Below the pieces are notes generated by a model that saw only the letters and a list, made by a program, of their open reading frames with translations, searched no databases and was not told the DNA's origin. The translations under genes and the position numbers were made by a program. Shown here piece after piece: positions 1-64,000 of a stretch of DNA of 64,000 nucleotides. The DNA is from Ruficoccus sp. ZRK36 (GTDB lineage: Bacteria; Verrucomicrobiota; Verrucomicrobiia; Opitutales; Cerasicoccaceae): positions 2,118,176 through 2,182,175 of the forward strand of contig NZ_CP080649.1 of NCBI RefSeq assembly GCF_019603315.1, written 5' to 3'. The stretch's first letter is position 1; each line of letters begins with the position of its first letter.

Positions 1-1
1 G

Positions 2-826
2 CCGCTGCCCGAGTCGGCCACAGTGGACCTGCTGAGGCGCGCCCTGGAGGATGCCGAGCGTGGGCTCGGAGCGGCACGCTGTACGGCGGAGGACGCCGTA
101 CTGGTCGGTCTCGCACGCCTGTGCGACGGCGATATGCGCCGCGCGCTCAACGCGCTGGAAACGCTCGTGCTCAGCCAGCCCACCGGTAGTGAGATCACAC
201 CGGCTGAACTGGAGGTCTTCGCCCGCGAGCGGCAGATTCGCTACGATGCAGACGAGGACGAGCACTACGACACGATTTCGGCTTTCATCAAAAGCGTGCG
301 TGGCTCTGACCCGGACGCGGCGCTCTACTGGTTGGCCAAGATGGTCGAGGGTGGGGAAGACCCGCGCTTTATTGCCCGGCGTTTAATTATTCTCGCCTCC
401 GAGGATATCGGGCTGGCGGACTCGCGCGCTCTGCCGCTGGCTACGGCTGCGCTGCAGGCGGTGGAGTTTATCGGGATGCCCGAGGCTGCGCTCACACTGA
501 GCCATGCCACACTGTTTCTCTCACTGTGCCCGAAAAGCAACTCTGCCACCGAGGCGATATCCCGGGCGCGCCGGGCGATCAAGGAAGGACCGGTGCAGTC
601 AGTGCCCCAGTGGCTGCGGGACAGTCACAGTAAAATCGGCAAGCAGCTCGGCCACGGCGACACGTATCAGTATTCCCATGACAGCCCGGATCACATCTCC
701 GGGCAGGAGTACATGTTGGACCCGCTGGAGCTCTACAAGCCCAGTCCATATGGGGCGGAGGCCTCGCTGGCCGAGCGTCTGGCACAGTGGAAGGAACTCA
801 AGCACCAGCGCCAGAACGATAGCTGA
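2..826 (+). CDS. rarA: Replication-associated recombination protein A (RarA/MgsA), 3' part
   Basis: This is the C-terminal part of the RarA/MgsA/WRNIP1 family of AAA+ clamp-loader-like ATPases, which act at stalled replication forks. The frame is open to the first base, so the gene starts outside the window and the Walker A/B part is missing. Visible are the sensor-2 helix (GDMRRALNALE) and the family's C-terminal tetramerisation part: FIKSVRGSDPDAALYWLAKM, then ARRLIILASEDIGLAD, then the conserved end with GDTYQYSHD and HISGQEYMLD. A GTG at 23 could be mistaken for a start, but the residues before it fit the family. It ends with TGA, and no terminator is evident. Confidence 0.93.
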   Translation, partial: PLPESATVDLLRRALEDAERGLGAARCTAEDAVLVGLARLCDGDMRRALNALETLVLSQPTGSEITPAELEVFARERQIRYDADEDEHYDTISAFIKSVRGSDPDAALYWLAKMVEGGEDPRFIARRLIILASEDIGLADSRALPLATAALQAVEFIGMPEAALTLSHATLFLSLCPKSNSATEAISRARRAIKEGPVQSVPQWLRDSHSKIGKQLGHGDTYQYSHDSPDHISGQEYMLDPLELYKPSPYGAEASLAERLAQWKELKHQRQNDS

Positions 827-908
827 GGGCGAGCCTCTGTGCTCCACTCAAACCTCGCAATAACACACCTGCTTTTAACCATTTTTAAGAGTAGCTAGGG
901 TGTTTTTA

Positions 909-933
909 TAGTGTTATTAAAAAAATAACACTA
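909..933. promoter_or_regulatory. Perfect inverted repeat upstream of the GntR-type regulator
   Basis: TAGTGTTATT and its exact complement AATAACACTA are separated by AAAAA, giving 10-bp arms and a 5-bp spacer. It lies about 75 bp before the start at 1009. The stem is AT-rich and no T-tract follows, so an operator, perhaps for autoregulation by the downstream GntR-type protein, is more likely than a terminator. A partial copy of one arm (AATAACAC) lies near 859. Confidence 0.5.
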
Positions 934-1008
934 CATTTGGGTTTTTAATTCAAGTGTTCTGGCACAGTTATAGGGGCACTCCCTTATCCATTCGACCCAC
1001 CCCGCCGA

Positions 1009-2121
1009 ATGACGCTTGTTCCCAAAAATACATTATCCAATCAGACTGCCCTGCGCCTGAAGGAACTGATCGCCCAGAATACCTGGAGTGGTTGGCTGCC
1101 GAGTGAGCGGGCCCTGAGTAAGACCCTGCAGGTCAGCCACAGCACACTGCGCCGGGCTCTGGAACAGCTACGCTACGAGGGGATCCTCGAAACCCGCCAC
1201 GGCGTGGGGAACCGCATCTGCCAGGTGCCGGAGCCCACAGGCGCGACCCTTGAGGAGGGCGAGTCGAGTGTGGGCCTGATCACGCCCAAGTCCACGATCA
1301 GCCTGCGTCCATTTTCCCTGTGGGTAGACATTTTCCGGGAGATGCTGTTCGAGGCCGGCTGGCGTTTGAAGATCTACACCGGTACGAAGTACTACCGCAC
1401 GAACCCCTCTGCGATCCTGAATAAACTGGTGGAGCAGAACGGGCATACCTCGTGGGTGCTTGTGCTCTCCAGTGTGGCGATGCAGCGCTGGTTCCAGGCA
1501 CGTCAACTGCCTGCGGTGCTGGCCGGGACGAACCACGAAAACGTGAGCCTGCCGGGCGTGGACATCGATCACCGCGCGATTTGCCGCCATGCGGTGGGCA
1601 CGTTGATCCGGGCCGGTCACCGCCACATGGTACTGTTTCTGCCGCAGTCGCGCAGGGCAGGGGACTTGCGCTCGGAGGTCGGGTTCTTCGAGGGCATCAG
1701 CACCTCTGCCTATGCTAAAAGCATCACGGCGAACGTGATTTACCATGACGACGTGGATGCGCAGAGCATTAACAAATGCCTGGCGCGCTTGTTCATGACG
1801 GCGCCTGAGCGTCGGCCGACAGCGATGATCATCGCCAACCCGTATGTGTATGTCACGACGCGGATGTTTCTGGCCGAAAATGGCCTCAAGGTCCCGCAGG
1901 ATGTTTCCCTCATCGCACGCGAAGACGACCCACTGTTTTCCTATCTCACACCGAATCCCTCCCGCTATCTGAACCAATCCGAAATATACGCACGCAAGCT
2001 CATGCACATGGCGATGGAGCTTCCCACTCACCGGCATGCCGTCGCCAGCGAATGCCAGTATCTGCTGCCAAAGTTTTTCGCCGGCAAGACGGTGGCGCGT
2101 CCACCGGATACGGCGGCCTAG
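1009..2121 (+). CDS. GntR-type HTH regulator with periplasmic-binding-like sensor domain
   Basis: A predicted cytoplasmic transcription factor of 370 residues. Residues about 10-75 form a GntR-type winged helix-turn-helix (LPSERALSKTLQVSHSTLRRAL, then YEGILETRHGVGN). From about residue 90 onward it resembles the LacI/periplasmic-binding-protein sensor fold (SVGLITPK, then GVDIDHRAICRHAVGTLIRAGH, ending PQDVSLIARED). Such GntR-LacI hybrids bind a sugar or oligosaccharide and control neighbouring catabolic genes. It heads the plus-strand polysaccharide block ending at 11638, which is its most likely target. The family is clear; the ligand is unknown. Confidence 0.85.
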   Translation: MTLVPKNTLSNQTALRLKELIAQNTWSGWLPSERALSKTLQVSHSTLRRALEQLRYEGILETRHGVGNRICQVPEPTGATLEEGESSVGLITPKSTISLRPFSLWVDIFREMLFEAGWRLKIYTGTKYYRTNPSAILNKLVEQNGHTSWVLVLSSVAMQRWFQARQLPAVLAGTNHENVSLPGVDIDHRAICRHAVGTLIRAGHRHMVLFLPQSRRAGDLRSEVGFFEGISTSAYAKSITANVIYHDDVDAQSINKCLARLFMTAPERRPTAMIIANPYVYVTTRMFLAENGLKVPQDVSLIAREDDPLFSYLTPNPSRYLNQSEIYARKLMHMAMELPTHRHAVASECQYLLPKFFAGKTVARPPDTAA

Positions 2122-2241
2122 TGTGTATCGAAATAGAGAACACCTGATTAGTTTCGCACGAAAATACCTTACGAATAAAAGTTAACGCATAATCGTTTTA
2201 CTGTTCCCAACACCCCTTAGCACCCCTGCCCACATCTCCCC

Positions 2242-2943
2242 ATGTCCCCGATGATTTCACGCACGTTCAGGCGCCCGGCTTTCTCCCTGGTCGAGCTTTT
2301 GGCCGTGATCGCAGTGGTCGCGATTCTTTCTGCGCTGCTCATGACCGGTGTCGGACACGTGCGGGAAAACATGGCGAGCACTCACTGCCTCTCGAACCTG
2401 CGCCGCCTCCAGATGGCGAACATCACCTACGCGAATTCGAATCCGCAGCGTATGTATGTGCCGACATTCAGCAACGGCTCCGAAGTCGCCTCGTCGGGGC
2501 GCGTCCTGTGGCACAGTAACGACGCCTTTCTACCGTTCCTCGAAGTCGAAAAGTTCACCGACAGGTCTAACTGGCCGCCGACCTTCTGGCCGGATGAATA
2601 CATCTGCCCGATGGCGACCGTCGAGGGGGGGCGTATCGACCGCTGCTATGCCTCGAACTGGACGGATATGCCCTTTGGCCGTAGCTATAATGCTCTGGGC
2701 GCGGTGGCCGCAGTCCGGGTGACGGATGTGATTCGCCCCGGCGAGGTGATTGCCTTCGTCGATGCTCCCAACTGGCTCGTGAATTACCCCTTTAACGAGT
2801 ATGTGGGAGAGATCACCACGAACAACGCGATCGGGTATCGTCACAAGGGAAAGGCCAATGTCGTTTTTTATGACGGGCACGTAGACAGCTACCCGCCCGA
2901 GATTCTGGAGAACACTCCATCCATGTGGCAAATCAGCCACTGA
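2242..2943 (+). CDS. Type II secretion/type IV pilin-like pseudopilin with H-X9-DG motif
   Basis: A 233-residue protein with an N-terminal prepilin signal: a short basic leader, then A13|F14SLVELLAVIAVVAIL, with the usual Glu at position +5 of the mature protein. The C-terminal region carries the H-X9-DG motif (H, nine residues ending VVFY, then DG), a hallmark of the large DUF1559-like pseudopilin families of Planctomycetes and Verrucomicrobia. Processing would need a prepilin peptidase, which is not in this window. Its place between a sugar regulator and secreted proteins suggests a role in surface display or secretion of glycan-degrading proteins, but this is inference. Confidence 0.85.
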   Translation: MSPMISRTFRRPAFSLVELLAVIAVVAILSALLMTGVGHVRENMASTHCLSNLRRLQMANITYANSNPQRMYVPTFSNGSEVASSGRVLWHSNDAFLPFLEVEKFTDRSNWPPTFWPDEYICPMATVEGGRIDRCYASNWTDMPFGRSYNALGAVAAVRVTDVIRPGEVIAFVDAPNWLVNYPFNEYVGEITTNNAIGYRHKGKANVVFYDGHVDSYPPEILENTPSMWQISH

Positions 2944-3077
2944 AGCACCTTCTCTTTGATCTGAATATAAGCCATCAGAAGTATAAAATCTTATAAATAA
3001 ATAATTTCGGTGATGCGCGTGCGCACGTTTACAGAGCCGACCTACCTAACGAACAACCTCCAAAACCTGCTAATCTC

Positions 3078-4901
3078 ATGAGATACACGAACGAAATACT
3101 CCGCTTGATTCCCAAGCCTGCCCTGTCGCTGAAAAGCGCCTGTCTGTTTTCCCTGCTACCTGCTGCCCTGAGCGCACAAACCATTGTCTGGGACAGTGCG
3201 ACGGAGGGTGGCCTCTGGTCTGATGGGACTAACTGGGTGGACGGCTCTGCGCCAGGAGCTGGTGAGACGGCTGTGCTCGGTGATGCCGCAGCTGACCGCA
3301 CTGTCACTTATGACGCCAGTGCGTCGGGTACTGTAGGTGGGCTGACGATGACGCAGACCTCGGCCTTTGCGAATACAGTTGAGGTTCAGCGTACGCTGGA
3401 GCTGACCGACGAGTTGGTGCTCGGGTCCTCGACCGGTACCACCGTTGTCAACCTGAACACCTCGACCGAGAGCGGGATCACCACCGGCTCGGTGCTGACG
3501 GCTTCCTCCGGCGTGACCTTGAACTCCGGCGGCGTGCTTGAGTTTAACCGATTGCTGGTCGACACCGATGCGGTTTCCTCGACTCAGCAACTGGTGGGCG
3601 ATCTGACGATCAGCGGAGGTACGCTCAACGTGTACTCGGCTACCCGCAGTGGTACGACGACGCGCAACACGTTTACGCACTCAGTCAACGGTTCGCTGAC
3701 GATGGACAGCGGCTCCATTATTCTTAAGACCACTCCGGACAGCAGCGACACGGTCCTGACCGATACGCGCCTGCTGGTGAACGGCAATTTCACCATGACC
3801 GGTGGCAGTCTCTCTGTCGCCGATGGCTACTCAACCGCTCGTGCCTTGATGGTGGATGGTGCCCAGACCACGATCGGCAGTGGTGCGGATCTCGGTGAGA
3901 CGGGTATTACGCTGGTTAACTTCACAGTCGATCAGCGCATCGATAGCGAGGTTGCTCTGAACTGGCTTTATCTTGAGGCACTGGGGGATACGACGAAGAC
4001 CCTGAACCTCGCCGAAGTCTCCGGCGGTAATGTCGAGCGTATCAACTTCATCCAGCGCGGCACCGGTAAAACACTCACGCTGAAACTCGACAGTGATGTT
4101 TCGCTGCGATCCGGTGGCTATGTGACGACGGACTCCACGGGCGCTCCCACGGGCGGCACGGTGACCTTTGCGATCGATACGAACGGCCACACGCTGGACC
4201 TGACAAATGGGCAGGGCCTCTTCCGCAATAGCAAGTCCACCACGACGACGAACTGGGTTTTCAAGGGTAACGGCACCATCAAGGAGAACGACTTCGACCT
4301 GAGCCTCGCCAGCACGACGAGCGTTGAAGGGACCACAACCCTCATCGCTGTAGGCGGGGACGGTACCCGGAACGAACTGGCCGGTAACAACTCGGACGGT
4401 ATCTCCGCCGACTCGACCTTCATCTACGCAGGTAACGCCAGCGCCGCTAACGCCGCAATCCTCAGTAGTAACCGCAGCATCGGGCACCTGATCGTCCGCA
4501 GTGGTGCCCTGCAGTTGGAGGAGGCGATCGACGCCACCTCTATCACTGTGAACACCAATGCCCAGTTGATTGCCGACAGCTTCACCTACGCTGATACGTT
4601 CTCGATCGAGTTCGACGAGGCTGCGACGGAAGGCGACTTCCAGATTTTGGATTTCAACAGCCAAAGCGGTACGGTGAGCACCGTGACGCTGACCGGCTTC
4701 TATGATGATGTCGCCCTGAGCGATAACGGCAGCGGTGTCTGGACGACGGAGCTGGAAGGCATGCTCTACTCCTTTACGAAGAGCAACGGCCTGCTCCACG
4801 TCGAGGCGGCTATCCCCGAGGCATCTTCGGTCGGTCTGTACCTGGCCCTGATGGCTTTGATTTCGCGTATGGCGTTGAAGCGCCGCAGCAACCGCGGTTA
4901 A
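3078..4901 (+). CDS. Secreted autotransporter-like beta-strand protein with PEP-CTERM-like tail
   Basis: A large (607 residues) Ser/Thr/Gly-rich exported protein. It has a signal peptide (about residues 1-34, ending LSAQT), then the opening typical of PEP-CTERM autotransporter-like proteins (WDSATEGGLWSDGTNW, GSAPGAGETAVLGD). A long stretch of beta-helix-like repeats follows (LTISGGTLNV, SLTMDSGS, NFTMTGGSLSV). The end has a variant sorting signal: IPEASS, a hydrophobic stretch and a basic tail (LKRRSNRG). The motif reads PEA rather than PEP, so exosortase recognition is likely but not certain. Probably a cell-surface or matrix adhesin; no catalytic motif was seen. Confidence 0.75.
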   Translation: MRYTNEILRLIPKPALSLKSACLFSLLPAALSAQTIVWDSATEGGLWSDGTNWVDGSAPGAGETAVLGDAAADRTVTYDASASGTVGGLTMTQTSAFANTVEVQRTLELTDELVLGSSTGTTVVNLNTSTESGITTGSVLTASSGVTLNSGGVLEFNRLLVDTDAVSSTQQLVGDLTISGGTLNVYSATRSGTTTRNTFTHSVNGSLTMDSGSIILKTTPDSSDTVLTDTRLLVNGNFTMTGGSLSVADGYSTARALMVDGAQTTIGSGADLGETGITLVNFTVDQRIDSEVALNWLYLEALGDTTKTLNLAEVSGGNVERINFIQRGTGKTLTLKLDSDVSLRSGGYVTTDSTGAPTGGTVTFAIDTNGHTLDLTNGQGLFRNSKSTTTTNWVFKGNGTIKENDFDLSLASTTSVEGTTTLIAVGGDGTRNELAGNNSDGISADSTFIYAGNASAANAAILSSNRSIGHLIVRSGALQLEEAIDATSITVNTNAQLIADSFTYADTFSIEFDEAATEGDFQILDFNSQSGTVSTVTLTGFYDDVALSDNGSGVWTTELEGMLYSFTKSNGLLHVEAAIPEASSVGLYLALMALISRMALKRRSNRG

Positions 4902-4967
4902 TCTGTCTTGCGAGCCGGGGGCGGCGTGCAGCCTCCGGCTTTTCGATGACTTTCAAATTGTTTTTCG

Positions 4968-6965
4968 ATGTTTCCATTTCGATTGTTTCGTTTCGTGAAT
5001 CTGGCTCTGCCGGTCGGTCTTATGCTGACGGTGAGTGCCTGCGGCTCTGAGCCCAAGGCAGCCGTCAGCAATGCCGAACTCTCGCGGCAGGACTTGCCGC
5101 TGGTGAGTGAGGCGCGTGTGGAGGAGATCACCGAGTGGATGCCTGCTGAGCCGCAGGTGCTCTATCCGCGTGCGGATGATCGCGCGGTCTGGGATCGCTG
5201 GTATCCCACGAAAGAGGGGCAGACCGTGATCGAGCGGGCGCAGGTGGCGATGGGCGAGCGCCCGGACATCCTGACGCAAGCGCTCTATGACGACTTCAAG
5301 CTGACGGGCGACCGCCAGAGTTTTGAGAAGCCCTTTTGGAAGCGGTTGAAGAATCTGCAATATCTGGTCATGGCCGAGGCGCTGGAGAACAAGGGTCGCT
5401 TCCTGCCCGCCATCGAAAGCTACGTGTCGGCTATCAATGATGAGCCCGCGTGGATCATGCCCGCCCACGCCGGTGACCGGAAGCTCTGGGAAGATAACTA
5501 CGACAAGATCGATCTCGGGGCGTCGATCCGTGGGTGGTCTCTGGCCTGTACGGACTGGGTCCTGCAGGATCGTCTCCAGCCCGAGACACGCGAACGCATT
5601 CGCGAGGAGGTCAATGCCCGTGTGCTTGAGCCCTATCTGGAGCATATCAACAGCGGCGTCACGGGGGACTTCTGGTTCCTGAGAGCCAGTAATAACTGGA
5701 ACGCGGTCTGCAATGCCGGGGTGCTCGGCATGGCACTGATCCTGATGGAAGCTCCTGAAGACCGGGCCCGGATCGCGGCGGCCTTTGAGCTGTATACGCA
5801 GCGCTTTATCGAGGGCTTCGGTGATGATGGGTTTTGCCAGGAAGGCTTGGGCTACTGGAACTTCGGGTTCGGCTTCTACCTGGTCGGGGCCGATCTGCTC
5901 AAGCACGCCACGGGTGGGGAGCTGGACCTGCTCTCGACGGATAAGATTCGGGCGATCTCGCAGTTCGGACGGCGCTGGCAGATCTCCGGTAACCATTACC
6001 CGGCGTTCAGTGATGCGCGGCTGACAGATAAGCCCGCGGGCTGGATGCTCGACTACATTGCCGTAAACTTTGGAGAGGGCACGATCAGCCCAGTCCCGAA
6101 TCTCAAGGCCGGGCTGAATGTTTCGCTGCTGGATGTCTCGCTGCCGCGGCCCGAGGTGCCTGAAAAGGCGAGTGCCTCCCCGCTGGCCCTGCGTGACTGG
6201 TTCCCCGATGGTGGGGCATTGATCAGCCGTCGCCATCCGGACCCGAACAAGGGCTTGGCTGTGGCGATGAAGTCCGGCCACAACGCGCAACTGCACAACC
6301 ATAACGACTCGGGCTCCTACGTCATCGCCAACAACGGGCATCTCGCGGCAGGCGATCTCGGGCGCGATGCCTATGTGAAAGATACGTTCAACGAGAACCG
6401 CTACCGCAGTCAGGCGATCAACTCCTTTGGGCATCCGGTGCCGCTGGTGGCGGGTAAGCAGCAGAGCCGGGGTGCTCAGGCGCGCGCAGTCAGTGTGCAG
6501 ACAGATTTTAGCGAGACCTCTGACATGTGGGAGATGGAGCTGACCAGCGCCTACGACGTGCCCGCTCTGGAGGAGCTGATCCGCACGTATATCTTTGATC
6601 GGGCAGGGGGTGGGGCGCTGGAGATTCTCGACGAGGTTCGCTTCAAGGAAGGCAGCCCGGAGGACTTCGGCACGGCGATCGTGGTGCTGCCGGGGTATAA
6701 ATTTGAAATACTCGACGAGCAGTCCCTGCGCATCCGCAATGCCGAAGACCCGAGCGGTAAGTCCGATCTGCTCGTCCGGTACGAAGAGCTTGGGGGCCAG
6801 GCGCTCGTGCTAAATCAAAAGCCGGTCATCGGCATCGTCCCCAACGACCCCCCACGCGGCACTCGACTGGGGATCGACCTGGCGGAGCCCGCCGAGGAGG
6901 CGACGCTACGGCTGACCTTCACGCCCTGGCCGGAGACGATAGGGGAAACGGCTTCTTTGGACTGA
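4968..6965 (+). CDS. Heparinase II/III-like polysaccharide lyase, lipoprotein
   Basis: 665 residues with a lipoprotein signal (lipobox VSAC, Cys25), so probably anchored in the outer membrane or periplasm. The first half has the alpha-toroid typical of heparinase II/III-like lyases, including ASNNWNAVCNAG and GFCQEGLGYWNFGF. The second half is the beta-sandwich with the conserved His cluster (LHNHNDSGSYVIANNGH) and GRDAY. Lyases of this superfamily cleave uronic-acid-containing glycans by beta-elimination. It precedes the aldolase, symporter and sulfatase genes. The polysaccharide-lyase family number and substrate cannot be fixed from sequence alone. The start was chosen for the complete signal peptide. 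Confidence 0.82.
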   Translation: MFPFRLFRFVNLALPVGLMLTVSACGSEPKAAVSNAELSRQDLPLVSEARVEEITEWMPAEPQVLYPRADDRAVWDRWYPTKEGQTVIERAQVAMGERPDILTQALYDDFKLTGDRQSFEKPFWKRLKNLQYLVMAEALENKGRFLPAIESYVSAINDEPAWIMPAHAGDRKLWEDNYDKIDLGASIRGWSLACTDWVLQDRLQPETRERIREEVNARVLEPYLEHINSGVTGDFWFLRASNNWNAVCNAGVLGMALILMEAPEDRARIAAAFELYTQRFIEGFGDDGFCQEGLGYWNFGFGFYLVGADLLKHATGGELDLLSTDKIRAISQFGRRWQISGNHYPAFSDARLTDKPAGWMLDYIAVNFGEGTISPVPNLKAGLNVSLLDVSLPRPEVPEKASASPLALRDWFPDGGALISRRHPDPNKGLAVAMKSGHNAQLHNHNDSGSYVIANNGHLAAGDLGRDAYVKDTFNENRYRSQAINSFGHPVPLVAGKQQSRGAQARAVSVQTDFSETSDMWEMELTSAYDVPALEELIRTYIFDRAGGGALEILDEVRFKEGSPEDFGTAIVVLPGYKFEILDEQSLRIRNAEDPSGKSDLLVRYEELGGQALVLNQKPVIGIVPNDPPRGTRLGIDLAEPAEEATLRLTFTPWPETIGETASLD

Positions 6966-7015
6966 TCCTGAATGAACCGTTCGGGGCGTCTCGTTCCGAA
7001 TGTGAACACTGATAT

Positions 7016-7044
7016 TTGACAATTTAATCACAAAATAATTAAAT
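7016..7044 (+). promoter_or_regulatory. Predicted sigma-70-type promoter before the DapA/NanA-like gene
   Basis: A perfect -35 box TTGACA (7016-7021) is followed after 17 bp by TTAAAT (7039-7044), a 4/6 match to TATAAT. An AT-rich inverted repeat (ATTTAAT 7022-7028, ATTAAAT 7038-7044) spans the spacer and could be an operator. It suggests a separate transcription start for the aldolase and symporter genes. Confidence 0.5.
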
Positions 7045-7090
7045 CGCGGGCGCTTTTCGAAGCCTCTCCGCGCGAACCTGATTTTAAGCT

Positions 7091-8020
7091 ATGGAAGCAT
7101 TGAATGGATTGGTGGCTGCACCGTTTACGCCCATGGGGCCTGATGGAGAGTTAAACCTGTCAGTCATCCCGGCCTATGCTGAGATGCTGGCCCAGCGCGG
7201 GGTGAGTGGAGCCTTTGTCTGCGGTACGACCGGGGAGGGGGCCTCCCTGAGCGTTGAGGAGCGCGAGGCTGTGGCAGCGGCGTGGATGAAGGCGAGGCCG
7301 GAGGGCTTTAAAGTGATCGTACATGTCGGGCACACCGCCCAGCCCGAGGCCTGCCGACTGGCGGCGCACGCCTCCACTGTCGGCGCCGATGCGATTTCTG
7401 CCATGGCCCCGTTCTTCTTCCGCCCGCAGGACTGCGAAGACCTGGTCGAGTGGTGCGTGCCAATCGCGGCCTCGGCCCCCGGCTTACCCTTTTATTACTA
7501 TAATATCCCCAGCATGACCGGGGTGGATTTCTCGGGGGAGGAGTTCCTGACACGAGCCCATGGTCGGATTCCTAATCTGCGTGGCATCAAGTACACTTAT
7601 GAGGATGTTAAGGACTACTCGGCCTGCTTGGCATTTGCAGATGGTAAATACGATATTCTCTTCGGGCGCGACGAGCTACTGCTCGAAGGTTGGAGCGCTG
7701 GCGCGCGCGGTGCGGTCGGGAGTACCTATAACTATGCCTCTCCCCTCTACCTGGGCCTGATTGATGCACTGGCGTCGGGGGACTCCATAGAAGCCCGCGA
7801 GCTCCAAAATAAGTCCATACGTATGATCGATATCTGCAATGGAATCGGGGTTGGCCACCTGGCTGCGAGCAAGGCTCTGATGGGACTGCTGGGGGTGGAC
7901 TGTGGTCCGGTCCGCAGCCCGCTCAAACAGCCGGATGCTACCCAGGTCGAGGAGATGGTCAAAGCGCTGGAAGATGAGGGTTTTTTTGAGTACGCACAAA
8001 TCGAGCCACGGCTGGTCTGA
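7091..8020 (+). CDS. DapA/NanA-family aldolase (N-acetylneuraminate lyase-like)
   Basis: A 309-residue class I aldolase of the dihydrodipicolinate synthase/N-acetylneuraminate lyase superfamily. Visible are the carboxylate-binding GTTGE loop (45-49), the catalytic tyrosine in YYYNIPSMTG (Tyr137) and the Schiff-base lysine in RGIKYT (Lys167). The GTTGE and YNIP context resembles sialic acid lyases more than DapA. However, enzymes of this family next to polysaccharide lyases can also split keto-deoxy-uronate products, so the substrate (sialic acid or a KDG-type acid) is open. Followed by the symporter after 103 bp, probably co-transcribed. Confidence 0.85.
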   Translation: MEALNGLVAAPFTPMGPDGELNLSVIPAYAEMLAQRGVSGAFVCGTTGEGASLSVEEREAVAAAWMKARPEGFKVIVHVGHTAQPEACRLAAHASTVGADAISAMAPFFFRPQDCEDLVEWCVPIAASAPGLPFYYYNIPSMTGVDFSGEEFLTRAHGRIPNLRGIKYTYEDVKDYSACLAFADGKYDILFGRDELLLEGWSAGARGAVGSTYNYASPLYLGLIDALASGDSIEARELQNKSIRMIDICNGIGVGHLAASKALMGLLGVDCGPVRSPLKQPDATQVEEMVKALEDEGFFEYAQIEPRLV

Positions 8021-8123
8021 GGGAAGGTTTCACCTGAGTGACCAAGTTATTATACGGGTGGTGATCGAATCCGATTGTATGAAAAAGGAGTTTCGGCTAT
8101 AGACCCTCCTTCCCTCAGAGAAA

Positions 8124-9956
8124 ATGAATATCGAATACATTACCCTTTCCCTTTATCTTGGTGTCTTGCTTGTCCTGGGCATGGTTTTTGCCCGTTTCAA
8201 CAAGGACCTCAGCGACTTCGTTCGTGGTGGTGGCCGCGGCACGTGGTGGCTGGTTGGTACGAGTATCCTGATGAGCGGGATCAGTGCCTTTACTTTTACC
8301 GGAAACGCGTCCGCAGCCTACGAGGCCGGCCCCAGTCTGCTGGTTATCTATCTGGCTAACTGTATGGGGTTTGCCGCAGGCGGTCTTTTTCTGGGGCGGT
8401 GGTTCCGGCAGACCCGGGCCTATACGGGTGCCGATGTCGTACGGACGAGATACGGGGTGCCGGTGGAGCAGTTTTCTGCCGTCGCCGGGGTGTTTCTTGG
8501 ACCCTTTGGGGCTGCTATCCAGCTCTACGCGCTCTCGCTCTTTGCGAGTACGGTGCTGAACCTACCGCTGATTCCCGTTATGGTCTCGATCTGCCTGATC
8601 GTGGTTTTCTACTCCACCACAGGGGGAAAATGGGCGGTCATGGCGACGGACTTTGTGCAGGCGCTGGTCATGTTTGCGATTACGGCGCTGGTGTTTTACC
8701 TCTCACTGCGTGCGATCGGGGGATTTGGAGAATTTTTCAGCTATTTCAAAGATCCGCGTTTCGCGGAGGACTTCCGCTTCATTAACGATCCGGGCCATTT
8801 CCCGGGAGACCGCTTCACCTATCAGTGGGCCGTGGTGGTCTTTTTCATGCAGTTCTACGGGCAGATCAGCCTGAGCTCTGCCGGGCGCTACATCGCTGCC
8901 CGCGACGGTAGGGAAGCCTCCCGTGCCTCCTGGTGGGGCTTCATCATGATGGCGATCGGGAGCCTGATCTGGTTCGTCCCGCCGATGGTTGCGCGCTTCA
9001 TGTTTGCGGATGAGATCATGGCCAGCGGTCTGGAGAAACCGACCGAGACGGCTTACGCCTTTATCGCCATGAAGCTCCTGCCCAACGGGATGATGGGCAT
9101 GATGATTGCGGCCATGTTCGCGGCTACGATGAGCAGCATGGACTCCGGCCTGAATGGCCAGGTGGGTGTTATCGCCCGTAATATCATTCCTCGCCTGCGG
9201 GGTGCTTTGGGTTACCACAAGGACCTTTCGCCGAAGACGGAAATCCGGATCTGTCACATCGCCACGCTGGTTCTGGGCGCGATCATCATTTGCTATGCGC
9301 TGCTGCTGGCAAATCAGAGTGAGATTGCTCTCTTTGACGCGTACCTGATCATCGGCTCGGTCATTGGGGTGCCGATGGGCTTCCCGATGCTGATGGGCCT
9401 GTGGATCAAGAAGTTGCCCAAGTGGTCGTACTTCCCGATTTTTGCCGGCTGTATGATCCCCTCGATCTGGTCGTTTATCGACGGCCACCTGACCGGTGTG
9501 CAGTGGACGATCCAGGAGCGTACGATGTGGATTCTGGTCTGCGGGGGGCTTGCTACGGTTGCATGCCGCTTCATGTACCGTACCGTTTCCGAGAAATCCC
9601 GCGAGGAGATCGACGGCTTCTTCAAGACGATGCATAACCCGATCGATTACGAGAAGGAAATTGGCTCCTCGGTCATCGACTACGCGCAGTACTATCTGCT
9701 CGGTAAGTCCGTGATGGTGGTGGGTGCCCTCGTTTTGTTTATCCTGCTCGTTCCCAACGATATGTTCAACCGCCTGTGCATTCTGGCTGTGTCGTTCTTC
9801 GTTATCTTTTCGGGGCTCCTGCTATACCTCGGCGGACGCCGTGCGCAGAAGCGTGTGGAGGCGATTATGGCTGCGCGTGAGACCTCTGAACAAGAGGAGG
9901 AGTCCGAGCCGGTCGGAGATTTCAGTCAGGCTGCAATCGAGACTGATAAGGCCTGA
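8124..9956 (+). CDS. Sodium:solute symporter (SSS family)
   Basis: A 610-residue inner-membrane protein with about 13 hydrophobic segments and hallmarks of the SSS (SLC5-like) family: GISAFTFTGNASAAYEAG after the first helix, FMQFYGQISLSSAGRY in the middle, and AAMFAATMSSMDSGLNGQVG in the later core. It would import a sugar, sugar acid or sialic acid with Na+. Its place between an aldolase and a sulfatase makes it the likely uptake route for the lyase products. The C-terminal 30 residues are acidic and cytoplasmic. A strong terminator follows. Confidence 0.9.
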   Translation: MNIEYITLSLYLGVLLVLGMVFARFNKDLSDFVRGGGRGTWWLVGTSILMSGISAFTFTGNASAAYEAGPSLLVIYLANCMGFAAGGLFLGRWFRQTRAYTGADVVRTRYGVPVEQFSAVAGVFLGPFGAAIQLYALSLFASTVLNLPLIPVMVSICLIVVFYSTTGGKWAVMATDFVQALVMFAITALVFYLSLRAIGGFGEFFSYFKDPRFAEDFRFINDPGHFPGDRFTYQWAVVVFFMQFYGQISLSSAGRYIAARDGREASRASWWGFIMMAIGSLIWFVPPMVARFMFADEIMASGLEKPTETAYAFIAMKLLPNGMMGMMIAAMFAATMSSMDSGLNGQVGVIARNIIPRLRGALGYHKDLSPKTEIRICHIATLVLGAIIICYALLLANQSEIALFDAYLIIGSVIGVPMGFPMLMGLWIKKLPKWSYFPIFAGCMIPSIWSFIDGHLTGVQWTIQERTMWILVCGGLATVACRFMYRTVSEKSREEIDGFFKTMHNPIDYEKEIGSSVIDYAQYYLLGKSVMVVGALVLFILLVPNDMFNRLCILAVSFFVIFSGLLLYLGGRRAQKRVEAIMAARETSEQEEESEPVGDFSQAAIETDKA

Positions 9957-9993
9957 TCTTCCGTAAAAACTGGACTGAATTAATTTGAGCGAG

Positions 9994-10024
9994 CCCCCAT
10001 ACCCGAAACGGGTACGGGGGTTTT
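9994..10024 (+). terminator. Intrinsic terminator after the symporter gene
   Basis: A stem of CCCCCATACCCG and CGGGTACGGGGG (one mismatch, 12 bp, loop AAA) is followed directly by TTTT. It should end the symporter transcript and partly insulate the sulfatase gene. Confidence 0.85.
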
Positions 10025-10096
10025 CCATACGTATTAAACGCGTACAGGATGAAGGCGCTTGCGCTGCTGCTCGCGCGGAGGAAAATAGGAGTTCCG

Positions 10097-11638
10097 ATGA
10101 AAGTTGTTTACGTCCTTTTTGATTCGCTCAATCGCCACCTTTTGCCCCCTTACGGAGGCTCGATCATTGCCCCGAATTTCCAGCGTCTGGCCGAGCGGAG
10201 CGTCACTTTTGACACTTCCTATGTTTGCAGCATGCCCTGCATCCCGGCGCGTCGCGATATGCATACCGGGCGTCCAAACTTTCTGCACCGCGCCTGGGGT
10301 CCGCTTGAGCCGTTTGACGACTCGATGCCGAAGATGCTGCGTGATGCCGGTGTGTACACCCACCTCGTTAGCGATCACTGCCACTACTGGGAAGAGGGTG
10401 GTACTAACTACCACACGAAGTTTAACACCTGGGAGGCGATTCGTGGCCAGGAGGGTGACCCGTGGTTCCCGCAGGTGCGTGACCCCGAGCCGACTGAGGC
10501 CTCCATCCTGCGTTCGGAGACAGGCTCGCTGAAGCGCCCCTGCTCGGGTGCCGACGCGATGGTCCGGCAGGACGTGATCAATCGGCAGGCCATGCCCGAG
10601 CCACACCTGCAGCCGATGTCTCAGGTCTTCACTCAGGCCCGTCATTTTGTAGAGCGTAACCATGCCGAGGATAACTGGTTCCTGCAGATTGAGACTTTTG
10701 ACCCGCACGAGCCGTTCTTCAGCCACCGCTGCTACAAGGATCTCTACGACGAGCATTTCAAGAACTACAAGGGCCGCGATATTGACTGGCCTCCGTACCG
10801 GGCGGTGAAGGAAACGCCGGAAGAGGTCGAGCACATGCGCTATCAATACGCAGCGCTCGTCTCCATGTGCGACGAAAAGATGGGGCATGTGCTGGACTGG
10901 ATGGACCAGTACGAGATGTGGGATGATACCATGCTCATCGTCGGCACGGACCATGGGTTCCTGTTGGGCGAACATGACTGCTGGGCCAAGTGCTGGACTC
11001 CCTTCTACGAGGAGATCGCGCACACCCCGTTCTTTGTCTGGGACCCACGCAGCGGGGCCCGTAACGAGCGCCGCAAGGCCCTCGTCCAGCCCTCGATCGA
11101 CGTCGTCCCGACCGTGCTGGGTGCCTTTGGGCAGGAGCCGACCCCGCGCATGACCGGGCACGACCTGGCAGCGACGGTGGCCGACGATACCCCCGTGCGC
11201 GAGACCGCGGTCTTCGGGTTGTTCGGGGCGCACGTCAACATCACCGATGGGCGCTACGTCTACATGCGCGGCAACCCGGACGGCCAGCCCAATAGCCCTC
11301 TGTACGAGTATACGCTGATGCCCGCCAACATGCGGGAGGCATTCCCAACATCGCGCTTCCAGGAGCCGTTTGAAACCGCGAGTTTTGATTTTACCCAAGG
11401 TTGCCACGTGATGAAAATCCCCGCTGCCTCGGGTATGCCGGGAGGTGAGTCCATCACTCCGACGTTCGACACGAAGCTGTTTGATCTGAATCAGGATCCG
11501 GATCAGGAGTCACCGATTCAGGATGCAGCGGTGGAGGAGCGTCTGCTGGCCGCGCTTGATGGACACATGCGTCAGCTAGATGCCCCTATCGAGCAGTGGG
11601 AGCGCCTCGGCATGGCCTGCGAGACGGCCAAGCTCTAG
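10097..11638 (+). CDS. Cys-type type I sulfatase
   Basis: A 513-residue sulfatase of the alkaline-phosphatase superfamily. The FGly signature CIPAR (Cys48-x-Pro50-x-Arg52, followed by RDMHTGR) marks the cysteine that must be oxidised to formylglycine. The early metal-binding Asp is in VLFDSLNRH, and the later metal site is GTDHGFLLGEH. It would remove sulfate esters from a carbohydrate. An ATG 48 bases upstream is possible, but the start at 10097 has a good ribosome site (TAGGAG) and matches the family N-terminus (MKVVYVLFDS). No signal peptide is apparent, so it probably acts on imported, already cleaved sugars. No maturase gene lies in the window. Confidence 0.9.
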   Translation: MKVVYVLFDSLNRHLLPPYGGSIIAPNFQRLAERSVTFDTSYVCSMPCIPARRDMHTGRPNFLHRAWGPLEPFDDSMPKMLRDAGVYTHLVSDHCHYWEEGGTNYHTKFNTWEAIRGQEGDPWFPQVRDPEPTEASILRSETGSLKRPCSGADAMVRQDVINRQAMPEPHLQPMSQVFTQARHFVERNHAEDNWFLQIETFDPHEPFFSHRCYKDLYDEHFKNYKGRDIDWPPYRAVKETPEEVEHMRYQYAALVSMCDEKMGHVLDWMDQYEMWDDTMLIVGTDHGFLLGEHDCWAKCWTPFYEEIAHTPFFVWDPRSGARNERRKALVQPSIDVVPTVLGAFGQEPTPRMTGHDLAATVADDTPVRETAVFGLFGAHVNITDGRYVYMRGNPDGQPNSPLYEYTLMPANMREAFPTSRFQEPFETASFDFTQGCHVMKIPAASGMPGGESITPTFDTKLFDLNQDPDQESPIQDAAVEERLLAALDGHMRQLDAPIEQWERLGMACETAKL

Positions 11639-11782
11639 GCTTCAAGACGCCGAGCTTATCAAATTATAGCGCCCACGTCTGGTACGCAGGCGCAGGATGA
11701 CTGACGCCTCAATGTAGGCGACTGCGTGAGTCGCTCCCGCGTAAGCTATACGCTGGCAATGTAGGCTTGTAGCGGAAAATCG

Positions 11783-14599
11783 CTACACGGTGGCCGCTGC
11801 CGGGGCCTTGGGGGCAGACTCCAGCTGGGCGTAGGCTTCGCGTACGAATCCGCGTTCATCCTGCGCAAAGGCGAGGGCCTCTGGCTGGATGGGCAGCCCG
11901 AGCTGCGTGCGTGTACGAGCGATGATCAGATGCAGCTGCCAGGAGTGGTCCTGGTGCGTGACGACGCCCTGGTCGTTATAGAGCTTCTTCTGGGGGATCT
12001 TGTAGATCGTATGCCACAGCGAGCGCGAGGGCGGTTGGACGGCATCATCCACCGGGCTGGCCGTCAATGCCTCAAGGGCGCTGACGAGGGTGGGGTGCGG
12101 ACCGACGCGCTCGGCGAGGCGCTCCAGCGTCCCGGCCAGGATCGTGCGCACGTTTAAGGGCATGTCCTTCTGTCCGGCGAGCTGGCAAAGCGCATCGAGG
12201 CACTCGCTGTCGCCGCCACGGCGCAGCATCATGACCGCCTGCAGCCAGAACGGGATGTCCACGCACTGGCCGAATGCACCGGGTACCCAGTGCTCTTCGG
12301 GATCGGGTCCTTTTTCCTGATCCAGGATTGCTTGGATGAGGCGCGGCTGTGCGCGGCCGTCTCCCCACATGGCGAGGATGGCGGCGCTGTAAAAAGATTC
12401 GGTGGGCTCGGAGCTGTTGAGACGCTCCAGCAGGGCGTCGCGATACTGCTCCTGCTCTTCATACAGATACCAGAGGAAGACGCCGGGGAGCTTTTTCTCA
12501 AAGCAGGCGAGCAGGTCGTCCGGGCGCGGGTTGGTGTCTTCAACCGGATCGCTGGCACCGCTCTCTGCGAGCATGGCCTGCAGCTGGTCCATCGGCACGC
12601 GGCGGCTTTCACCATCTAAGGGCAGGCAGAGTACGGCGGCGTAGCCAGCGGCTTCACCGAAGCGCTGCATCTCCCGCTGCATGCGCAGCCCGTAGGAGGC
12701 GTCATTACTGATGCCGGATGCACGGCAGGCGATCCATACGTTGGTCAGACCTTCGGGGAGGAGTGAGCGGTACGGGACCTGGCAGTACTGGAGGTTCTTA
12801 AAGCCGCGGCAAATCCAGTAATAAAACGCGAGCTCGTCGCTCTCGAATTCGAAGTCCACGGAGTGCGTGTCGGCGACCGTGCGGACCTCGCCAATGCTGT
12901 CTTCAAAGCTGTGATGCGCGACGAGGTCGTCGAGGGTGACGGCGTAGTCTGTCGCCACATTACGGGTCTGGCGGACGCCGAGCGCGGCAGCCATGGTGAT
13001 CGGGCGGTGGTCGGCGCTCCAGTCCTTGCACTTATACTGGGCCAGGCCGGTTAGCTTGGCACGGGTGGCGTCGCATGGGTCGTTAAAGTCAGCCCAGCCC
13101 GCGTCGAAGTTACCGCCATGCACGAGCAGGCCGCGCGGGCCGCTGCGCAGATAGAGGCCGGACTGGGAGTAGGCCAGCTTACGGGCGTCTCCGGGGCGTC
13201 CCTCGTTATTGATCGGGGTGCCGGCATGGTGGCATAGGTCGCCGTCGCCGGTAGAGTCGATGAAGGCGGTGGCAGGGATACGGGTCAAAACGCCGTCGAC
13301 CATCGCGATCAAGGCCAGCACGCGACCGCTGTCATCCTTACAGACTTCACATAGATGGGTGTTTCCGAGGAAGCGGACGCCGTCCTGGTCGAACTGCTTG
13401 AGCAGGACGAGTTTCTTGGCGTCGTGGTGCCAGCTGCCTTTTGCGGTGTGGCCGGTGAAAAGCTCGCAGGCCAGACCGGTGGTCTTATCCAGCTCGTCCT
13501 GGATGCCGCCGGGGTGCCCGTAGAAATAGCCACAGATCATCCCACCTGTACCGATGCCACCGGGATAGGCGGCCTGGTCGAGACAGAGCACACGCGCCCC
13601 CTTGCGGGCGGCGGCAATCGCTGCCACGGCTCCGGCGGTGCCAGTGCCAGCGACGACGACATCGTAGCCTTTGAGCTCCTCGGTGGGCTGGAGCTCGCAC
13701 TCGGGCAGCTCGGAGAGGGCCTCTTGGGCGTCCTCACCGGGAACGAGTTTGAGCGCTCTGAGACCGAGCTCGAAGCGTTCGTTGAGGGTCTCGATTTTAT
13801 CAGCCTGGAGTGCCGGGCTGAGGACGAAAAGGTTGGAGGGCAGGCCTTCCTGGGTGGGGGCCTTGGACTGGCTGTAAACCGGGTAGTCCTTCAGAGAGCA
13901 GTGGCTGACGACGAAGTGCGGGCAGTCCGCACCTGAGCGCAGGCTCTGCAACTGCTTTTCGAGTTCGGTGTGCCAGAGGCCTTTGGCTTTCCAGCGCAGG
14001 TGGCGCTCATTCGGGCTGCCGGGGATGGACTCCCATGTCAGGTCCGAGTCTTCCGCGACCAGCTTGGCCGCATGGGCATCAAGCCGCTCAATATCGCTAT
14101 CGCAGTAGATGACTGCGGTACGCATCAGGGCATCCGGCTGCTTGGGCTGCACCTTGGCACCGGCACAGAGGCTGGCGAGGGTGCCGCGCTCGCTGGCATC
14201 GACAAAGGTATGGGCCTGGATATTGCGGAGGCCTTTCTTCGTAGAGACGGTGAGGGCCTGCAGGGTGCTACCCTCTACGGAGACTGCGACTGCCGGGGTG
14301 TAGAGCAGGGTGCTCAGGGGAGCCTGGGTGTTGAGAAGCTCGTCCGCAGCGGTGATTTCCATCCGCGGGGCGTCGACGGATACCATGCCCTCGGGCAGCC
14401 ACTCGCGGAGCTTTTCACCGGCGTCAGCGGCATCGACTTCCAGCGCGCGGCTGGATTCCCACAGGAGGTCTCCGTCCTCGCCGACGAGTACGGTACTGAG
14501 ACCCTGGCTGGCCAAGGCACGGGCGGCAGAAAAGCCGACCCAACCGCTGCCATAAACGGTAACGTGGTTGACCCGGTCAAAGGGAGACGAGGCTTCCAT
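11783..14599 (-). CDS. Large FAD-dependent oxidoreductase with two Rossmann motifs
   Basis: About 938 residues. A dinucleotide-binding motif near the N-terminus (VTVYGSGWVGFSAARALASQ) is followed near residue 330 by a second, complete FAD-binding motif (YDVVVAGTGTAGAVAAIAAA, then PGGIGTGGMICGYFYGHPGG). The second half matches the FAD_oxidored family common in glycan loci of Verrucomicrobia and Lentisphaerae (FIDSTGDGDLCHHAG). The C-terminal about 250 residues look helical and carry no catalytic motif. Start is uncertain: ATGs at 14614 and 14674 are in frame, none with a clear ribosome site. It is divergent from a LacI gene, its likely regulator. The substrate is unknown. Confidence 0.78.
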   Translation of the reverse strand: MEASSPFDRVNHVTVYGSGWVGFSAARALASQGLSTVLVGEDGDLLWESSRALEVDAADAGEKLREWLPEGMVSVDAPRMEITAADELLNTQAPLSTLLYTPAVAVSVEGSTLQALTVSTKKGLRNIQAHTFVDASERGTLASLCAGAKVQPKQPDALMRTAVIYCDSDIERLDAHAAKLVAEDSDLTWESIPGSPNERHLRWKAKGLWHTELEKQLQSLRSGADCPHFVVSHCSLKDYPVYSQSKAPTQEGLPSNLFVLSPALQADKIETLNERFELGLRALKLVPGEDAQEALSELPECELQPTEELKGYDVVVAGTGTAGAVAAIAAARKGARVLCLDQAAYPGGIGTGGMICGYFYGHPGGIQDELDKTTGLACELFTGHTAKGSWHHDAKKLVLLKQFDQDGVRFLGNTHLCEVCKDDSGRVLALIAMVDGVLTRIPATAFIDSTGDGDLCHHAGTPINNEGRPGDARKLAYSQSGLYLRSGPRGLLVHGGNFDAGWADFNDPCDATRAKLTGLAQYKCKDWSADHRPITMAAALGVRQTRNVATDYAVTLDDLVAHHSFEDSIGEVRTVADTHSVDFEFESDELAFYYWICRGFKNLQYCQVPYRSLLPEGLTNVWIACRASGISNDASYGLRMQREMQRFGEAAGYAAVLCLPLDGESRRVPMDQLQAMLAESGASDPVEDTNPRPDDLLACFEKKLPGVFLWYLYEEQEQYRDALLERLNSSEPTESFYSAAILAMWGDGRAQPRLIQAILDQEKGPDPEEHWVPGAFGQCVDIPFWLQAVMMLRRGGDSECLDALCQLAGQKDMPLNVRTILAGTLERLAERVGPHPTLVSALEALTASPVDDAVQPPSRSLWHTIYKIPQKKLYNDQGVVTHQDHSWQLHLIIARTRTQLGLPIQPEALAFAQDERGFVREAYAQLESAPKAPAAATV

Positions 14600-14710
14600 G
14601 GGATTTAATTGCATCTTACTACAGTGGGGAATACGCTTGCTGAAGGCAAATGGATGATTATTGCACTTGTTCAACGGACAGCAATTTTTTGAGACTAAAT
14701 AACCTACCCC

Positions 14711-15784
14711 ATGTCCTCTGATAAATCCAGAACAACCCTTCAGGATATCGCTGATCGTCTGGGCTACGGGCGCTCAACCATATCGCTCGCGCTGCGCAAC
14801 CATACGAGCCTGCCCAAGGCGACCCGCGATAAGATCCAGCGGGTCGCGAGGGAAATGGGGTATCAGCCCAGTCCGCTGGTTTCGGCGCTGATGGCGCAGA
14901 TCCGGGACAAGCGAAAGAGCCAGCGTGAGCAGATCGGCATTGTCACGCGTTTTGATGGACCGATACGGCAGGTGAAGGTTTCCGGGCATTATTATCAACT
15001 GCTGTACAAGGCGATCGAGGAGGCGGCCACCGATTTAGGCTACGACATCACAGAATTCCCGATCCGCAAAGAGACGCCGATGCTGTCGGGCAAGCGTCTG
15101 TCGCACATTCTCAAAACCCGCAATATTCACGGGCTTATCTTCTTTCCCGGCGGAAATTTCTTCGGGGACAAGGACTTCCCCGAACTGGAGTGGGAGCATT
15201 TTTCCACGGTGATGATCGGGTATAATACCTGCCTGACCGAGCACCATTCCGTGAACTCCCACTATAGCTATGATATCGACCTGGCCCTGCAGCACGCGAT
15301 TCGCTGTGGTTATAAGCGGATAGGGCTGACCATCACGGAGTTTATGGAGCGTGCGACGGACTTCGGCTGGAGCTCCCGCTTCATGCTCTATCAGAGTCGT
15401 ATCGCTCCTGAGGACCGTATTCCGATCATGCACTTTAATGACTACGACGAGGTCGTGCCCTGGTTCCAGGAGTACCGGCCCGAGGTCATCCTGTGTGCGG
15501 ATAATGGCCCGATCCATGCACTGGAGAGGGTTGGTCTGAGTGTCCCGAAGGACGCAGGGGTCATCTTGCTCATTCAGCGCAACATCGAAGGTTGTGCGGG
15601 CGTGAACCCCTTCACGGACGAGGTGGGGCGCGCTTCGGTGGAGCTGCTTAACTCGCTGCTACAGACAAACCAGCGCGGTCTGCCACAGTTTGCCCGCAAT
15701 ATTACGGTCAAAGGAAGCTGGGTGCCCGGAGCATCCTTCCCAGAACCAGCCGAGTCATCAGCACAAAAAAAGACCGGGCGCTGA
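14711..15784 (+). CDS. LacI-family transcriptional regulator
   Basis: 357 residues. The LacI-type helix-turn-helix and hinge are at the N-terminus (TTLQDIADRLGYGRSTISLA, then GYQPSPLVSALMAQIR), followed by a periplasmic-binding-like effector domain (HGLIFFPGGNFF, CGYKRIGLTI, and the dimerisation end DEVGRASVELLNSLLQTNQ). It is 39% or so similar by eye in layout to the LacI gene at 22395-23435, including the PNPLVSALM-like hinge, suggesting a related pair. It is divergent from the FAD oxidoreductase and convergent with the lyase fusion gene. Ligand probably a sugar acid or oligosaccharide. Its 3' end overlaps the terminator of the opposite-strand gene. Confidence 0.9.
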   Translation: MSSDKSRTTLQDIADRLGYGRSTISLALRNHTSLPKATRDKIQRVAREMGYQPSPLVSALMAQIRDKRKSQREQIGIVTRFDGPIRQVKVSGHYYQLLYKAIEEAATDLGYDITEFPIRKETPMLSGKRLSHILKTRNIHGLIFFPGGNFFGDKDFPELEWEHFSTVMIGYNTCLTEHHSVNSHYSYDIDLALQHAIRCGYKRIGLTITEFMERATDFGWSSRFMLYQSRIAPEDRIPIMHFNDYDEVVPWFQEYRPEVILCADNGPIHALERVGLSVPKDAGVILLIQRNIEGCAGVNPFTDEVGRASVELLNSLLQTNQRGLPQFARNITVKGSWVPGASFPEPAESSAQKKTGR

Positions 15785-15803
15785 AGTCTGCTTCAGCACC
15801 CGG
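15764..15803 (-). terminator. Intrinsic terminator of the lyase fusion gene, overlapping lacI 3' end
   Basis: On the minus strand a 13-bp stem (CCGGGTGCTGAAG pairing with CTTCAGCGCCCGG, one G-U) with a 4-base loop is followed by seven T. It terminates the gene at 15846-19061. The stem and T-tract lie inside the last codons of the opposite LacI gene. Confidence 0.8.
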
Positions 15804-15845
15804 CCTGGGTAAGATTATCAAGGAGAGTCGGCTTTCGCCAGTGCT

Positions 15846-18800
15846 CTACTTTGTCGGATTGCTGGCCGTCGGCGACTTGGACTCAGGGATGAACTGCGCG
15901 TTATTGAGGCGCAGGTTGACGGTCTGGTCTAGCTTCTCGCGGACGATTTCGCTGGCGCGGGCCAGTTCCGGAGAGTCGTACTCTTCAGCAGCCTGGAGGA
16001 AGATGACAAGCGCCTGACCATACACGCCGCGCATGTTGCCGATCTCCTGCTTGGGCCACGGCTTCTCGCCGATGACGTAGGGGAGGAGGTACATGCAGGC
16101 GACTTTGATCGCGGGCGAGCCGGGCTTGTTCGGGCTCTCGTAGTTCCACAGGTCCATGCCGAGGTACTTGCCGCAGTTGGCGAGGGTGACGAGGGACTTG
16201 AGGCTGTAGAGGCTGTAGGAGAAGCTGCGGTTACGCTCGTTCTCGTAGACGAAGATACCCTCCGGGGAGATCTGGTCGTCGAAGTAGGTGTGGGCCCGTT
16301 CCATGGCGGTCTCGGCGCGTTCGCGATTACCGGCGTACAGCGAGTAGACGGCGACCTGTGCGGTGTACCAGGAGCCATGGTTATTCTTGTTCTGGGCTTC
16401 TTCCTTACCGAAGGGGCTGGTGACCAGCCACTCGGTGTATTCATCGAACCACTGCTTGAGGCCGTCTTCGTTCTCCTGCGTCCAGGCCTCAGAGCCGGGC
16501 AGCAGCTTAACAAAGTCGAGCATGCGGATCATGTCGGCCCCGAAGATGATGCCAATGGGCATGCCCTCGTGGACGCCCGGCTGGGATGAGCCGAAGTTGA
16601 AGTTCGGGTTCATGCGCGTGCTGGGGTCGATGAACCAGGTGTGCAGGAAGTCGGTAGCCTTGGTGGCGTACGCTTCTTCTTCGGTGTAGAACCAGGCCTG
16701 CCCGAGCTCGACGACGCTGCTGCGCAGATCGCGGAAGCGCTGCATGTCGTACTTGTCGGTCGTGCTGTCCGGGTTGATCAGGCCGTCCTGGCGGATCCAG
16801 GGCATCCCGTCCTCGGTGTTCGGGTTGGGCCAGGAGTACTTACCAATGGTGTGGAAGTCATGCGGATCACCGGAGGAGGCTACCATCTTCTGCGGGTCAG
16901 TGACGGTGAGCAGGGGCTTGGACAGTTCCTTGTCGGCGCGGGCCTTGAGCGCGTCCACGGCTTCGACAAATGCGGGGACGCCGTCCTCGTAGGCTTTGCG
17001 GTTGGCCACGAGATCAGCGTAGTTCATCTGGATCAGCTCCGGGGTACCGGTCGGGATGGCGATCGAGGGAACCTTGTCCTTGCTGGGCATTGCGCTCACG
17101 GTCTCAGCACTGACGGAGATCGTGCTTTCCAGGTCGAGGCCGTCCACGGCTTCGGTGGTCTGAATCACGACGCTGGCATGCGTGCCGGGGCGCTCATTCT
17201 TCGGACGGTAGATCGTGTTGTCCGGCATGGTTTCGACCCAGACCTTGACGGGCTGGTTTGCGTCGTAGGTGATATCGATATTACCGACGCGGATACCGTT
17301 TTCCAGAGTCTTGTACGGGGTGTCGGCGGGGACGGCGAGGTGCCAGCGGAAGGTGATGAAGTCGGGCTCCTTGAGGACGACGTGGTCGCTGACGTCGAGG
17401 TACTCGGCATCCCAGGTGGCGGTGCGTTCCCAGGTGTCAACGCTGGCATAGCAGGCTGAGCCGTCGACGCTGACTTCGCCGCCGCTCTTGTCGAGGCGGT
17501 GAACGGTCATCGGGGCGGTTTTACCCTCGGGGTCGCGGAGCTGTCCGGCCCCGCCCTTGAGCGCTGCGTCGGAGAGCTTTTCGGGGGGCAGGTTACCGAC
17601 CTGGAGCACGTTGTGACCGGCTACGCTGCGGTAGTGAGTCGGGTGATCCTTAATGCCATAGGAGAATAAACCGGCCTCCATGAGCACGGGCTGACCCTTG
17701 ACGACGTAGCTGAGGTGGCCGCGGTCCTGGTGGTCGTGGAAGTCAGTGGGGTGACCACCGCGCATCCAGAAGCCCGAGGCGTCCTTGTCCCAGCTGTTGC
17801 GCCAGTTGACGCGTGTGGCGATGGGGTAGTACTCGAAAAGCGGCGCCTCCACGGGCGTGACGGTCGAGGCCGCAGCGAGTGTGCCGTCCAGCGAGGTCGG
17901 GTAGTTCTTACCGAGCGGTCCGGTAAAGGCCCACTTGGCGACGGGGTTACCGGTCATGGCGACGAAGGTAGCCAGCATTTCAGAGCTGGCACCGAAGGAG
18001 CCGCAGTCAAAGGCGTTAACGCAGGTGCCGCCAGGCTGCTCGTGCTCGACGAGCCAGACGGGGAAGTTCTGCATGAAGGGGTGGTCGATCAGGCGGGTGT
18101 CGCCGTGCAGGGCGGCGTCACGGGCAGCGGATACAATGCCGTCTACGGCCAGAGTCCCGTAGGACATGCCTTCGACGAATTCGCCCTTTTCGCCCTGTGA
18201 ATTAAGCGAGCGCAGCAGGTTCTGGACGGCCAGCTCGTAAGCCTCAGGGTGCTTGTCCTTACCGACAAAGAGGCAGGCGCGCAGCAGACCCTCGTTCGGG
18301 ATGATCCACTGGTTACTGTAGACGGCTTCCTTGTCGTAGTACCAGGTGCGCTTGGTTTCGTAGTCGTCGAGCAGGCCGACGATTTCTTCCTCCATGCGCT
18401 GCTTGAGGGCCGCCATCAGCTCCGGCGGGATGGAGTTGTCGGGCATGCACTCGACCGTGTCGCAGATCATGCGGATGGCCCAGCCCGTGCCGAGCCATGC
18501 GCCGTCACCCTCGGGGGGGAGGGTCGGCCGGCCATTGTTGATCGACCAGCCGGGGCGTTCAAAAGGAACCCAGGTGGCGACTTCTTCCAACTGCTCGATC
18601 ACATAGTCCGAGTAGCGGCTGTTACCGGTGAGGTTTGCCGCTGTGGCGACAACCGGCAGGCGTCCGGAGAGCTGGTGGGCGAAGCGGGCATCGGCCAGCG
18701 AGAGCGCGCTCTTTTTCCACGTCTCCGGCGAGACCTTGTTCATGTGCGCCGGTTGCGTGTTGTACTTTAGCGCGCCCATCTCCCGCAGAGTGTCGAGATC

Positions 18801-19061
18801 GTCCGTGCGGACCATCTTGTCGCTTTGGGAGTATTTCTCGGCCAGGCTGAGCAGGGCCTGGACTCGGGATGAGTCGGGGTCCAGCTCTGAGATCTGCTCA
18901 CGCAGCGTCAGTGTGTAGGTCGGCTGGCCGTCCTTGGATTGAACCACCGTGGCGCTCTGAGCGGCAGGGGTGGTTGCCGGTTTATCGGCGAATAGGGTGC
19001 CCCCAAGAAAGAGGGGACACAGCATGAGTGCTGTGGTTAGTCGAGGGTATCGCATGTGCAT
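15846..19061 (-). CDS. Secreted fusion: heparinase II/III-like lyase plus alginate-lyase domain
   Basis: 1071 residues with an N-terminal signal peptide (to about residue 26, TLFADKP). Residues about 60-690 form a heparinase II/III-like lyase: toroid motifs (YSNQWIIPNEGLLRA, SQGEKGEFVEGMSYG) and a beta-sandwich with the His motif FHDHQDRGHLSYVVKG. From about 715 to 1060 there is a second enzyme domain of the alginate_lyase (PF05426/PL5-like) type: DPHDFHTIGKYSWPNPN, then KNNHGSWYTAQVAVYSLYAG, where Asn-Asn-His is the expected catalytic patch, then NERNRSFSYSLYSLKSL. It thus carries two candidate lyase centres in one secreted chain. The N-terminal part is a paralogue of the protein at 20374-22365. 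Substrate probably a uronate polymer. Confidence 0.85.
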   Translation of the reverse strand: MHMRYPRLTTALMLCPLFLGGTLFADKPATTPAAQSATVVQSKDGQPTYTLTLREQISELDPDSSRVQALLSLAEKYSQSDKMVRTDDLDTLREMGALKYNTQPAHMNKVSPETWKKSALSLADARFAHQLSGRLPVVATAANLTGNSRYSDYVIEQLEEVATWVPFERPGWSINNGRPTLPPEGDGAWLGTGWAIRMICDTVECMPDNSIPPELMAALKQRMEEEIVGLLDDYETKRTWYYDKEAVYSNQWIIPNEGLLRACLFVGKDKHPEAYELAVQNLLRSLNSQGEKGEFVEGMSYGTLAVDGIVSAARDAALHGDTRLIDHPFMQNFPVWLVEHEQPGGTCVNAFDCGSFGASSEMLATFVAMTGNPVAKWAFTGPLGKNYPTSLDGTLAAASTVTPVEAPLFEYYPIATRVNWRNSWDKDASGFWMRGGHPTDFHDHQDRGHLSYVVKGQPVLMEAGLFSYGIKDHPTHYRSVAGHNVLQVGNLPPEKLSDAALKGGAGQLRDPEGKTAPMTVHRLDKSGGEVSVDGSACYASVDTWERTATWDAEYLDVSDHVVLKEPDFITFRWHLAVPADTPYKTLENGIRVGNIDITYDANQPVKVWVETMPDNTIYRPKNERPGTHASVVIQTTEAVDGLDLESTISVSAETVSAMPSKDKVPSIAIPTGTPELIQMNYADLVANRKAYEDGVPAFVEAVDALKARADKELSKPLLTVTDPQKMVASSGDPHDFHTIGKYSWPNPNTEDGMPWIRQDGLINPDSTTDKYDMQRFRDLRSSVVELGQAWFYTEEEAYATKATDFLHTWFIDPSTRMNPNFNFGSSQPGVHEGMPIGIIFGADMIRMLDFVKLLPGSEAWTQENEDGLKQWFDEYTEWLVTSPFGKEEAQNKNNHGSWYTAQVAVYSLYAGNRERAETAMERAHTYFDDQISPEGIFVYENERNRSFSYSLYSLKSLVTLANCGKYLGMDLWNYESPNKPGSPAIKVACMYLLPYVIGEKPWPKQEIGNMRGVYGQALVIFLQAAEEYDSPELARASEIVREKLDQTVNLRLNNAQFIPESKSPTASNPTK

Positions 19062-19130
19062 GGGTTGACGAGGTGAAGCTACGTACTTTATGGGATAATG
19101 AAAGTGTGCGGTGACTGACTCGATCAGACA

Positions 19131-19164
19131 AACAAATACAGAGGCGAAGTTACCTCCGCCTCTG
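19131..19164 (-). terminator. Hairpin terminator after the PEP-CTERM gene
   Basis: CAGAGGCG and CGCCTCTG form a perfect 8-bp stem (19139-19146 with 19157-19164). On the minus strand it is followed by the T-rich TATTTGTTTG. It is a moderately good terminator for the gene at 19258-20166. Confidence 0.6.
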
Positions 19165-19257
19165 GAAATTTGTCTTTCACTCTCCCCAAACGCTCCAGAG
19201 GGAGCGCTTGAAAAGTTTATGTGGTGAAAAAAGTGTTTTGCTGAAGAACGCTCGATC

Positions 19258-20166
19258 CTAGCGGCGGCTCTTGCTGCGCTTGTAGCGATTCGCGAGCAGG
19301 AGGACGCACAGCCCGAAGAGCAGGCCGGTGGTGGCCGGCTCGGGGATGGAGGCGGTCACGACGGAGTCCCAGTCCGTGCCGATGCGCATATCGTCGAGCA
19401 GGAAGTAGGAGTTTTCGTCAGCCAGGAAGAAACTGCGGATCTGCAGGCCGCCGAAACCGGTGGAGCCCGTGTCGTCAATGTCTATGGTGGCTACAATGGT
19501 GTTGAGCGTGGTAGACTCGTCGGTTGTCGCGGGATTCAGCCAGAGGGTAGCTGTATTGTACTTGCTGCCGTCCCAGCCGCTGTACTTGACCACCGCAAAG
19601 TAGGTCGTTGCGTACTGGATGTGGTTGTCAACGAGGTCCTGGTTCGAGCTGCCGCCATTACGGACGCCTGCGTCACCGCCCTTGGCGATGATGCCGATGG
19701 TGCTGTTTTGAGCGACGAATTCGTTCTGTCCATCCACCGGTGCATAGTGGGTGAATTCGTTACCGATATTACCCGTGGCGTTGTCGTTGTTCACGACTTG
19801 AAAAATGAAGCTGGAGAAGTAGTTCTGCCCGGAGGTGTCGGGAGTTGAGTAGATATTACGGGCCAGAATCAGTGGGGCGTCGTTGGTAATCTTAATCGCG
19901 TTACCACCGCCGCGGACAACACCGCCTTGATTGTAAGTCATGGATGAACCATCTACTACTTCAACCACAAAGCTGTTGTTGTTATACCAGCTGTCGTTCC
20001 AGCCGGAGCCACCGCTTTGGCCGATGACATTCGTGCCAGTGGTGTATCCGTTGAAATCGTCATAGGCGATGGGGGCGGCAGCCTGTGCCCACAGACTGAG
20101 CAGACAGCCGACGGTAGCGGCCAGGGAAGTCTTTGAAAAAACAGAGGAAGTCATTCTCATTTTCAT
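19258..20166 (-). CDS. PEP-CTERM sorted secreted protein
   Basis: 302 residues: signal peptide ending in WAQAAAP, a beta-rich middle (APIAYDDFNGYTTGTNV, then GGLQIRSFFLADENSYFLLD), and a classical PEP-CTERM signal (SIPEPATTG, hydrophobic helix, KRSKSRR). The opening YDDFNGY with DNxIGQSGGSGW-like context is typical of concanavalin-like or laminin-G-like exported proteins of Verrucomicrobia. It would be processed by an exosortase at the cell envelope. It lies between two heparinase-like lyases, so a carbohydrate-binding or surface role is plausible. No catalytic residues identified. Confidence 0.8.
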   Translation of the reverse strand: MKMRMTSSVFSKTSLAATVGCLLSLWAQAAAPIAYDDFNGYTTGTNVIGQSGGSGWNDSWYNNNSFVVEVVDGSSMTYNQGGVVRGGGNAIKITNDAPLILARNIYSTPDTSGQNYFSSFIFQVVNNDNATGNIGNEFTHYAPVDGQNEFVAQNSTIGIIAKGGDAGVRNGGSSNQDLVDNHIQYATTYFAVVKYSGWDGSKYNTATLWLNPATTDESTTLNTIVATIDIDDTGSTGFGGLQIRSFFLADENSYFLLDDMRIGTDWDSVVTASIPEPATTGLLFGLCVLLLANRYKRSKSRR

Positions 20167-20373
20167 GGATTGCGTTCGTTGGGGTTGTTGCGGTTTCTTC
20201 GCCTGCGAACTTTTATTTCATGAAACGCGTTTTCTTCTCAAATGAAAGGTTACTACACTCGTTTAGTGAACGTTGTGACCGGAGGCTTGGTCTGCTTGTG
20301 GTCGGTTGAGAAAGATTTTGCAGGGCTCGTCGTCTTTCTTTTCGTCTGGGGGGAGGGGTATTCGAGATAACAC

Positions 20374-22365
20374 TTAGTTCGCCTCTCCCGATGTCGGCTC
20401 GACCTCGATCAGGGTGCTCAGCTTGAGTGCTTCGACGGGCTGCTCGGAGCGGATAACGAGACAGTAGTGGGGTGATTTGCGCCCTATCGTGTTATCGAGT
20501 ACGGTTTCGAGTCGTGCGGTGATCGGTTGATTTGCAGAGAAGCGTATGGTGTAGCCTTCGGCTTTGAGGATGCCCGGCTCGAGTGTGAGTTCCGCTTTGG
20601 GCATTTTCCAGTAGCGCCATTTTATGTCCTCCGCGGGGGCGGCGAGGTGCCAGCGAAAGAGTGCGATGTCCGGAGTCTCCATGACGACCTCATCGGTGAC
20701 CTCCACCGTGTGTGCATCCCACTGAGCCGAGCGGGTCCACACCTTGACGGCTGGGTAAGCACCGCTCATGTCTGCGGAGACACTGCCGCCGTCCAGATCG
20801 AGCCAGTCAACGCTCAGGGGCGCCTCTTTCTGGCCGTCGCCTCGGGGCTGCCCTGCAGCCAGCAGTTCTTCTTCGGTGGAGTTTGCGAGGTCCAGGTCTC
20901 CGACCTGAAGAACATTGTGGGCCGTGACGTAGCGGCTGCGCAGGAAGACATCCGGGTCGCCATAGCTAAAGGTGCCGGCCTCAATCAGAATCGCGCGGCC
21001 CTCGGAGATGAAGTTGATGTGGCCGCGGTCCTGGTGGTCATGGAAGTCGGTCTTGCTGCCACCGCGCATCCAGAAGCCCGAGGCGTTGTCTTCCCAGCTG
21101 TCGCGCCAGATGACGGTCTGGTTTTTCGGGAACTCGTTATAGAGCGGCGGTTCGACGGCATCGGTGGCAGGTATCGTGGCGCAGAGCAGGCCATAGAGTG
21201 ACGGGTCACGGGTCTTCGAGTAGTGGTTACGGACCCAGAGTCCCTCTGGGCTGCCGAGTAAAACCGCTGAGCGCGAGAACATGCTCATGAAGCGCACCAA
21301 TCCCCCGCGTGCGCCGAAGCCGTTGTCGAAATTGTTGACGATATATTCGCCCGGCTGGATCTGGGCGGCGATCCATACGGGGTAGTTTTTGAGGAAGGGA
21401 TGGTCGATAAGGCGACGGTCTCCGTCCAGGGCACTGTGATAGGCGGCTGACATCAGACTGGCCACGGTGACAGCGGAGTACATGAGCCCCTCGACGAACT
21501 CTCCCTTTTCCCCCTGCGAGTCCATCGTCTCAAGCAGGCATTGGACGCCGTACTCGTAAGCCTCGGGGTGTTTGTCGCGACCGAGGAAAAGCGTGGCGTT
21601 AACCAGCCCGGCCATCGGCAGCGCCCATTGGTTGGAAAAGACAACGTGGCCGCGAACATACCACGGACGTTCGTTTTTCCAGTCGTCAAGGATACGCGCA
21701 ACTTCGCGCTCGAACAGAGCATCGACCGCTGCCCGTAACTCGGGGCTGATCTCCTCGGGGGGCAGGATGTCCAAGACCTCGACGCAGGTCTGTATGCCGC
21801 GCCCGGTAGCCAGCCAGACGCCATCGCCATCGGGGGGAGGCGGTGCCTGCCGGGAGTAGGAGGACCAGCCGGGGCGCTGAAGCGGGTCCCAGGTGGTGAG
21901 CTCTTCGACCTGATCGAGCGCGTGCTGGAGGTAGGCGCGGTCATCCGTCAGGACGTAGGCACTGGCCAGCAGGTAGGCCTCATTGACGATGGTGTCGGAG
22001 GCTGTCGCATCCGAACGCCCGAGGGCGAAGGCCTCGCGGAAAGATTCGTCAGAGGTGCTATAGCGCGGGTCCCAGTAAATGCGCGGTGAGTTCTTCAGTT
22101 CCTCCAGATTGTAGGCGCGGCGGACGATAGGCTTCTTGAGAGAGACGGTCGCCCGGTCTACGAGGACTTTGCGCTGTTCGGCCAAGGTTGGATCGTGCTT
22201 GGCGCGCAGGAGCAGTTCACGAAAGGTTTCAAGTTTTACGTCCGAGGTCGCGGTGACGGGTTCGATGCCCTGATCGGGCATCTCCTGAGCATAGGCGCAA
22301 AGCGCGGTACTGCAAAGCAATGCGGCGAGTAGCAGCGAGTGGGGGAGTGAGGTAGCGTTGGTCAT
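20374..22365 (-). CDS. Secreted heparinase II/III-like polysaccharide lyase
   Basis: 663 residues from the chosen ATG, which starts a clean signal peptide (MTNATSLPHSLLLAALLCST, cut near AYAQ). An in-frame ATG 72 bases upstream would overlap the preceding lacI gene and spoil the signal. Motifs shared with the N-terminal part of the 1071-residue fusion include FSNQWALPMAGLVNA, SQGEKGEFVEGLMY, SGFWMRGGSKTDFHDHQDRG and ILIEAGTFSYGDPD. The alginate-lyase half is absent here. It follows its LacI regulator by 29 bp in the same direction, so it is probably autoregulated with it. Likely beta-elimination of a uronic-acid polymer. Confidence 0.85.
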   Translation of the reverse strand: MTNATSLPHSLLLAALLCSTALCAYAQEMPDQGIEPVTATSDVKLETFRELLLRAKHDPTLAEQRKVLVDRATVSLKKPIVRRAYNLEELKNSPRIYWDPRYSTSDESFREAFALGRSDATASDTIVNEAYLLASAYVLTDDRAYLQHALDQVEELTTWDPLQRPGWSSYSRQAPPPPDGDGVWLATGRGIQTCVEVLDILPPEEISPELRAAVDALFEREVARILDDWKNERPWYVRGHVVFSNQWALPMAGLVNATLFLGRDKHPEAYEYGVQCLLETMDSQGEKGEFVEGLMYSAVTVASLMSAAYHSALDGDRRLIDHPFLKNYPVWIAAQIQPGEYIVNNFDNGFGARGGLVRFMSMFSRSAVLLGSPEGLWVRNHYSKTRDPSLYGLLCATIPATDAVEPPLYNEFPKNQTVIWRDSWEDNASGFWMRGGSKTDFHDHQDRGHINFISEGRAILIEAGTFSYGDPDVFLRSRYVTAHNVLQVGDLDLANSTEEELLAAGQPRGDGQKEAPLSVDWLDLDGGSVSADMSGAYPAVKVWTRSAQWDAHTVEVTDEVVMETPDIALFRWHLAAPAEDIKWRYWKMPKAELTLEPGILKAEGYTIRFSANQPITARLETVLDNTIGRKSPHYCLVIRSEQPVEALKLSTLIEVEPTSGEAN

Positions 22366-22394
22366 GGGGGTAGCGGATTGTGGGGGGGCGAATA

Positions 22395-23435
22395 CTAGGT
22401 CGGTTGATCCTCGGGGAAAGAGTACCCGGGGGACCAACTGCCCTTGATCGCAACGGTCTGTGGGTAGGAAGGGGGGCCGAACTGATTTGTCTGGAGCAGC
22501 TGGACGAGCAGGTCGACCGCAACACTCCCGAGCCGCTCCGTGTGCGGATTGATGCCGGCCATGTCGCTGTTTCCGCGGTTAGTCAGGTGGATCAGGCGGA
22601 CGTCGCCGGGGACACTGATCCCAATCTTTGCTAAAGCTTTTTTAACATCGGCGATTGAGATGAGGATGACTTCCGGGCGGTGTTTGCTGTACCACTCAGG
22701 GCTTTCTTCAAGAAGGTCACTTATGGTACGGGAAAGAAGTACGGGGACACGCTGTTCCTCGGGCATGCTCTGTTGGAAGAACAGAAAACGTGAAGCCCAA
22801 GTGTGATTGGTCGCACGGTCAGCAGATTGATCAATGGCGAGTCCGATTCGTGTGTAGCCTGCATGGAGGGCCCGCTGAATAGCGCAGTCGATGTCGTAGT
22901 AGTAATCAGTGGCAACCTGGTGCAGGTTTCTCTGGCTGGTGTTAAACCCGACGAGGACGGTGGTCAGGTCGGGAGAGTTCAGCAGCGGATAGTCCATGGT
23001 GACAGTGTCATTGTCGCGACCGGGAAGCAGGAGTACTCCGTGGATGCCGCGCGCCTTGAGAATTCCACTGATGCGGGAGTCGCTGATGGTATTATCTCCG
23101 AGGTAGAACTCGTCCACACCGTAGCCACGCATCTCAGCCTGCTTATTGGCCGAATCGTAGATCATGCGGTAAAAATCATTGATCTTACGGCTTGTGTGAA
23201 TAGGGCGCGTGAAGCGGCTGATTATGGCGACACTCTCCTTGCGGGGGCAACGCTTGTCCCGTACCTGGCGCATGAGAGCGGAGACCAGTGGATTTGGGCG
23301 GTAGCCTAGCTCGTGGGCGGCCTCCTGAATCGCTTTCAGTGTCTCTGGCTTCAGGCTCGGGTCATTACGCAAGGCCAGGGATACGGTCGAGAGTGCGTAG
23401 CCGGTGGCGTTGGAAATATCCCGGAGGGTAGGCAT
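22395..23435 (-). CDS. LacI-family transcriptional regulator
   Basis: 346 residues. The N-terminal DNA-binding helix-turn-helix (PTLRDISNATGYALSTVSLALR) is followed by a hinge (LGYRPNPLVSALMRQVRDKR) nearly the same as in the LacI protein at 14711. Then comes the effector-binding domain (ARGIHGVLLLPGRDND, AGYTRIGLAID, RLGSVAVDLLVQLLQTNQFG). It lies immediately upstream of the lyase at 20374-22365 on the same strand, its likely target. Two CTTAAG hexamers 8 bp apart lie just before its start (23442-23461) and could be an operator. Confidence 0.9.
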   Translation of the reverse strand: MPTLRDISNATGYALSTVSLALRNDPSLKPETLKAIQEAAHELGYRPNPLVSALMRQVRDKRCPRKESVAIISRFTRPIHTSRKINDFYRMIYDSANKQAEMRGYGVDEFYLGDNTISDSRISGILKARGIHGVLLLPGRDNDTVTMDYPLLNSPDLTTVLVGFNTSQRNLHQVATDYYYDIDCAIQRALHAGYTRIGLAIDQSADRATNHTWASRFLFFQQSMPEEQRVPVLLSRTISDLLEESPEWYSKHRPEVILISIADVKKALAKIGISVPGDVRLIHLTNRGNSDMAGINPHTERLGSVAVDLLVQLLQTNQFGPPSYPQTVAIKGSWSPGYSFPEDQPT

Positions 23436-23648
23436 GATGTGCTTAAGGAGCTCGACTTAAGGGTGTCGTTTTGCGGGACACGTACTTCTAGAGTGTGATC
23501 CGGTTTGGAATGAGCTGCAAACCCGTTCTGATATTGATAACGTGACTCCCGCAGCGACAGAAGTGCGGCGGGAACCTTTAGCCCAAGCATGGCTGGCCAT
23601 CGGCTGGGATGACCGGGCGATATGCACTGGGCCTGGATAAAATGGTCT

Positions 23649-24497
23649 CTAGCGACGACGCAGACGCAGGCCGATCAGTGCCAGCAGCCCCAGTCCGAGC
23701 ATGCCCATGGTGGATGGCTCGGGGACGGAGGTGAAAGCTACGTCATCCAATCCTATGATCGGGACAACGCTCGTGCCAGCATCTTGGTTGAAGGTGATGC
23801 TGATCGAAGCGATGTCGTAGTCGTCGGACTCATAGCCGAAGTAGAGTGCGTTGGGGTCATTGGGGTCATCCGTGTCCAGCTCCGAGTATAGGACGGTCTG
23901 GGAGGAGAGCACGCCACTGGAGGCGTCGAGGAATTCTACTACGATGGATGATGTCAACGCGAAGCGGGCTGCCGGTGCGGTGAGGGTGAAGCCGGCAGCC
24001 TGTACACTATTGACGCCGGTGGTGAACTCTTCTGTGCCGCTGTTGTAGCTGCCAAAGTCGATCGTTATGGTGGGCGTGAGAGCTTCGGTCGCGTTGGTGG
24101 GTAGGTAAATGTAGTAGCCAGAGTTGGTCGCGGTATCCGGAGTAGAGGAAGTTAAGAACCCAGGGTTCGTGATTTCATTTCCGGTGTTGGTGCCGCTGAA
24201 GCTTTTGGTGTAGCGGAGGTCGGGCAGGGTACTGTCGGTGTAGCTGACGATGTTCGTGAGGCCAGAGCTAGAGAAGCCGGGGACACTCTGCAGGGCATAA
24301 ATGTCACTTCGTGCATTCAGTGTTGCACTCGAAGTGCTGCCGGTGGCCTCCAGAGTGATCGAGCGGGTGGGGGCGATAACGGTGCCAGGTCCCTCCGCCA
24401 GAGGAAGATCGGTGACGACGGCAGCCGATACGGTGCCGGCGGCGAGAACGAGAGAGCAAAAGCTCAGGGCAAGGTGCATTTTATGGGGTATCTGCAT
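23649..24497 (-). CDS. PEP-CTERM protein, member of a local paralogous trio
   Basis: 282 residues: signal peptide (to about TVSAA), then a conserved core shared with the two genes upstream on this strand: LPLAEGPGTVIAP, SATLNARSDIYALQ, TIDFGSYNSGTEEFTTG, and a closing IGLDDVAFTSVPEPST. The end is a full PEP-CTERM signal (VPEPST, helix, LRLRRR). No known enzyme motif; the core looks like a beta-sandwich. The function is unknown, probably surface or matrix associated. A perfect 18-bp palindrome lies 46 bp upstream of its start. Confidence 0.8.
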   Translation of the reverse strand: MQIPHKMHLALSFCSLVLAAGTVSAAVVTDLPLAEGPGTVIAPTRSITLEATGSTSSATLNARSDIYALQSVPGFSSSGLTNIVSYTDSTLPDLRYTKSFSGTNTGNEITNPGFLTSSTPDTATNSGYYIYLPTNATEALTPTITIDFGSYNSGTEEFTTGVNSVQAAGFTLTAPAARFALTSSIVVEFLDASSGVLSSQTVLYSELDTDDPNDPNALYFGYESDDYDIASISITFNQDAGTSVVPIIGLDDVAFTSVPEPSTMGMLGLGLLALIGLRLRRR

Positions 24498-24542
24498 GAC
24501 TCAATATTACATATCGGTGCATCTGTGCCGCAAAAAGTATTC

Positions 24543-24560
24543 CTTTGAACACGTTCAAAG
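24543..24560. promoter_or_regulatory. Perfect palindrome, candidate repressor operator
   Basis: CTTTGAAC and its complement GTTCAAAG are separated by AC (18 bp, perfect arms). It lies 46-63 bp upstream of the PEP-CTERM gene at 23649-24497. The size and symmetry fit a LacI- or GntR-type operator, and three such regulators are encoded nearby. No T-tract makes a terminator unlikely. Confidence 0.5.
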
Positions 24561-24588
24561 CCGTGCGCGACAGAGTACTGCGAGAGAT

Positions 24589-24615
24589 AAAAAAAGGCCG
24601 CGCTTGTGCGCGGCC
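24589..24615 (-). terminator. Intrinsic terminator after the PEP-less paralogue
   Basis: GGCCGCGC-TTGT-GCGCGGCC (perfect 8-bp stem), followed on the minus strand by seven T. It ends the transcript of the gene at 24669-25427. Confidence 0.88.
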
Positions 24616-24668
24616 TGAGTGCCCGTCTGGGGCAAAATCAATAATGCCAACCTGGCTGGTTTGTTCGC

Positions 24669-25427
24669 TTACTCTGTCGCAAATGCGATGTCGTCGAGAC
24701 CAAGGAGCGGTGAGTTGTCTTTGACGGTGCCGGCCTTCTGATTGATGTCGATCTGGATCGAGGCGATACTGTCGCCGCTGGCTGCATAGCCGAAGTAGAT
24801 GCTCACGGTTTTCGTGGTGGCGGTATCCAGATCGGAAGCAGGGATGGCCTGGGTGCTGAGGACCTTACCGCTGGTGGACAGGAATTTCACCTGGATGGAG
24901 TCTGTCAGCCGGTAACGTACGCCCGGAGCCACCATCGTGAAGGCGGCTACGGCGACACCGGGCTTGCCGGTGGTGAACGCTTTGGAGCTGGCTTCGTAGC
25001 TGCCGAAGTCAATCGTCACCGAGTATGTAAAGGGGGCCTTGCTATCCATGCCCGGGTGGATGAGGTAGCCGGAGCCATAGGAGCTGAGGAAGCCACTGCT
25101 GGAAATTTCCTTACCGGTGCCGCTTTTTTCGCCTTCCTGCGGCGTGATGCGGATGGCCAGATCGTCCGCGCCAAAGGTAAAGATGTTGGTCTTGTTGGCA
25201 GAGCTGCCCGTGAAGTTCTGCAGGACGCAAATGTCGGCCCGGGATTCGAGGGTGCTTTGGGCGGTGCTGCCGGAAGCGGCCTTGATGTCGGGGCGGTTGG
25301 GGGCGATGCTGTTAGCGGCTCCCTTGGAGAGGGAAGCCGTGGTGGAGACGTTGGCCGCAAATGCCGTGCTGGAAAGTGCGAGGGCTGCCACGCCGATCAG
25401 TGTCGTAAAGGTAACAGGGTACTTCAT
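24669..25427 (-). CDS. Secreted paralogue lacking the PEP-CTERM tail
   Basis: 252 residues from the chosen start, which gives a clean signal peptide (MKYPVTFTTLIGVAALALSS, cut near FAAN). The frame is open 84 codons further upstream, but that stretch overlaps the terminator of the next gene and is not protein-like. The core matches the neighbours at 23649 and 25576 (QSTLESRADICVLQNFTG, VTIDFGSYEASSKAFTTG, LLGLDDIAFATE). It stops exactly where the other two continue into VPEPST/IPEPST, so it has no exosortase signal. It would be released into the periplasm or medium. Function unknown. Confidence 0.78.
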   Translation of the reverse strand: MKYPVTFTTLIGVAALALSSTAFAANVSTTASLSKGAANSIAPNRPDIKAASGSTAQSTLESRADICVLQNFTGSSANKTNIFTFGADDLAIRITPQEGEKSGTGKEISSSGFLSSYGSGYLIHPGMDSKAPFTYSVTIDFGSYEASSKAFTTGKPGVAVAAFTMVAPGVRYRLTDSIQVKFLSTSGKVLSTQAIPASDLDTATTKTVSIYFGYAASGDSIASIQIDINQKAGTVKDNSPLLGLDDIAFATE

Positions 25428-25521
25428 CCCGGCAGTTTGTGCCAAGTCCTGCTCCGGCTCAAAGCTAAAGACACTGTACCCGTTTAATCCAAAGGCTGCG
25501 GAAGGGACTCGCTGTGAACAC

Positions 25522-25550
25522 AAAAAAGGCCGTACCCAGCGGTACGGCCT
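25522..25550 (-). terminator. Intrinsic terminator after the PEP-CTERM gene at 25576
   Basis: AGGCCGTACC-CAGC-GGTACGGCCT (perfect 10-bp stem), followed on the minus strand by a run of six T. It separates the second and third members of the paralogous trio. Confidence 0.9.
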
Positions 25551-25575
25551 GAAAGAGGAAATAACAGTTGTTCCC

Positions 25576-26430
25576 TTAGCGGCGCCGGCGGCGGATGAGC
25601 ATGCCCACGAGGACGGCTGCACCCAGCAGGGCGGCGCTGGTGGAGGGCTCAGGGATCGAGGTGAAGGTGATGTCATCAAGGCCTACCATCATGCTGCTGG
25701 CGAGTGTACCGGCATCACGGTTGATGGTGATTTCGACCGAGCCGATCAAATCGCCGGTGGTCTCATACCCGAAGTACATGCCGGGGTTGCTTGAGGCATC
25801 GTTGATAATGTCAGTGCCCAGAATGGTTTGGGTCGAGAGGGTCGAGCCTGAGGTGGACTTGAACTCGACGACGATCGAGTCGGTCAGCTCAAGGCGTCCC
25901 TTGGCAGAGTTGAGGGTGAAGGCACTGGCATAAACTCCCGTGCCGGTGGTAAACTCTTCTGTGCTGGAGTTATAGCTGCCAAAATCAATCGCGAGGGCAT
26001 AGCTGATGGCAGAGGCCTCAGTTGTCGGTGTCTGGATGATATAGGCCGAACCATAAGAACTTGCGAACGAGTCATTGGTCGTGTTCTCGGTGGAGGTAGA
26101 GCTCCAGAAATTCGCAGGATCTGAGGCGAGGCGGATCTGAACGTCCGGCTTAGTCTCGTCGGTAAAGGCAAAGATGGCCGTCGTTTTGGAGGCGATGCCA
26201 GTGAAGTTCTGCAGGACAAACAGGTCGGAGCGGGCTTCCAGCGTGCTCTGGGCTGTGCTGCCTGAGCCGGTCAGCGTCGGCGTGCGGTCAGGAGCGATGA
26301 CGTCGCCCGGACCTTCTGCCAGCGTGATATCGGTGGTAACGGTTGCCGCTGTAGCGGTGCTAAACGCAAAGACAGATGCGGCAAGGAGTTTGGCTATATA
26401 TCGAGGGGTGATCATAGTGTATAATCTCAT
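25576..26430 (-). CDS. PEP-CTERM protein, member of a local paralogous trio
   Basis: 284 residues, or 279 from a second ATG at 26415. A signal peptide (ending TATAATV) is followed by the trio's core: ITLAEGPGDVIAPDRTPTL, AQSTLEARSDLFVLQNFTG, AIDFGSYNSSTEEFTTG and VGLDDITFTSIPEPST. The tail is a full PEP-CTERM (IPEPST, hydrophobic helix, RRRRR). Highly similar to the genes at 23649 and 24669, so they probably arose by tandem duplication. An AT-rich inverted repeat (ATGTATT-T-AATACAT, 26468-26482) lies upstream. Function unknown. Confidence 0.8.
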   Translation of the reverse strand: MRLYTMITPRYIAKLLAASVFAFSTATAATVTTDITLAEGPGDVIAPDRTPTLTGSGSTAQSTLEARSDLFVLQNFTGIASKTTAIFAFTDETKPDVQIRLASDPANFWSSTSTENTTNDSFASSYGSAYIIQTPTTEASAISYALAIDFGSYNSSTEEFTTGTGVYASAFTLNSAKGRLELTDSIVVEFKSTSGSTLSTQTILGTDIINDASSNPGMYFGYETTGDLIGSVEITINRDAGTLASSMMVGLDDITFTSIPEPSTSAALLGAAVLVGMLIRRRRR

Positions 26431-26467
26431 TGTTCTAGTGACTGCTTTAAAGTGAAAAATTTGCTCA

Positions 26468-26482
26468 ATGTATTTAATACAT
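26468..26482. promoter_or_regulatory. AT-rich palindrome upstream of PEP-CTERM gene
   Basis: ATGTATT and AATACAT flank a single T (7-bp perfect arms), 38-52 bp before the start of the gene at 25576-26430. It could be an operator or part of the promoter. AT-rich symmetry can also arise by chance. Confidence 0.3.
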
Positions 26483-26610
26483 ATAGAACCGTGGCTGCAT
26501 TTTTAGGCACTTGGTGCGCCTGTATTTGCCGACGGTTCAACTCTATTCGCTCGGCTCAGTCGTCCGGGCGATAGCGGTGTAAGGGGCGAAGGCTGATTAC
26601 GTTTCAGCTC

Positions 26611-27771
26611 TTACTCAGTGGCGTCGGTCAGCTTCTTACGCCGACTGCGCCAGCCCATATAGGCTGCACCCAGGGTTAGCAATATGCCGCCCATAACGGT
26701 GCTTGGCTCGGGGATCACGGAGAAGTTCGAGAAGGGGACTAGCTGGCCGTTGGCGAGGAGTTTGGCCCCGTAGATACCGGGCGCCATGCCCTCGGGGTTC
26801 ACAAAGCTGATCGAGTTGACCTGGTCGGCGGTCAGGCTGCTGGCGTCTGTGCCGAAGTAAATCTGGCTGAACTCGCTTTCGCTGTTATTGTTCCCCCAGT
26901 TTGTGATGAGGAGGGTGCCGCTCCAGGTGCTGCTACTGCTGTCGGCGAAGTTGAGTGTACCGCCTTCGCCCAAGTCGATGGTAGAGGCAGAGGAAAGAGT
27001 CAGGCTGCCGAGCGTTTCGGAGTTCCCGCCGGTGGCGAAGTTACCGCCCGCCAGCTCCATGGAGGTGTTGTTGTCGATCTGGTTGGAGGAGGCGAGCAGG
27101 AGCGTGCCCCCCGAAACGGAGATGTTACCCGTCACGGCTGTCGCGCCGTTACTCTTGTCCAGAACGACGGTACCGTCCTGGATGTTCAGGCTGTTGAGAT
27201 TGTTGTTTTCGGAGCCGGTCAGCACCAGCGTGCTGTTGCCTTCCTTGGTGATCCCGCCGTTCGGGGCGACTGTGTCCCACTGCCAGCCCTTGTTGACCGC
27301 GCCGTTAATGATCAGGGTACCACCATGGTCACCGGTGATGAGGATATCGTCGTGCAGGTCGATCCCGCTGTTGATGATCGCGGTGCCGGTATGATTGACG
27401 CTGATGACCGGCGAGTTGGTAAATTTGAAAATCTTCTCGGACGAGTGGTTGTCGATGGTGTAGGTCGAGTTCCCCAGGCTCGTCTTGAAATTGATCTCCT
27501 TCTGGGTGTGGATCCACCCGTCGTTAAACGAGTAGGTCCCCTTGCCGAAGTTCATGATCGTGTTGGCGGCTGCCGGATCATCGTACTGCGAGGGGGGAGC
27601 GACGCCTCCAGCCCAGTTGGCACCGCTGGACCAGCCGTCGTACCAGGGGGTTCCTTTCCAGTTGTACACATCTCCGGCCCGCAGGGTGAAGGGCGCACAG
27701 GCTAGCGCCACGCAGGCGGTGATGGCACCTGCGCGAAGGAGAGTGGAACGGGATGTTAGGAGTTTGTGCAT
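26611..27771 (-). CDS. PEP-CTERM autotransporter-like beta-strand protein
   Basis: 386 residues from the ATG that begins the signal peptide (MHKLLTSRSTLLRAG, cut near LRAGD). A second ATG lies 21 bases upstream. The mature part starts YNWKGTPWYDGWSSGANWAG, typical of PEP-CTERM autotransporter-associated proteins. It continues with repeat strands such as GITKEGNSTLVLTGSENNN, LNIQDGTVVLDKSNG and NISVSGGTLLLASSNQ, then LGSLTLSSASTIDLGEGG. The sorting signal is VIPEPSTVMGG plus a helix and RSRRKK. Probably a surface-displayed beta-helix. Its role in the glycan region is unknown. Confidence 0.82.
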   Translation of the reverse strand: MHKLLTSRSTLLRAGAITACVALACAPFTLRAGDVYNWKGTPWYDGWSSGANWAGGVAPPSQYDDPAAANTIMNFGKGTYSFNDGWIHTQKEINFKTSLGNSTYTIDNHSSEKIFKFTNSPVISVNHTGTAIINSGIDLHDDILITGDHGGTLIINGAVNKGWQWDTVAPNGGITKEGNSTLVLTGSENNNLNSLNIQDGTVVLDKSNGATAVTGNISVSGGTLLLASSNQIDNNTSMELAGGNFATGGNSETLGSLTLSSASTIDLGEGGTLNFADSSSSTWSGTLLITNWGNNNSESEFSQIYFGTDASSLTADQVNSISFVNPEGMAPGIYGAKLLANGQLVPFSNFSVIPEPSTVMGGILLTLGAAYMGWRSRRKKLTDATE

Positions 27772-27992
27772 CGTCTTGTCGGCAAGATACATGTCTTGCC
27801 TCTATACTAGTAATATCGACCAAACGGCTGTTTGGACAAGGGCTTAAGGTGCGGTTTTTTGAGACTTTTATTTTTTCGCGTGTAACGTGCTGTGCAGCAA
27901 CGGCATGCGTACTTTTTATGAAAAAATTGTCAAGTCTTGCTCAATGGCGGTTCTCGCTTGAGGGGTTGGTGGGGGCGTGCTAGCTTGGGTCC

Positions 27993-28460
27993 ATGCTTCG
28001 TCCTGCCCTTTATGCCTTCATATGCCTGTTTTTGAGCTTTTCCGTGGCTCAGGCTCAGGAGGAAGCCCCTCAGCCCAATCTGGACGCGCTCAAGGTCGGG
28101 GACCCGCTGACCCCCGAGGACGGCGTTTACTGGAATCTGCAGGGTGAAGAAGGCATGATAAACCTGCGGTTTGTCGGTACGCGGCTACGCCTGTACTTTG
28201 TGGATGGGGCAGGGGAGCTGATTGAGCCTCCATACCCCATCGCGCTCGTGCGCTATGAAAATGCCGTTCGTACCGGCGGTAACCGCCAGTTGACGAAGCT
28301 CACGCTTGCCGGAGACGGCCTCTACCTGGCCAGCCCGCGGGTGATTCCGCAGCCACTGCGCTATCGGGTCTGGGTGCTGCTCAAGACCAACGAGTCCGAT
28401 GGGGAGGAGAAGGATACTCAGTCCTACCCGCAGCGGATTCTCAGCGGGCTGGGGCAGTAA
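27993..28460 (+). CDS. Small secreted protein of unknown function
   Basis: 155 residues with a signal peptide (MLRPALYAFICLFLSFSVAQ, cut near AQAQ). The mature part is beta-rich with LRFVGTRLRLYFVDGAGELI, VRYENAVRTGG and LTLAGDGLYLASPRVIPQPL. I do not recognise a family. It precedes a holin-4-like gene after 63 bp in the same direction, so the two may share a transcript. Probably periplasmic. Confidence 0.65.
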   Translation: MLRPALYAFICLFLSFSVAQAQEEAPQPNLDALKVGDPLTPEDGVYWNLQGEEGMINLRFVGTRLRLYFVDGAGELIEPPYPIALVRYENAVRTGGNRQLTKLTLAGDGLYLASPRVIPQPLRYRVWVLLKTNESDGEEKDTQSYPQRILSGLGQ

Positions 28461-28523
28461 GGCTGCTTTTCAAGTCGTTTTGCAGGGTTGCCAGCGCCCA
28501 AGAGGCGTGCGAAAGTAGGGGCC

Positions 28524-29006
28524 GTGCAGGAACAACGCCGCCAGAAAAAACAGATCAACTTTCTCAAGCTCTTACAGAGCTGGATACTCATCGCCTTGGG
28601 GGTGCTCTTGGCCTCCAGCCTGAGTGATGGCGTCAGCTACGACTCGCGCGGCACCTTCGTGCTCGTGGTGCTGCTGGTGAGCCTCTTTAACCTCGTGATC
28701 CGCCCGGTGCTGATCCTGTTCGCGCTGCCGTTCGTGGTCTTCACCTTCGGGCTCGGGCTGGTCGTGATCAATGCCCTGGTGTTGCTCTTGGTTGAGGCGG
28801 TGGTGCCGGGCTTTCACCTGGCGTCTTTCTGGTCAGCCATCTGGGTGGCGATCGTGATCAGCTTCGTCTCGCTGGTGGCAAATATGCTCATGGGCACTAG
28901 CCGGGTAAAGGTATCCGTCAAGCGCACAGGTCCACCCAAGGACGGCCCGCACGGGTCCACCGGTAAAAACCTGTCGAGCAAGGACGACGACGTGATCGAC
29001 ATCTGA
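28524..29006 (+). CDS. Phage holin 4-like (YvlD-type) membrane protein
   Basis: About 160 residues with four hydrophobic helices and the pattern of the Phage_holin_4_2/YvlD family: LIALGVLLASSL, LVSLFNLVIRPVLILFALPF, then GLGLVVINALVLLLVEAVVPGF. In bacteria this family is chromosomal and of unknown, non-phage function. There is no ATG: a GTG at 28524 with TAGGGG in front was chosen, and a TTG at 28488 in the same frame is an alternative. The C-terminus is a soluble, charged tail (SSKDDDVIDI). Confidence 0.75.
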   Translation: MQEQRRQKKQINFLKLLQSWILIALGVLLASSLSDGVSYDSRGTFVLVVLLVSLFNLVIRPVLILFALPFVVFTFGLGLVVINALVLLLVEAVVPGFHLASFWSAIWVAIVISFVSLVANMLMGTSRVKVSVKRTGPPKDGPHGSTGKNLSSKDDDVIDI

Positions 29007-29164
29007 TCGCCCCGCTTCATCTCGCAGCTTCGCCCGCCCCTCCATCACCCTTTCTCTGGTGCTTGGCGTACCCTCTGTACGCCGAATGCGAAACAAAACC
29101 GAAGCGGCATTGACGGCCCGCCCGATTGCGGCTTTAGTGCTCCTTTCCTCTAAGATATACCGAT

Positions 29165-30562
29165 ATGGCAGACGAACCGACATACGATCTGGTAGTAATT
29201 GGCGGCGGACCCGCCGGATATGCGGGCGCGATTCGCGCCGGACAGCTGGGCAAGAAAGTGGCCTGCGTCGAAATGGAACGCGCGGGCGGCACCTGCCTGA
29301 ACTGGGGCTGTATCCCCTCCAAGGCCTTGCTTAAGAGCGCCGAGCTGTACCGTACCATGCAGCACGCCGAAGACTTTGGGTTCACCGTGGGTGACATCAA
29401 GGTCGACTTCGCCAAGGTGGTGGAGCGCTCACGTGGCGTCGCCAATCAGATGGCCAAGGGCATCGAATTTCTCTTCCGTAAGAACAAGGTCGAGTACATC
29501 CGCGGCAAGGCCCAGATCAACGTCCCCGGCCTGGTCGAGATCACCGACGGCGAGGACAAGGGTAAGATCCTTTCTACCAAAAACATTCTCATCGCCACCG
29601 GTTGCCGCGCTCGCATGCTGCCTGGCCTCCAGCCCGACGGTAAGCGCGTCATGACCGCCCGCGAGATCCTCGATCGTCGCGACCTGCCCAAGTCCTGCAT
29701 CGTTCTCGGTGCCGGTGCCATCGGCATGGAATTCGCCTACTTCATGAACTCTTTCGGCTGCGAGGTGACCATCGTGGAAATGCTCCCGAACGTGCTCCCC
29801 GTCGAAGACGAGGAAGTGTCGAAGTTCGTCGAGCGCGCCTTTAAGAAGCAGGGGATAAACATCCTCACCGACACGAAGGCCGACAATATCGCGGTGACCG
29901 ACGACGGCGTCACCCTCGATGCGGTCAAGGACGGCAAACCCACGCCGCTGAAGGCCGAGAGCCTGCTCGTGGCTATCGGGGTCGGCGCCAACATGGAGGG
30001 CCTGCTCTCCAAGAAGGTCCGTCTCGAAATGGACCGCAAGTACATCAAGGTCGACCGCCACTACAATACCTCCGTTAAAGGCATCTACGCCGCTGGTGAC
30101 ATTATCGGGCCGCCCTGGCTCGCACACGTCGCCACCTACGAGGCCGTGCAGGCTGTCAACGGCATCTTTGGCCACGGCGAGCCGCGTCCGATGGAGCGCT
30201 TCCCCGGATGCACCTACTGCCAGCCGCAGGTCGCCAGCATCGGTATGACCGAGCGCGACGTGAAGGAAAAGGGCCTCAAGTACAAGGTCGGCAAGTTCCC
30301 CTTTACCGCCTCCGGTAAGGCTGTCGCCGCCGCCGAGTCCGACGGCTTTGTTAAGCTGATCGTGGCCGAGGAAGACGGCGAGATCCTGGGCGCGCACATC
30401 ACCGGCCATGAAGCCACCGAGCTGATCGCCGAGTACGCCCTGGGCATGGAGCTGGAAGCTACCTGGGAAGAAATTCACGGGACCATCCACGCTCACCCGA
30501 CCCTGAGCGAAGCCCTCATGGAAGCCGCCGCCGCCACCCACGGCGAAGCCATTCATATTTAG
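29165..30562 (+). CDS. lpdA: Dihydrolipoyl dehydrogenase
   Basis: A 465-residue FAD flavoprotein (E3) that reoxidises dihydrolipoamide with NAD+ in 2-oxoacid dehydrogenase and glycine-cleavage complexes. It shows the FAD motif LVVIGGGPAGYAGAIRAGQL, the redox disulfide in GGTCLNWGCIPSKAL (Cys44/Cys49), the NAD motif VLGAGAIGMEFAYFMNSFG, and the C-terminal active-site His-Glu motif HAHPTLSEALMEA. Full length for the family. No other complex genes are adjacent. Confidence 0.95.
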   Translation: MADEPTYDLVVIGGGPAGYAGAIRAGQLGKKVACVEMERAGGTCLNWGCIPSKALLKSAELYRTMQHAEDFGFTVGDIKVDFAKVVERSRGVANQMAKGIEFLFRKNKVEYIRGKAQINVPGLVEITDGEDKGKILSTKNILIATGCRARMLPGLQPDGKRVMTAREILDRRDLPKSCIVLGAGAIGMEFAYFMNSFGCEVTIVEMLPNVLPVEDEEVSKFVERAFKKQGINILTDTKADNIAVTDDGVTLDAVKDGKPTPLKAESLLVAIGVGANMEGLLSKKVRLEMDRKYIKVDRHYNTSVKGIYAAGDIIGPPWLAHVATYEAVQAVNGIFGHGEPRPMERFPGCTYCQPQVASIGMTERDVKEKGLKYKVGKFPFTASGKAVAAAESDGFVKLIVAEEDGEILGAHITGHEATELIAEYALGMELEATWEEIHGTIHAHPTLSEALMEAAAATHGEAIHI

Positions 30563-30824
30563 CCGCAGTCAGTGGAGTTGCGGGGCTGCGCGCCCCGCAA
30601 CCGCTGTGCGTGACCGCACTGGACATTGATGGGGCGACGCCCCATCGCTCACTGCGTTCGCTGCCCCAATAACAGGCATCTCCTATGGACTATGTCTTGG
30701 GGTGGCGACCCAGTTTGGGTACTTGAGCATCGGCGATTGCGGCAAGCATCTAAAATGCAAGCTTCGCTTGCCGCGAGTCCGGGCTGCGTAAGCCCGTAAA
30801 CAAAAACATTCTTTTATCCAAGCC
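30563..30824. repeat. Intergenic cluster of short perfect hairpins
   Basis: No gene is seen here. The gap carries at least four unrelated mini-palindromes: GTTGCGGGGC/GCCCCGCAAC (30577-30601), GATGGGGC/GCCCCATC (30628-30646), GCGGCAAGC/GCTTGCCGC (30739-30774) and CGGGCT/AGCCCG near 30780. None is followed by a T-tract, so they are not standard terminators. They may be REP-like or Rho-linked RNA structures after lpdA. Confidence 0.5.
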
Positions 30825-31460
30825 ATGACCCGAGTCATCATCATCCGCCACGGCGAGACCGAGTGGAATCTGCAAGGTCGCTATCAGGGGCAGGATAACT
30901 CACCCCTGACCGCGCGGGGTGTTGCCCAGGCCGAAGCGGTGGGGCAGCGTCTGGCGGGCGTGCATCTGGATGCTCTCGTTTCAAGCGACCTGCAGCGGGC
31001 TGTTGATACGGCGGATCGCATTGCTGCTCCGCATACGGGCACGCCACGCTTTACCGACGATCGGTTGCGCGAGCGCAACTTTGGCAAACTCACGGCGATG
31101 ACCCGTGTCGAGGCTCTGGAGAAATACCCGGAGGAGGAAAAGAGCTACCTCAGCCACGACCCGGACTACCGCATCCCCGGTGGTGAGAGTCTGCGTGATG
31201 TGTACGACCGTACTGCCGCTGCGCTCGATGAGTGGGCGGCGCGCTATGAGGGCAAGACGCTCTGCGTGGTCACGCACGGCGGCGCGCTTGGGCAGTTCCT
31301 GCGCTACGTGCTGGGCATCCCGCTCAATCACCGGCGCGCGTACAAGTTCGTCAACTGCGCCTACACGGAGTTCTCTTGGGAGGACGGGCACTGGCTCCTG
31401 CATACTTGGGGTGATATCCATCACCTGGCGCATCTCGGCGCCGAAGACGACATCCGCTGA
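30825..31460 (+). CDS. Histidine phosphatase family protein (phosphoglycerate mutase-like)
   Basis: 211 residues of the histidine phosphatase superfamily. The phosphohistidine motif RHGETEWN is at residues 8-15 and the second catalytic His is in CVVTHGGALGQFLRYVLG. The insert and length (about 200) fit the GpmB/CobC/broad-specificity phosphatase subgroup rather than the 250-residue 2,3-bisphosphoglycerate mutases. The exact substrate cannot be told. Cytoplasmic, apparently a single-gene transcript. Confidence 0.9.
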   Translation: MTRVIIIRHGETEWNLQGRYQGQDNSPLTARGVAQAEAVGQRLAGVHLDALVSSDLQRAVDTADRIAAPHTGTPRFTDDRLRERNFGKLTAMTRVEALEKYPEEEKSYLSHDPDYRIPGGESLRDVYDRTAAALDEWAARYEGKTLCVVTHGGALGQFLRYVLGIPLNHRRAYKFVNCAYTEFSWEDGHWLLHTWGDIHHLAHLGAEDDIR

Positions 31461-31703
31461 CGGCTATCGCCCTTCACTCTCGATCCTGTGCATCGGGATG
31501 GTTTTGTCTGAGCGATATTATGGACATCGCAGTGGCGGTGCGCCCTGTTGAGGTAGGGTGGGCTGGAACGGCTGCCCAGCGAGTCGCCGCTGCTGAACGG
31601 TGCCTCTGGTTTTCCAGATAGCGTTCTCCAAAAGAATGCTGCAGCAGCTGGACCTTTCGTCTTGTCATCGGCGCGTAACACGCCATCGTGTGTCCTTTCT
31701 GCT

Positions 31704-31778
31704 GCTCCCGTAGTTCAATGGATAGAATGTCGGTTTCCGGTACCGAAGATTCGGGTTCGACTCCCGGCGGGAGTACCA
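31704..31778 (+). tRNA. tRNA-Arg (anticodon CCG)
   Basis: A full cloverleaf can be drawn. The acceptor GCTCCCG pairs with CGGGAGT, the D-arm is GTTC...GAAT, the anticodon stem TCGGT/ACCGA has loop TTCCGGT (anticodon CCG), and the T-arm contains GGTTCGACTCC. The 3' end A-CCA is encoded. Confidence 0.93.
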
Positions 31779-31794
31779 GCTTTAACCCGGGCAC

Positions 31795-31822
31795 AAAAAA
31801 GCGGCAGGGGTTAGCCTGCCGC
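31795..31822 (-). terminator. Intrinsic terminator of the carbonic anhydrase gene
   Basis: GCGGCAGG and CCTGCCGC form a perfect 8-bp stem with loop GGTTAG. On the minus strand six T follow. It is placed 55 bp after the carbonic anhydrase stop codon and also faces the convergent tRNA-Arg. Confidence 0.85.
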
Positions 31823-31877
31823 CGAAAGGGAAATGTCGCTTAGGTGCGATGATGATGCTGGTGGCCAGCGTTATCGC

Positions 31878-32690
31878 TTAGCTCTCGGTTTCGAAGAACT
31901 CGACCTCGCCGGTGTCCAGGTGGTAGACCCCGCCGACGATGATGATCTCGCCGTCATCCTCCATTTGCTTGAGGATCGGGCTTTCCTTGCGGATCTGCTC
32001 CATAGCGAGCTTGACGTTGTCGTCGCACACGGCCTGGACGAACTCCGAGTTGCTCACGTCAGCATCACCAGAGAAGTTGGACTGAGCTTCTTTCACCGCA
32101 GGCTGGATTTTGGAGAGCATCGCAGTGATGTTGCCCAGCTCGACGCCCTGGATGGCAGAGCGGACGGCACCGCAGCGGTCATGGCCGAGGACGAGGATGA
32201 GCTTTGAGCCGGAAACCTTGCAGGCGAACTCCATGCTGCCGAGCATGTCTTCGTTGACGATGTTACCGGCTACGCGGGCGACAAAGAGGTCACCGATGCC
32301 ACGGTGGAATACATCCTCGACCGGCACGCGTGAGTCCAGGCAGGAAAGGATGACAGCCATGGGATACTGTCCGGCGGAGGCATCACGCACGCGCTGCGAG
32401 TTGTTGCGCACGGTCAGGTTGTCCGCGATGTACTCTTTGTTGCCTTCCTTGAGGATCGTCAGCACCTGCTCGGGCTCGAGCTGAGATTGATCCTGTTGAG
32501 TCAGGACGGTGTTGGGGATCACCTCCGACTCGGGGATCGTGACCATCTTGCCAGCGGGGCAGGCGGCCATTTTGTCGGCTGGAGCCTTGGCCGTCTTGTC
32601 GGTCGAGCAGCAGGAGGTGCCTGCCTGGAGGCTGACCGCTGAGCCTATGAGGCCGATGGAGAGAATCGAAACAGCTAACGTCTTTTTCAT
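31878..32690 (-). CDS. Exported beta-class carbonic anhydrase
   Basis: A 270-residue enzyme interconverting CO2 and bicarbonate. From the chosen ATG it has a signal peptide (MKKTLAVSILSIGLIGSAVS, then LQAG), so it is probably periplasmic. A longer frame to 32741 would bury the signal. Next comes a Lys/Cys-rich linker (CCSTDKTAKAPADK), then the beta-CA domain with zinc ligands in SCLDSRVPVEDVFH and GHDRCGAVRSA, and the DLFVARVAGN signature. Several periplasmic beta-CAs show this arrangement. It ends in a good terminator. Confidence 0.9.
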   Translation of the reverse strand: MKKTLAVSILSIGLIGSAVSLQAGTSCCSTDKTAKAPADKMAACPAGKMVTIPESEVIPNTVLTQQDQSQLEPEQVLTILKEGNKEYIADNLTVRNNSQRVRDASAGQYPMAVILSCLDSRVPVEDVFHRGIGDLFVARVAGNIVNEDMLGSMEFACKVSGSKLILVLGHDRCGAVRSAIQGVELGNITAMLSKIQPAVKEAQSNFSGDADVSNSEFVQAVCDDNVKLAMEQIRKESPILKQMEDDGEIIIVGGVYHLDTGEVEFFETES

Positions 32691-32894
32691 AGGAGGATGC
32701 AGGTTGGTGTGTGAGAGACCCGCCATCCGCACGTACGGCATGTGACGGGGATTGACCGCCTTTATTAATCCTATGTCGTCACTACGTCAAACACTAGGGT
32801 GATTTATTTATGCAGCCCGGAAGATGCACTTATCGAGCCTCAGCACCTGCTGGGCTGAGTGGTTTATTGGAAGGCGGTCGACGGTCGTGCCTGC

Positions 32895-33326
32895 TCAGCA
32901 GGGGGTGACGCCTTTTTTGAGCAGGATGTTGCCGTACTTGGCAGTCTCGCCGGTCATGAGTACGGCAAAGGCACCCTGTGCGCGCTCGTAAAAGGCAAAG
33001 CGGTCGATGCGGGCAATGTGCGGCGCGTCGGGCGCGTGCTTTTTGATCGGGACGAGATAGGACTTCTCAACGTCAGGATCGAGGGTGTCGCCAGCGACCG
33101 CAGCCATCATGATCAGTGGCGTGTCCACATAGGCATCGAGCTCGAAGAGCGGCAGGATCGCATCGAGCAGCTCGGGGATGCGCAGCCCGTCGGCGCGAAG
33201 GACGCGATCGTTGAAGCTCTCGCCGGGGAAGTGTGCGTCGGCCAGCACGATTTCGTCACCGTGACCCATGCGGGCGAGCACGGCGAGCAGTTCGGGGGAA
33301 ATAAGAGGGGAGATACCTTTAAGCAT
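32895..33326 (-). CDS. fucU: RbsD/FucU-family sugar mutarotase
   Basis: A 143-residue protein of the RbsD/FucU family, which interconverts alpha and beta anomers of fucose or ribose. It begins [20 protein letters not shown] with catalytic His22 in [14 protein letters not shown], and ends with [10 protein letters not shown], the typical FucU finish. The longer open frame upstream (to 33434) has no family similarity. It is the last gene of a minus-strand set after a TIM-barrel epimerase and a Gfo/Idh/MocA oxidoreductase, consistent with catabolism of fucose or a similar sugar. Confidence 0.88.
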
Positions 33327-33443
33327 GACGGGAAAAGACGGTTGATGCCACGTGCCAACCGGTTGGTCCGGGGTGCGACAGAACTCGTAGGCTAGTGAAC
33401 GCCTTGGCCGATGGGAAGCCGTTTTTGGGGCCACAGCGCGCGT

Positions 33444-34511
33444 TTAGTGCTGCGCGAAGGCGGGGTTTGCGGCACGTACGGCGTCGATGACGTTCACGAC
33501 GGCGACTCCCTGCTCGACGGTGATCGGGTACTGCACGCCTTCGCGGATGGCGGCATAGAGAGCGTACCAGATCCGGTGCAGGTCGTCCGGAGCGGCGGGA
33601 CAGGCGGTGATCTTTTCCTCGACCCAGTTGACGGTCTCCAGGTCGGCGTAGCCGGAGGTGAAGCCGCCTTCGAGGGGCGGGTTTCCGTCGATGGCTGTGT
33701 TTTGCTTAAAAACCTGATCGGGGTCGATGTACTTGAGGTGGATCTCGTGGCCACGGCAGGTCAGGGCGCCGCGTGTGCCAAAGACGGTGTAGTCGTTTTG
33801 CGGGAGGGCGGCGCCACCGCTGATTTCCAGATCGACGACCAGGCCGCTCTCGCCCTTGAAGACGATCTTGACGTGGTCCTCGGCATCACCGATGGCGGCG
33901 ATGCACTTGAGGTCGCTCCACATGTCCTGCACCTTGTAGTCGAGGAACTGCAGGGCGTGGTCGATGATGTGCGGGCCCCAGTTGTTGAGCTGGCCACCGC
34001 CGCAGGAGAGGAGGGTCTGCCAGTCACTGCGGCGAAAGTAGCTGTGGCGGCAGAGCTTGATCTCAGCCACCTGCCCGAGCTTACCGGAGGCAATGATGCC
34101 CTTGATGTTGTTAAAGGGGGCCTCGAAGCGGCGGTTGTGGCGCAGGAAGAGCTTACCGGGGTACTGCTTGTCCAGCTCCAGCAGTCTGGCGCCGTCCGCA
34201 CGGGTGAGGGCGATCGGCTTTTCGAGGAAAACGAATTTGCCGGTGCTCAGGGCGCGTTCGCAGTGCGAGACGTGATCCTGAGAGCGTGTGGCGATGGAGA
34301 TCAGGTCTACGTCCGCGGCCTGAAGAAACGCTTCCTCACTGTCGTAGGCGGGGGCTCCGGTTTTTTCGCTGAAAATGCGGTTACGCTCGGGGTCGATGTC
34401 CATCCCGGCGCGGATTTCGAACTGCTGCGGGTATTGCTGGAGCTCCGAGACGTGTGTGATGAGACCGGCCCGGCCGAGCCCCCAAATGCCAACCTTGATT
34501 TTCTCTGACAT
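33444..34511 (-). CDS. Gfo/Idh/MocA-family oxidoreductase
   Basis: A 355-residue NAD(P)-dependent sugar or inositol dehydrogenase-type protein. The Rossmann motif is at the N-terminus (KVGIWGLGRAGLITHVSELQ) and the family signature FVFLEKPIAL lies near residue 95. The C-terminal substrate domain includes NWGPHIIDHALQFLDYK, whose His is usually catalytic. It is the middle gene of the sugar operon, before fucU. The specific substrate is unknown. Confidence 0.9.
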   Translation of the reverse strand: MSEKIKVGIWGLGRAGLITHVSELQQYPQQFEIRAGMDIDPERNRIFSEKTGAPAYDSEEAFLQAADVDLISIATRSQDHVSHCERALSTGKFVFLEKPIALTRADGARLLELDKQYPGKLFLRHNRRFEAPFNNIKGIIASGKLGQVAEIKLCRHSYFRRSDWQTLLSCGGGQLNNWGPHIIDHALQFLDYKVQDMWSDLKCIAAIGDAEDHVKIVFKGESGLVVDLEISGGAALPQNDYTVFGTRGALTCRGHEIHLKYIDPDQVFKQNTAIDGNPPLEGGFTSGYADLETVNWVEEKITACPAAPDDLHRIWYALYAAIREGVQYPITVEQGVAVVNVIDAVRAANPAFAQH

Positions 34512-34549
34512 GTTTCTGATCTGTCTGTTTTGTCGGATAGTGACAACAG

Positions 34550-34586
34550 AATGGGCCGAGGCAATGTTACATCGGCCCGGCCCATT
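34550..34586 (-). promoter_or_regulatory. Alternative hairpins between two sugar operon genes
   Basis: Two overlapping stems are possible: GGGCCGA with TCGGCCC (34553-34559/34572-34578) and AATGGGCC with GGCCCATT (34550-34557/34579-34586). They share bases, so only one can form. No T-tract follows. It may affect mRNA stability or expression ratio between the epimerase and oxidoreductase genes. Confidence 0.4.
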
Positions 34587-34615
34587 GAAAATGTGTGCTT
34601 CGTCTTGCTGTCTGC

Positions 34616-35407
34616 TTACAGGCCCTTGGAGCTGAGGAAGTCGTAGCTGGACTTGAGGCAGTCGAAGGGGTCGCGGTAGCAGTTGTCCTGCTCGACGCAG
34701 TACCAGTCGACGCCAGCCTTTTCGCAGGCGGGTAGGATGCCAGCCCAGTCCATGTTACCCTCGCCGATGGGGGCCATGCGAGTTTCGTTACCCGGCTCGT
34801 GGACTTCCTTGTCCTTGAGGTGGATGACGGGGACGCGCCCGGCACAGCGCTCCATGAAGGGTACGCAGTTCGCGCCGGAGTGCTCCAGCCAGTAGAGGTC
34901 AAACTCGAGCATGAAGTCCGGGGTGCTCTCATCGATCAGGATGTCGAGCAAGGTCTTGCCGCCCGGCTCGGGACGGAAGAACTCGATGGCGTGGTTGTGC
35001 AGGCCGAAGCGGATACCGGCGGCCTTGAGCTGCTCGACGACCGGGGTGGCTTCCTGGAGGAAGCGCCGGTAGTCCTCATAGGTGTAGGCGTAGCTGCGGG
35101 GGATGATGCCGATGGCGGTATAGTCGCAGCCGAGGGTCTGGTGAAAATCGATCTCCGCCTGGATGTTCTGGGTAAAGGACTCGAGGGGGCGGTGCGTGGC
35201 GATGCACTTGAGCCCGTTGTCGTCGAGCATCTGGCGGGCGGTCTTCGCATCCACCTCCGGGGCGTCGCCATTCATCGCGCCCACTGCGGAGAGCTGGACG
35301 GCGGGGTAGCCGATGTCGCTGATGGCCTTCAAGGTCTTGGCCAGGTCGGCGGCGGTCTTCGTGTGCTCACGCACGGTGTACATCTGTACGGCGGTCTTGG
35401 ATTGCAT
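34616..35407 (-). CDS. Sugar phosphate isomerase/epimerase (AP-endonuclease-2-like TIM barrel)
   Basis: 263 residues, starting MQSKTAVQMYTVREHTKTAA. The start matches the family; the frame is open to 35476 without similarity. Signatures of the xylose-isomerase-like TIM barrel are GYPAVQLSAVG, GLHNHAIEF (metal-binding His and Glu region), FMLEFDLYWLEHSG and VIHLKDKEV (metal-binding His). These proteins isomerise or epimerise sugars, keto-sugars or inositols. It is first in the minus-strand operon and divergent from an AraC regulator. Confidence 0.88.
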   Translation of the reverse strand: MQSKTAVQMYTVREHTKTAADLAKTLKAISDIGYPAVQLSAVGAMNGDAPEVDAKTARQMLDDNGLKCIATHRPLESFTQNIQAEIDFHQTLGCDYTAIGIIPRSYAYTYEDYRRFLQEATPVVEQLKAAGIRFGLHNHAIEFFRPEPGGKTLLDILIDESTPDFMLEFDLYWLEHSGANCVPFMERCAGRVPVIHLKDKEVHEPGNETRMAPIGEGNMDWAGILPACEKAGVDWYCVEQDNCYRDPFDCLKSSYDFLSSKGL

Positions 35408-35470
35408 AAGGGGGATGAGTTCGGGGTTGCCGGAGTGGTTTCTGTTAACGCGTAAGCCTACCAGAATTGA

Positions 35471-36328
35471 ATGCATTTTAAAATGGTCAATAGCGACAAA
35501 TATTTGCTAAATCACGGCATGAATGCATCATCGGGATTTCCGTCCCTGCGGATTAATGTGCTGGGGCGTCCCATCCCTTCCTCGCAGTGGACCTGGGCTC
35601 CCGGAACGATGAAGGACTACGACCTGATTTTGATGCTTGAGGGGAAGGGCACTTATTTCGGAGGTGGGGAGTCGTGGCCGGTTGCGCCGGGCTCCTGCAT
35701 GTTGTACCGCCCCGGTGATGATTATCAGGGCGTGCAGGATCCGGATAGCCCGGTGGCCATGATTTTTATCCACTTTGACGTATTAGATAGAAAAAAGCGG
35801 CCTACGCCGGATATGCCGGAAAACTTTCTCCCGATGCATTTCAAGGTCGAGCAGTTCGAGTTTGTGCGGACGCTTGCCCAGCGGGTGCTGGAGACTTACC
35901 GACGCCCTGCGATACTCGATGAGGTCGGAGAGTCTGCCCAGTGGCTGCGCACGCTCCTGCTGGAGCTGGGGCGGCAGGCGCAGCGGCCTCGATGGCAGGG
36001 GCTGGAGCGCGAGCAGTCAGAGGCTGTCGATCGCCTGTGTCAGGAGATTCGGGATCGGGTAGGGGCGCCGTGGCGGCTGGCGGATATTGCCGGGCGCTTG
36101 GGCTGCGGCCCTGAGCATGCGGGGCGGCTTTTCCGGAAGTACCGAGGCGTGGCGCCGGGGGAGTACGTCATCCAGGCCCGCATCGAAGCGGCGCGCGCGC
36201 TTCTGGATGCCTCCTCGCTGAGTATCGGCCAGATTGCCGAAACACTGGGCTTTTGTGATATCTATGCGCTGAGTCGCCAGTTTAAGGCAAAAACCGGCCT
36301 GAGCCCACGCGCATTTCGACAGCGATGA
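35471..36328 (+). CDS. AraC-family transcriptional regulator
   Basis: 285 residues. The N-terminal cupin-like sensor (YDLILMLEGKGTYFGGGESW, APGSCMLYRPGDDYQG) precedes the double helix-turn-helix AraC domain at about 180-285: WRLADIAGRLGCGPEHAGRL FRK, then IEAARALLDASSLSIGQIAE and GFCDIYALSRQFKAKTGLSP. It is divergent from the epimerase-oxidoreductase-fucU operon with about 63 bp between starts, so it probably controls it in response to a sugar. Alternative starts exist at 35483 and 35519. Confidence 0.9.
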   Translation: MHFKMVNSDKYLLNHGMNASSGFPSLRINVLGRPIPSSQWTWAPGTMKDYDLILMLEGKGTYFGGGESWPVAPGSCMLYRPGDDYQGVQDPDSPVAMIFIHFDVLDRKKRPTPDMPENFLPMHFKVEQFEFVRTLAQRVLETYRRPAILDEVGESAQWLRTLLLELGRQAQRPRWQGLEREQSEAVDRLCQEIRDRVGAPWRLADIAGRLGCGPEHAGRLFRKYRGVAPGEYVIQARIEAARALLDASSLSIGQIAETLGFCDIYALSRQFKAKTGLSPRAFRQR

Positions 36329-36583
36329 TGGGTGATACTGGTATGTTTTAAACATATTTGTTTAATTTGAAAGGTGTGCCGTCTACATGATTTTATAATG
36401 TCAATGTGAGTATTTTACTTACCATGAGTACGATATGCTGCTGTATCGGAAGTGGATTGATGCTCTATTATTGGGTTGTAAACGGGCAAAATCTTGTTTG
36501 CATGCCTGTGCCGGTAAAACGGTTTCGCTCGTTGCTTAGTTACCTTTAAAGAATAGAAAATCGGATATATGGGGGAGATTCGG

Positions 36584-37543
36584 ATGGATGTCGCCGTAGT
36601 AGGGGCCGGCTTGGCCGGGCTTTTGGCTGCTCAAGCACTATCTCGTAAGGGCTGTCGAGTTGTGGTCCTGGAAAAAAGCCGTGGCCTGGGTGGGCGTATG
36701 GCTACCCGCCGGTTCGGAGGAGCCGTTTTTGACCACGGTGTGCAGCATTTTACCGCTCGTACGGCACGCTTTCGGGAGCAGGTCGCAGCCTGGCAACTGG
36801 CTGGAGTGGCCCTGCCGTGGTATTCGGTTGTCAACGAAAGCGGCGAGGAGAGTGTCTGCTATCGTGGAAATCCCGCCATGAACGCGGTGGGCAAGCATTT
36901 GGCTCAAGGGCTGGACGTACGGACGGAGTCACTGGTCACCTCTGCGATCAGGGGGAAGGATGGCTGGCGTCTGCGTGTGGAGGGCTCAGAAGCGGTTGAG
37001 GCGCGGTATTTATTGATGACGGCCCCTGCGGAGCAGTCCCGAGCGATCCTGGATGCGGGCGGTTTTGCCTGGCCGTCGGAAATTTCCTCGCTGCTGCGGA
37101 ATGTCAACTATGTGAAAATGCTGACCTTGTTAGCCACGCTGGATGGCCCCAGCGGGTTGCCTGCACCTGGCATCTGGGAGCCCGCTCGCGGGGAGTCCGT
37201 GCTATGGGTGGCCGATAATGCGATGAAGGGCATCTCGCCGCAACCATGCCTGACGATCCACAGTGGAGCGGATTTTGCCCAGCGTTATTATGATGCGCCC
37301 GATGAGGTGCGTGTGCCGTTGCTGTTAAGCTCTGTCCTGCCCCATATACAGGCAGGCGTGCAGCGTACGCAGGTGCACCGTTGGCGCTACGCCTTTCGGC
37401 GCGAGGGGATCGACGGCTCATTTCTGGCCCACCCGGAGACGGGGCTGTGGTTTGCCGGGGACGCCTTTATCGATGAGCGGGTAGAGGGTGCCGTGCTTTC
37501 CGGGCTGGCTGCGGCCGATTCGCTGGCCGAGTCAATGGCCTGA
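36584..37543 (+). CDS. FAD-dependent amine oxidase/renalase-like protein
   Basis: 319 residues. The start was set at 36584 because GGGGGAG lies 6 bases in front, and MDVAVVGAGLAGLLAAQALS begins the FAD motif at once. Next comes the family's GGRMATRRF arginine motif and FDHGVQHFTARTARF. The C-terminus has LWFAGDAFIDERVEGAVLSG, which closes over FAD. This set is typical of small renalase-like NAD(P)/FAD proteins of bacteria; their substrates are mostly unknown. Its stop is 8 bp from the stop of the convergent HD gene. Confidence 0.85.
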   Translation: MDVAVVGAGLAGLLAAQALSRKGCRVVVLEKSRGLGGRMATRRFGGAVFDHGVQHFTARTARFREQVAAWQLAGVALPWYSVVNESGEESVCYRGNPAMNAVGKHLAQGLDVRTESLVTSAIRGKDGWRLRVEGSEAVEARYLLMTAPAEQSRAILDAGGFAWPSEISSLLRNVNYVKMLTLLATLDGPSGLPAPGIWEPARGESVLWVADNAMKGISPQPCLTIHSGADFAQRYYDAPDEVRVPLLLSSVLPHIQAGVQRTQVHRWRYAFRREGIDGSFLAHPETGLWFAGDAFIDERVEGAVLSGLAAADSLAESMA

Positions 37544-37551
37544 GAGAGCGC

Positions 37552-38403
37552 TTAAGCCAAGGCTTCCACCGCGGCCTGAATGCGTGCAAGGTTGGCCTTC
37601 ACGTTTTCCTGATAAGGGTTCTCGCCAGTGCGAGGGTCTTCGAGGAAGCGCCATTGATTCCCGCACTCGTTTTCCATGCGCGGGACGACAAACTTTTCGT
37701 AGAAGCCGGGCGTTTTGCGCAGGAGGTCTTCGTAGTTATCGTAGGGCCACTTCTCCTTGGGGATACCCTGATAGGTGTAGCTCTCGATGAATTCGCGGTA
37801 GAGGAAGGGAAGCTTTTCGAGGTAACGCGGGTCACTGATCTGCCCGATGAAGTCCGCCGTGCAGACACTCTGGCCGAGCACTTTCTCGATCGGGCTGGAG
37901 AAGGGGATCTGCTCGATATTGGCACGGGGGCCGGTGCAGCGGATCAGATTTTCGACGAAGAGGATGTCTTCCGGCGGCCACTTTAGCTGCTCCAGATAGG
38001 CGCGTGCATGGCGGCAGCTGCGCTGCTCGTGGATATGAGTGTACTTGGCTCCGCTGCCGTCGTCGTCACCGATCTCTTTGAGATAGCCCATGTCATGGAG
38101 CAGGATGGCGATGAGGGCGCGGTTGAAGTCATCTGCGCTGATGGCAGGGAGCGTGCCACTATGGTGCCGGTTGGTGATCAGGAAGACCAGGCAGAGCGTG
38201 GTCTGCAGGGTGTGCTCCAGATCGTGGTAGGCCGTATCCATGGGCTGGAAGCCCGGATAATTGCCCTCAAACATATCCGTCACGGACTCAAAACGCGGGA
38301 GGATATAGTCGCTGGAGCTCGCCGGGAAGGCCTGCTCGAAGAGACAAACCACCTGCCGCGCGATGGTGCGCGGATCACCCAAATCCATTTCGTTGAGACG
38401 CAA
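37552..38403 (-). CDS. HD-domain phosphohydrolase-like protein
   Basis: 283 residues with an HD/PDEase-type metal site. The first His residues are in AYHDLEHTLQ (His60, His64) and the HD pair is in LLHDMGYLKE (His103-Asp104). Later His positions are in YTHIHEQRSCRHAR and a distal Asp in CTADFIGQISDPRYLEKLPF. The pattern resembles HD-type phosphodiesterases or nucleotidases, but without an attached sensor domain. The substrate is not known. Probably cytoplasmic. Confidence 0.82.
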   Translation of the reverse strand: MRLNEMDLGDPRTIARQVVCLFEQAFPASSSDYILPRFESVTDMFEGNYPGFQPMDTAYHDLEHTLQTTLCLVFLITNRHHSGTLPAISADDFNRALIAILLHDMGYLKEIGDDDGSGAKYTHIHEQRSCRHARAYLEQLKWPPEDILFVENLIRCTGPRANIEQIPFSSPIEKVLGQSVCTADFIGQISDPRYLEKLPFLYREFIESYTYQGIPKEKWPYDNYEDLLRKTPGFYEKFVVPRMENECGNQWRFLEDPRTGENPYQENVKANLARIQAAVEALA

Positions 38404-38604
38404 ATGGAAACTCTCCTGTTGTTTTTCTGTCGAAATAGTGGATGCTACGGTATAGGGCCAAGGCTCTAACTTTCAACGGCATTTTTTCACAAGTGTTACT
38501 AGCCTCTGGTTGACCGAAACAGGGGGATTGTCGTTGTCAGGAGAAGCTTGGCATTCAATATTTATCTTTTCCTTAATCCTCTTTCGGTCGATTAACCCTT
38601 TGTT

Positions 38605-39672
38605 ATGGAGCTTCCTTTACCACGCATCAGCCACTTCAAGGCCAGTTTTATTCTGCTGGCGATGCTTTGCGCTGCGCCTTGGGGGTATGCTCAGGCCGCG
38701 GATGAGCAGCCGACCACGATCGAGGAGATCGTCGGTGCCCAGACCCTGACGCCTGGCGATCCGCTGCCTGACGATGTGCTCATGCAAATCATGCGCCTCT
38801 ACGTCGGCAGTTGGCATGGTTCGATCGACCTGACGGATAAGTACGGGACTGTGATTCAGACGCTTCCGGTCGAGTCCGAGTACCGCCTGGAAAAAAAGGA
38901 CGGTAAGACCATGCTGCTCGGGCGTTTCCAATTCGGGCGCAGCAGCGAGGCAAAATACTCCTCTTCGGAGGCGGAAATTTCCAAGGGCTACCTGCTCAAC
39001 CGTATTAACCAGCAGGGCAAAAACACCGTCTATCGGGGTGAGATCGAGGGTGGCCGCATCGCCTGGCGCGAGTACGGGGTGCCGCGCAGCGAGTACAACG
39101 TTTTCTATGAGAGCTTCGGGGAGCGCAATGACCGGCGTGTCTGCACGACGCAAAGCCGCAACCTCATGCGTGATGCCGATGGTGTAGAAAAAACCTATTT
39201 TACCGCAGGTCGCTATCTTTACGCCGGTCCGGTTAACGAGTGGACATTGCCGGAGCCCAGTTTTAAGGCAGCCGTTGTCCCCTCCGTGGAGACTCCCGAT
39301 GCCCCGGCTAAATCAGGAATGGCGACGCTGGGAGACCTGACCCGTAAGCGCAGTGCCAGCACTACGCAGGTGGAAACCGAACCTGCACCCGATCTGAAAA
39401 CCGCGCGCGCAGAGATTGCTTCCTTGCAGGAACAGCTTGAGGCCGAGCAGGCAGCATCAGCCAAATTGCGGGCACGTATCGAGCAGCTTGAGGCCAAGAT
39501 TGCCGAGCTGACCGGCCAGCCGGTCCCCACAGTTGAAGATGCCTCCACTGAGGCGACCGCATCTGCGCCTGATAGCGCGCCCACCGATGATACGGGAGCG
39601 GCTGCGGCCACTCAGGACAGCGACGACGATTCGGATAGTGGGCGCAGCTCCTTCCGCAGCCGTGTGCGCTAG
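38605..39672 (+). CDS. Secreted protein with C-terminal coiled coil, unknown function
   Basis: 355 residues with a signal peptide (to about YAQAADEQ). Residues about 40-210 form a globular, beta-rich domain (MRLYVGSWHGSIDLTDKYG, SEYRLEKKDGKTMLLGRFQF, RVCTTQSRNL) that resembles DUF1579-like or lipocalin-like fold proteins in outline. Residues about 255-305 are a clear heptad coiled coil (ARAEIASLQEQLEAEQAASA). The last 45 residues are Ser/Asp/Thr-rich and probably disordered. Periplasmic. Its 3' end lies 55 bp before coaE. Confidence 0.7.
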   Translation: MELPLPRISHFKASFILLAMLCAAPWGYAQAADEQPTTIEEIVGAQTLTPGDPLPDDVLMQIMRLYVGSWHGSIDLTDKYGTVIQTLPVESEYRLEKKDGKTMLLGRFQFGRSSEAKYSSSEAEISKGYLLNRINQQGKNTVYRGEIEGGRIAWREYGVPRSEYNVFYESFGERNDRRVCTTQSRNLMRDADGVEKTYFTAGRYLYAGPVNEWTLPEPSFKAAVVPSVETPDAPAKSGMATLGDLTRKRSASTTQVETEPAPDLKTARAEIASLQEQLEAEQAASAKLRARIEQLEAKIAELTGQPVPTVEDASTEATASAPDSAPTDDTGAAAATQDSDDDSDSGRSSFRSRVR

Positions 39673-39727
39673 GTCGGTATCTGCGCGATACGATGAGCTG
39701 GGCAGACAGGCCAAAACGACGCTTTTT

Positions 39728-40324
39728 GTGAAAGACGGAATCAAACTAGGGCTGACGGGCGGAATCGGTTGCGGCAAGTCCACGGCGGGCGCCTTATTCG
39801 AGAAGGGCGGCTTCCGCGTTGTCGACTGCGATCGCATCGTGCGCGACCTTCTGGAGAGCGATTCCGGGGTGCATACCGCGCTGCGAGAGCGCTTCGGGGA
39901 GCAAGTCATGCTGCCGGAGGGTGGGGTGGACCGGGCGGCGATTGCGGCTATTGTTTTTCAGGATGCCGAGGCGCTCAAGTGGCTCGAATCCCTGCTTCAC
40001 CCGCTTGTCGAAGGGGTTTGGAGGGATCAGTTAAGCAGTGATCCGGGGGCTAACTGGTGTGTGGAAATCCCGCTGCTGTTTGAAAAAAATCTTGAAAAGC
40101 ACTTCGATTTCACTGTTTGTTTAGCTTCGTCCGAAGCGGTCCAGCTGGATCGCCTTGCCGCCAGGGGGCTTTCACGAGACCAAGCGAAAGCCCGGATTCA
40201 GCGGCAGCTTCCCCTAGAGCAGAAAATCTCACGCGCGGATTTCGTCCTTTTTAATGACGGATCGCAGGATTTTCTCCGGCAGCAGGTATTTCAACTGATT
40301 GACCAACTAACCACCGTTTCCTGA
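39728..40324 (+). CDS. coaE: Dephospho-CoA kinase
   Basis: A 198-residue enzyme that phosphorylates dephospho-CoA in the last step of CoA synthesis. It begins with a GTG codon giving VKDGIKLGLTGGIGCGKSTA, where the P-loop is GGIGCGKS. The CoaE motifs VVDCDRIVRDLL and EIPLLFEKN follow, and the lid contains LDRLAARGLSRDQAKARIQRQ. The open frame 65 codons further upstream overlaps the previous gene and is not family-like, so GTG was chosen. Confidence 0.92.
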   Translation: MKDGIKLGLTGGIGCGKSTAGALFEKGGFRVVDCDRIVRDLLESDSGVHTALRERFGEQVMLPEGGVDRAAIAAIVFQDAEALKWLESLLHPLVEGVWRDQLSSDPGANWCVEIPLLFEKNLEKHFDFTVCLASSEAVQLDRLAARGLSRDQAKARIQRQLPLEQKISRADFVLFNDGSQDFLRQQVFQLIDQLTTVS

Positions 40325-40398
40325 CCAGCCAACCGGGCTTGTAAAGACCATCTCCCACCGGACAGGTGGATTCCGGCATGCCCTGTGATTGACCCGCC

Positions 40399-42507
40399 AT
40401 GAGCGAACCTGACGAAATGAATTTCACGCTGGAGAGCGACCAGGCTCCCGCGCCCAAGAAAAAGACCGCCCGCAAGAGCGTCCGCCGCGGCTCCGCCCGT
40501 AAGAAAGCGGTTGCCCCCACGGATGATGCTCCGCAGGAGAGCGCGCCTGAGCCTCAGGCCGCCGCCAGCTCCGAGTCTGCCCCTCAGGACGAGCCCAAGC
40601 CTAAGAAGAAGATCGCTCGCAAGCAGGCCCGTAAGGCCAAGGAAGAAGAGGACGACATCCCCCAGACTTTTTCCGCCGACCCCGACGATGTGGACGACTA
40701 CGGTGACCGCGACGCCCGCAACCGTCGTCAGGATGATGATCGCGATAGCGACAACGACCGCGACGATAACAGCGATAATTCCCGCGAGCCTAGAGGCGAC
40801 GAGAGAGCCTCCCGCCAGGATTCCCGCGATAATGGCGACGACTCCGATGGCTCTGATAACCGCTCCGGTCGCGGTGATTCGAATCAGAACCGGAACAACA
40901 ACCGCCCCAACCAGCAGAACCGCGGTAACGACAAATACAATCGTCGCGACAAAAACCAGCAGGGCGGTAAGCAGCACTGGCAGCCGAAGGGGAACAAGAA
41001 TTTCAAGAAGGGCAACTTCCAGCCCGGCGGCAACCCGAACCAGCAGGGCGGCAAGAAGGGCAAGTTTAACAAGAACCAGCGCAAGAAGGGCTTCTTCCAG
41101 CCTGCCGGTGGTTTCGCCGCCTCCAGCGACGATGATTACGATCCGCCCGTGTACGACTCGCTCCTCGATGACGAGTCGCTCAACACCGCTGAAGCCTTTG
41201 ATGCTCTCCGTGCGGAGAAAACAGCCGGTGAGGCTGAGGCCATTTCTTATAATGAGCTTAACGAGCTGAACCTGCCCGACCTCGAAAAGCGTGCCCGCGA
41301 GCTGGGTGCCGAGTGGGAGGGTGCGCCGGTTAAAAAGAAGCTCCTTCGCGCCATTCTCGACAAGGCTTCCACCGATAACACACCGGTGCGAGCCCGTGGG
41401 ATTGTAGAGCTGGCCGACGATGGCTACGGCTTCATCGTGTACGAGTCCGAGCAGTACCGCGTACTGTCCGAGAGTGCGTTCCTGCACAGCAGCTTTGCCG
41501 AGCGTTACGGCCTGCAGCGTGGCCACATCGTGGATGTGCTCCTGCACCCGGCCCGTGAAAACGAGACGACCCCCTTTGTCATTGGCGTTGAGAAGATCAT
41601 GGACACCGAGCCGGAGTCCGTGCAGCACCTCACGCCCTTTACCGAGCTGGTGCCGTACTACCCGCTGGAGCGTATCCTGCTGGAGTGCCCGCCCGACGAG
41701 GTGGATTGGGATAACAACTCCATGCGCATCGTGGACCTGCTCACGCCTATCGGGCTGGGGCAGCGCGGGCTCATCGTGGCCCCGCCGCGTACGGGTAAGA
41801 CCGTCCTCATGCAGGGCATGGCCAAGGCTATCACGAAGAACCGCCCCGACGTTCACCTCATCATTCTGCTCGTGGACGAGCGTCCCGAGGAAGTGACGGA
41901 CTTCCGCCGCCAGGTGGAAGAGGCCGAGGTGATTTGCTCGACCTTTGACGAGTCGGCCGAGAGCCATGTGCACGCGGCTGAGATGGTCATCGAAAAGTCG
42001 CGCCGCATGGTGGAAAGCGGTAAGGACGTGGTCATCCTGCTGGACTCGATCACGCGTCTGGCCCGCGCCTACAACACCCTCATGCCCAGCAGCGGCAAGA
42101 TCCTCTCCGGTGGTGTCGAGGCTGGTGCCCTCCAGAAGCCCAAGCGTTTCTTCGGGTCGGCCCGTAACATCGAGGGCGGCGGCAGCCTGACCATTCTGGG
42201 CACGGCGCTCGTCGATACCGGCAGTAAGATGGATGAGGTTATTTTCGAGGAGTTCAAGGGCACCGGTAACATGGAGCTTCACCTCGACCGTGATCTGGTC
42301 AATAAGCGGATTTACCCGGCGCTCAACTTTGAGAAGAGTGGCACGCGTAAGGAAGAACTGCTCTACCACCCGCACGAGATGGAGAAAATCTATGCCCTGC
42401 GTCGCGCGATGAAGGGCGTTCCCTCCACCGAGGCCATGGAGATGCTCATCACCCGCATCAAGAAGACCAAGACCAACGCCGAGTTCCTCATGACTATGAG
42501 CCGCTAG
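40399..42507 (+). CDS. rho: Transcription termination factor Rho with long disordered N-terminus
   Basis: 702 residues, about 280 more than E. coli Rho. Residues 1-280 are low complexity: Lys/Ala-rich with [11 protein letters not shown], then Asp/Arg/Asn-rich ([28 protein letters not shown]), then Gly/Lys/Asn-rich. From about 285 the canonical enzyme follows: Rho_N ([14 protein letters not shown]), the RNA-binding cold-shock-like fold (DDGYGFI), the P-loop [12 protein letters not shown] near 461, [10 protein letters not shown], and [11 protein letters not shown] hexameric RNA helicase that ends transcripts. Extended Rho N-termini are known in several phyla and can add RNA-binding or phase-separating behaviour. 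Confidence 0.95.
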
Positions 42508-42666
42508 CGGGGTGCCCCCGTTGGCACTGAGGGGCTCCGCCCCTACGGTACTGCGTGCCTACCTCTGGCAGGGATAGTGATCCGACGGGATCATCGGTGC
42601 AGCATGGTGTCCACTTACAGGCGTTTGCGGAGTAGAGGATTTTTTTCAAAAAAAGTGTTCTGCTCT

Positions 42667-42702
42667 TTGACAAATGCCATTTTCGTAACTATGTTTGTTA
42701 CG
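42667..42702 (+). promoter_or_regulatory. rrf2 promoter with overlapping inverted-repeat operator
   Basis: TTGACA (42667-42672), a 17-bp spacer and TATGTT (42690-42695) form a strong sigma-70-type promoter. The inverted repeat CGTAAC-N7-GTTACG (42684-42702) covers the -10 box, so binding there would block RNA polymerase. A 16/19-identical copy precedes qorB. Confidence 0.8.
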
Positions 42703-42715
42703 TAATTTAAACATC

Positions 42716-43144
42716 ATGGTCAACAGCCGCATGACAGTCGCCATTCACGTGCTTTGCCTCCTCGCCTATGTGCGGGGGACGGAGAACGTGACATCGGATT
42801 ACATCGCCGGGAGTGTAAACACGAACCCGGTGGTCATCCGGCGGCTGCTGGCATCACTGCGCAAGGCGGGCATTGTCAGCTCGCAGGGCGGCAGTACCGG
42901 GGGCTGGTCCTTGTCACGTCCTCCGGAGTCGATCAGCCTGCTCGATATCTATCGCTTGCTGGAGCCGGGCGACCTCTTTGCCATGCACAATAAAAAGCCC
43001 AATCCTCGCTGCCCGATCGGGCGCGAAATCCAGGACAGCATCGGCGTCTACTACCAGCGTGCCGAGCAGGGCCTGGAGCGTGAGCTGGCGGGTGTGACGA
43101 TTGCCGACGTCCTGGGCAGCGTGCGCGCCTCTATCGGCGAATGA
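42716..43144 (+). CDS. Rrf2-family transcriptional regulator
   Basis: 142 residues. The N-terminal winged helix has MTVAIHVLCLLAYVRGTENV, then SVNTNPVVIRRLLASLRKAG and SSQGGSTGGWSLSRPPESIS, the usual Rrf2 recognition helix and wing. It lacks the three clustered Cys that hold the Fe-S cluster in IscR and NsrR; only one Cys (RCPIG) is in that region, so it is likely a YwnA-type, cluster-free member. It starts at ATG 42716, just behind a strong promoter and operator, and lies directly before qorB, which carries the same operator. Probably an autoregulated repressor. Confidence 0.88.
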   Translation: MVNSRMTVAIHVLCLLAYVRGTENVTSDYIAGSVNTNPVVIRRLLASLRKAGIVSSQGGSTGGWSLSRPPESISLLDIYRLLEPGDLFAMHNKKPNPRCPIGREIQDSIGVYYQRAEQGLERELAGVTIADVLGSVRASIGE

Positions 43145-43162
43145 CATCTTTTTAATTTTAAA

Positions 43163-43181
43163 CGTAACAATGTTGGTGACG
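43163..43181 (+). promoter_or_regulatory. Second Rrf2-type operator, before qorB
   Basis: CGTAACAATGTTGGTGACG differs from the element over the rrf2 promoter (42684-42702) at 3 of 19 positions and keeps both half-sites (CGTAAC, GTGACG). It is 46 bp before the qorB start. Confidence 0.75.
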
Positions 43182-43226
43182 AAAGGCCGCTGACATCACA
43201 CTCAGAATCGAAAACGCAAAACGAAA

Positions 43227-44072
43227 ATGAAAACAGGTATAACAGGAGCCAGCGGCCAGTTAGGGCGCTTGGTGATCGAACAGTTAAAACAAAGAGGTGC
43301 TACCGATTCGCTCGTAGCCCTGGTGCGCTCGCCGGAAAAGGTGAAGGATCTCGGCGTCGAGGCGCGGGCGGCGGACTACGATCAGCCTGAGACGCTGGAA
43401 GCTGCCCTGAAGGGCATCGACACACTCTTGCTCATCTCGGGCAGCGAGGTTGGCCAACGCGAGCGTCAGCACAAAAACGTGATCGAGGCGGCGAAGGCAG
43501 TTGGTGTCCGCTGGATCGTTTATACCAGCCTGCTGCATGCCGACACCTCGGTACTGGATCTGGCGGCGGAGCACGTTGCCACTGAGGCCGCCCTGCAGGC
43601 ATCGGGTATCCCCTATACGCTTCTGCGCAATGGCTGGTATACCCAGAACCACGCGGGCTTTGTCCCGATGGCCGTCCAGAATGGCGTCTACGTGGGCAGT
43701 GCCGGTGAGGGGAAAATCTCCTGGGCTCCCCGCAAGGACTATGCGGAGGCCGCCGCGGTGGTCCTGACCACGCCGGGCCATGAGGGCAAGATCTACGAGC
43801 TGGCCGGTGACGAGGCTCTGACTCTGACAGACCTAGCAGCAGAAATTTCCCGCCAGAGTGGAAAAACGGTCACCTATAAAAATCTGCCTCAGGGCGAGTA
43901 TGCGAATGCGCTCAAGGACGCGGGCCTGCCGGAAGGTTTGGCTGATGCGCTCGCGGGCTGGGATGCTGGCGCTGAGCAGGGGGCCTTGTACGACGATAGC
44001 CGTACGCTCTCGAAACTCCTTGGCCGCCCGACGACACCGTTGGCGGACGTGGTAAAAGACACACTTCAATAA
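43227..44072 (+). CDS. qorB: NAD(P)H:quinone oxidoreductase-like (NmrA family)
   Basis: A 281-residue atypical short-chain protein of the NmrA/QorB (YtfG) family, which reduces quinones with NADPH. The nucleotide-binding motif is GITGASGQLGRLVIEQL, followed by ALVRSPEKVKDLGVEARAAD and the family's RNGWYTQNH. The second half has SAGEGKISWAPRKDYAEAAA. The gene is co-oriented with an Rrf2 regulator and followed after 2 bp by a glyoxalase-like gene. This suggests an electrophile or quinone stress response. Confidence 0.9.
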   Translation: MKTGITGASGQLGRLVIEQLKQRGATDSLVALVRSPEKVKDLGVEARAADYDQPETLEAALKGIDTLLLISGSEVGQRERQHKNVIEAAKAVGVRWIVYTSLLHADTSVLDLAAEHVATEAALQASGIPYTLLRNGWYTQNHAGFVPMAVQNGVYVGSAGEGKISWAPRKDYAEAAAVVLTTPGHEGKIYELAGDEALTLTDLAAEISRQSGKTVTYKNLPQGEYANALKDAGLPEGLADALAGWDAGAEQGALYDDSRTLSKLLGRPTTPLADVVKDTLQ

Positions 44073-44074
44073 CC

Positions 44075-44620
44075 ATGAGCACACACACATTTACCAACAC
44101 GGGGGCCGGTCCGAAACCGGCCTCCGCCCCTGCCAAGCCCATCGCGCCGGGCACGCGTATCGGCCACGTCCACCTCAAGGTGGCTGACCTCGATCGTTCG
44201 CTGGCTTTTTACCAGGGCGTGCTCGGCTTCGAGCTGACGCAGCGTTTTGGCGCGCAGGCAGCGTTTCTGTCAGCGGGTGGTTACCACCACCACATCGGCT
44301 TGAATACCTGGGAGAGCGGCGGGGGACGCCCGCCAGAGCCGGATCGGACCGGCCTCTATCATTTGGCGATCCTGTACCCGAGTCCTGCGGCCCTCGCTGA
44401 TGCCCTGCGCCGTCTGGCTGAGGCAGGGATCGAGCTGGACGGTGCCTCGGACCACGGCGTCAGCCTGGCCCTGTATCTGCGTGATCCGGATGGCAATGGC
44501 GTGGAGCTGTACTGGGACCGGCCGATGGAGGAATGGCCCCGGACCGCGAATGGCGAGCTGGATATGTATACGCGCCCGCTGGATTTTCGTCTGCTTTTAG
44601 ACACAGACAGCGGCTCTTGA
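44075..44620 (+). CDS. VOC/glyoxalase-family dioxygenase-like protein
   Basis: 181 residues of the vicinal oxygen chelate superfamily. After a 28-residue N-terminal extension come IGHVHLKVADLDRSLAFYQG (metal His), GGYHHHIGLNTW (second His region), GLYHLAILYPSP (third) and DPDGNGVELYWDRP (metal Glu). The composition fits catechol-2,3-dioxygenase-like members rather than classical glyoxalase I. The ATG is 2 bp after the qorB stop, so translation is coupled. It probably belongs to the same Rrf2-controlled stress unit. A palindrome (AGCGGCTCTTGAGCCGCT, 44609-44626) covers its stop codon. Confidence 0.88.
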   Translation: MSTHTFTNTGAGPKPASAPAKPIAPGTRIGHVHLKVADLDRSLAFYQGVLGFELTQRFGAQAAFLSAGGYHHHIGLNTWESGGGRPPEPDRTGLYHLAILYPSPAALADALRRLAEAGIELDGASDHGVSLALYLRDPDGNGVELYWDRPMEEWPRTANGELDMYTRPLDFRLLLDTDSGS

Positions 44621-44795
44621 GCCGCTTGGGGACGCCACTGAGAATGGGGTCGAAACCCTGCCGGGGGTGAATTGCGGCGGATGGGGGGATATTTATGCGG
44701 GACGACTGCCTGAAGATTCCTCTTTGCAAAACGATGATTTGCTGGCATCCTCCGACATTTAACCCATTGACCCCCGGTGCAAATCGCGCATTTTT

Positions 44796-46556
44796 GTGCG
44801 AAATATTCTACTTATTAGTCCCGTGACGTCCGCAGACGATTTTGTACTCCAACTCCTCCAAGACAGAGCTCTCGTAACCAGCGAGGACGTGGCCACAGCA
44901 CGTGAGCAGGTTGAGGCTAGCGATGAAGGCTCCGTGAGCCCTGACTCGCAGACGCTCGATTTGCTCATCCAGAAGGGCTACGTCACACCTCAGCAGATCG
45001 TTGAGGCGATGGCTGACGAGTTCAGCATGGAGGTTGTCGACTTGAACGATATCCGCGTCTCCCATGAGGCGCTGGAAAAAGTGGACCGCCAGATGGCGAC
45101 CCGCTACAAGGTTTTCCCCATCGAGGTGGACGGCTCCCAGCTGGAGCTGGCGACGGCTGACCCGCTCGACGTGGACTCCATTGATAGCATCAGTCACGTC
45201 ATCAAGATGACGGTAAATGCCCGGCTGGCTCCGCTGGAGGACATCGAGCATGCCATCCAGCAGTACTATGAGAGCCCGCACGCCGAGGACCTTGGCGAGA
45301 TGGAGGGCATCTTTAGTGACATGGGTGAAGATGGCGAGATCACCATCGATCTGCCCACCGGCGACGAGCAGGGGGTCAAGGAAGAGGAAGCGCCCATCAT
45401 CCGCTACGTGCACATGCTGATCACCGAGGCGATCAAGCGCCGTGCGTCCGATATTCACCTTGAGCCGCTTGAGAAGCGTTTCCGTGTGCGCTACCGCATC
45501 GACGGGGTGCTCCAGGAGGTGGAAAACCCGCCCAAGCGTCTCCAGCCCTCGATTCTTTCGCGTCTTAAGCTGATGTCCAACATCTCGATCGCCGAGAAGC
45601 GTGTCCCGCAGGACGGTCGTATCCAGATGAAGGCCAGCGCTAAGGAGATCGACCTTCGCGTGTCCTCCCTGCCGACCGTGTACGGTGAGTCCATTGTCAT
45701 GCGTATTCTTGACAAGGAGGGGCTGAACCTCGGTCTGCCACAGTTGGGATTCTTCAGTGACGACCAGGAGCGCTTCGAGCGGCTCGTGGCCATGCCGGAC
45801 GGCATTTTCCTCGTTACCGGTCCGACCGGCTCGGGTAAGTCAACGACCCTTTATTCCGCCCTGAACTACGTCAACCACCCTGACCGCAAGATCATCACGG
45901 TGGAGGACCCGGTCGAGTACCAGATGACGGGTATTAACCAGGTGCAGGTGCGCAAGGATGTGGGGATGACCTTCTCCGCTGCCCTGCGCTCCATGCTGCG
46001 TCAGGCTCCGAACATCATCATGGTTGGTGAGATTCGTGACCTTGAGACGGCTGAAATCGCCGTTAACGCCTCGCTGACCGGTCACATGGTGTTCAGTACG
46101 CTTCACACCAATGACGCCCCGAGCGCCGTTACCCGTCTGGTCGATATCGGGGTCAAGCCGTTCCTCGTTTCCGCTTCGCTGCGTGGGGTGCTTGCCCAGC
46201 GCCTCGTGCGCCGGATTTGCCCGGCCTGTAAGAAGCCGACCATGCTGGAGCCGAAGGAAATCGCCTCCATGGGCATGAACCCGGCCCAAGCCAGCGACGC
46301 TACGTTCTACAAGGGCGAGGGTTGCCCCAAGTGCCACGGCACGGGGTACAAGGGCCGCTTTGGTATTTTTGAGATTTTCAACGTCTCCGAAGAGATTCAG
46401 CAGATGATCTACGAAGGCCGTACGCTGGTCGAGCTGCGCAGTAAGGCGCGCGAAGCCGGTATGCGCACGATGCGTGAGGACGGCTTCCGCAAGGTCTCTG
46501 CCGGTATGACCACCCTCGACGAGGTCCTGCACGTCACTGTCGGCGACGCACCCTGA
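44796..46556 (+). CDS. Type IV pilus/type II secretion assembly ATPase (PilB/GspE), first copy
   Basis: 586 residues from a GTG; a GTG at 44823 in frame is also possible. The MshEN/GspE N-terminal domain is at about 45-160 ([20 protein letters not shown]). The motor includes [20 protein letters not shown], Walker [19 protein letters not shown], the Asp box VEDPVEYQ, Walker [16 protein letters not shown], the His box [11 protein letters not shown] and a four-Cys zinc motif CPACKKP...CPKCHGTG. It powers extension of a pilus or pseudopilus. First of four motor genes in a row. Function as PilB or GspE cannot be separated by sequence alone. Confidence 0.92.
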
Positions 46557-46597
46557 TCCTTTTTACTCTAGCGATACCCCGCAACAATCACCGCTCC

Positions 46598-47680
46598 ATG
46601 GGCTACGAAATGAACGATCTGCTCAACCTCATGGTGGAGGAGGGCGCTTCCGACCTGCATCTGCAGGTGGGCCAGCCGCCGACTCTCCGCACGGGTGGGG
46701 CTATGGTGCCCGTTGACGGGCCGGATCTTCAGCCCGACGACACCGAGGAGCTCATGCGGGCTATCACCTCTGACGATCACCAGCAAAAGGTGAAAACCAG
46801 CGGTGGGGCGGACTTCGGCTTTTCCTTTCAGGACGAATCACGCTTCCGCGTCTCCGTGCTCAAGAGCAAGGGCAACTACGGTATGGTCCTGCGCCAGATC
46901 CCCAGCAAGTTCATGGGGCTGCGTGAGATCGGCCTGCCCGATAAAATCAAGGAGCTGCTCACCCGCCCGCGCGGGCTGATCCTGGTCACCGGGCCTACGG
47001 GCTCGGGTAAGTCCACCACGCTCGCCTCGATGGTCAACTGGATCAACGAGAACCGGGACGGGCACATCATCACGGTGGAGGACCCGATCGAGTACTACCA
47101 CGACCACAAAAAGAGCCTCGTGACCCAGCGTGAGGTCGGGGTCGATGTGGCGAGCTTTGCCCAGGCGATCCGCGGCGCTCTGCGCCAGGACCCGGATGTA
47201 ATCCTGGTTGGGGAAATGCGGGACCTTGAGACGATCGAGGCCGCCGTCTCAGCCGCTGAGACCGGACACCTGGTGTTCGGGACCCTGCACACCACCGGCG
47301 CTGCGCGCACGGTGGACCGTATCGTTGACGCTTTCCCGGCCGACACCAAGGACCAGATCCGCACGCAGTTGGCCTCTACATTGGTTGCCGTGGTTTCGCA
47401 GGTGCTGTGCCGTCGCGTAGGCGGCGGTCTTGTCGCCAGCTACGAGATCATGCTCACGACCGATTCTATTTCCGCCCTCATTCGAGAAAATAAAACTTAT
47501 CGCATCATGTCCGACATTCAGACCGGGGGCAGTCAGGGGATGATCACCCTCGATGCGCACCTGCTGAGCCTGTATAACCGCGGCCTGATCACAGCCGAGA
47601 CCTGCATGGAGAAATCTCAGTTGCCTGCCGAGATGCGAAAAAGTATTCAATCTATCCGGAACCCCGGAGTTGCCAGTTAG
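46598..47680 (+). CDS. pilT: Twitching motility/retraction ATPase PilT
   Basis: 360 residues, typical PilT length. It starts [20 protein letters not shown], has Walker [21 protein letters not shown], the Asp box VEDPIEYYH, Walker [21 protein letters not shown] and the His box [13 protein letters not shown]. It lacks the zinc four-Cys motif of PilB, which supports a retraction role. It is sandwiched between two PilB/GspE genes, 41 bp after one and 9 bp before the other, so it is probably in one operon. Confidence 0.93.
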
Positions 47681-47689
47681 CCACCCAAG

Positions 47690-49384
47690 ATGTTCGAAGA
47701 CCACAACGACACCATCCACGAAATCCTGCGCCAGAGCGAACAGCTCGACGCCGCGCAGCTCGAGGAAATCAACAATGCCCACCTGGCCACCGGTAAGTCG
47801 CTGGCCGAGGCGGTCATCGACTCCGGCCTGATCGAGCGCGCCGAGCTGCTCGAAATGATCGCCGACTACCTCCAGTACGAGTACCTGCCGGTGCCGCCGC
47901 AGTCGATCCCCGAGGATGTGGCTCGCCTGGTCAAGCCCGCAGTCGCCCGTATGTACGCGGTGGTACCGATCCGGGCCGATGAGCAGTTGGTCGATTTGTT
48001 GGCTAAGGACCCCTTTAACAACAACATCATCGACGACCTTACCTTCTCGCTGAGTAAGGACATCAACCTCGTCGTGACGGACCCCGAGTACCTCGACAAC
48101 CTGCTCGTGGGGACTTATGGGGACGAAGATTCCTCGATCGACGACCTGTTGGAGGAGATCGCCGGTAATGAAACGGACTCGGACGAAGAGGAAGACCTCA
48201 GTGAGTCGGCCCTGGCCACGATGGCCAATGAGACGCCGATCATTCGCTTTGTGAATCTGGTGCTTCAGCAGGCCATTCGCGACAAGGCTTCGGACATCCA
48301 CTTTGAGCCCTTCGAGGACCAGTTCCGCATCCGCTATCGTATTGACGGTGCGCTCTACGAGATGGCCCCTCCGCCCAAGAGCCTGGCTACCCCGGTTATT
48401 TCGCGTATCAAGGTTCTTTCGAACCTCAACATCGCCGAGCGTCGTATCCCGCAGGACGGTCGTATCAAGATGACCATCGCCGGGCGCCCGGTGGACCTGC
48501 GTGTCTCCACACTGCCCACGCAGTTTGGCGAGAGTGTGGTGCTTCGTGTGCTCGACAAGTCCGTGGTCAACCTCGACCTGGAGCAGCTCTCCATGCCCGA
48601 GGATGTCCTTTCGAATATCCGCGACCTGGTTGCCCGCCCGAACGGTATTTTCATCGTGACCGGCCCGACCGGCTCCGGTAAGACCACGACTCTGTACTCC
48701 GCTCTGCGCGAGGTAAACAAGACCGAGATCAAGATCCTGACCGCGGAGGACCCGGTCGAGTATGAGATCGACGGCATCATGCAGGTCGCGATCAACCACA
48801 CCGTGGGGCTCACCTTTGCCGCCGCGCTGCGCTCCTTCCTGCGACAGGACCCGGACAAGATCATGGTCGGTGAGATTCGTGACCTTGAAACTGCGCAGAT
48901 CGCCGTGCAGGCCTCGCTGACGGGGCACGTCGTGCTCAGCACGCTGCACACCAATGACGCTGCCGGTGCCGTTACCCGTATGATTGACATGGGCCTGGAG
49001 CCGTTCCTCATCTCGGCCTCGGTCGAAGGGGTGCTCGCTCAGCGCCTTGTGCGCCGCATTTGCCCGACTTGCCGTACCGCCTACGAGCCGGATCAGGAGC
49101 TGATCGAAGTGCTCGGCGCCGATCCTCTCGATATCGCCGACAAGCAGTTCTACTACGGACGCGGTTGCCCCGAGTGCAGCCAGACCGGCTACCGTGGCCG
49201 ACAGGGCCTCTTTGAGATGCTTAGCGTGACCGACCAGATCCGCGAGCTTATCACCAACAAGGCTCCGACGCTCGTCCTGCGCCAGAAAGCTCTGGAGCAG
49301 GGCATGCGTACGCTGCGTGATGACGGTCTGCGTAACATCTTCGATGGTGCAACCACGATCGAGGAAGTGTTAAAGTATACCTAA
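47690..49384 (+). CDS. PilB/GspE-family assembly ATPase, second copy
   Basis: 564 residues with a separate MshEN N-terminal domain ([37 protein letters not shown]). Next comes the motor: [19 protein letters not shown], Walker [29 protein letters not shown], Walker [30 protein letters not shown], and zinc cysteines CPTCRTA...CPECSQTG. It differs enough from the first copy to suggest a separate role, for example one serving type II secretion and one the pilus. Followed by pilC after a 117-bp leader. Confidence 0.92.
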
Positions 49385-49501
49385 TGTTTCCCCCGGTTCG
49401 GAACAGTCTTTCCCATAAATGGGGGCTTGTTATCGGGCCATAAATGGCTTTTTATCCGAACTTTCGCTCGTTTCACCGTAACAGATTCTCCCACCTATCC
49501 C

Positions 49502-50791
49502 ATGCCCAAATTCACCTATACCGCCATTGATGCCTCTGGTAAGCAGAAAACCGGCAAGATCGTCGCCAACAGTGAAGACGAAGCCAACAGTAAGCTGAGT
49601 GCAAGTGGCTTGATGGTGAGCAAGATAGCCGTCGCAGGTAGCGGTGGTGGTCCCGCAAAAAAGACCAAGGCTCCTTCTCGCTCATCCGGGGGTGCCAAGT
49701 CGAAGAAGAAAGCCTCCAGCTTCACCATCGGTAAGGCCATCAACACCGAAGGGTTGACCATTTTCACCCGCCAGCTGGCGACTCTGCTGCAGGCCGGTCT
49801 TCCGCTGCTGCGCAGCCTGGAAGTCATGATCCGTCAGGAGAAAAACGCGGCCTTCCGCGACATCCTCTCGCAGATCGCCGACAATGTCCGCTCCGGTAAT
49901 AACCTTTCCGACGGCCTGGCTCAGCACCCGAAGATTTTTGAGCCCATTTACATCAACATGATCCGTGCCGGTGAGGCCGGTGGTGTGCTGGACGTGGTGC
50001 TCTCCCGTCTGGCCAAGTTCATGGAAAAGAACCTCAAGACGAAGAAGAAGGTCAAGTCCGCCATGGTCTATCCGGTCGTGGTTGTCTGCGTGGCCATCAT
50101 TATCGTGGCTCTTCTGCTCATCTTTATCGTTCCTCGCTTCCAGAAGATCTTTTCGGACATGCTGGGTGGGGCCGAGCTGCCCAAGCTGACACAGATCGTT
50201 ATTAATCTGAGTAACTTGATCACCCCGAAGAGCTTTGGTAGTGCCGGGATCATGATCGGTGTCATTATCGCCCTCATCATCGGTTTCCGGTTCCTGCTCA
50301 AGTCGGGGCCCGGTAGCCTGGCCAAGGACTGGCTGGCCCTGAAGACACCGAAGATCGGTGACCTCGCCAGCAAGGCAGCCGTCTCCCGCTTTACCCGTAC
50401 GTTTGGGACACTCCTGTCCTCCGGTGTGCCGATCCTGCAGGCTCTCCAGATCACCCGTGACATTATCGGTAATGCCATCCTGAGCAAGGCGCTGGACCGT
50501 GTGCATGACCGTGTGCGCGACGGTGAGCCGCTGGCAGCCCCGCTGGAGCAGCAGCGTGTGTTCCCGACCATGGTCACCAGTATGATCGACGTCGGTGAGG
50601 AAACCGGTGAGCTTCCCGAGATGCTCAACCGTATCGCCGATAACTACGACGAAGACGTGGATAACGCCGTGAACAGTATTACCTCGATTATCGAGCCGAT
50701 CATGATCGTTATGCTGGCTGTCATTGTCGGTACGATCGTTATCGCGCTGTTCCTGCCGATCATCGAGATCATCAAGCAGCTGACCAACTAA
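49502..50791 (+). CDS. Type IV pilus/type II secretion inner-membrane platform protein (PilC/GspF)
   Basis: 429 residues, the inner-membrane platform of pilus and type II secretion machines. It starts [20 protein letters not shown], and an 85-residue cytoplasmic region includes a Lys/Ser-rich linker ([18 protein letters not shown]). Then follow the two T2SSF repeats: [20 protein letters not shown], later [20 protein letters not shown], each followed by membrane helices ([20 protein letters not shown], and [20 protein letters not shown]). The ATG at 49502 was taken because the 25 codons in front are not family-like. Two palindromic CCATAAATGG elements sit in its leader. Confidence 0.93.
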
Positions 50792-50823
50792 GACCCGCGG
50801 TCAGCTCAAACAACCTTTCATAC

Positions 50824-50856
50824 AAAAGCCGCCCTGTAGACCGGGGCGGCTTTTTT
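50824..50856 (+). terminator. Strong intrinsic terminator after the pilus motor operon
   Basis: GCCGCCC and GGGCGGC (7 bp, extended by AAAA/TTTT) with a 9-base loop, followed by TTTTTT. It ends the pilB-pilT-pilB-pilC transcript. Confidence 0.9.
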
Positions 50857-51200
50857 CATCGAAAGAGCTAGAGCCTTAGCGAGGTTTATCGCGGAGTAGG
50901 GGCGGGTAGGTTAAACGCCGCCATCAGGCCGCTTCATATGAGCCCGGGTGCGCTTGCAATGAGTGTGGATGGGGAAGGGGGATGAGGTGCAATCCCAGCG
51001 GCTGGCCCGGCATGGCCTGCTCTACGCCTGATGAACACACGGGGCACCGCTCTGCACATGGACAGTCTTTACGCCTAACCGGGCGGCTTATCCATTAAGC
51101 GCCAGCTTGTAGAGGAGTGAGTGAGTTTCTTTATAAAAGAAAGGAAACGCCAAAACGTCTACGAAGCTCCGCCCCACCTTCAACCAAACGCCAGATGCGA
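50857..51200. other. Intergenic stretch without an apparent gene
   Basis: 344 bases between the terminator of the pilus operon and the 3' end of lspA. Short frames here have no family similarity and no ribosome site. I see no tRNA, CRISPR or clear terminator; a small regulatory RNA cannot be excluded. Confidence 0.5.
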
Positions 51201-51719
51201 TTACGAGCGGATGGAGCGCTGGTTCCGCCCGTCGAGCAGGGTAGCCAGAATGTAGAGGACGACCCCGACCGTGATGCCGCAGTCAGCAATGTTGAAGGAC
51301 GGATAGCGGTAGGAGCCGAAATGCAGGTCGATGAAGTCCACCACGTGCCCGTAGGCGAAGCGGTCGATCATGTTACCGATGATACCCCCGACGAGTAGGC
51401 CGAAGGCGATCTGCATGAGCGGGCGTTTGAGCCCGAGGACTGCCCGGTAGTGGAAAATCGCATACAGGGCGATGATACCGAGCACGCCCAGGATCACGGT
51501 GTAGCCCTCCATCATGCCCCAGGCTGCGCCTTCGTTGGTGATGTGGACCAGATAGAAGAATCCGGGGATCACCTCCACGGGCGGCAATACGGAACCGATG
51601 AAATAGGTGCCCACCGGCAGCCACTCCACGATCAGCAGCTTTGTCAGCTGATCAAGAATCAGCACGACCAGTGCGATCGTGAGGAGCAGTCGGTAGGGGT
51701 GCAGGCGGGTAGGCTTCAT
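51201..51719 (-). CDS. lspA: Lipoprotein signal peptidase (signal peptidase II)
   Basis: A 172-residue inner-membrane aspartic protease that cuts signal peptides from prolipoproteins. It has four hydrophobic helices and the catalytic dyad in FAYGHVVDFID (Asp128) and SFNIADCG (Asp146). The conserved NEGAAWGM loop and GGIIGNMIDR helix are also present. It is last in a minus-strand set with ileS and the DksA-like gene, 12 bp after the latter, a typical arrangement in Gram-negatives. It would process lipoproteins such as the lyase at 4968. Confidence 0.95.
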   Translation of the reverse strand: MKPTRLHPYRLLLTIALVVLILDQLTKLLIVEWLPVGTYFIGSVLPPVEVIPGFFYLVHITNEGAAWGMMEGYTVILGVLGIIALYAIFHYRAVLGLKRPLMQIAFGLLVGGIIGNMIDRFAYGHVVDFIDLHFGSYRYPSFNIADCGITVGVVLYILATLLDGRNQRSIRS

Positions 51720-51731
51720 GGGGAGACGGCT

Positions 51732-52727
51732 TTAGTTGTCGCCGTCGTCGTCCGTGAAGCTCATGGCGTCGTCGCTGTCTTCATTGAGGACGCCCACGCG
51801 CTGGATCTTGCTGCGGCGCTGTTTCTCCAGTTCACGCTGGCCCTCCAGGGAGTAGCGGGTGAACGGGACAGCCATGAGGCGATCCTTGGCGATGGGTTCA
51901 CCGGTGATCTCGCAGGTGCCGTAGGTGCCGTTGAAGATGCGCTGGATGGCCTCTTCGATCTCGTAGAGAGCTTCCTGCTCACTGGATACGAGGCTGAGGG
52001 CAAAGTCGCGGTCAAAGGTGTCGGTGCCGGCGTCGGCCATGTGCTGACCGTAGCCGGAGAGGTCGCCAGAGTCTTCCTTGTTGGAGCGCTTCAGCGTGTC
52101 GGCGGTGTGCAGCTGGAGGCCGTCGTTGACGTGGTCACGCAGTTCCTGAAGCGCCTTATAGTACTTCATGAACTTCTGGGGGACGTTGTCAGAGCTCTGG
52201 GCAGCGGCCTTCTCAGCCGGGTTAAAGCCGAGGATGTCGCTGAGGGAGGCGGCGGCGTGGTTGCGCGGTGCGGCCTGGACTTCCTCTTCGATGATCGGTT
52301 CGGCTTTCTTCTTCGGCTGGGCCTTGCTGGGGGCAGTCTGCTTGTCGTCACCGCCCTTGCGGTTCTTCAGCATCTCCTCGACATCCTCCATGGTGAAGAC
52401 CACAGGGGTGTTCTTACCCTTGCGCTGCTTAAAGACAGACGGGGTCACCGTGCGCTTACGCGCGTTGAGCACGAGCTCCTTGGTCTTGGAGTCCATGACG
52501 TCGGTTTTGGTGCTATCTTTTTTGTTGTTCTCAGCCTGTTTCATCGTGGTCGAGGGCTTTGCTTTTTTCGTGCCAGTTGCCTTCTTGACGGCTTTTTTGC
52601 CGGATGAAGTTTTGGAGGTATCAGCGGCTTTTTTCGGGGCAGCCTTGGTTGCGGTTTTTTTGGCTACGGTCTTCTTCGCCGCAGTTTTCTTTACCGTCTT
52701 CTTTTGGGAATTTTTTTTGGCAGGCAT
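51732..52727 (-). CDS. DksA/TraR-like protein with histone-H1-like Lys/Ala-rich N-terminus
   Basis: 331 residues. Residues 1-75 are Lys/Ala/Thr repeats (KKTVKKTAAKKTVAKKTATK) like histone H1 and bacterial H1-like proteins; then comes a charged linker. The C-terminal 130 residues have the DksA/TraR helical hairpin (QKFMKYYKALQELRDHVNDG, then YEIEEAIQRIFNGTYGTCEI), followed by TGEPIAKDRLMAVPFTRYSL. The zinc finger normally has four Cys; only one is left here (TCEIT). It may bind DNA via its tail and RNA polymerase via the hairpin, but this is inference. The start at 52727 begins MPAKKNSQKK and lies 25 bp after ileS. Confidence 0.82.
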   Translation of the reverse strand: MPAKKNSQKKTVKKTAAKKTVAKKTATKAAPKKAADTSKTSSGKKAVKKATGTKKAKPSTTMKQAENNKKDSTKTDVMDSKTKELVLNARKRTVTPSVFKQRKGKNTPVVFTMEDVEEMLKNRKGGDDKQTAPSKAQPKKKAEPIIEEEVQAAPRNHAAASLSDILGFNPAEKAAAQSSDNVPQKFMKYYKALQELRDHVNDGLQLHTADTLKRSNKEDSGDLSGYGQHMADAGTDTFDRDFALSLVSSEQEALYEIEEAIQRIFNGTYGTCEITGEPIAKDRLMAVPFTRYSLEGQRELEKQRRSKIQRVGVLNEDSDDAMSFTDDDGDN

Positions 52728-52752
52728 GTCCGTATACGAGATTGGTGAGTGA

Positions 52753-55530
52753 TTATTGTGAGAGGAGGGCGTCGCGGTCGCGCGGCGAGACTTCGCCGTA
52801 CTCGCCCGCATCCACCAGTTCGGGGACCCAGCGCCAACTCCGCGGGCAGCGTACACCGCCCGCATGCTCGGCTGACAGGGTCAGGTCACCTTCGGCAGCT
52901 TCTAGGCTGACCTCGGAGACAATAAAAAGTTCCGCCAGGTGTTTTTCGTAACGCTGGAGGAGGGTAAAGGTAGCGTCTGACTTAGCCCCACGGATCACGA
53001 CGCGTGCGTCGAGGGACTTGCCGATGGTTTTCTGCTCGCGCAGGCCTTCGAGCTGCTCGTTCACGCGGTTGCGGAACTCCAGCAGTTGCTCCAGTTCGGC
53101 GGCGACGGCATCCTCGTAGAGGGTGGAGTCGATGATGGGCCAATCCTGCAGGTGGATGCTGTCCTGGGCGAAATCGCCGTCTGCACTGGCGTAGCAGAGG
53201 GCCTCATCGCAGGTGAAGGTCAGCACCGGAGCCAGCAGGCGGGTCAGGGCCTTAAAGATCAGGTGGATGGCGGTCTGGGAAGAGCGGCGCTCCTTCCAAT
53301 CGCGGCCGTAGGTGTAGAGGCGATCCTTGAGGATGTCGTGGTAGATGCGGGACAGGGTCACGCCGCAGAAGCGGTCCACGAGCTGGTACACGCGGTGGAA
53401 CTCTGCCTGCTCAAAAGCCTCGGTGCAGGCGGCGATGAGGTCGGCGGTCTGCTTGAGGGCCCACTGGTCGAGCGGGTCGAGTTCGCCCTCGGGCACGGCG
53501 TCGTTAGCCGGGTCAAAGTCGCTCAGGTTGCCCAGCTGGAAGTACAGGGTGTTGCGGATCGAGCGGTAGGTGTTGGTGACGAGTTTGAAGTGCCCGTCGG
53601 AGAGGCGGATATCGCCGCGGTAGTCCTGCGAACAGACCCACAGGCGCATGATGTCCGCACCGTACTTCTCCACCCAGCCGTCCGAGCTCATGGCACCCTT
53701 GGACTTGGAAATCTTCTCGCCCTTACCGTCCACGATAAAGCCGTGGGTGATGATCTTCTCGTAGGGCGGTTGGCCCTGCGCGATCATGCCGGTCCACAGG
53801 GAGGACTGGAACCAGCCGCGATGCTGGTCGGAGCCTTCGAGGTAGAGGTCGGCGGGCCACTTGAGGTCGGGCGTGTTCTTGAGCACCGCGAGGTGCGAGC
53901 AGCCAGAGTCGATCCACACGTCGAGTGTGTCGGTGCCCTTCTTGAGCTTTTTACCGGCAAAGCCTTCGGGCAGCTCAACGCCTTCGAGGAGCTGCTCGGG
54001 GTCCTGCTCGAACCAGATGTTCGTCCCGTGCAGGGCGACCTTGGCGGCGATGGCGCGCACGACCTCGGCGTCGAGGAGGGCGTCGCCGTCCTCGGTGTAA
54101 AAGGCAGGGATGGGCACGCCCCAGGAACGCTGGCGGCTGATGCACCAGTCCGGACGCGTCTCCACGGCGCTGCGGATCCGATTCTCGCCGCGCTCGGGGA
54201 TGAAGCCGACTGCGTCAAGGCCCTCAAGTACCTGCTGGCGCAGGCCGTTGTGGTCGAGGCTGACGAACCACTGGTCCATGGCGCGGAAGACCACGGGTGT
54301 CTTAGAGCGCCAGCAGTGCGGATACTGGTGCTTGAAGCGCTTGCACTGGAGCAGGGTGCCGTTGTCCCCGATGATGGCGAGCACGGCGTCGTTGGCCGGG
54401 CACTTGCCGTTTTGCTCCAGGACGCTGACGCCGACGAGGTTGGCGGGCACCTGCCCGTCGTCCACATAGCAGCCCTTGTCGTCCAGCGGGCAGTAAATTT
54501 CGAGGCCGTACTTGAGGCCGGAGAGGTAGTCCTCCAGGCCATGGCCGGGGGCGGTGTGGACGCAGCCCGTGCCCGCCTCGGTGGTGACGTAGTCAGCCAG
54601 CACGACAGGAGAGGCCCGGTCGATAAAGGGGTGGCGCGTCTGGACGCCGTCAAAGTCCTTGCCGGTATGGAGGTCGCCGGTGGTGGCGCCTTCCAGCTCG
54701 CAGTCCGCGATGAACTGCTCGGCCAGCGGCAGGGCGACGACATAGGTCTCGCCGTTGTGGGCGATCTGGGTGTACTGGAGGTCCGGGTGGACGGCTACGG
54801 CGAGGTTGGCCGGAAGGGTCCACGGGGTGGTCGTCCAGATGACGAAAGAGCTGTTCTCGGGCAGGCCGAACTTTTCCGGCTCGCTGACCCGGAATTTGAC
54901 CCAGATCGAGGGGCTGACGTGGTCCTGATACTCGATTTCGGCCTCGGCCAGGGCGGTCTCGCAAGGGATGGACCAGTAGACGGGCTTCTTACTGCGGTAA
55001 ACCAGGCCTTTTTCGACAAAAGTGGCGAATGTCTTGAGGATTTCGGCCTCGTAGGCGGGGTTCTTGGTCTTGTACTCGCGCTCCCAGTCGGCCTGGACGC
55101 CGAGGCGCTTGAACTGCTCGCGCTGGATGCCGATGTATTTTTCGGAAAATTTGGCGCACTCCTCGCGTAGCTCGGCGGGGGTGAGGTCCTTCTTCTGGGC
55201 GCGTAGCTCGCGGCTGACCTTGTGCTCGATCGGGAGGCCGTGGCAGTCCCAGCCGGGGAGGTACGGAGCCCGGAATCCGCGCATGGACTTGTAGCGTAAG
55301 ATGAAGTCCTTCAGGATCTTATTGAGCGCGGTGCCGATGTGGACATCGCCATTGGTAAAGGGAGGGCCGTCGTGCAGCAGGTACAGGGGACCGTCGGCAT
55401 TTTTGTCCTGGATCTTCTTGTAGAGGTCCAGTGATTCCCAGTGAGCGAGGCGTTCCGGTTCCCTTTTCACGAGGTTGCCCCTCATGGGAAATTGGGTCCG
55501 GGGGAGATTGAGCGTATCCTTCAAATTCAT
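52753..55530 (-). CDS. ileS: Isoleucyl-tRNA synthetase
   Basis: A 925-residue class I aminoacyl-tRNA synthetase charging tRNA-Ile. Features in order: DGPPFTNGDVHIGTALNKIL (HIGH box here HIGT), GWDCHGLPIEHKVSR, editing domain near residues 200-390 (VIWTTTPWTLPANLAVAVHP, TGCVHTAPGHG), GSDQHRGWFQSSL, KISKS in GEKISKSKGAM, and the anticodon-binding region. The C-terminal zinc ribbon is degenerate: only one of four Cys remains (RCPRSWRW, later VSPRDRDALL). The start at 55530 was chosen because the 62 codons upstream are not family-like. First gene of ileS-dksA-like-lspA. Confidence 0.95.
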   Translation of the reverse strand: MNLKDTLNLPRTQFPMRGNLVKREPERLAHWESLDLYKKIQDKNADGPLYLLHDGPPFTNGDVHIGTALNKILKDFILRYKSMRGFRAPYLPGWDCHGLPIEHKVSRELRAQKKDLTPAELREECAKFSEKYIGIQREQFKRLGVQADWEREYKTKNPAYEAEILKTFATFVEKGLVYRSKKPVYWSIPCETALAEAEIEYQDHVSPSIWVKFRVSEPEKFGLPENSSFVIWTTTPWTLPANLAVAVHPDLQYTQIAHNGETYVVALPLAEQFIADCELEGATTGDLHTGKDFDGVQTRHPFIDRASPVVLADYVTTEAGTGCVHTAPGHGLEDYLSGLKYGLEIYCPLDDKGCYVDDGQVPANLVGVSVLEQNGKCPANDAVLAIIGDNGTLLQCKRFKHQYPHCWRSKTPVVFRAMDQWFVSLDHNGLRQQVLEGLDAVGFIPERGENRIRSAVETRPDWCISRQRSWGVPIPAFYTEDGDALLDAEVVRAIAAKVALHGTNIWFEQDPEQLLEGVELPEGFAGKKLKKGTDTLDVWIDSGCSHLAVLKNTPDLKWPADLYLEGSDQHRGWFQSSLWTGMIAQGQPPYEKIITHGFIVDGKGEKISKSKGAMSSDGWVEKYGADIMRLWVCSQDYRGDIRLSDGHFKLVTNTYRSIRNTLYFQLGNLSDFDPANDAVPEGELDPLDQWALKQTADLIAACTEAFEQAEFHRVYQLVDRFCGVTLSRIYHDILKDRLYTYGRDWKERRSSQTAIHLIFKALTRLLAPVLTFTCDEALCYASADGDFAQDSIHLQDWPIIDSTLYEDAVAAELEQLLEFRNRVNEQLEGLREQKTIGKSLDARVVIRGAKSDATFTLLQRYEKHLAELFIVSEVSLEAAEGDLTLSAEHAGGVRCPRSWRWVPELVDAGEYGEVSPRDRDALLSQ

Positions 55531-55751
55531 GACGCGGGGGGCGGCTGGCAAACCGCTCGGGAGGCCCGATGAAAAGCCGGGAAGTCTGTCCGAAACCCTC
55601 GTCGAGTCAAGCGCGGAAACAGCGGGTGGGTTTTCCGACGAATGGCGGCTGATCATCGGGGGGAGAATGGCAAATTGGGCGTCGAGATTTCGCGAAACAG
55701 GGCCTGACCCATTCAATCCGCAATCGGGCTTTACAGGCGGGATACGGTGCC

Positions 55752-55779
55752 AAAAAAACGGCGCCCCGCAGGGCGCCGT
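55752..55779 (-). terminator. Intrinsic terminator of the ammonium transporter gene
   Basis: ACGGCGCCC-CGCA-GGGCGCCGT (perfect 9-bp stem), followed on the minus strand by a run of seven T. It lies 28 bp after the amt stop codon. Confidence 0.9.
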
Positions 55780-55806
55780 GTCGGTAAAAGTGCTGGTGTG
55801 TGAGGC

Positions 55807-57114
55807 TTATTCGAGGTGGAAGGCCGCCTCACCGTGCTCAGCCTGATCGAGTCCGCCCTGCATCTCCTCATCGGAGGCACGAAGCCCGGTCACGACCCGG
55901 CAGATCACTCCGATGATGACGGTCGCCACCGCGCTCCAGGCGATGACGGCTCCGAGGGCGATGAGCTGGACCTTGAGCTGGCCGAGCATGTCGACAACGC
56001 CCTGGCCGCTGAAGAGCTCCGTCCCGAGGAACGCTACGAGAATCGTGCCGATGATGCCGCCGACGCCGTGCACCGCGAAAACGTCGAGGCTATCGTCGAT
56101 CTTGAGCCGCTCCTTGACCAGAACGCACATGTAGTAGCAGACGGACCCCGCGGCCATGCCGATGAGGACTGCGCCCAGCGGGCCGACATTCCCCGAGGCC
56201 GGGGTGATCGTCGCCAGTCCGGCCACCATCCCGGTGACGATGCCGACCAGACCGGGCTTACCCGTGGTTTTCCACTCGATCGCCATCCAGGTCAGGCTGC
56301 CCACGGCAGCCGAAATATGGGTGACGAGCATCGTCATGCCGGCGGAGCCATTAGCGGCCAGCTGGCTTCCGGCATTGAAGCCGAACCAGCCCACCCACAG
56401 CATGGAGGCGCCGATCATGACCATCCCCGGGTTATGGGGCGGGTGCAGGGACTTGGGGAAGCCGATGCGAGGGCCGACCATGATTGCCAGAATCAGCGCG
56501 GAGGTGCCTGCTGTGGCGTGGACGACGATCCCCCCTGCCAGGTCGATCACGCCCATCTGCTGGAGCCAGCCGCCGCCCCACACCCAGTGCGTTACCGGTG
56601 CGTAGACCAGGATCAGCCAAAGGGCGGTGAAAAGGATCACGGCGCTGAACTTCATGCGCTCGACAAACGCGCCCACGATCAGACCCGGTGTGATAATGGC
56701 GAAGGTCATCTGGAACATGATAAAAACCGTCTCGGGGAAGCTCCCGCTTGTATTATCAATGCCGATGCCCCGCAGGCCCAGGCGCGTGAGGTCGCCGATC
56801 CAGTCGTTCCCGCCGGAGAAGGCCAGCGAGTACAGGCCTACGATCCACAGGACAGAGGCGACACAGGCGATGGTAAAGCAGTGCATCAGCACAGAGAGGC
56901 TGTTCTTACTCTGGACGAGGCCAGAATAGAAAAGCGCCAGCCCCGGCAGGCTCATAAAAAGCACCAGAACTGTGGCGGTCAGCATCCATGCGGTGTCCCC
57001 GCTGTTGGTTAATATTTCCGGGCTGTCTGCGGCTCCGGCCCACTGGGGGAGGAGGGCCAGAGCGGCCAGCGTGAGTAGCTTCTTTACGGGTGAGTTAGGG
57101 TATAGGGCTTTCAT
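55807..57114 (-). CDS. amt: Ammonium transporter (Amt/MEP/Rh family)
   Basis: A 435-residue inner-membrane channel for ammonium. An N-terminal signal-like segment (LLTLAALALLPQWAGAADSP) is followed by 11 helices with family motifs: LPGLALFYSGLVQSKNSLSV, the twin-His pore region including GGIVVHATAGTSALILAIMV, and FNAGSQLAANG. The late motif is DSLDVFAVHGVGGIIGTILV. No PII protein gene (glnK) is adjacent, which is unusual for amt genes. The ATG at 57114 was chosen since it begins the signal; the frame continues upstream to 57210. Confidence 0.92.
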   Translation of the reverse strand: MKALYPNSPVKKLLTLAALALLPQWAGAADSPEILTNSGDTAWMLTATVLVLFMSLPGLALFYSGLVQSKNSLSVLMHCFTIACVASVLWIVGLYSLAFSGGNDWIGDLTRLGLRGIGIDNTSGSFPETVFIMFQMTFAIITPGLIVGAFVERMKFSAVILFTALWLILVYAPVTHWVWGGGWLQQMGVIDLAGGIVVHATAGTSALILAIMVGPRIGFPKSLHPPHNPGMVMIGASMLWVGWFGFNAGSQLAANGSAGMTMLVTHISAAVGSLTWMAIEWKTTGKPGLVGIVTGMVAGLATITPASGNVGPLGAVLIGMAAGSVCYYMCVLVKERLKIDDSLDVFAVHGVGGIIGTILVAFLGTELFSGQGVVDMLGQLKVQLIALGAVIAWSAVATVIIGVICRVVTGLRASDEEMQGGLDQAEHGEAAFHLE

Positions 57115-57276
57115 GAAAAAAAGCCTAACGCTGTATGAGTTCCATTTATGACGCGCAAGCCGTTTTTTAGCTCCGTTGATGGACACTGGGCTCCAGCCAT
57201 ACACGACCACCGACGAGACGCGATCGGTGGTTTAAGCGCAGCCCGGACTCGGGCAACTTTTGCGGACGATCAGGGC

Positions 57277-58764
57277 TTAACCGGTCGCCGCATCCTTTTC
57301 GTACACCTTACGAAAGTGATGGCCCACGATGGCCAGGTTGACGGCCAGCGGCAGCAGGGCACGCCTCCTGAATATGACCCACGCCAGCAGCTTCCAGTAC
57401 TGGAAACGTTCGCGGCCGAGTACGCCGAGGCGCACACAGGAGCGCAGGAAGGCCCGGAACTTGATGTAGTCGAGCGGCTGGGTAACGACGGGGGCCTTGT
57501 AGTTACTCAGGAAGGTTTTGACGCGCTTGTAGTAGGGCTTGGGCAGGTAGAGGCCCTTGAAGAGGTTGCGGTAGCCGTCGCGGAGCTTTTCGGGGTGCAT
57601 CTTCGTCACGAAGTTGCTCACGGCCTTGGTGTTGTTGCCGAGGGAGTTGCCGAGCAGGCGGCCCTCCTCCTTCATGCGCTCGTACAGGGCGGTGCCGACG
57701 GGGGCCTGAAGAATGCCCACCATGGCCATGACGATCCCGCTGTGCTGGATAAAGTCGATCTGCCGCTGGAAGATGTTCTCATTATCCGAGTCGAAGCCCA
57801 CGATAAACCCGCCCTGGACCTGGAGCCCGTGGCGCTGGATCTTATGAACGCAGGCCACGAGATCGCGCCCGACGTTCTGCTTTTTGTTGCAGTCGGCCAG
57901 GCCCTCCTCGGAGGGCGTCTCCAGCCCGATAAAGACCGTGTCGAATCCGGCGTGAGCCATCATGTCCATCAGCCCCTCATCGTCGGCCAGATTGATCGAG
58001 GCCTCGGTGTAGAAGGGGATGCCGGTTTTGTCCTGCTGCCACTCGATCAGGGCGGGCAACAGCTCGCGCTTGAGCATGCGCTTGTTGCCGATGAAGTTGT
58101 CGTCCACGAAAAAGACCGAGCCGCGCCAGCGGGAGGCGTAGATGGCGTCCAGCTCGCTGATGATCTGTGAGACAGACTTGAGGCGCGGGCGGTGGCCGAG
58201 CAGGGCAGTGACATTGCAGAAGTCGCAGTTAAAGGGGCACCCGCGCGAGAACTGGATGCTGAGCGAGGCGTAGTCGTTGACGCGTACGAGGTCCCAGCGG
58301 GGCACGGGGGTCTCGGCCAGCTCCGGGTAGCGGCTCCCCTCGGCGTAGATCCGCTGGGCGCAGCCAGCGGTGAAATCCTTTAAAAATGGAGCGAGGGTCA
58401 GCTCGCCTTCGTTCAGGATAAGGTGGTCCACCTCGGGGAACTTCTCTGGCTCGCAGGTGAACAGCGGGCCGCCCGCGATGACGGTCTTGCCCAGGCTTTT
58501 GGCAAGCTTGATCACGTGCTCGGTCGACTCCTGCTGGACCGTCATGGCACTGATCATGACGATGTCGGCTGCCTCCACGTCCTTCTGACGCAGGCGGCGC
58601 ACATTCATGTCCACCAGCTTGAGCTGCCAGTCTTCGGGCAGCATGGCAGCTACCGTCAACAGCCCCAGCGGGGGGAACGACGATTTCTTTCCGACGAACT
58701 TCAGTGCGTGCTTGAAGCTCCAGAATGTGGCCGGAAACTCGGGGTATACCAGAAGCGCATTCAT
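57277..58764 (-). CDS. B12-binding-domain radical SAM protein
   Basis: A 495-residue protein with an N-terminal cobalamin-binding-like Rossmann domain (MNALLVYPEFPATFWSFKHA, KVVDMN-type strand, DIVMISAMTVQ, VIAGGPLFTCEPEKFPEVDH) and a radical SAM core. Its Fe-S cysteines are in SRGCPFNCDFCN (about residue 175), with FFVDDNFIGNKRML and IGLETPSEEGLADCNKKQN further on. A C-terminal helical region (DUF4070-like) is present. These enzymes methylate or rearrange lipids or cofactors; hopanoid-type modification is one possibility. The start at 58764 fits the family. Confidence 0.88.
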   Translation of the reverse strand: MNALLVYPEFPATFWSFKHALKFVGKKSSFPPLGLLTVAAMLPEDWQLKLVDMNVRRLRQKDVEAADIVMISAMTVQQESTEHVIKLAKSLGKTVIAGGPLFTCEPEKFPEVDHLILNEGELTLAPFLKDFTAGCAQRIYAEGSRYPELAETPVPRWDLVRVNDYASLSIQFSRGCPFNCDFCNVTALLGHRPRLKSVSQIISELDAIYASRWRGSVFFVDDNFIGNKRMLKRELLPALIEWQQDKTGIPFYTEASINLADDEGLMDMMAHAGFDTVFIGLETPSEEGLADCNKKQNVGRDLVACVHKIQRHGLQVQGGFIVGFDSDNENIFQRQIDFIQHSGIVMAMVGILQAPVGTALYERMKEEGRLLGNSLGNNTKAVSNFVTKMHPEKLRDGYRNLFKGLYLPKPYYKRVKTFLSNYKAPVVTQPLDYIKFRAFLRSCVRLGVLGRERFQYWKLLAWVIFRRRALLPLAVNLAIVGHHFRKVYEKDAATG

Positions 58765-58895
58765 CCAACCATAGCATGTCCCAGAGGCGAGGCTATGAAA
58801 AGCGATGACGGCCTTTTTTGACTGATTAAAAGGGCCATTTATGGGGACTATAAACGGGCACGGGTGTCGTGTCGGAGGCTGTAAGCCCCCATTGT

Positions 58896-58915
58896 CCAGT
58901 GTGGTCACACACTGG
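58896..58915 (-). other. Perfect hairpin downstream of tex
   Basis: CCAGTGTG-GTCA-CACACTGG forms an 8-bp perfect stem, 54 bp after the tex stop on its strand. No T-tract follows, so its role as a terminator or RNA-stability element is uncertain. Confidence 0.4.
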
Positions 58916-58968
58916 AGTAGAGCCCCATTTATGCTGCTCCAGCCGGAGTGCCAGAGGGTGCAGTCCGC

Positions 58969-61308
58969 CTACAGCAAGTCGGCCAGGGAATTACCGAAGC
59001 TCTGGTTTTGGCGCGGGCCATTGCTGCGGTTATTACCGCCTCCGTGGCGCGGACCGTTACCACGATTGCCACCGCGCGGGCCGCCGCGATTATCGCGCGG
59101 AGCACCGGGCCGGTTGTCGCGGTTGTTCCCGCCACCTGCGCGCTGGTGCGGCTTGCCGCCCTCGCGCTGGGTACGCATGGACAGGGCGATGCGCTTGCGG
59201 GCGGTATCGACCTCCAGCACGGTGACGAGCACCTTCTGGTGGACCTTGACCACCTCGGCAGGGTCTTCGACAAACCGATCCGCCAACTGACTGACGTGGA
59301 CGAGGCCGTCCTGGTGCACGCCAATGTCTACGAAAGCGCCGAAGGCGGCGACGTTGGTCACGATGCCGGGCAGCTGTAGCCCTTCCTTGAGGTCTGAAAT
59401 TTCGTTAATGCCCTCGGCGAAGCTGAAGGACTCGAACTGCTCGCGCGGGTCGCGGCCGGGCTTGGAAAGCTCCTGCTGGATGTCCTGCAGGGTGGGGAGG
59501 CCGACCTCGTCGCTGATGTAGTTGTCGAGCACTACGCGGCGGCGGGCGGAGTCACTGGTGAGCAGCTCGGATACGCTGCAGCCTGCGTCGCTGGCCATAC
59601 GCTCAACGAGCTCGTAACGCTCGGGGTGGACGGCGGAGCCGTCCAGCGGGTGCTCGCCATCGCGGATGCGCTGGAAGCCCGCGCACTGCTCGAAGCTCTT
59701 CGGGCCCATGCCGGAGACTTTCAGCAGCTCCTTGCGCGAGCGGAAGGGCCCGTTCTGCGTGCGGGCGGTGACGATGTTTTCCGCCAGGCGTGTATTCAGC
59801 CCGGAGACGTACTTGAGGAGCTGCTTGCTGGCGGTGTTGACCTCGACGCCGACGGAGTTCACACAACTGACGACCACGTCGTCGAGGCTGTCCTTGAGCT
59901 TGATCTGATCCACGTCGTGCTGGTACTGCCCGACGCCGATGCTCTTGGGGTCGAGCTTGACCAACTCGGCCAGCGGGTCCATCAGGCGGCGGCCGATGCT
60001 GACCGCGCCGCGCACGGTCACGTCCTTGTCCGGGAACTCCTCGCGCGCCACCTCGGAGGCCGAGTAGATGGAGGCACCGCTCTCGTTGACCATGACCACG
60101 GCGATGGAGCCGGGCAGGCCGCACTTGCGGACAAAGGCCTCTGTCTCGCGGCTGGCAGTGCCGTTACCGATGGCGACGGCCTCGATCTTAAACTGGTGGC
60201 AGAGGCCGAGCACGATGTCGCGGGCCTCGGCGTCCTTGTGGCCGCCCATGCCGGGGTAAATGACGGTGTCATGGAGCAGCTCGCCCTGCGGGCCGAGTAC
60301 GACGGTCTTGCAACCGGTGCGGAAGCCCGGGTCGATGGCGAGCACACGCTTCTGGCCCAGCGGGGAGGCCAGCAGGAGCTCGCGCAGGTTCTCCATAAAG
60401 ACACGGATCGCCTGCTCGTCGGCCTTTTTCTTGGAGGCCAGGCGCATGTCGGTCTCCATCGCGGGACCGAGGAGTCGCTTGAAGGAGTCCTCGACGGCGA
60501 GAGAAACCTGCTGCCCGGCCTCGCCCTGACCGGTGAGGAAGCGGCGCTTCATCAGGGAGCCGCCGCGCTCCTCGTCGATAGCGATGCGGAAGTACAAAAA
60601 GCCCTCGGTGGAGCCGCGGCGTACGGCCAGCAGGCGGTGGGAGGGGATCTCGGTCAGCGGCTCGGAGTAGTCGAAGTAATCTTTGTACTTCGCGCCCTTT
60701 TCCTCCATCTCAAACATCACCTTGCTGGTGAGGATGGACTCTTTTTCAAACACGGTGCGCATCTGGGCGCGCATCTCGGTGTCGTCGCTGAAGCGCTCGG
60801 CCAGGATGTCGCGCGCGCCCTTCAGGGCCTCCTCCGAGGTGGGGACGGCCTTGTCCTCCTCTTCGGACTCCACCACGAACTTCGCGGCTTCGTCGGCGAC
60901 AGCGGCGTCCTGATTTTCCAGGATAAAGTCGGCCAGCGGGGTGAGGCCCTTTTCCTGCGCGATCATGGCGCGGGTGCGGCGCTTCGGGCGGTAGGGCTGG
61001 TAAATATCCTCCAGGCGCGAGACGGTCTCGGCGGCGTCGATCTGGGCGCGCAGGGTATCGGTCATGAGCTTGCGCTCGTCGAGCGACTTGATGATCGAGG
61101 TGCGGCGGGCGTCGAGAGCCTTCAGCTCATCGAGGCGGTCGCGGATAGACGTGATCTGGACCTCGTCGAGCTGGCCGGTGGCCTCCTTGCGGTAGCGGGC
61201 GATAAAGGGCACGGTGGCGCCTTCGTCGAGGAGTTTAGCCGTCGCGGTGATCTGACCGGGGGCGAGTTTGAGTTCTTCGGAAAGTTTGGAGAGGTGCGCT
61301 GTTTCCAT
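58969..61308 (-). CDS. tex: S1-domain transcription accessory protein Tex, with Arg/Gly-rich tail
   Basis: 779 residues. The N-terminal Tex helical domain has VPFIARYRKEATGQLDEVQI and DIYQPYRPKRRTRA. The YqgF/RNase-H-like fold follows (VLAIDPGFRTGCKTVVLGPQ, ASRETEAFVRK), then the helix-hairpin-helix pair (QNGPFRSRKELLKVSGMGPK). The S1 RNA-binding domain is LQLPGIVTNVAAFGAFVDIG, then HQDGLVHVSQLADRFVEDPA. Beyond it a 60-residue Arg/Gly/Asn-rich tail (NRDNRPGAPRDNRGG) is extra compared with E. coli Tex. It binds RNA and affects transcription and stress tolerance. The ATG at 61308 begins METAHLSKLSEEL and was taken as start. Confidence 0.93.
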   Translation of the reverse strand: METAHLSKLSEELKLAPGQITATAKLLDEGATVPFIARYRKEATGQLDEVQITSIRDRLDELKALDARRTSIIKSLDERKLMTDTLRAQIDAAETVSRLEDIYQPYRPKRRTRAMIAQEKGLTPLADFILENQDAAVADEAAKFVVESEEEDKAVPTSEEALKGARDILAERFSDDTEMRAQMRTVFEKESILTSKVMFEMEEKGAKYKDYFDYSEPLTEIPSHRLLAVRRGSTEGFLYFRIAIDEERGGSLMKRRFLTGQGEAGQQVSLAVEDSFKRLLGPAMETDMRLASKKKADEQAIRVFMENLRELLLASPLGQKRVLAIDPGFRTGCKTVVLGPQGELLHDTVIYPGMGGHKDAEARDIVLGLCHQFKIEAVAIGNGTASRETEAFVRKCGLPGSIAVVMVNESGASIYSASEVAREEFPDKDVTVRGAVSIGRRLMDPLAELVKLDPKSIGVGQYQHDVDQIKLKDSLDDVVVSCVNSVGVEVNTASKQLLKYVSGLNTRLAENIVTARTQNGPFRSRKELLKVSGMGPKSFEQCAGFQRIRDGEHPLDGSAVHPERYELVERMASDAGCSVSELLTSDSARRRVVLDNYISDEVGLPTLQDIQQELSKPGRDPREQFESFSFAEGINEISDLKEGLQLPGIVTNVAAFGAFVDIGVHQDGLVHVSQLADRFVEDPAEVVKVHQKVLVTVLEVDTARKRIALSMRTQREGGKPHQRAGGGNNRDNRPGAPRDNRGGPRGGNRGNGPRHGGGNNRSNGPRQNQSFGNSLADLL

Positions 61309-61452
61309 GGGGAAAAGCCGAAGAATGAGGCATAAAGTTTCCGCCGTGGCAAAAGAAAATCCGCGTGAATTCTGTTCGTCGCTGTCTGAGAGCTGAGTGG
61401 CGGGTGGCTTGTCGCTTGACGCAGCGCTACGGGGCTGCTCCCATCGGGCATC

Positions 61453-61809
61453 ATGCTGAAATTTTACGGTTACAAGGGCTGCGGTACCTGCCGCAAGGCG
61501 AAGAAATTCCTCGACGAAAACGGCGTCGCCTACGAGGAGATCGCTATCCGCGAGACCCCGCCGCAACGGGGCGAGTTCGAGACCATGCTCGGGGCCTATG
61601 ATGGCGAGCTGAAGCGTCTCTTCAACACATCCGGCGGTGACTACAAGTCCATGAACATGAAGGACAAGCTGCCCGGCCTGTGTACGGAGGAAGCCTGCGA
61701 GCTGCTCGGCTCCAATGGTAATCTGGTCAAGCGCCCCTTCCTCATCGGCGATGGCGTGGCGCTGGTCGGCTTCAAGGAAGATGAATGGCGCGAGGCTCTG
61801 CTGAGCTAA
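61453..61809 (+). CDS. ArsC/Spx-family thioredoxin-fold protein
   Basis: 118 residues of the arsenate reductase/Spx/YffB family. The redox motif is KGCGTCRKAKKFLDENG (Cys10-x2-Cys13), followed by LKRLFNTSGGDYK and the cis-Pro region VKRPFLIGDGVALVGFKED. Family members act as arsenate reductases or as regulators; the CxxC pair fits Spx/YffB-like proteins more than classical ArsC, which uses a single CX5 Cys. Role not settled. It is divergent from tex. Confidence 0.85.
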   Translation: MLKFYGYKGCGTCRKAKKFLDENGVAYEEIAIRETPPQRGEFETMLGAYDGELKRLFNTSGGDYKSMNMKDKLPGLCTEEACELLGSNGNLVKRPFLIGDGVALVGFKEDEWREALLS

Positions 61810-61851
61810 GCGTGGTGCCGTGGGCGGGTGTGTCTTGTCCGCTCGTTTTGC

Positions 61852-62313
61852 TTACGCTTTATCCACCTCTTCGACGGTGCGTTTGAGTTTGGCGAGGAAA
61901 AGCTCCCCCTGTGGCTTTCCAACGGCCATGATCAGGCGAATAAGCCAGCGCACCGGAGTGGGGATCAGCGCGTCGGGGAACTCTATCTCCTGCTTGACGC
62001 GGATGCCCTGCCGCGTCCGCTTCAGGGTGAAGCGCAGGCGGGTGCCGTCGAGCCGGTCGTTCTCGGGGTCGGTGATGTGCCAGCCCAGGCTGGTGGGCGG
62101 ATCGTAGTCGCTTAGGCGCTGTATGCACCACATCTCCTTACTGCCCATGCGGTAGCAGGCGCGGTAGGTGGCACCTTGCCCGGCTTTGGGGCCCTCGATG
62201 TGCTCGCAGTCGAGCAGCTTAGGGTTCCACTCACGCATCAGGTCCGGGTCTTCCAGAAAAACCCAGATAGCCTCCGGGCGGGCGCGGATGGTGATGGATT
62301 CCCGTAGCTTCAC
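61852..62313 (-). CDS. SRPBCC (START/polyketide cyclase-like) family protein
   Basis: 153 residues of the SRPBCC/Bet v 1-like fold. The N-terminal strand and helix are typical (LRESITIRARPEAIWVFLED, DLMREWNPKLL), followed by a hydrophobic ligand cavity with CIQRLSDYDPPTSLGWHITD and a long C-terminal helix (RLIMAVGKPQGELFLAKLKR). Such proteins bind lipids or small hydrophobic molecules. No specific role is seen. It is convergent with the ArsC/Spx-like gene. Confidence 0.82.
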   Translation of the reverse strand: MKLRESITIRARPEAIWVFLEDPDLMREWNPKLLDCEHIEGPKAGQGATYRACYRMGSKEMWCIQRLSDYDPPTSLGWHITDPENDRLDGTRLRFTLKRTRQGIRVKQEIEFPDALIPTPVRWLIRLIMAVGKPQGELFLAKLKRTVEEVDKA

Positions 62314-62408
62314 GGCAGTAGCCTAGACGGGGAGGATTCAGCCATACAAGCGGCAAACGAGGTGCGTTACCGCTTAAGATCCCTTTTCCATTTTAAACCG
62401 TAAAAAAA

Positions 62409-62485
62409 TGGTGGGAGTAACAGGGCTCGAACCTGTGACCTCATCCATGTCAAGGATGCGCTCTAGCCAACTGAGCTATACCCCC
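62409..62485 (-). tRNA. tRNA-Val (anticodon GAC)
   Basis: On the minus strand the acceptor GGGGGTA pairs with TACTCCC, the D-arm is AGCTCAG...GAGC, the anticodon stem CATCC/GGATG has loop TTGACAT (anticodon GAC), and the T-arm has GGTTCGAGCCC. A-CCA is encoded, followed by a T-tract. Confidence 0.94.
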
Positions 62486-62672
62486 ACTAAAGGGAAACCA
62501 ATGAACGAATAGATTTTATTTCCGCTGGCAAGGGCTTTTTTCAGAAAAATTCAGGCAAGCCTACGGCAGGGGAGGTGACGCAAGTGCCTTTGACAGGCGA
62601 AGGTGGGCACATGATGAACTTACAGGCAGAAACGGCTTCCCTCCGGGCGGAATTTTGCGCAACCTCACGGAC

Positions 62673-64000
62673 ATGCTGGAGGAGCTGCATATCCGCGATT
62701 TGGCCTTGATGGACGAGGCGGTGCTGGAGTTTGAGCCCGGCTATACCGCCGTGACGGGTGAGACCGGCGCCGGTAAGAGCGTGCTGCTCGGTGCGCTCTC
62801 TCTGCTGGCCGGTAACCGCGCGGACAAGACCGTGATCCGCCAGGGGCAGGAGGCCTGCGAAGTCGCCGCCACCCTGCACTTTGCCGAGCCGGAGCGCATC
62901 GACGTCGTCCTGGAGGAGCTGGGGCTGCCCGCCTGCGAGGATGGGGCACTCGTCCTGCGCCGGGTCATCCACCGGCAGCGCGCTGCCAAGATCCAGGTAA
63001 ACGGCGCCATGGCCACGCTCGGGGCGCTTCAGGAGATCGGCGGGCACTGGATCGACTTCCATGGGCCCGGGGAGCCGCAAAAGCTTTTTAAAGGACGCCA
63101 CCAGCTCGCCATGCTCGATGCCTTCGCAGGGCTCGCTGACGAGCTGGAGACCTACCGTGGCGGCTATGACGAGTGGCAGGCCCTGCTCGATCAGGCTGAG
63201 CAACTGCGCACTGCGGACCGGCTGGATGAGGACGAGCAGGAGTTTCTCTCGCGTCAGATTGCCCGCATCGATCAGGTGGAGGCGACGGAGGAGTCCATCG
63301 CCGCACTGGAGCGGGACTTTCAGCGACTGGATCGCGCCCAGGAGCTGGCCGAGCTGGCGGGGCAACTGGAGAGCGGTCTCTGTGGGGACGAGGGGGCTGT
63401 CGGCCTGCTCGGGGCCATGCAGCGGGCTGCCTATGAGCTGGCTCGTCTCGACCCGGAGTCTGCGGGGCTATCTGAGCGGCTGGAGGCGGCGATCATCGAG
63501 CTGCAGGACCTGGGCGGTGAATTTGCTCGACTGGCCGCCGAGGCCGACATCGACCCGGAAAGTGCCGAGGCGCTACAAGTCCGCATGACGGCCTGGCTGG
63601 AGATCAAGCGCAAGTATGGCCCCACCGTCGAGGAGGTGCTGGCCCGTCGCGAGGAGATGGCCGCAAGGCTGGAAGCGCAGTCCGACATCGAGGGCACGCT
63701 GGAAAAGCTCGCCGCCGAGGCTGCCGCGCTGGAGAAAAAACTTCGTACGCAGGCTGCCGGTTTGCTGAAAAAACGCGAAGCCGCGGCCAAGACTCTTGGC
63801 ACCGAAGTGCGCGCCCTGCTCAAGCGCCTGGGCTTCAAAAAGGCGGGCTTCGAAATCGCCGTGCATGGCGGTAAGGCACTGGGGCCGGTGGGCGACTCGG
63901 ACTGCGAGTATCTCTTTTCCGCGAACGCGGGGCAGGAACTGCTGCCGCTCAACCGTATCGCGTCCAGCGGGGAAACCGCCCGCGTCATGCTCGCGCTGAA
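62673..64000 (+). CDS. recN: DNA repair protein RecN, 5' part
   Basis: The gene runs off the window; 442 residues are present without a stop. It begins MLEELHIRDLALMDEAVLEF and has the SMC-like Walker A GETGAGKSVLLGALSLLAG (about residues 29-47). VLRRVIHRQRAAKIQVNGAM and the DFHGPGEPQKLFKGRHQLAM motif follow, then a long coiled coil (to about residue 380). The second ATPase half begins near the end (NRIASSGETARVMLALK), which is the ABC signature region. RecN aids double-strand-break repair. ATG 62673 is the natural start. Confidence 0.93.
   Translation, partial: MLEELHIRDLALMDEAVLEFEPGYTAVTGETGAGKSVLLGALSLLAGNRADKTVIRQGQEACEVAATLHFAEPERIDVVLEELGLPACEDGALVLRRVIHRQRAAKIQVNGAMATLGALQEIGGHWIDFHGPGEPQKLFKGRHQLAMLDAFAGLADELETYRGGYDEWQALLDQAEQLRTADRLDEDEQEFLSRQIARIDQVEATEESIAALERDFQRLDRAQELAELAGQLESGLCGDEGAVGLLGAMQRAAYELARLDPESAGLSERLEAAIIELQDLGGEFARLAAEADIDPESAEALQVRMTAWLEIKRKYGPTVEEVLARREEMAARLEAQSDIEGTLEKLAAEAAALEKKLRTQAAGLLKKREAAAKTLGTEVRALLKRLGFKKAGFEIAVHGGKALGPVGDSDCEYLFSANAGQELLPLNRIASSGETARVMLAL

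Follow-up and report, generated by a model that had tools for sequence, protein, structure and literature searches.

Lyases with two catalytic domains in a single chain are already known among the alginate lyases, and the available parts of the published accounts describe Aly35 of Vibrio sp. H204 (PMC11671496) and AlyC8 of Vibrio sp. C42 (PMC9781882) as such enzymes. For BoPL38 of Bacteroides ovatus, proton abstraction is attributed to H243 and Y298 in the accessible text (PMC13169297). In the PL33 lyases, Y291, H444 and Y470 are discussed as a shared catalytic apparatus in the available sections of PMC11848413. According to the accessible portion of PMC12088678, an Asn acts as neutraliser in such lyases, and in GAGase III a His next to the Asn position is needed for alginate activity.

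The gene described here belongs to Ruficoccus sp. ZRK36 and was studied within a window of 64,000 nucleotides (contig NZ_CP080649.1, positions 2,118,176 to 2,182,175), the whole stretch of DNA that was analysed. The PL38 and PEP-CTERM content of the genome, taken with PMC13274419, suggests an Opitutales-like member of the Verrucomicrobiota, perhaps a marine one. It encodes a heparinase II/III-type half followed by a PL38-like half (Table 1). The new element is this pairing; the parts are relatives of known enzymes and two-domain lyases as such have precedents. Taken as a whole, the best explanation is a secreted enzyme in which both lyase domains are catalytic and the target is a sulfated uronate heteropolysaccharide; we give it a probability of about 0.6.

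Table 1. Positions in the window of the fused lyase, its predicted functional residues and the surrounding features
Feature	Position	Strand	Basis
Fused lyase gene, 1071 aa	15846..19061	-	Open frame and two Pfam families
Sec-type signal peptide, about residues 1-25	18987..19061	-	Judged by eye
Heparinase II/III-type half, about residues 50-650	17112..18914	-	Pfam, alignment A1, profile matches, weak model and its fold matches
N250 in motif SNQW, putative neutraliser of the carboxylate	18312..18314	-	Near-invariant in A1; Asn as neutraliser after PMC12088678, assignment to N250 our own
Y301, predicted acid/base, EGxxY, aligned to PL33 Y291	18159..18161	-	A1, profile alignment; PMC11848413
H442 (FHDHQDRGH), aligned to PL33 H444	17736..17738	-	A1, profile alignment; PMC11848413
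Y468, aligned to PL33 Y470	17658..17660	-	A1, profile alignment; PMC11848413
Linker, about residues 652-672	17046..17108	-	Sequence; low confidence in model
PL38-like half, about residues 673-1045	15927..17045	-	Pfam PF05426, PDB sequence matches, fold match
Altered loop: S825 (BoPL38 Q173), M834 (loop Arg)	16560..16589	-	Gln in 44/47, Arg in 44/47; fused lyase and L068 without both
N894-H895, aligned to BoPL38 N242-H243	16377..16382	-	BoPL38 alignment; kept in 47/47 and 46/47
R943 and Y949, aligned to BoPL38 R292 and Y298	16215..16235	-	BoPL38 alignment; 47/47 each
Terminator-like hairpin, 16 pairs with T run, just 3' of the fused gene	15771..15806	-	Terminator count for the region at chance (10 found, 9.8 expected)
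Module X: PEP-CTERM protein, no other domain match	19258..20166	-	Pfam; two relatives fused to L068
P0002, stand-alone heparinase II/III-type lyase, 663 aa	20374..22365	-	Pfam, alignment A1
LacI-type regulator	22395..23435	-	Pfam
Three module-Y proteins in a row	23649..26430	-	Three Y copies fused to heparinase-type lyase in L066
LacI-type regulator, convergent with the fused gene	14711..15784	+	Pfam
FAD-dependent oxidoreductase	11783..14674	-	Pfam; relatives beside heparinase-type genes in L066, L074
PL33-like lyase (4968-6965), DHDPS-family protein, sodium:solute symporter, sulfatase (10049-11638)	4968..11638	+	Pfam; PL33 match

Domain architecture of the fused gene

The 1071 codons of the frame are uninterrupted, and the Pfam search of the two halves returned two different families: Hepar_II_III_C at residues 433-578 (E 1.6e-11; 44.7 bits against a cut-off of 24), which places the first half in the heparinase II/III superfamily, and Alginate_lyase PF05426 at residues 720-1002 (E 8e-69). 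The preliminary description, made from the sequence alone, had proposed that one secreted chain combines two different lyase folds, a heparinase II/III-like one with the motif FHDHQDRGH (residues 441-449) and an alginate_lyase-type one with KNNHGSWYTAQ (residues 892-902). This proposal is borne out for both halves, on which Pfam, PDB sequence matches, conserved catalytic residues (N250, Y301, H442 and Y468 in the first; N894, H895, R943 and Y949 in the second) and a low-confidence structure model agree. The two outcomes that it had named as speaking against it were a single family over the full length, of which Pfam gave none, and the lack of catalytic residues in one half, which was not found either; each half apparently has a complete active site as judged by alignment. 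The further idea of that description, that both halves would work on one polymer with one cutting and the other trimming, is conjectural.

The model of the whole chain, built from five sequences, has the two expected domains, with helices, then beta-strands up to about residue 650, and then a second helical domain at residues 681-1053. It is weak (mean pLDDT 57, pTM 0.42), and due to this low confidence the geometry of the active sites cannot be read from it.

The junction between the halves looks genuine: the linker, some 20 residues long, contains no stop codon and shows, by eye, no residual signal peptide. The PL38-like part begins at about the point where the mature part begins in L068, a sister PL38-like lyase of the same genome. 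Third-position GC is high along the whole frame (0.74-0.92 in ten full blocks). A sequencing or assembly artefact joining two adjacent genes would agree with the finding that the fusion was met in no second genome of our surveys, but it is very improbable in view of the single open frame, the high third-position GC throughout and the clean junction, and also because a PL38-like gene was found at none of the 19 other places of the heparinase-type family, for which flanks were included.

The heparinase-type half

In alignment A1, which comprises 16 rows, the columns of N250, Y301, H442 and Y468 are nearly invariant, and the PL33 equivalences of the last three were read from a HMMER alignment to 8r6z. 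The family of this half is less readily assigned. Matches of the single sequence to the PDB were weak (4mmi, 0.0078 over 52 residues; 8r75, PL33, 0.11), and with a profile of the 16 relatives in A1 the PL33 hyaluronate lyases were reached at 1.3e-7, PL35 (9o3q) at 2.6e-7 and a PL15 alginate lyase at 3.8e-4, while no PL17, PL21 or PL39 row appeared at E 0.01. For comparison, the window gene at 4968-6965 matches PL33 at 1.6e-39. The half scored 15.3 bits with the NCBIfam HepC equivalog (PL12), for which the cut-off is 700 bits. In fold searches with the weak model it resembled PL35, PL17 and PL33 structures at Z 16-21 with rmsd values of about 15-17 A (PL35 9o3q, Z 21.4, 14.6 A; PL17, Z 19.9, 16.4 A); PL39 structures were also among the fold matches, and PL21 in another fold search of the same model. 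Part of the CAZy family numbers attached here to matched structures are the ones we take them to have. By sequence, this half would not clearly be a member of PL33 or PL35.

If N250 is the neutraliser, as A1 suggests, its neighbour is Gln (SNQW) and not His, and the Asn-His pair of alginate lyases is absent. This bears on an unlikely alternative, a two-step alginate lyase in which the PL38-like half would cut inside the chain and the heparinase-type half would trim the oligomers, as PL15 and PL17 do. The PL15 match of the profile and the PL17 fold match agree with it, the latter at Z 19.9 but with the large rmsd given above, as does the activity of BoPL38 on mannuronate and guluronate stated in the accessible text of PMC13169297. 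Against it stand the missing His beside the presumed neutralising Asn and, as described below, changes in the second half and the gene content of the window.

The PL38-like half

The seven best PDB sequence matches all fall on the C-terminal half and establish its similarity to PL38: 3nfv at 4.5e-63 and six BoPL38 sequences between 1.8e-42 and 3.8e-41 (8bdq, 3.3e-42). The same half of the model superimposes on 3nfv with Z 27.1 (3.5 A, 327 residues) and on BoPL38 with Z of about 24. All four positions of the BoPL38 catalytic set, of which we take N242 and R292 to be members, are matched (N242/H243/R292/Y298 by N894/H895/R943/Y949), and the positions of BoPL38 Y91 and D108 are conserved as Y742 and D759.

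Conservation was judged in 47 rows, namely the fused lyase and BLAST matches (E no higher than 1e-15) from 85 loci, in frames at least 250 residues long. Redundancy was removed by discarding any row in which one 40-residue stretch was identical to that of another row or of the fused lyase. The Gln and Arg of the active-site loop are nearly invariant in this set and both are missing here, for which reason the half is labelled PL38-like without a claim of alginate activity; with two near-invariant loop residues of its family lost, action on alginate seems doubtful, which also weakens the two-step alginate reading. Three residues near the catalytic R943, V938, N941 and N944, are each unique among the 47 sequences. 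By its title, the deposited BoPL38 structure 9fi3 carries a mutation of Q173.

The altered loop could also mean that the C-terminal half is weakened or dead. In a related reading, which we regard as still less likely than the alginate one, the first half alone would be catalytic and the PL38-like half would have turned into a sugar-binding one after the loss of the loop residues. The two losses and the three unique changes around R943 would fit such a conversion, but N894, H895, R943 and Y949 are all kept together with the Y91 and D108 positions, and L068, in which both loop residues are lost as well, exists as a lyase gene in its own right and carries its own X modules.

The locus and its modules

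On the strand of the fused gene the order is LacI-type regulator, P0002, module X, fused lyase and then the terminator-like hairpin. A second terminator-like site lies at 19139-19164, between X and the fused gene, so that the latter may be transcribed alone; the promoter and terminator counts in the region are at chance level. The Pfam scan covered 19 of the window's proteins, among which there was no PL6- or PL7-type match. This again disfavours the two-step alginate lyase, as do the sulfatase and the PL33-like lyase in the window.

The family of the heparinase-type half was followed to 19 other places, which are 21 loci minus L084 and L085 (repeats of L115 and L116) and have flanks of unequal length. 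LacI relatives were present at seven of them, FAD oxidoreductase relatives at two, X at three, Y at two (one fused), a pyruvyltransferase-like gene at three and a PL33-like gene at one. A sulfatase was found at four, the other 15 having no sulfatase match in their flanks, with two of the three sulfatase queries themselves taken from places of this family. An alternation of fused and adjacent forms of the two lyases was considered and rejected, since PL38-like genes were found at 0/19 of these places (a further strong place, G076:C101, lies outside this set).

Modules X and Y gave no PDB sequence match at E 0.5, and the model of module Y, from the three copies in the window, was too weak for a fold search (mean pLDDT 48). 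Strong matches to X (E below 1e-60, 49 genomes searched) numbered 12, at eight places in this genome and in one other of the genus. A lyase or sulfatase lies beside or is fused to X at all eight places; since many of these rows built the profile, and some X rows had been found through adjoining heparinase-type genes, the linkage of X to lyase and sulfatase genes is suggestive only. The fusion of X relatives to the sister lyase L068 suggests an accessory, perhaps binding, role for X.

Origin and distribution of the fusion

The neighbouring lyase P0002 had been described as clearly a paralogue with the first half only. It is indeed homologous (39% identity to the N-terminal half) and matches Hepar_II_III_C (2.4e-11) and not Alginate_lyase in Pfam, but it is not the closest relative of that half. 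Trees were built after exclusion of rows with E above 1e-20, with fewer than 200 residues or with a repeated 40-residue stretch, which left 22 rows for the N-terminal and 45 for the C-terminal half. In the former, the closest group of the fused lyase consists of nine proteins, all from other genomes (92/93, below full support), while P0002 groups with four other copies of its own genome (100/100); P0002 as a recent source of the half is therefore not supported. In the latter, the C-terminal half pairs with L068 (100/99). Based on these groupings, the fusion seems to have brought together two lineages that were distinct before; a duplicated P0002 to which a domain was added fits less well.

No second protein with both halves was found in overlapping surveys of 54 relatives and of 372 (order), 387 (phylum) and 384 (class) genomes, all of which include the genome studied here, nor in 189 genomes of another order or 395 of the phylum of Cyclobacterium. 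The whole protein served as query, thresholds in the five large surveys ranged from 1e-40 to 1e-100, and scoring in these was partial, covering the top two candidate places per genome in the sets of 372, 387, 384 and 395 and up to four in that of 189. Among the 85 loci, the only frame matching both halves was that of the window. Viral contigs contained no relatives when searched by tblastn with alignment A1 or the C-terminal half. The 17 matching plasmid records included none that covered 80% of the protein, and the N-terminal half was unmatched; among those listed, all matches lay on the PL38-like half or started just before it. A scan of genome contigs gave two Cyclobacterium loci with the PL38-like half only. 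Among the literature matches listed, titles and the beginnings of abstracts did not name a fusion of heparinase-type and PL38 domains.

Other fusions of the same domains are frequent. PL38-like domains are joined to GH2 in six genomes (L076-L079, L152, L153), to PL6-type domains in four (L080, L148, L154, L155), to an esterase-like domain (L150), to a ThuA domain (L157) and, in L068, to two X modules; heparinase-type relatives are joined to three Y modules (L066) and to a TIM barrel (L075). Where a PL38-like domain is joined to another enzyme such as GH2 or a PL6-type domain, it stands behind its partner, as it does here. Given this range of partners, shuffling of such lyases is common here, and the pair of heparinase-type and PL38-like domains is so far single.

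Function and comparison with known systems

In the main reading, that of a secreted two-domain lyase, we infer that both halves are active, and likewise the substrate, the regulation and the roles of X and Y. The N-terminal half, an (alpha/alpha) toroid plus beta-sheet, would act on a 4-linked D-uronate, from which it would remove the C5 proton; N250 would neutralise the carboxylate, and Y301, H442 and Y468 would serve as acid/base. The C-terminal half, a PL38-like helical barrel, would perform the same chemistry by means of N894, H895, R943 and Y949 with a changed substrate loop, and beta-elimination at 4-linked uronates would thus be common to both. In the alignments the catalytic residues are conserved, and they match the published roles in PL33, PL35 and PL38. 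The locus in which both halves would take part would probably be under LacI control and be directed at a heteropolysaccharide that is sulfated, contains uronate and probably comes from algae; the PEP-CTERM proteins X and Y would be accessory to it and may bind the polymer.

Three indirect indications favour a sulfated uronate heteropolysaccharide over plain alginate as the probable target: the Asn-Gln pair of the N-terminal half, the changes in the PL38 loop, and the presence of a sulfatase and a PL33-like lyase nearby. The points in support of the main reading include the sulfatase at 4/19 places of the N-terminal family, the one at 10049-11638 in the window, and the joining of X and Y modules to lyases at other places of this genome; those against it are the single instance of the fusion, the weak model, the 15/19 places without a sulfatase, the chance that the altered loop marks a weakened or dead C-terminal half, and the unique V938, N941 and N944. 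A bolder version, possible although we would not expect it, holds that the two halves have different linkages on one sulfated heteropolysaccharide: the N-terminal half would found an unassigned PL family, the loop-altered C-terminal half together with L068 would found a non-alginate subgroup, each would cut another uronate linkage, and X and Y would be new binding families presenting both to the polymer.

With two uronate lyases in one chain and the separate relatives P0002 and L068 in the same genome, the effect of physically coupling two eliminations would become measurable. New substrate specificities may well be met in the altered PL38-like pair and in the unassigned heparinase-type family, and X and Y could each represent a new family of carbohydrate-binding modules with a link to acidic polysaccharides.

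Among known systems, BoPL38 (8bdq and mutants) and BACOVA_01668 (3nfv), both from Bacteroides ovatus, resemble the C-terminal half in sequence (3.3e-42 and 4.5e-63), in fold (Z 24-27) and in the Asn-His-Arg-Tyr set. Their chains, 404 and 382 residues long, each have a single lyase domain, whereas the half described here lacks Q173 and the loop Arg and sits behind another lyase. The N-terminal half resembles BtPL33HA (BT4410; 8r6z, 8r75) and the PL35 lyases (8khv, 8khw, 9o3q) in fold, according to the profile and the weak model, and shares with PL33 the equivalents of Y291, H444 and Y470; it differs from both in that a 16-row profile is needed for a match of about 1e-7, the single sequence reaching PL33 at 0.11, and in the motif SNQW. 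Aly35 belongs to the PL7 superfamily according to the available part of PMC11671496, unlike the fused lyase, the domains of which are of two different Pfam families. The fused lyase also resembles in layout the fusions of GH2 or PL6-type domains with PL38-like domains in related genomes, in which the PL38-like domain takes the same position behind a catalytic partner, though none of these partners is of the heparinase type.

Related lyases and neighboring families

Among the loci fetched outside the window (L numbers), the heparinase-type relative in L083 formed a long branch in the tree and, in the alignment, its active-site Asn, Tyr, and His motifs were gone; it is perhaps a pseudoenzyme. 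The heparinase-type lyase of L075 was fused to a xylose-isomerase-like TIM barrel and flanked on both sides by sulfatase matches, and that of L066, in the same genome as the window, was fused with three copies of module Y. A polysaccharide pyruvyl transferase-related gene repeatedly adjoined heparinase-type or module Y genes (L064, L073, L082, L142, and L143). Polysaccharide lyases or sulfatases were fused to or located near module X in two genomes of the genus; beyond PEP-CTERM, Pfam and PDB sequence searches of this family returned no Pfam domain and no PDB match.

The PL33-like product encoded in the window matched 8r6z at 1.6e-39, had no match in the Pfam scan, and its gene was neighbored by DHDPS, symporter, and sulfatase genes. 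The two overlapping frames in L141 are apparently one split PL33-like gene.

Coordinates of lyases and modules
Feature	Position	Strand	Remark
PL33-like lyase	window 4968-6965	+	665 aa
Module X	window 19258-20166	-	PEP-CTERM family; further members in L068, L069, L082, L118, L139-L141
Module Y, three consecutive copies	window 23649-26430	-	PEP-CTERM match in two of three
Lyase-module Y fusion	L066:7992-12050		
Lyase-TIM barrel fusion	L075:5300-8068		
Heparinase-type relative	L083:2970-5003		
Apparently split PL33-like gene	L141:5347-7468	-	

Fusions of PL38-like domains to other partners comprised GH2 + PL38-like in six genomes (L076-L079, L152, and L153) and PL6-type + PL38-like in four (L080, L148, L154, and L155), all in genomes of the same taxonomic order, together with single cases of esterase-like (L150) and ThuA (L157) partners.
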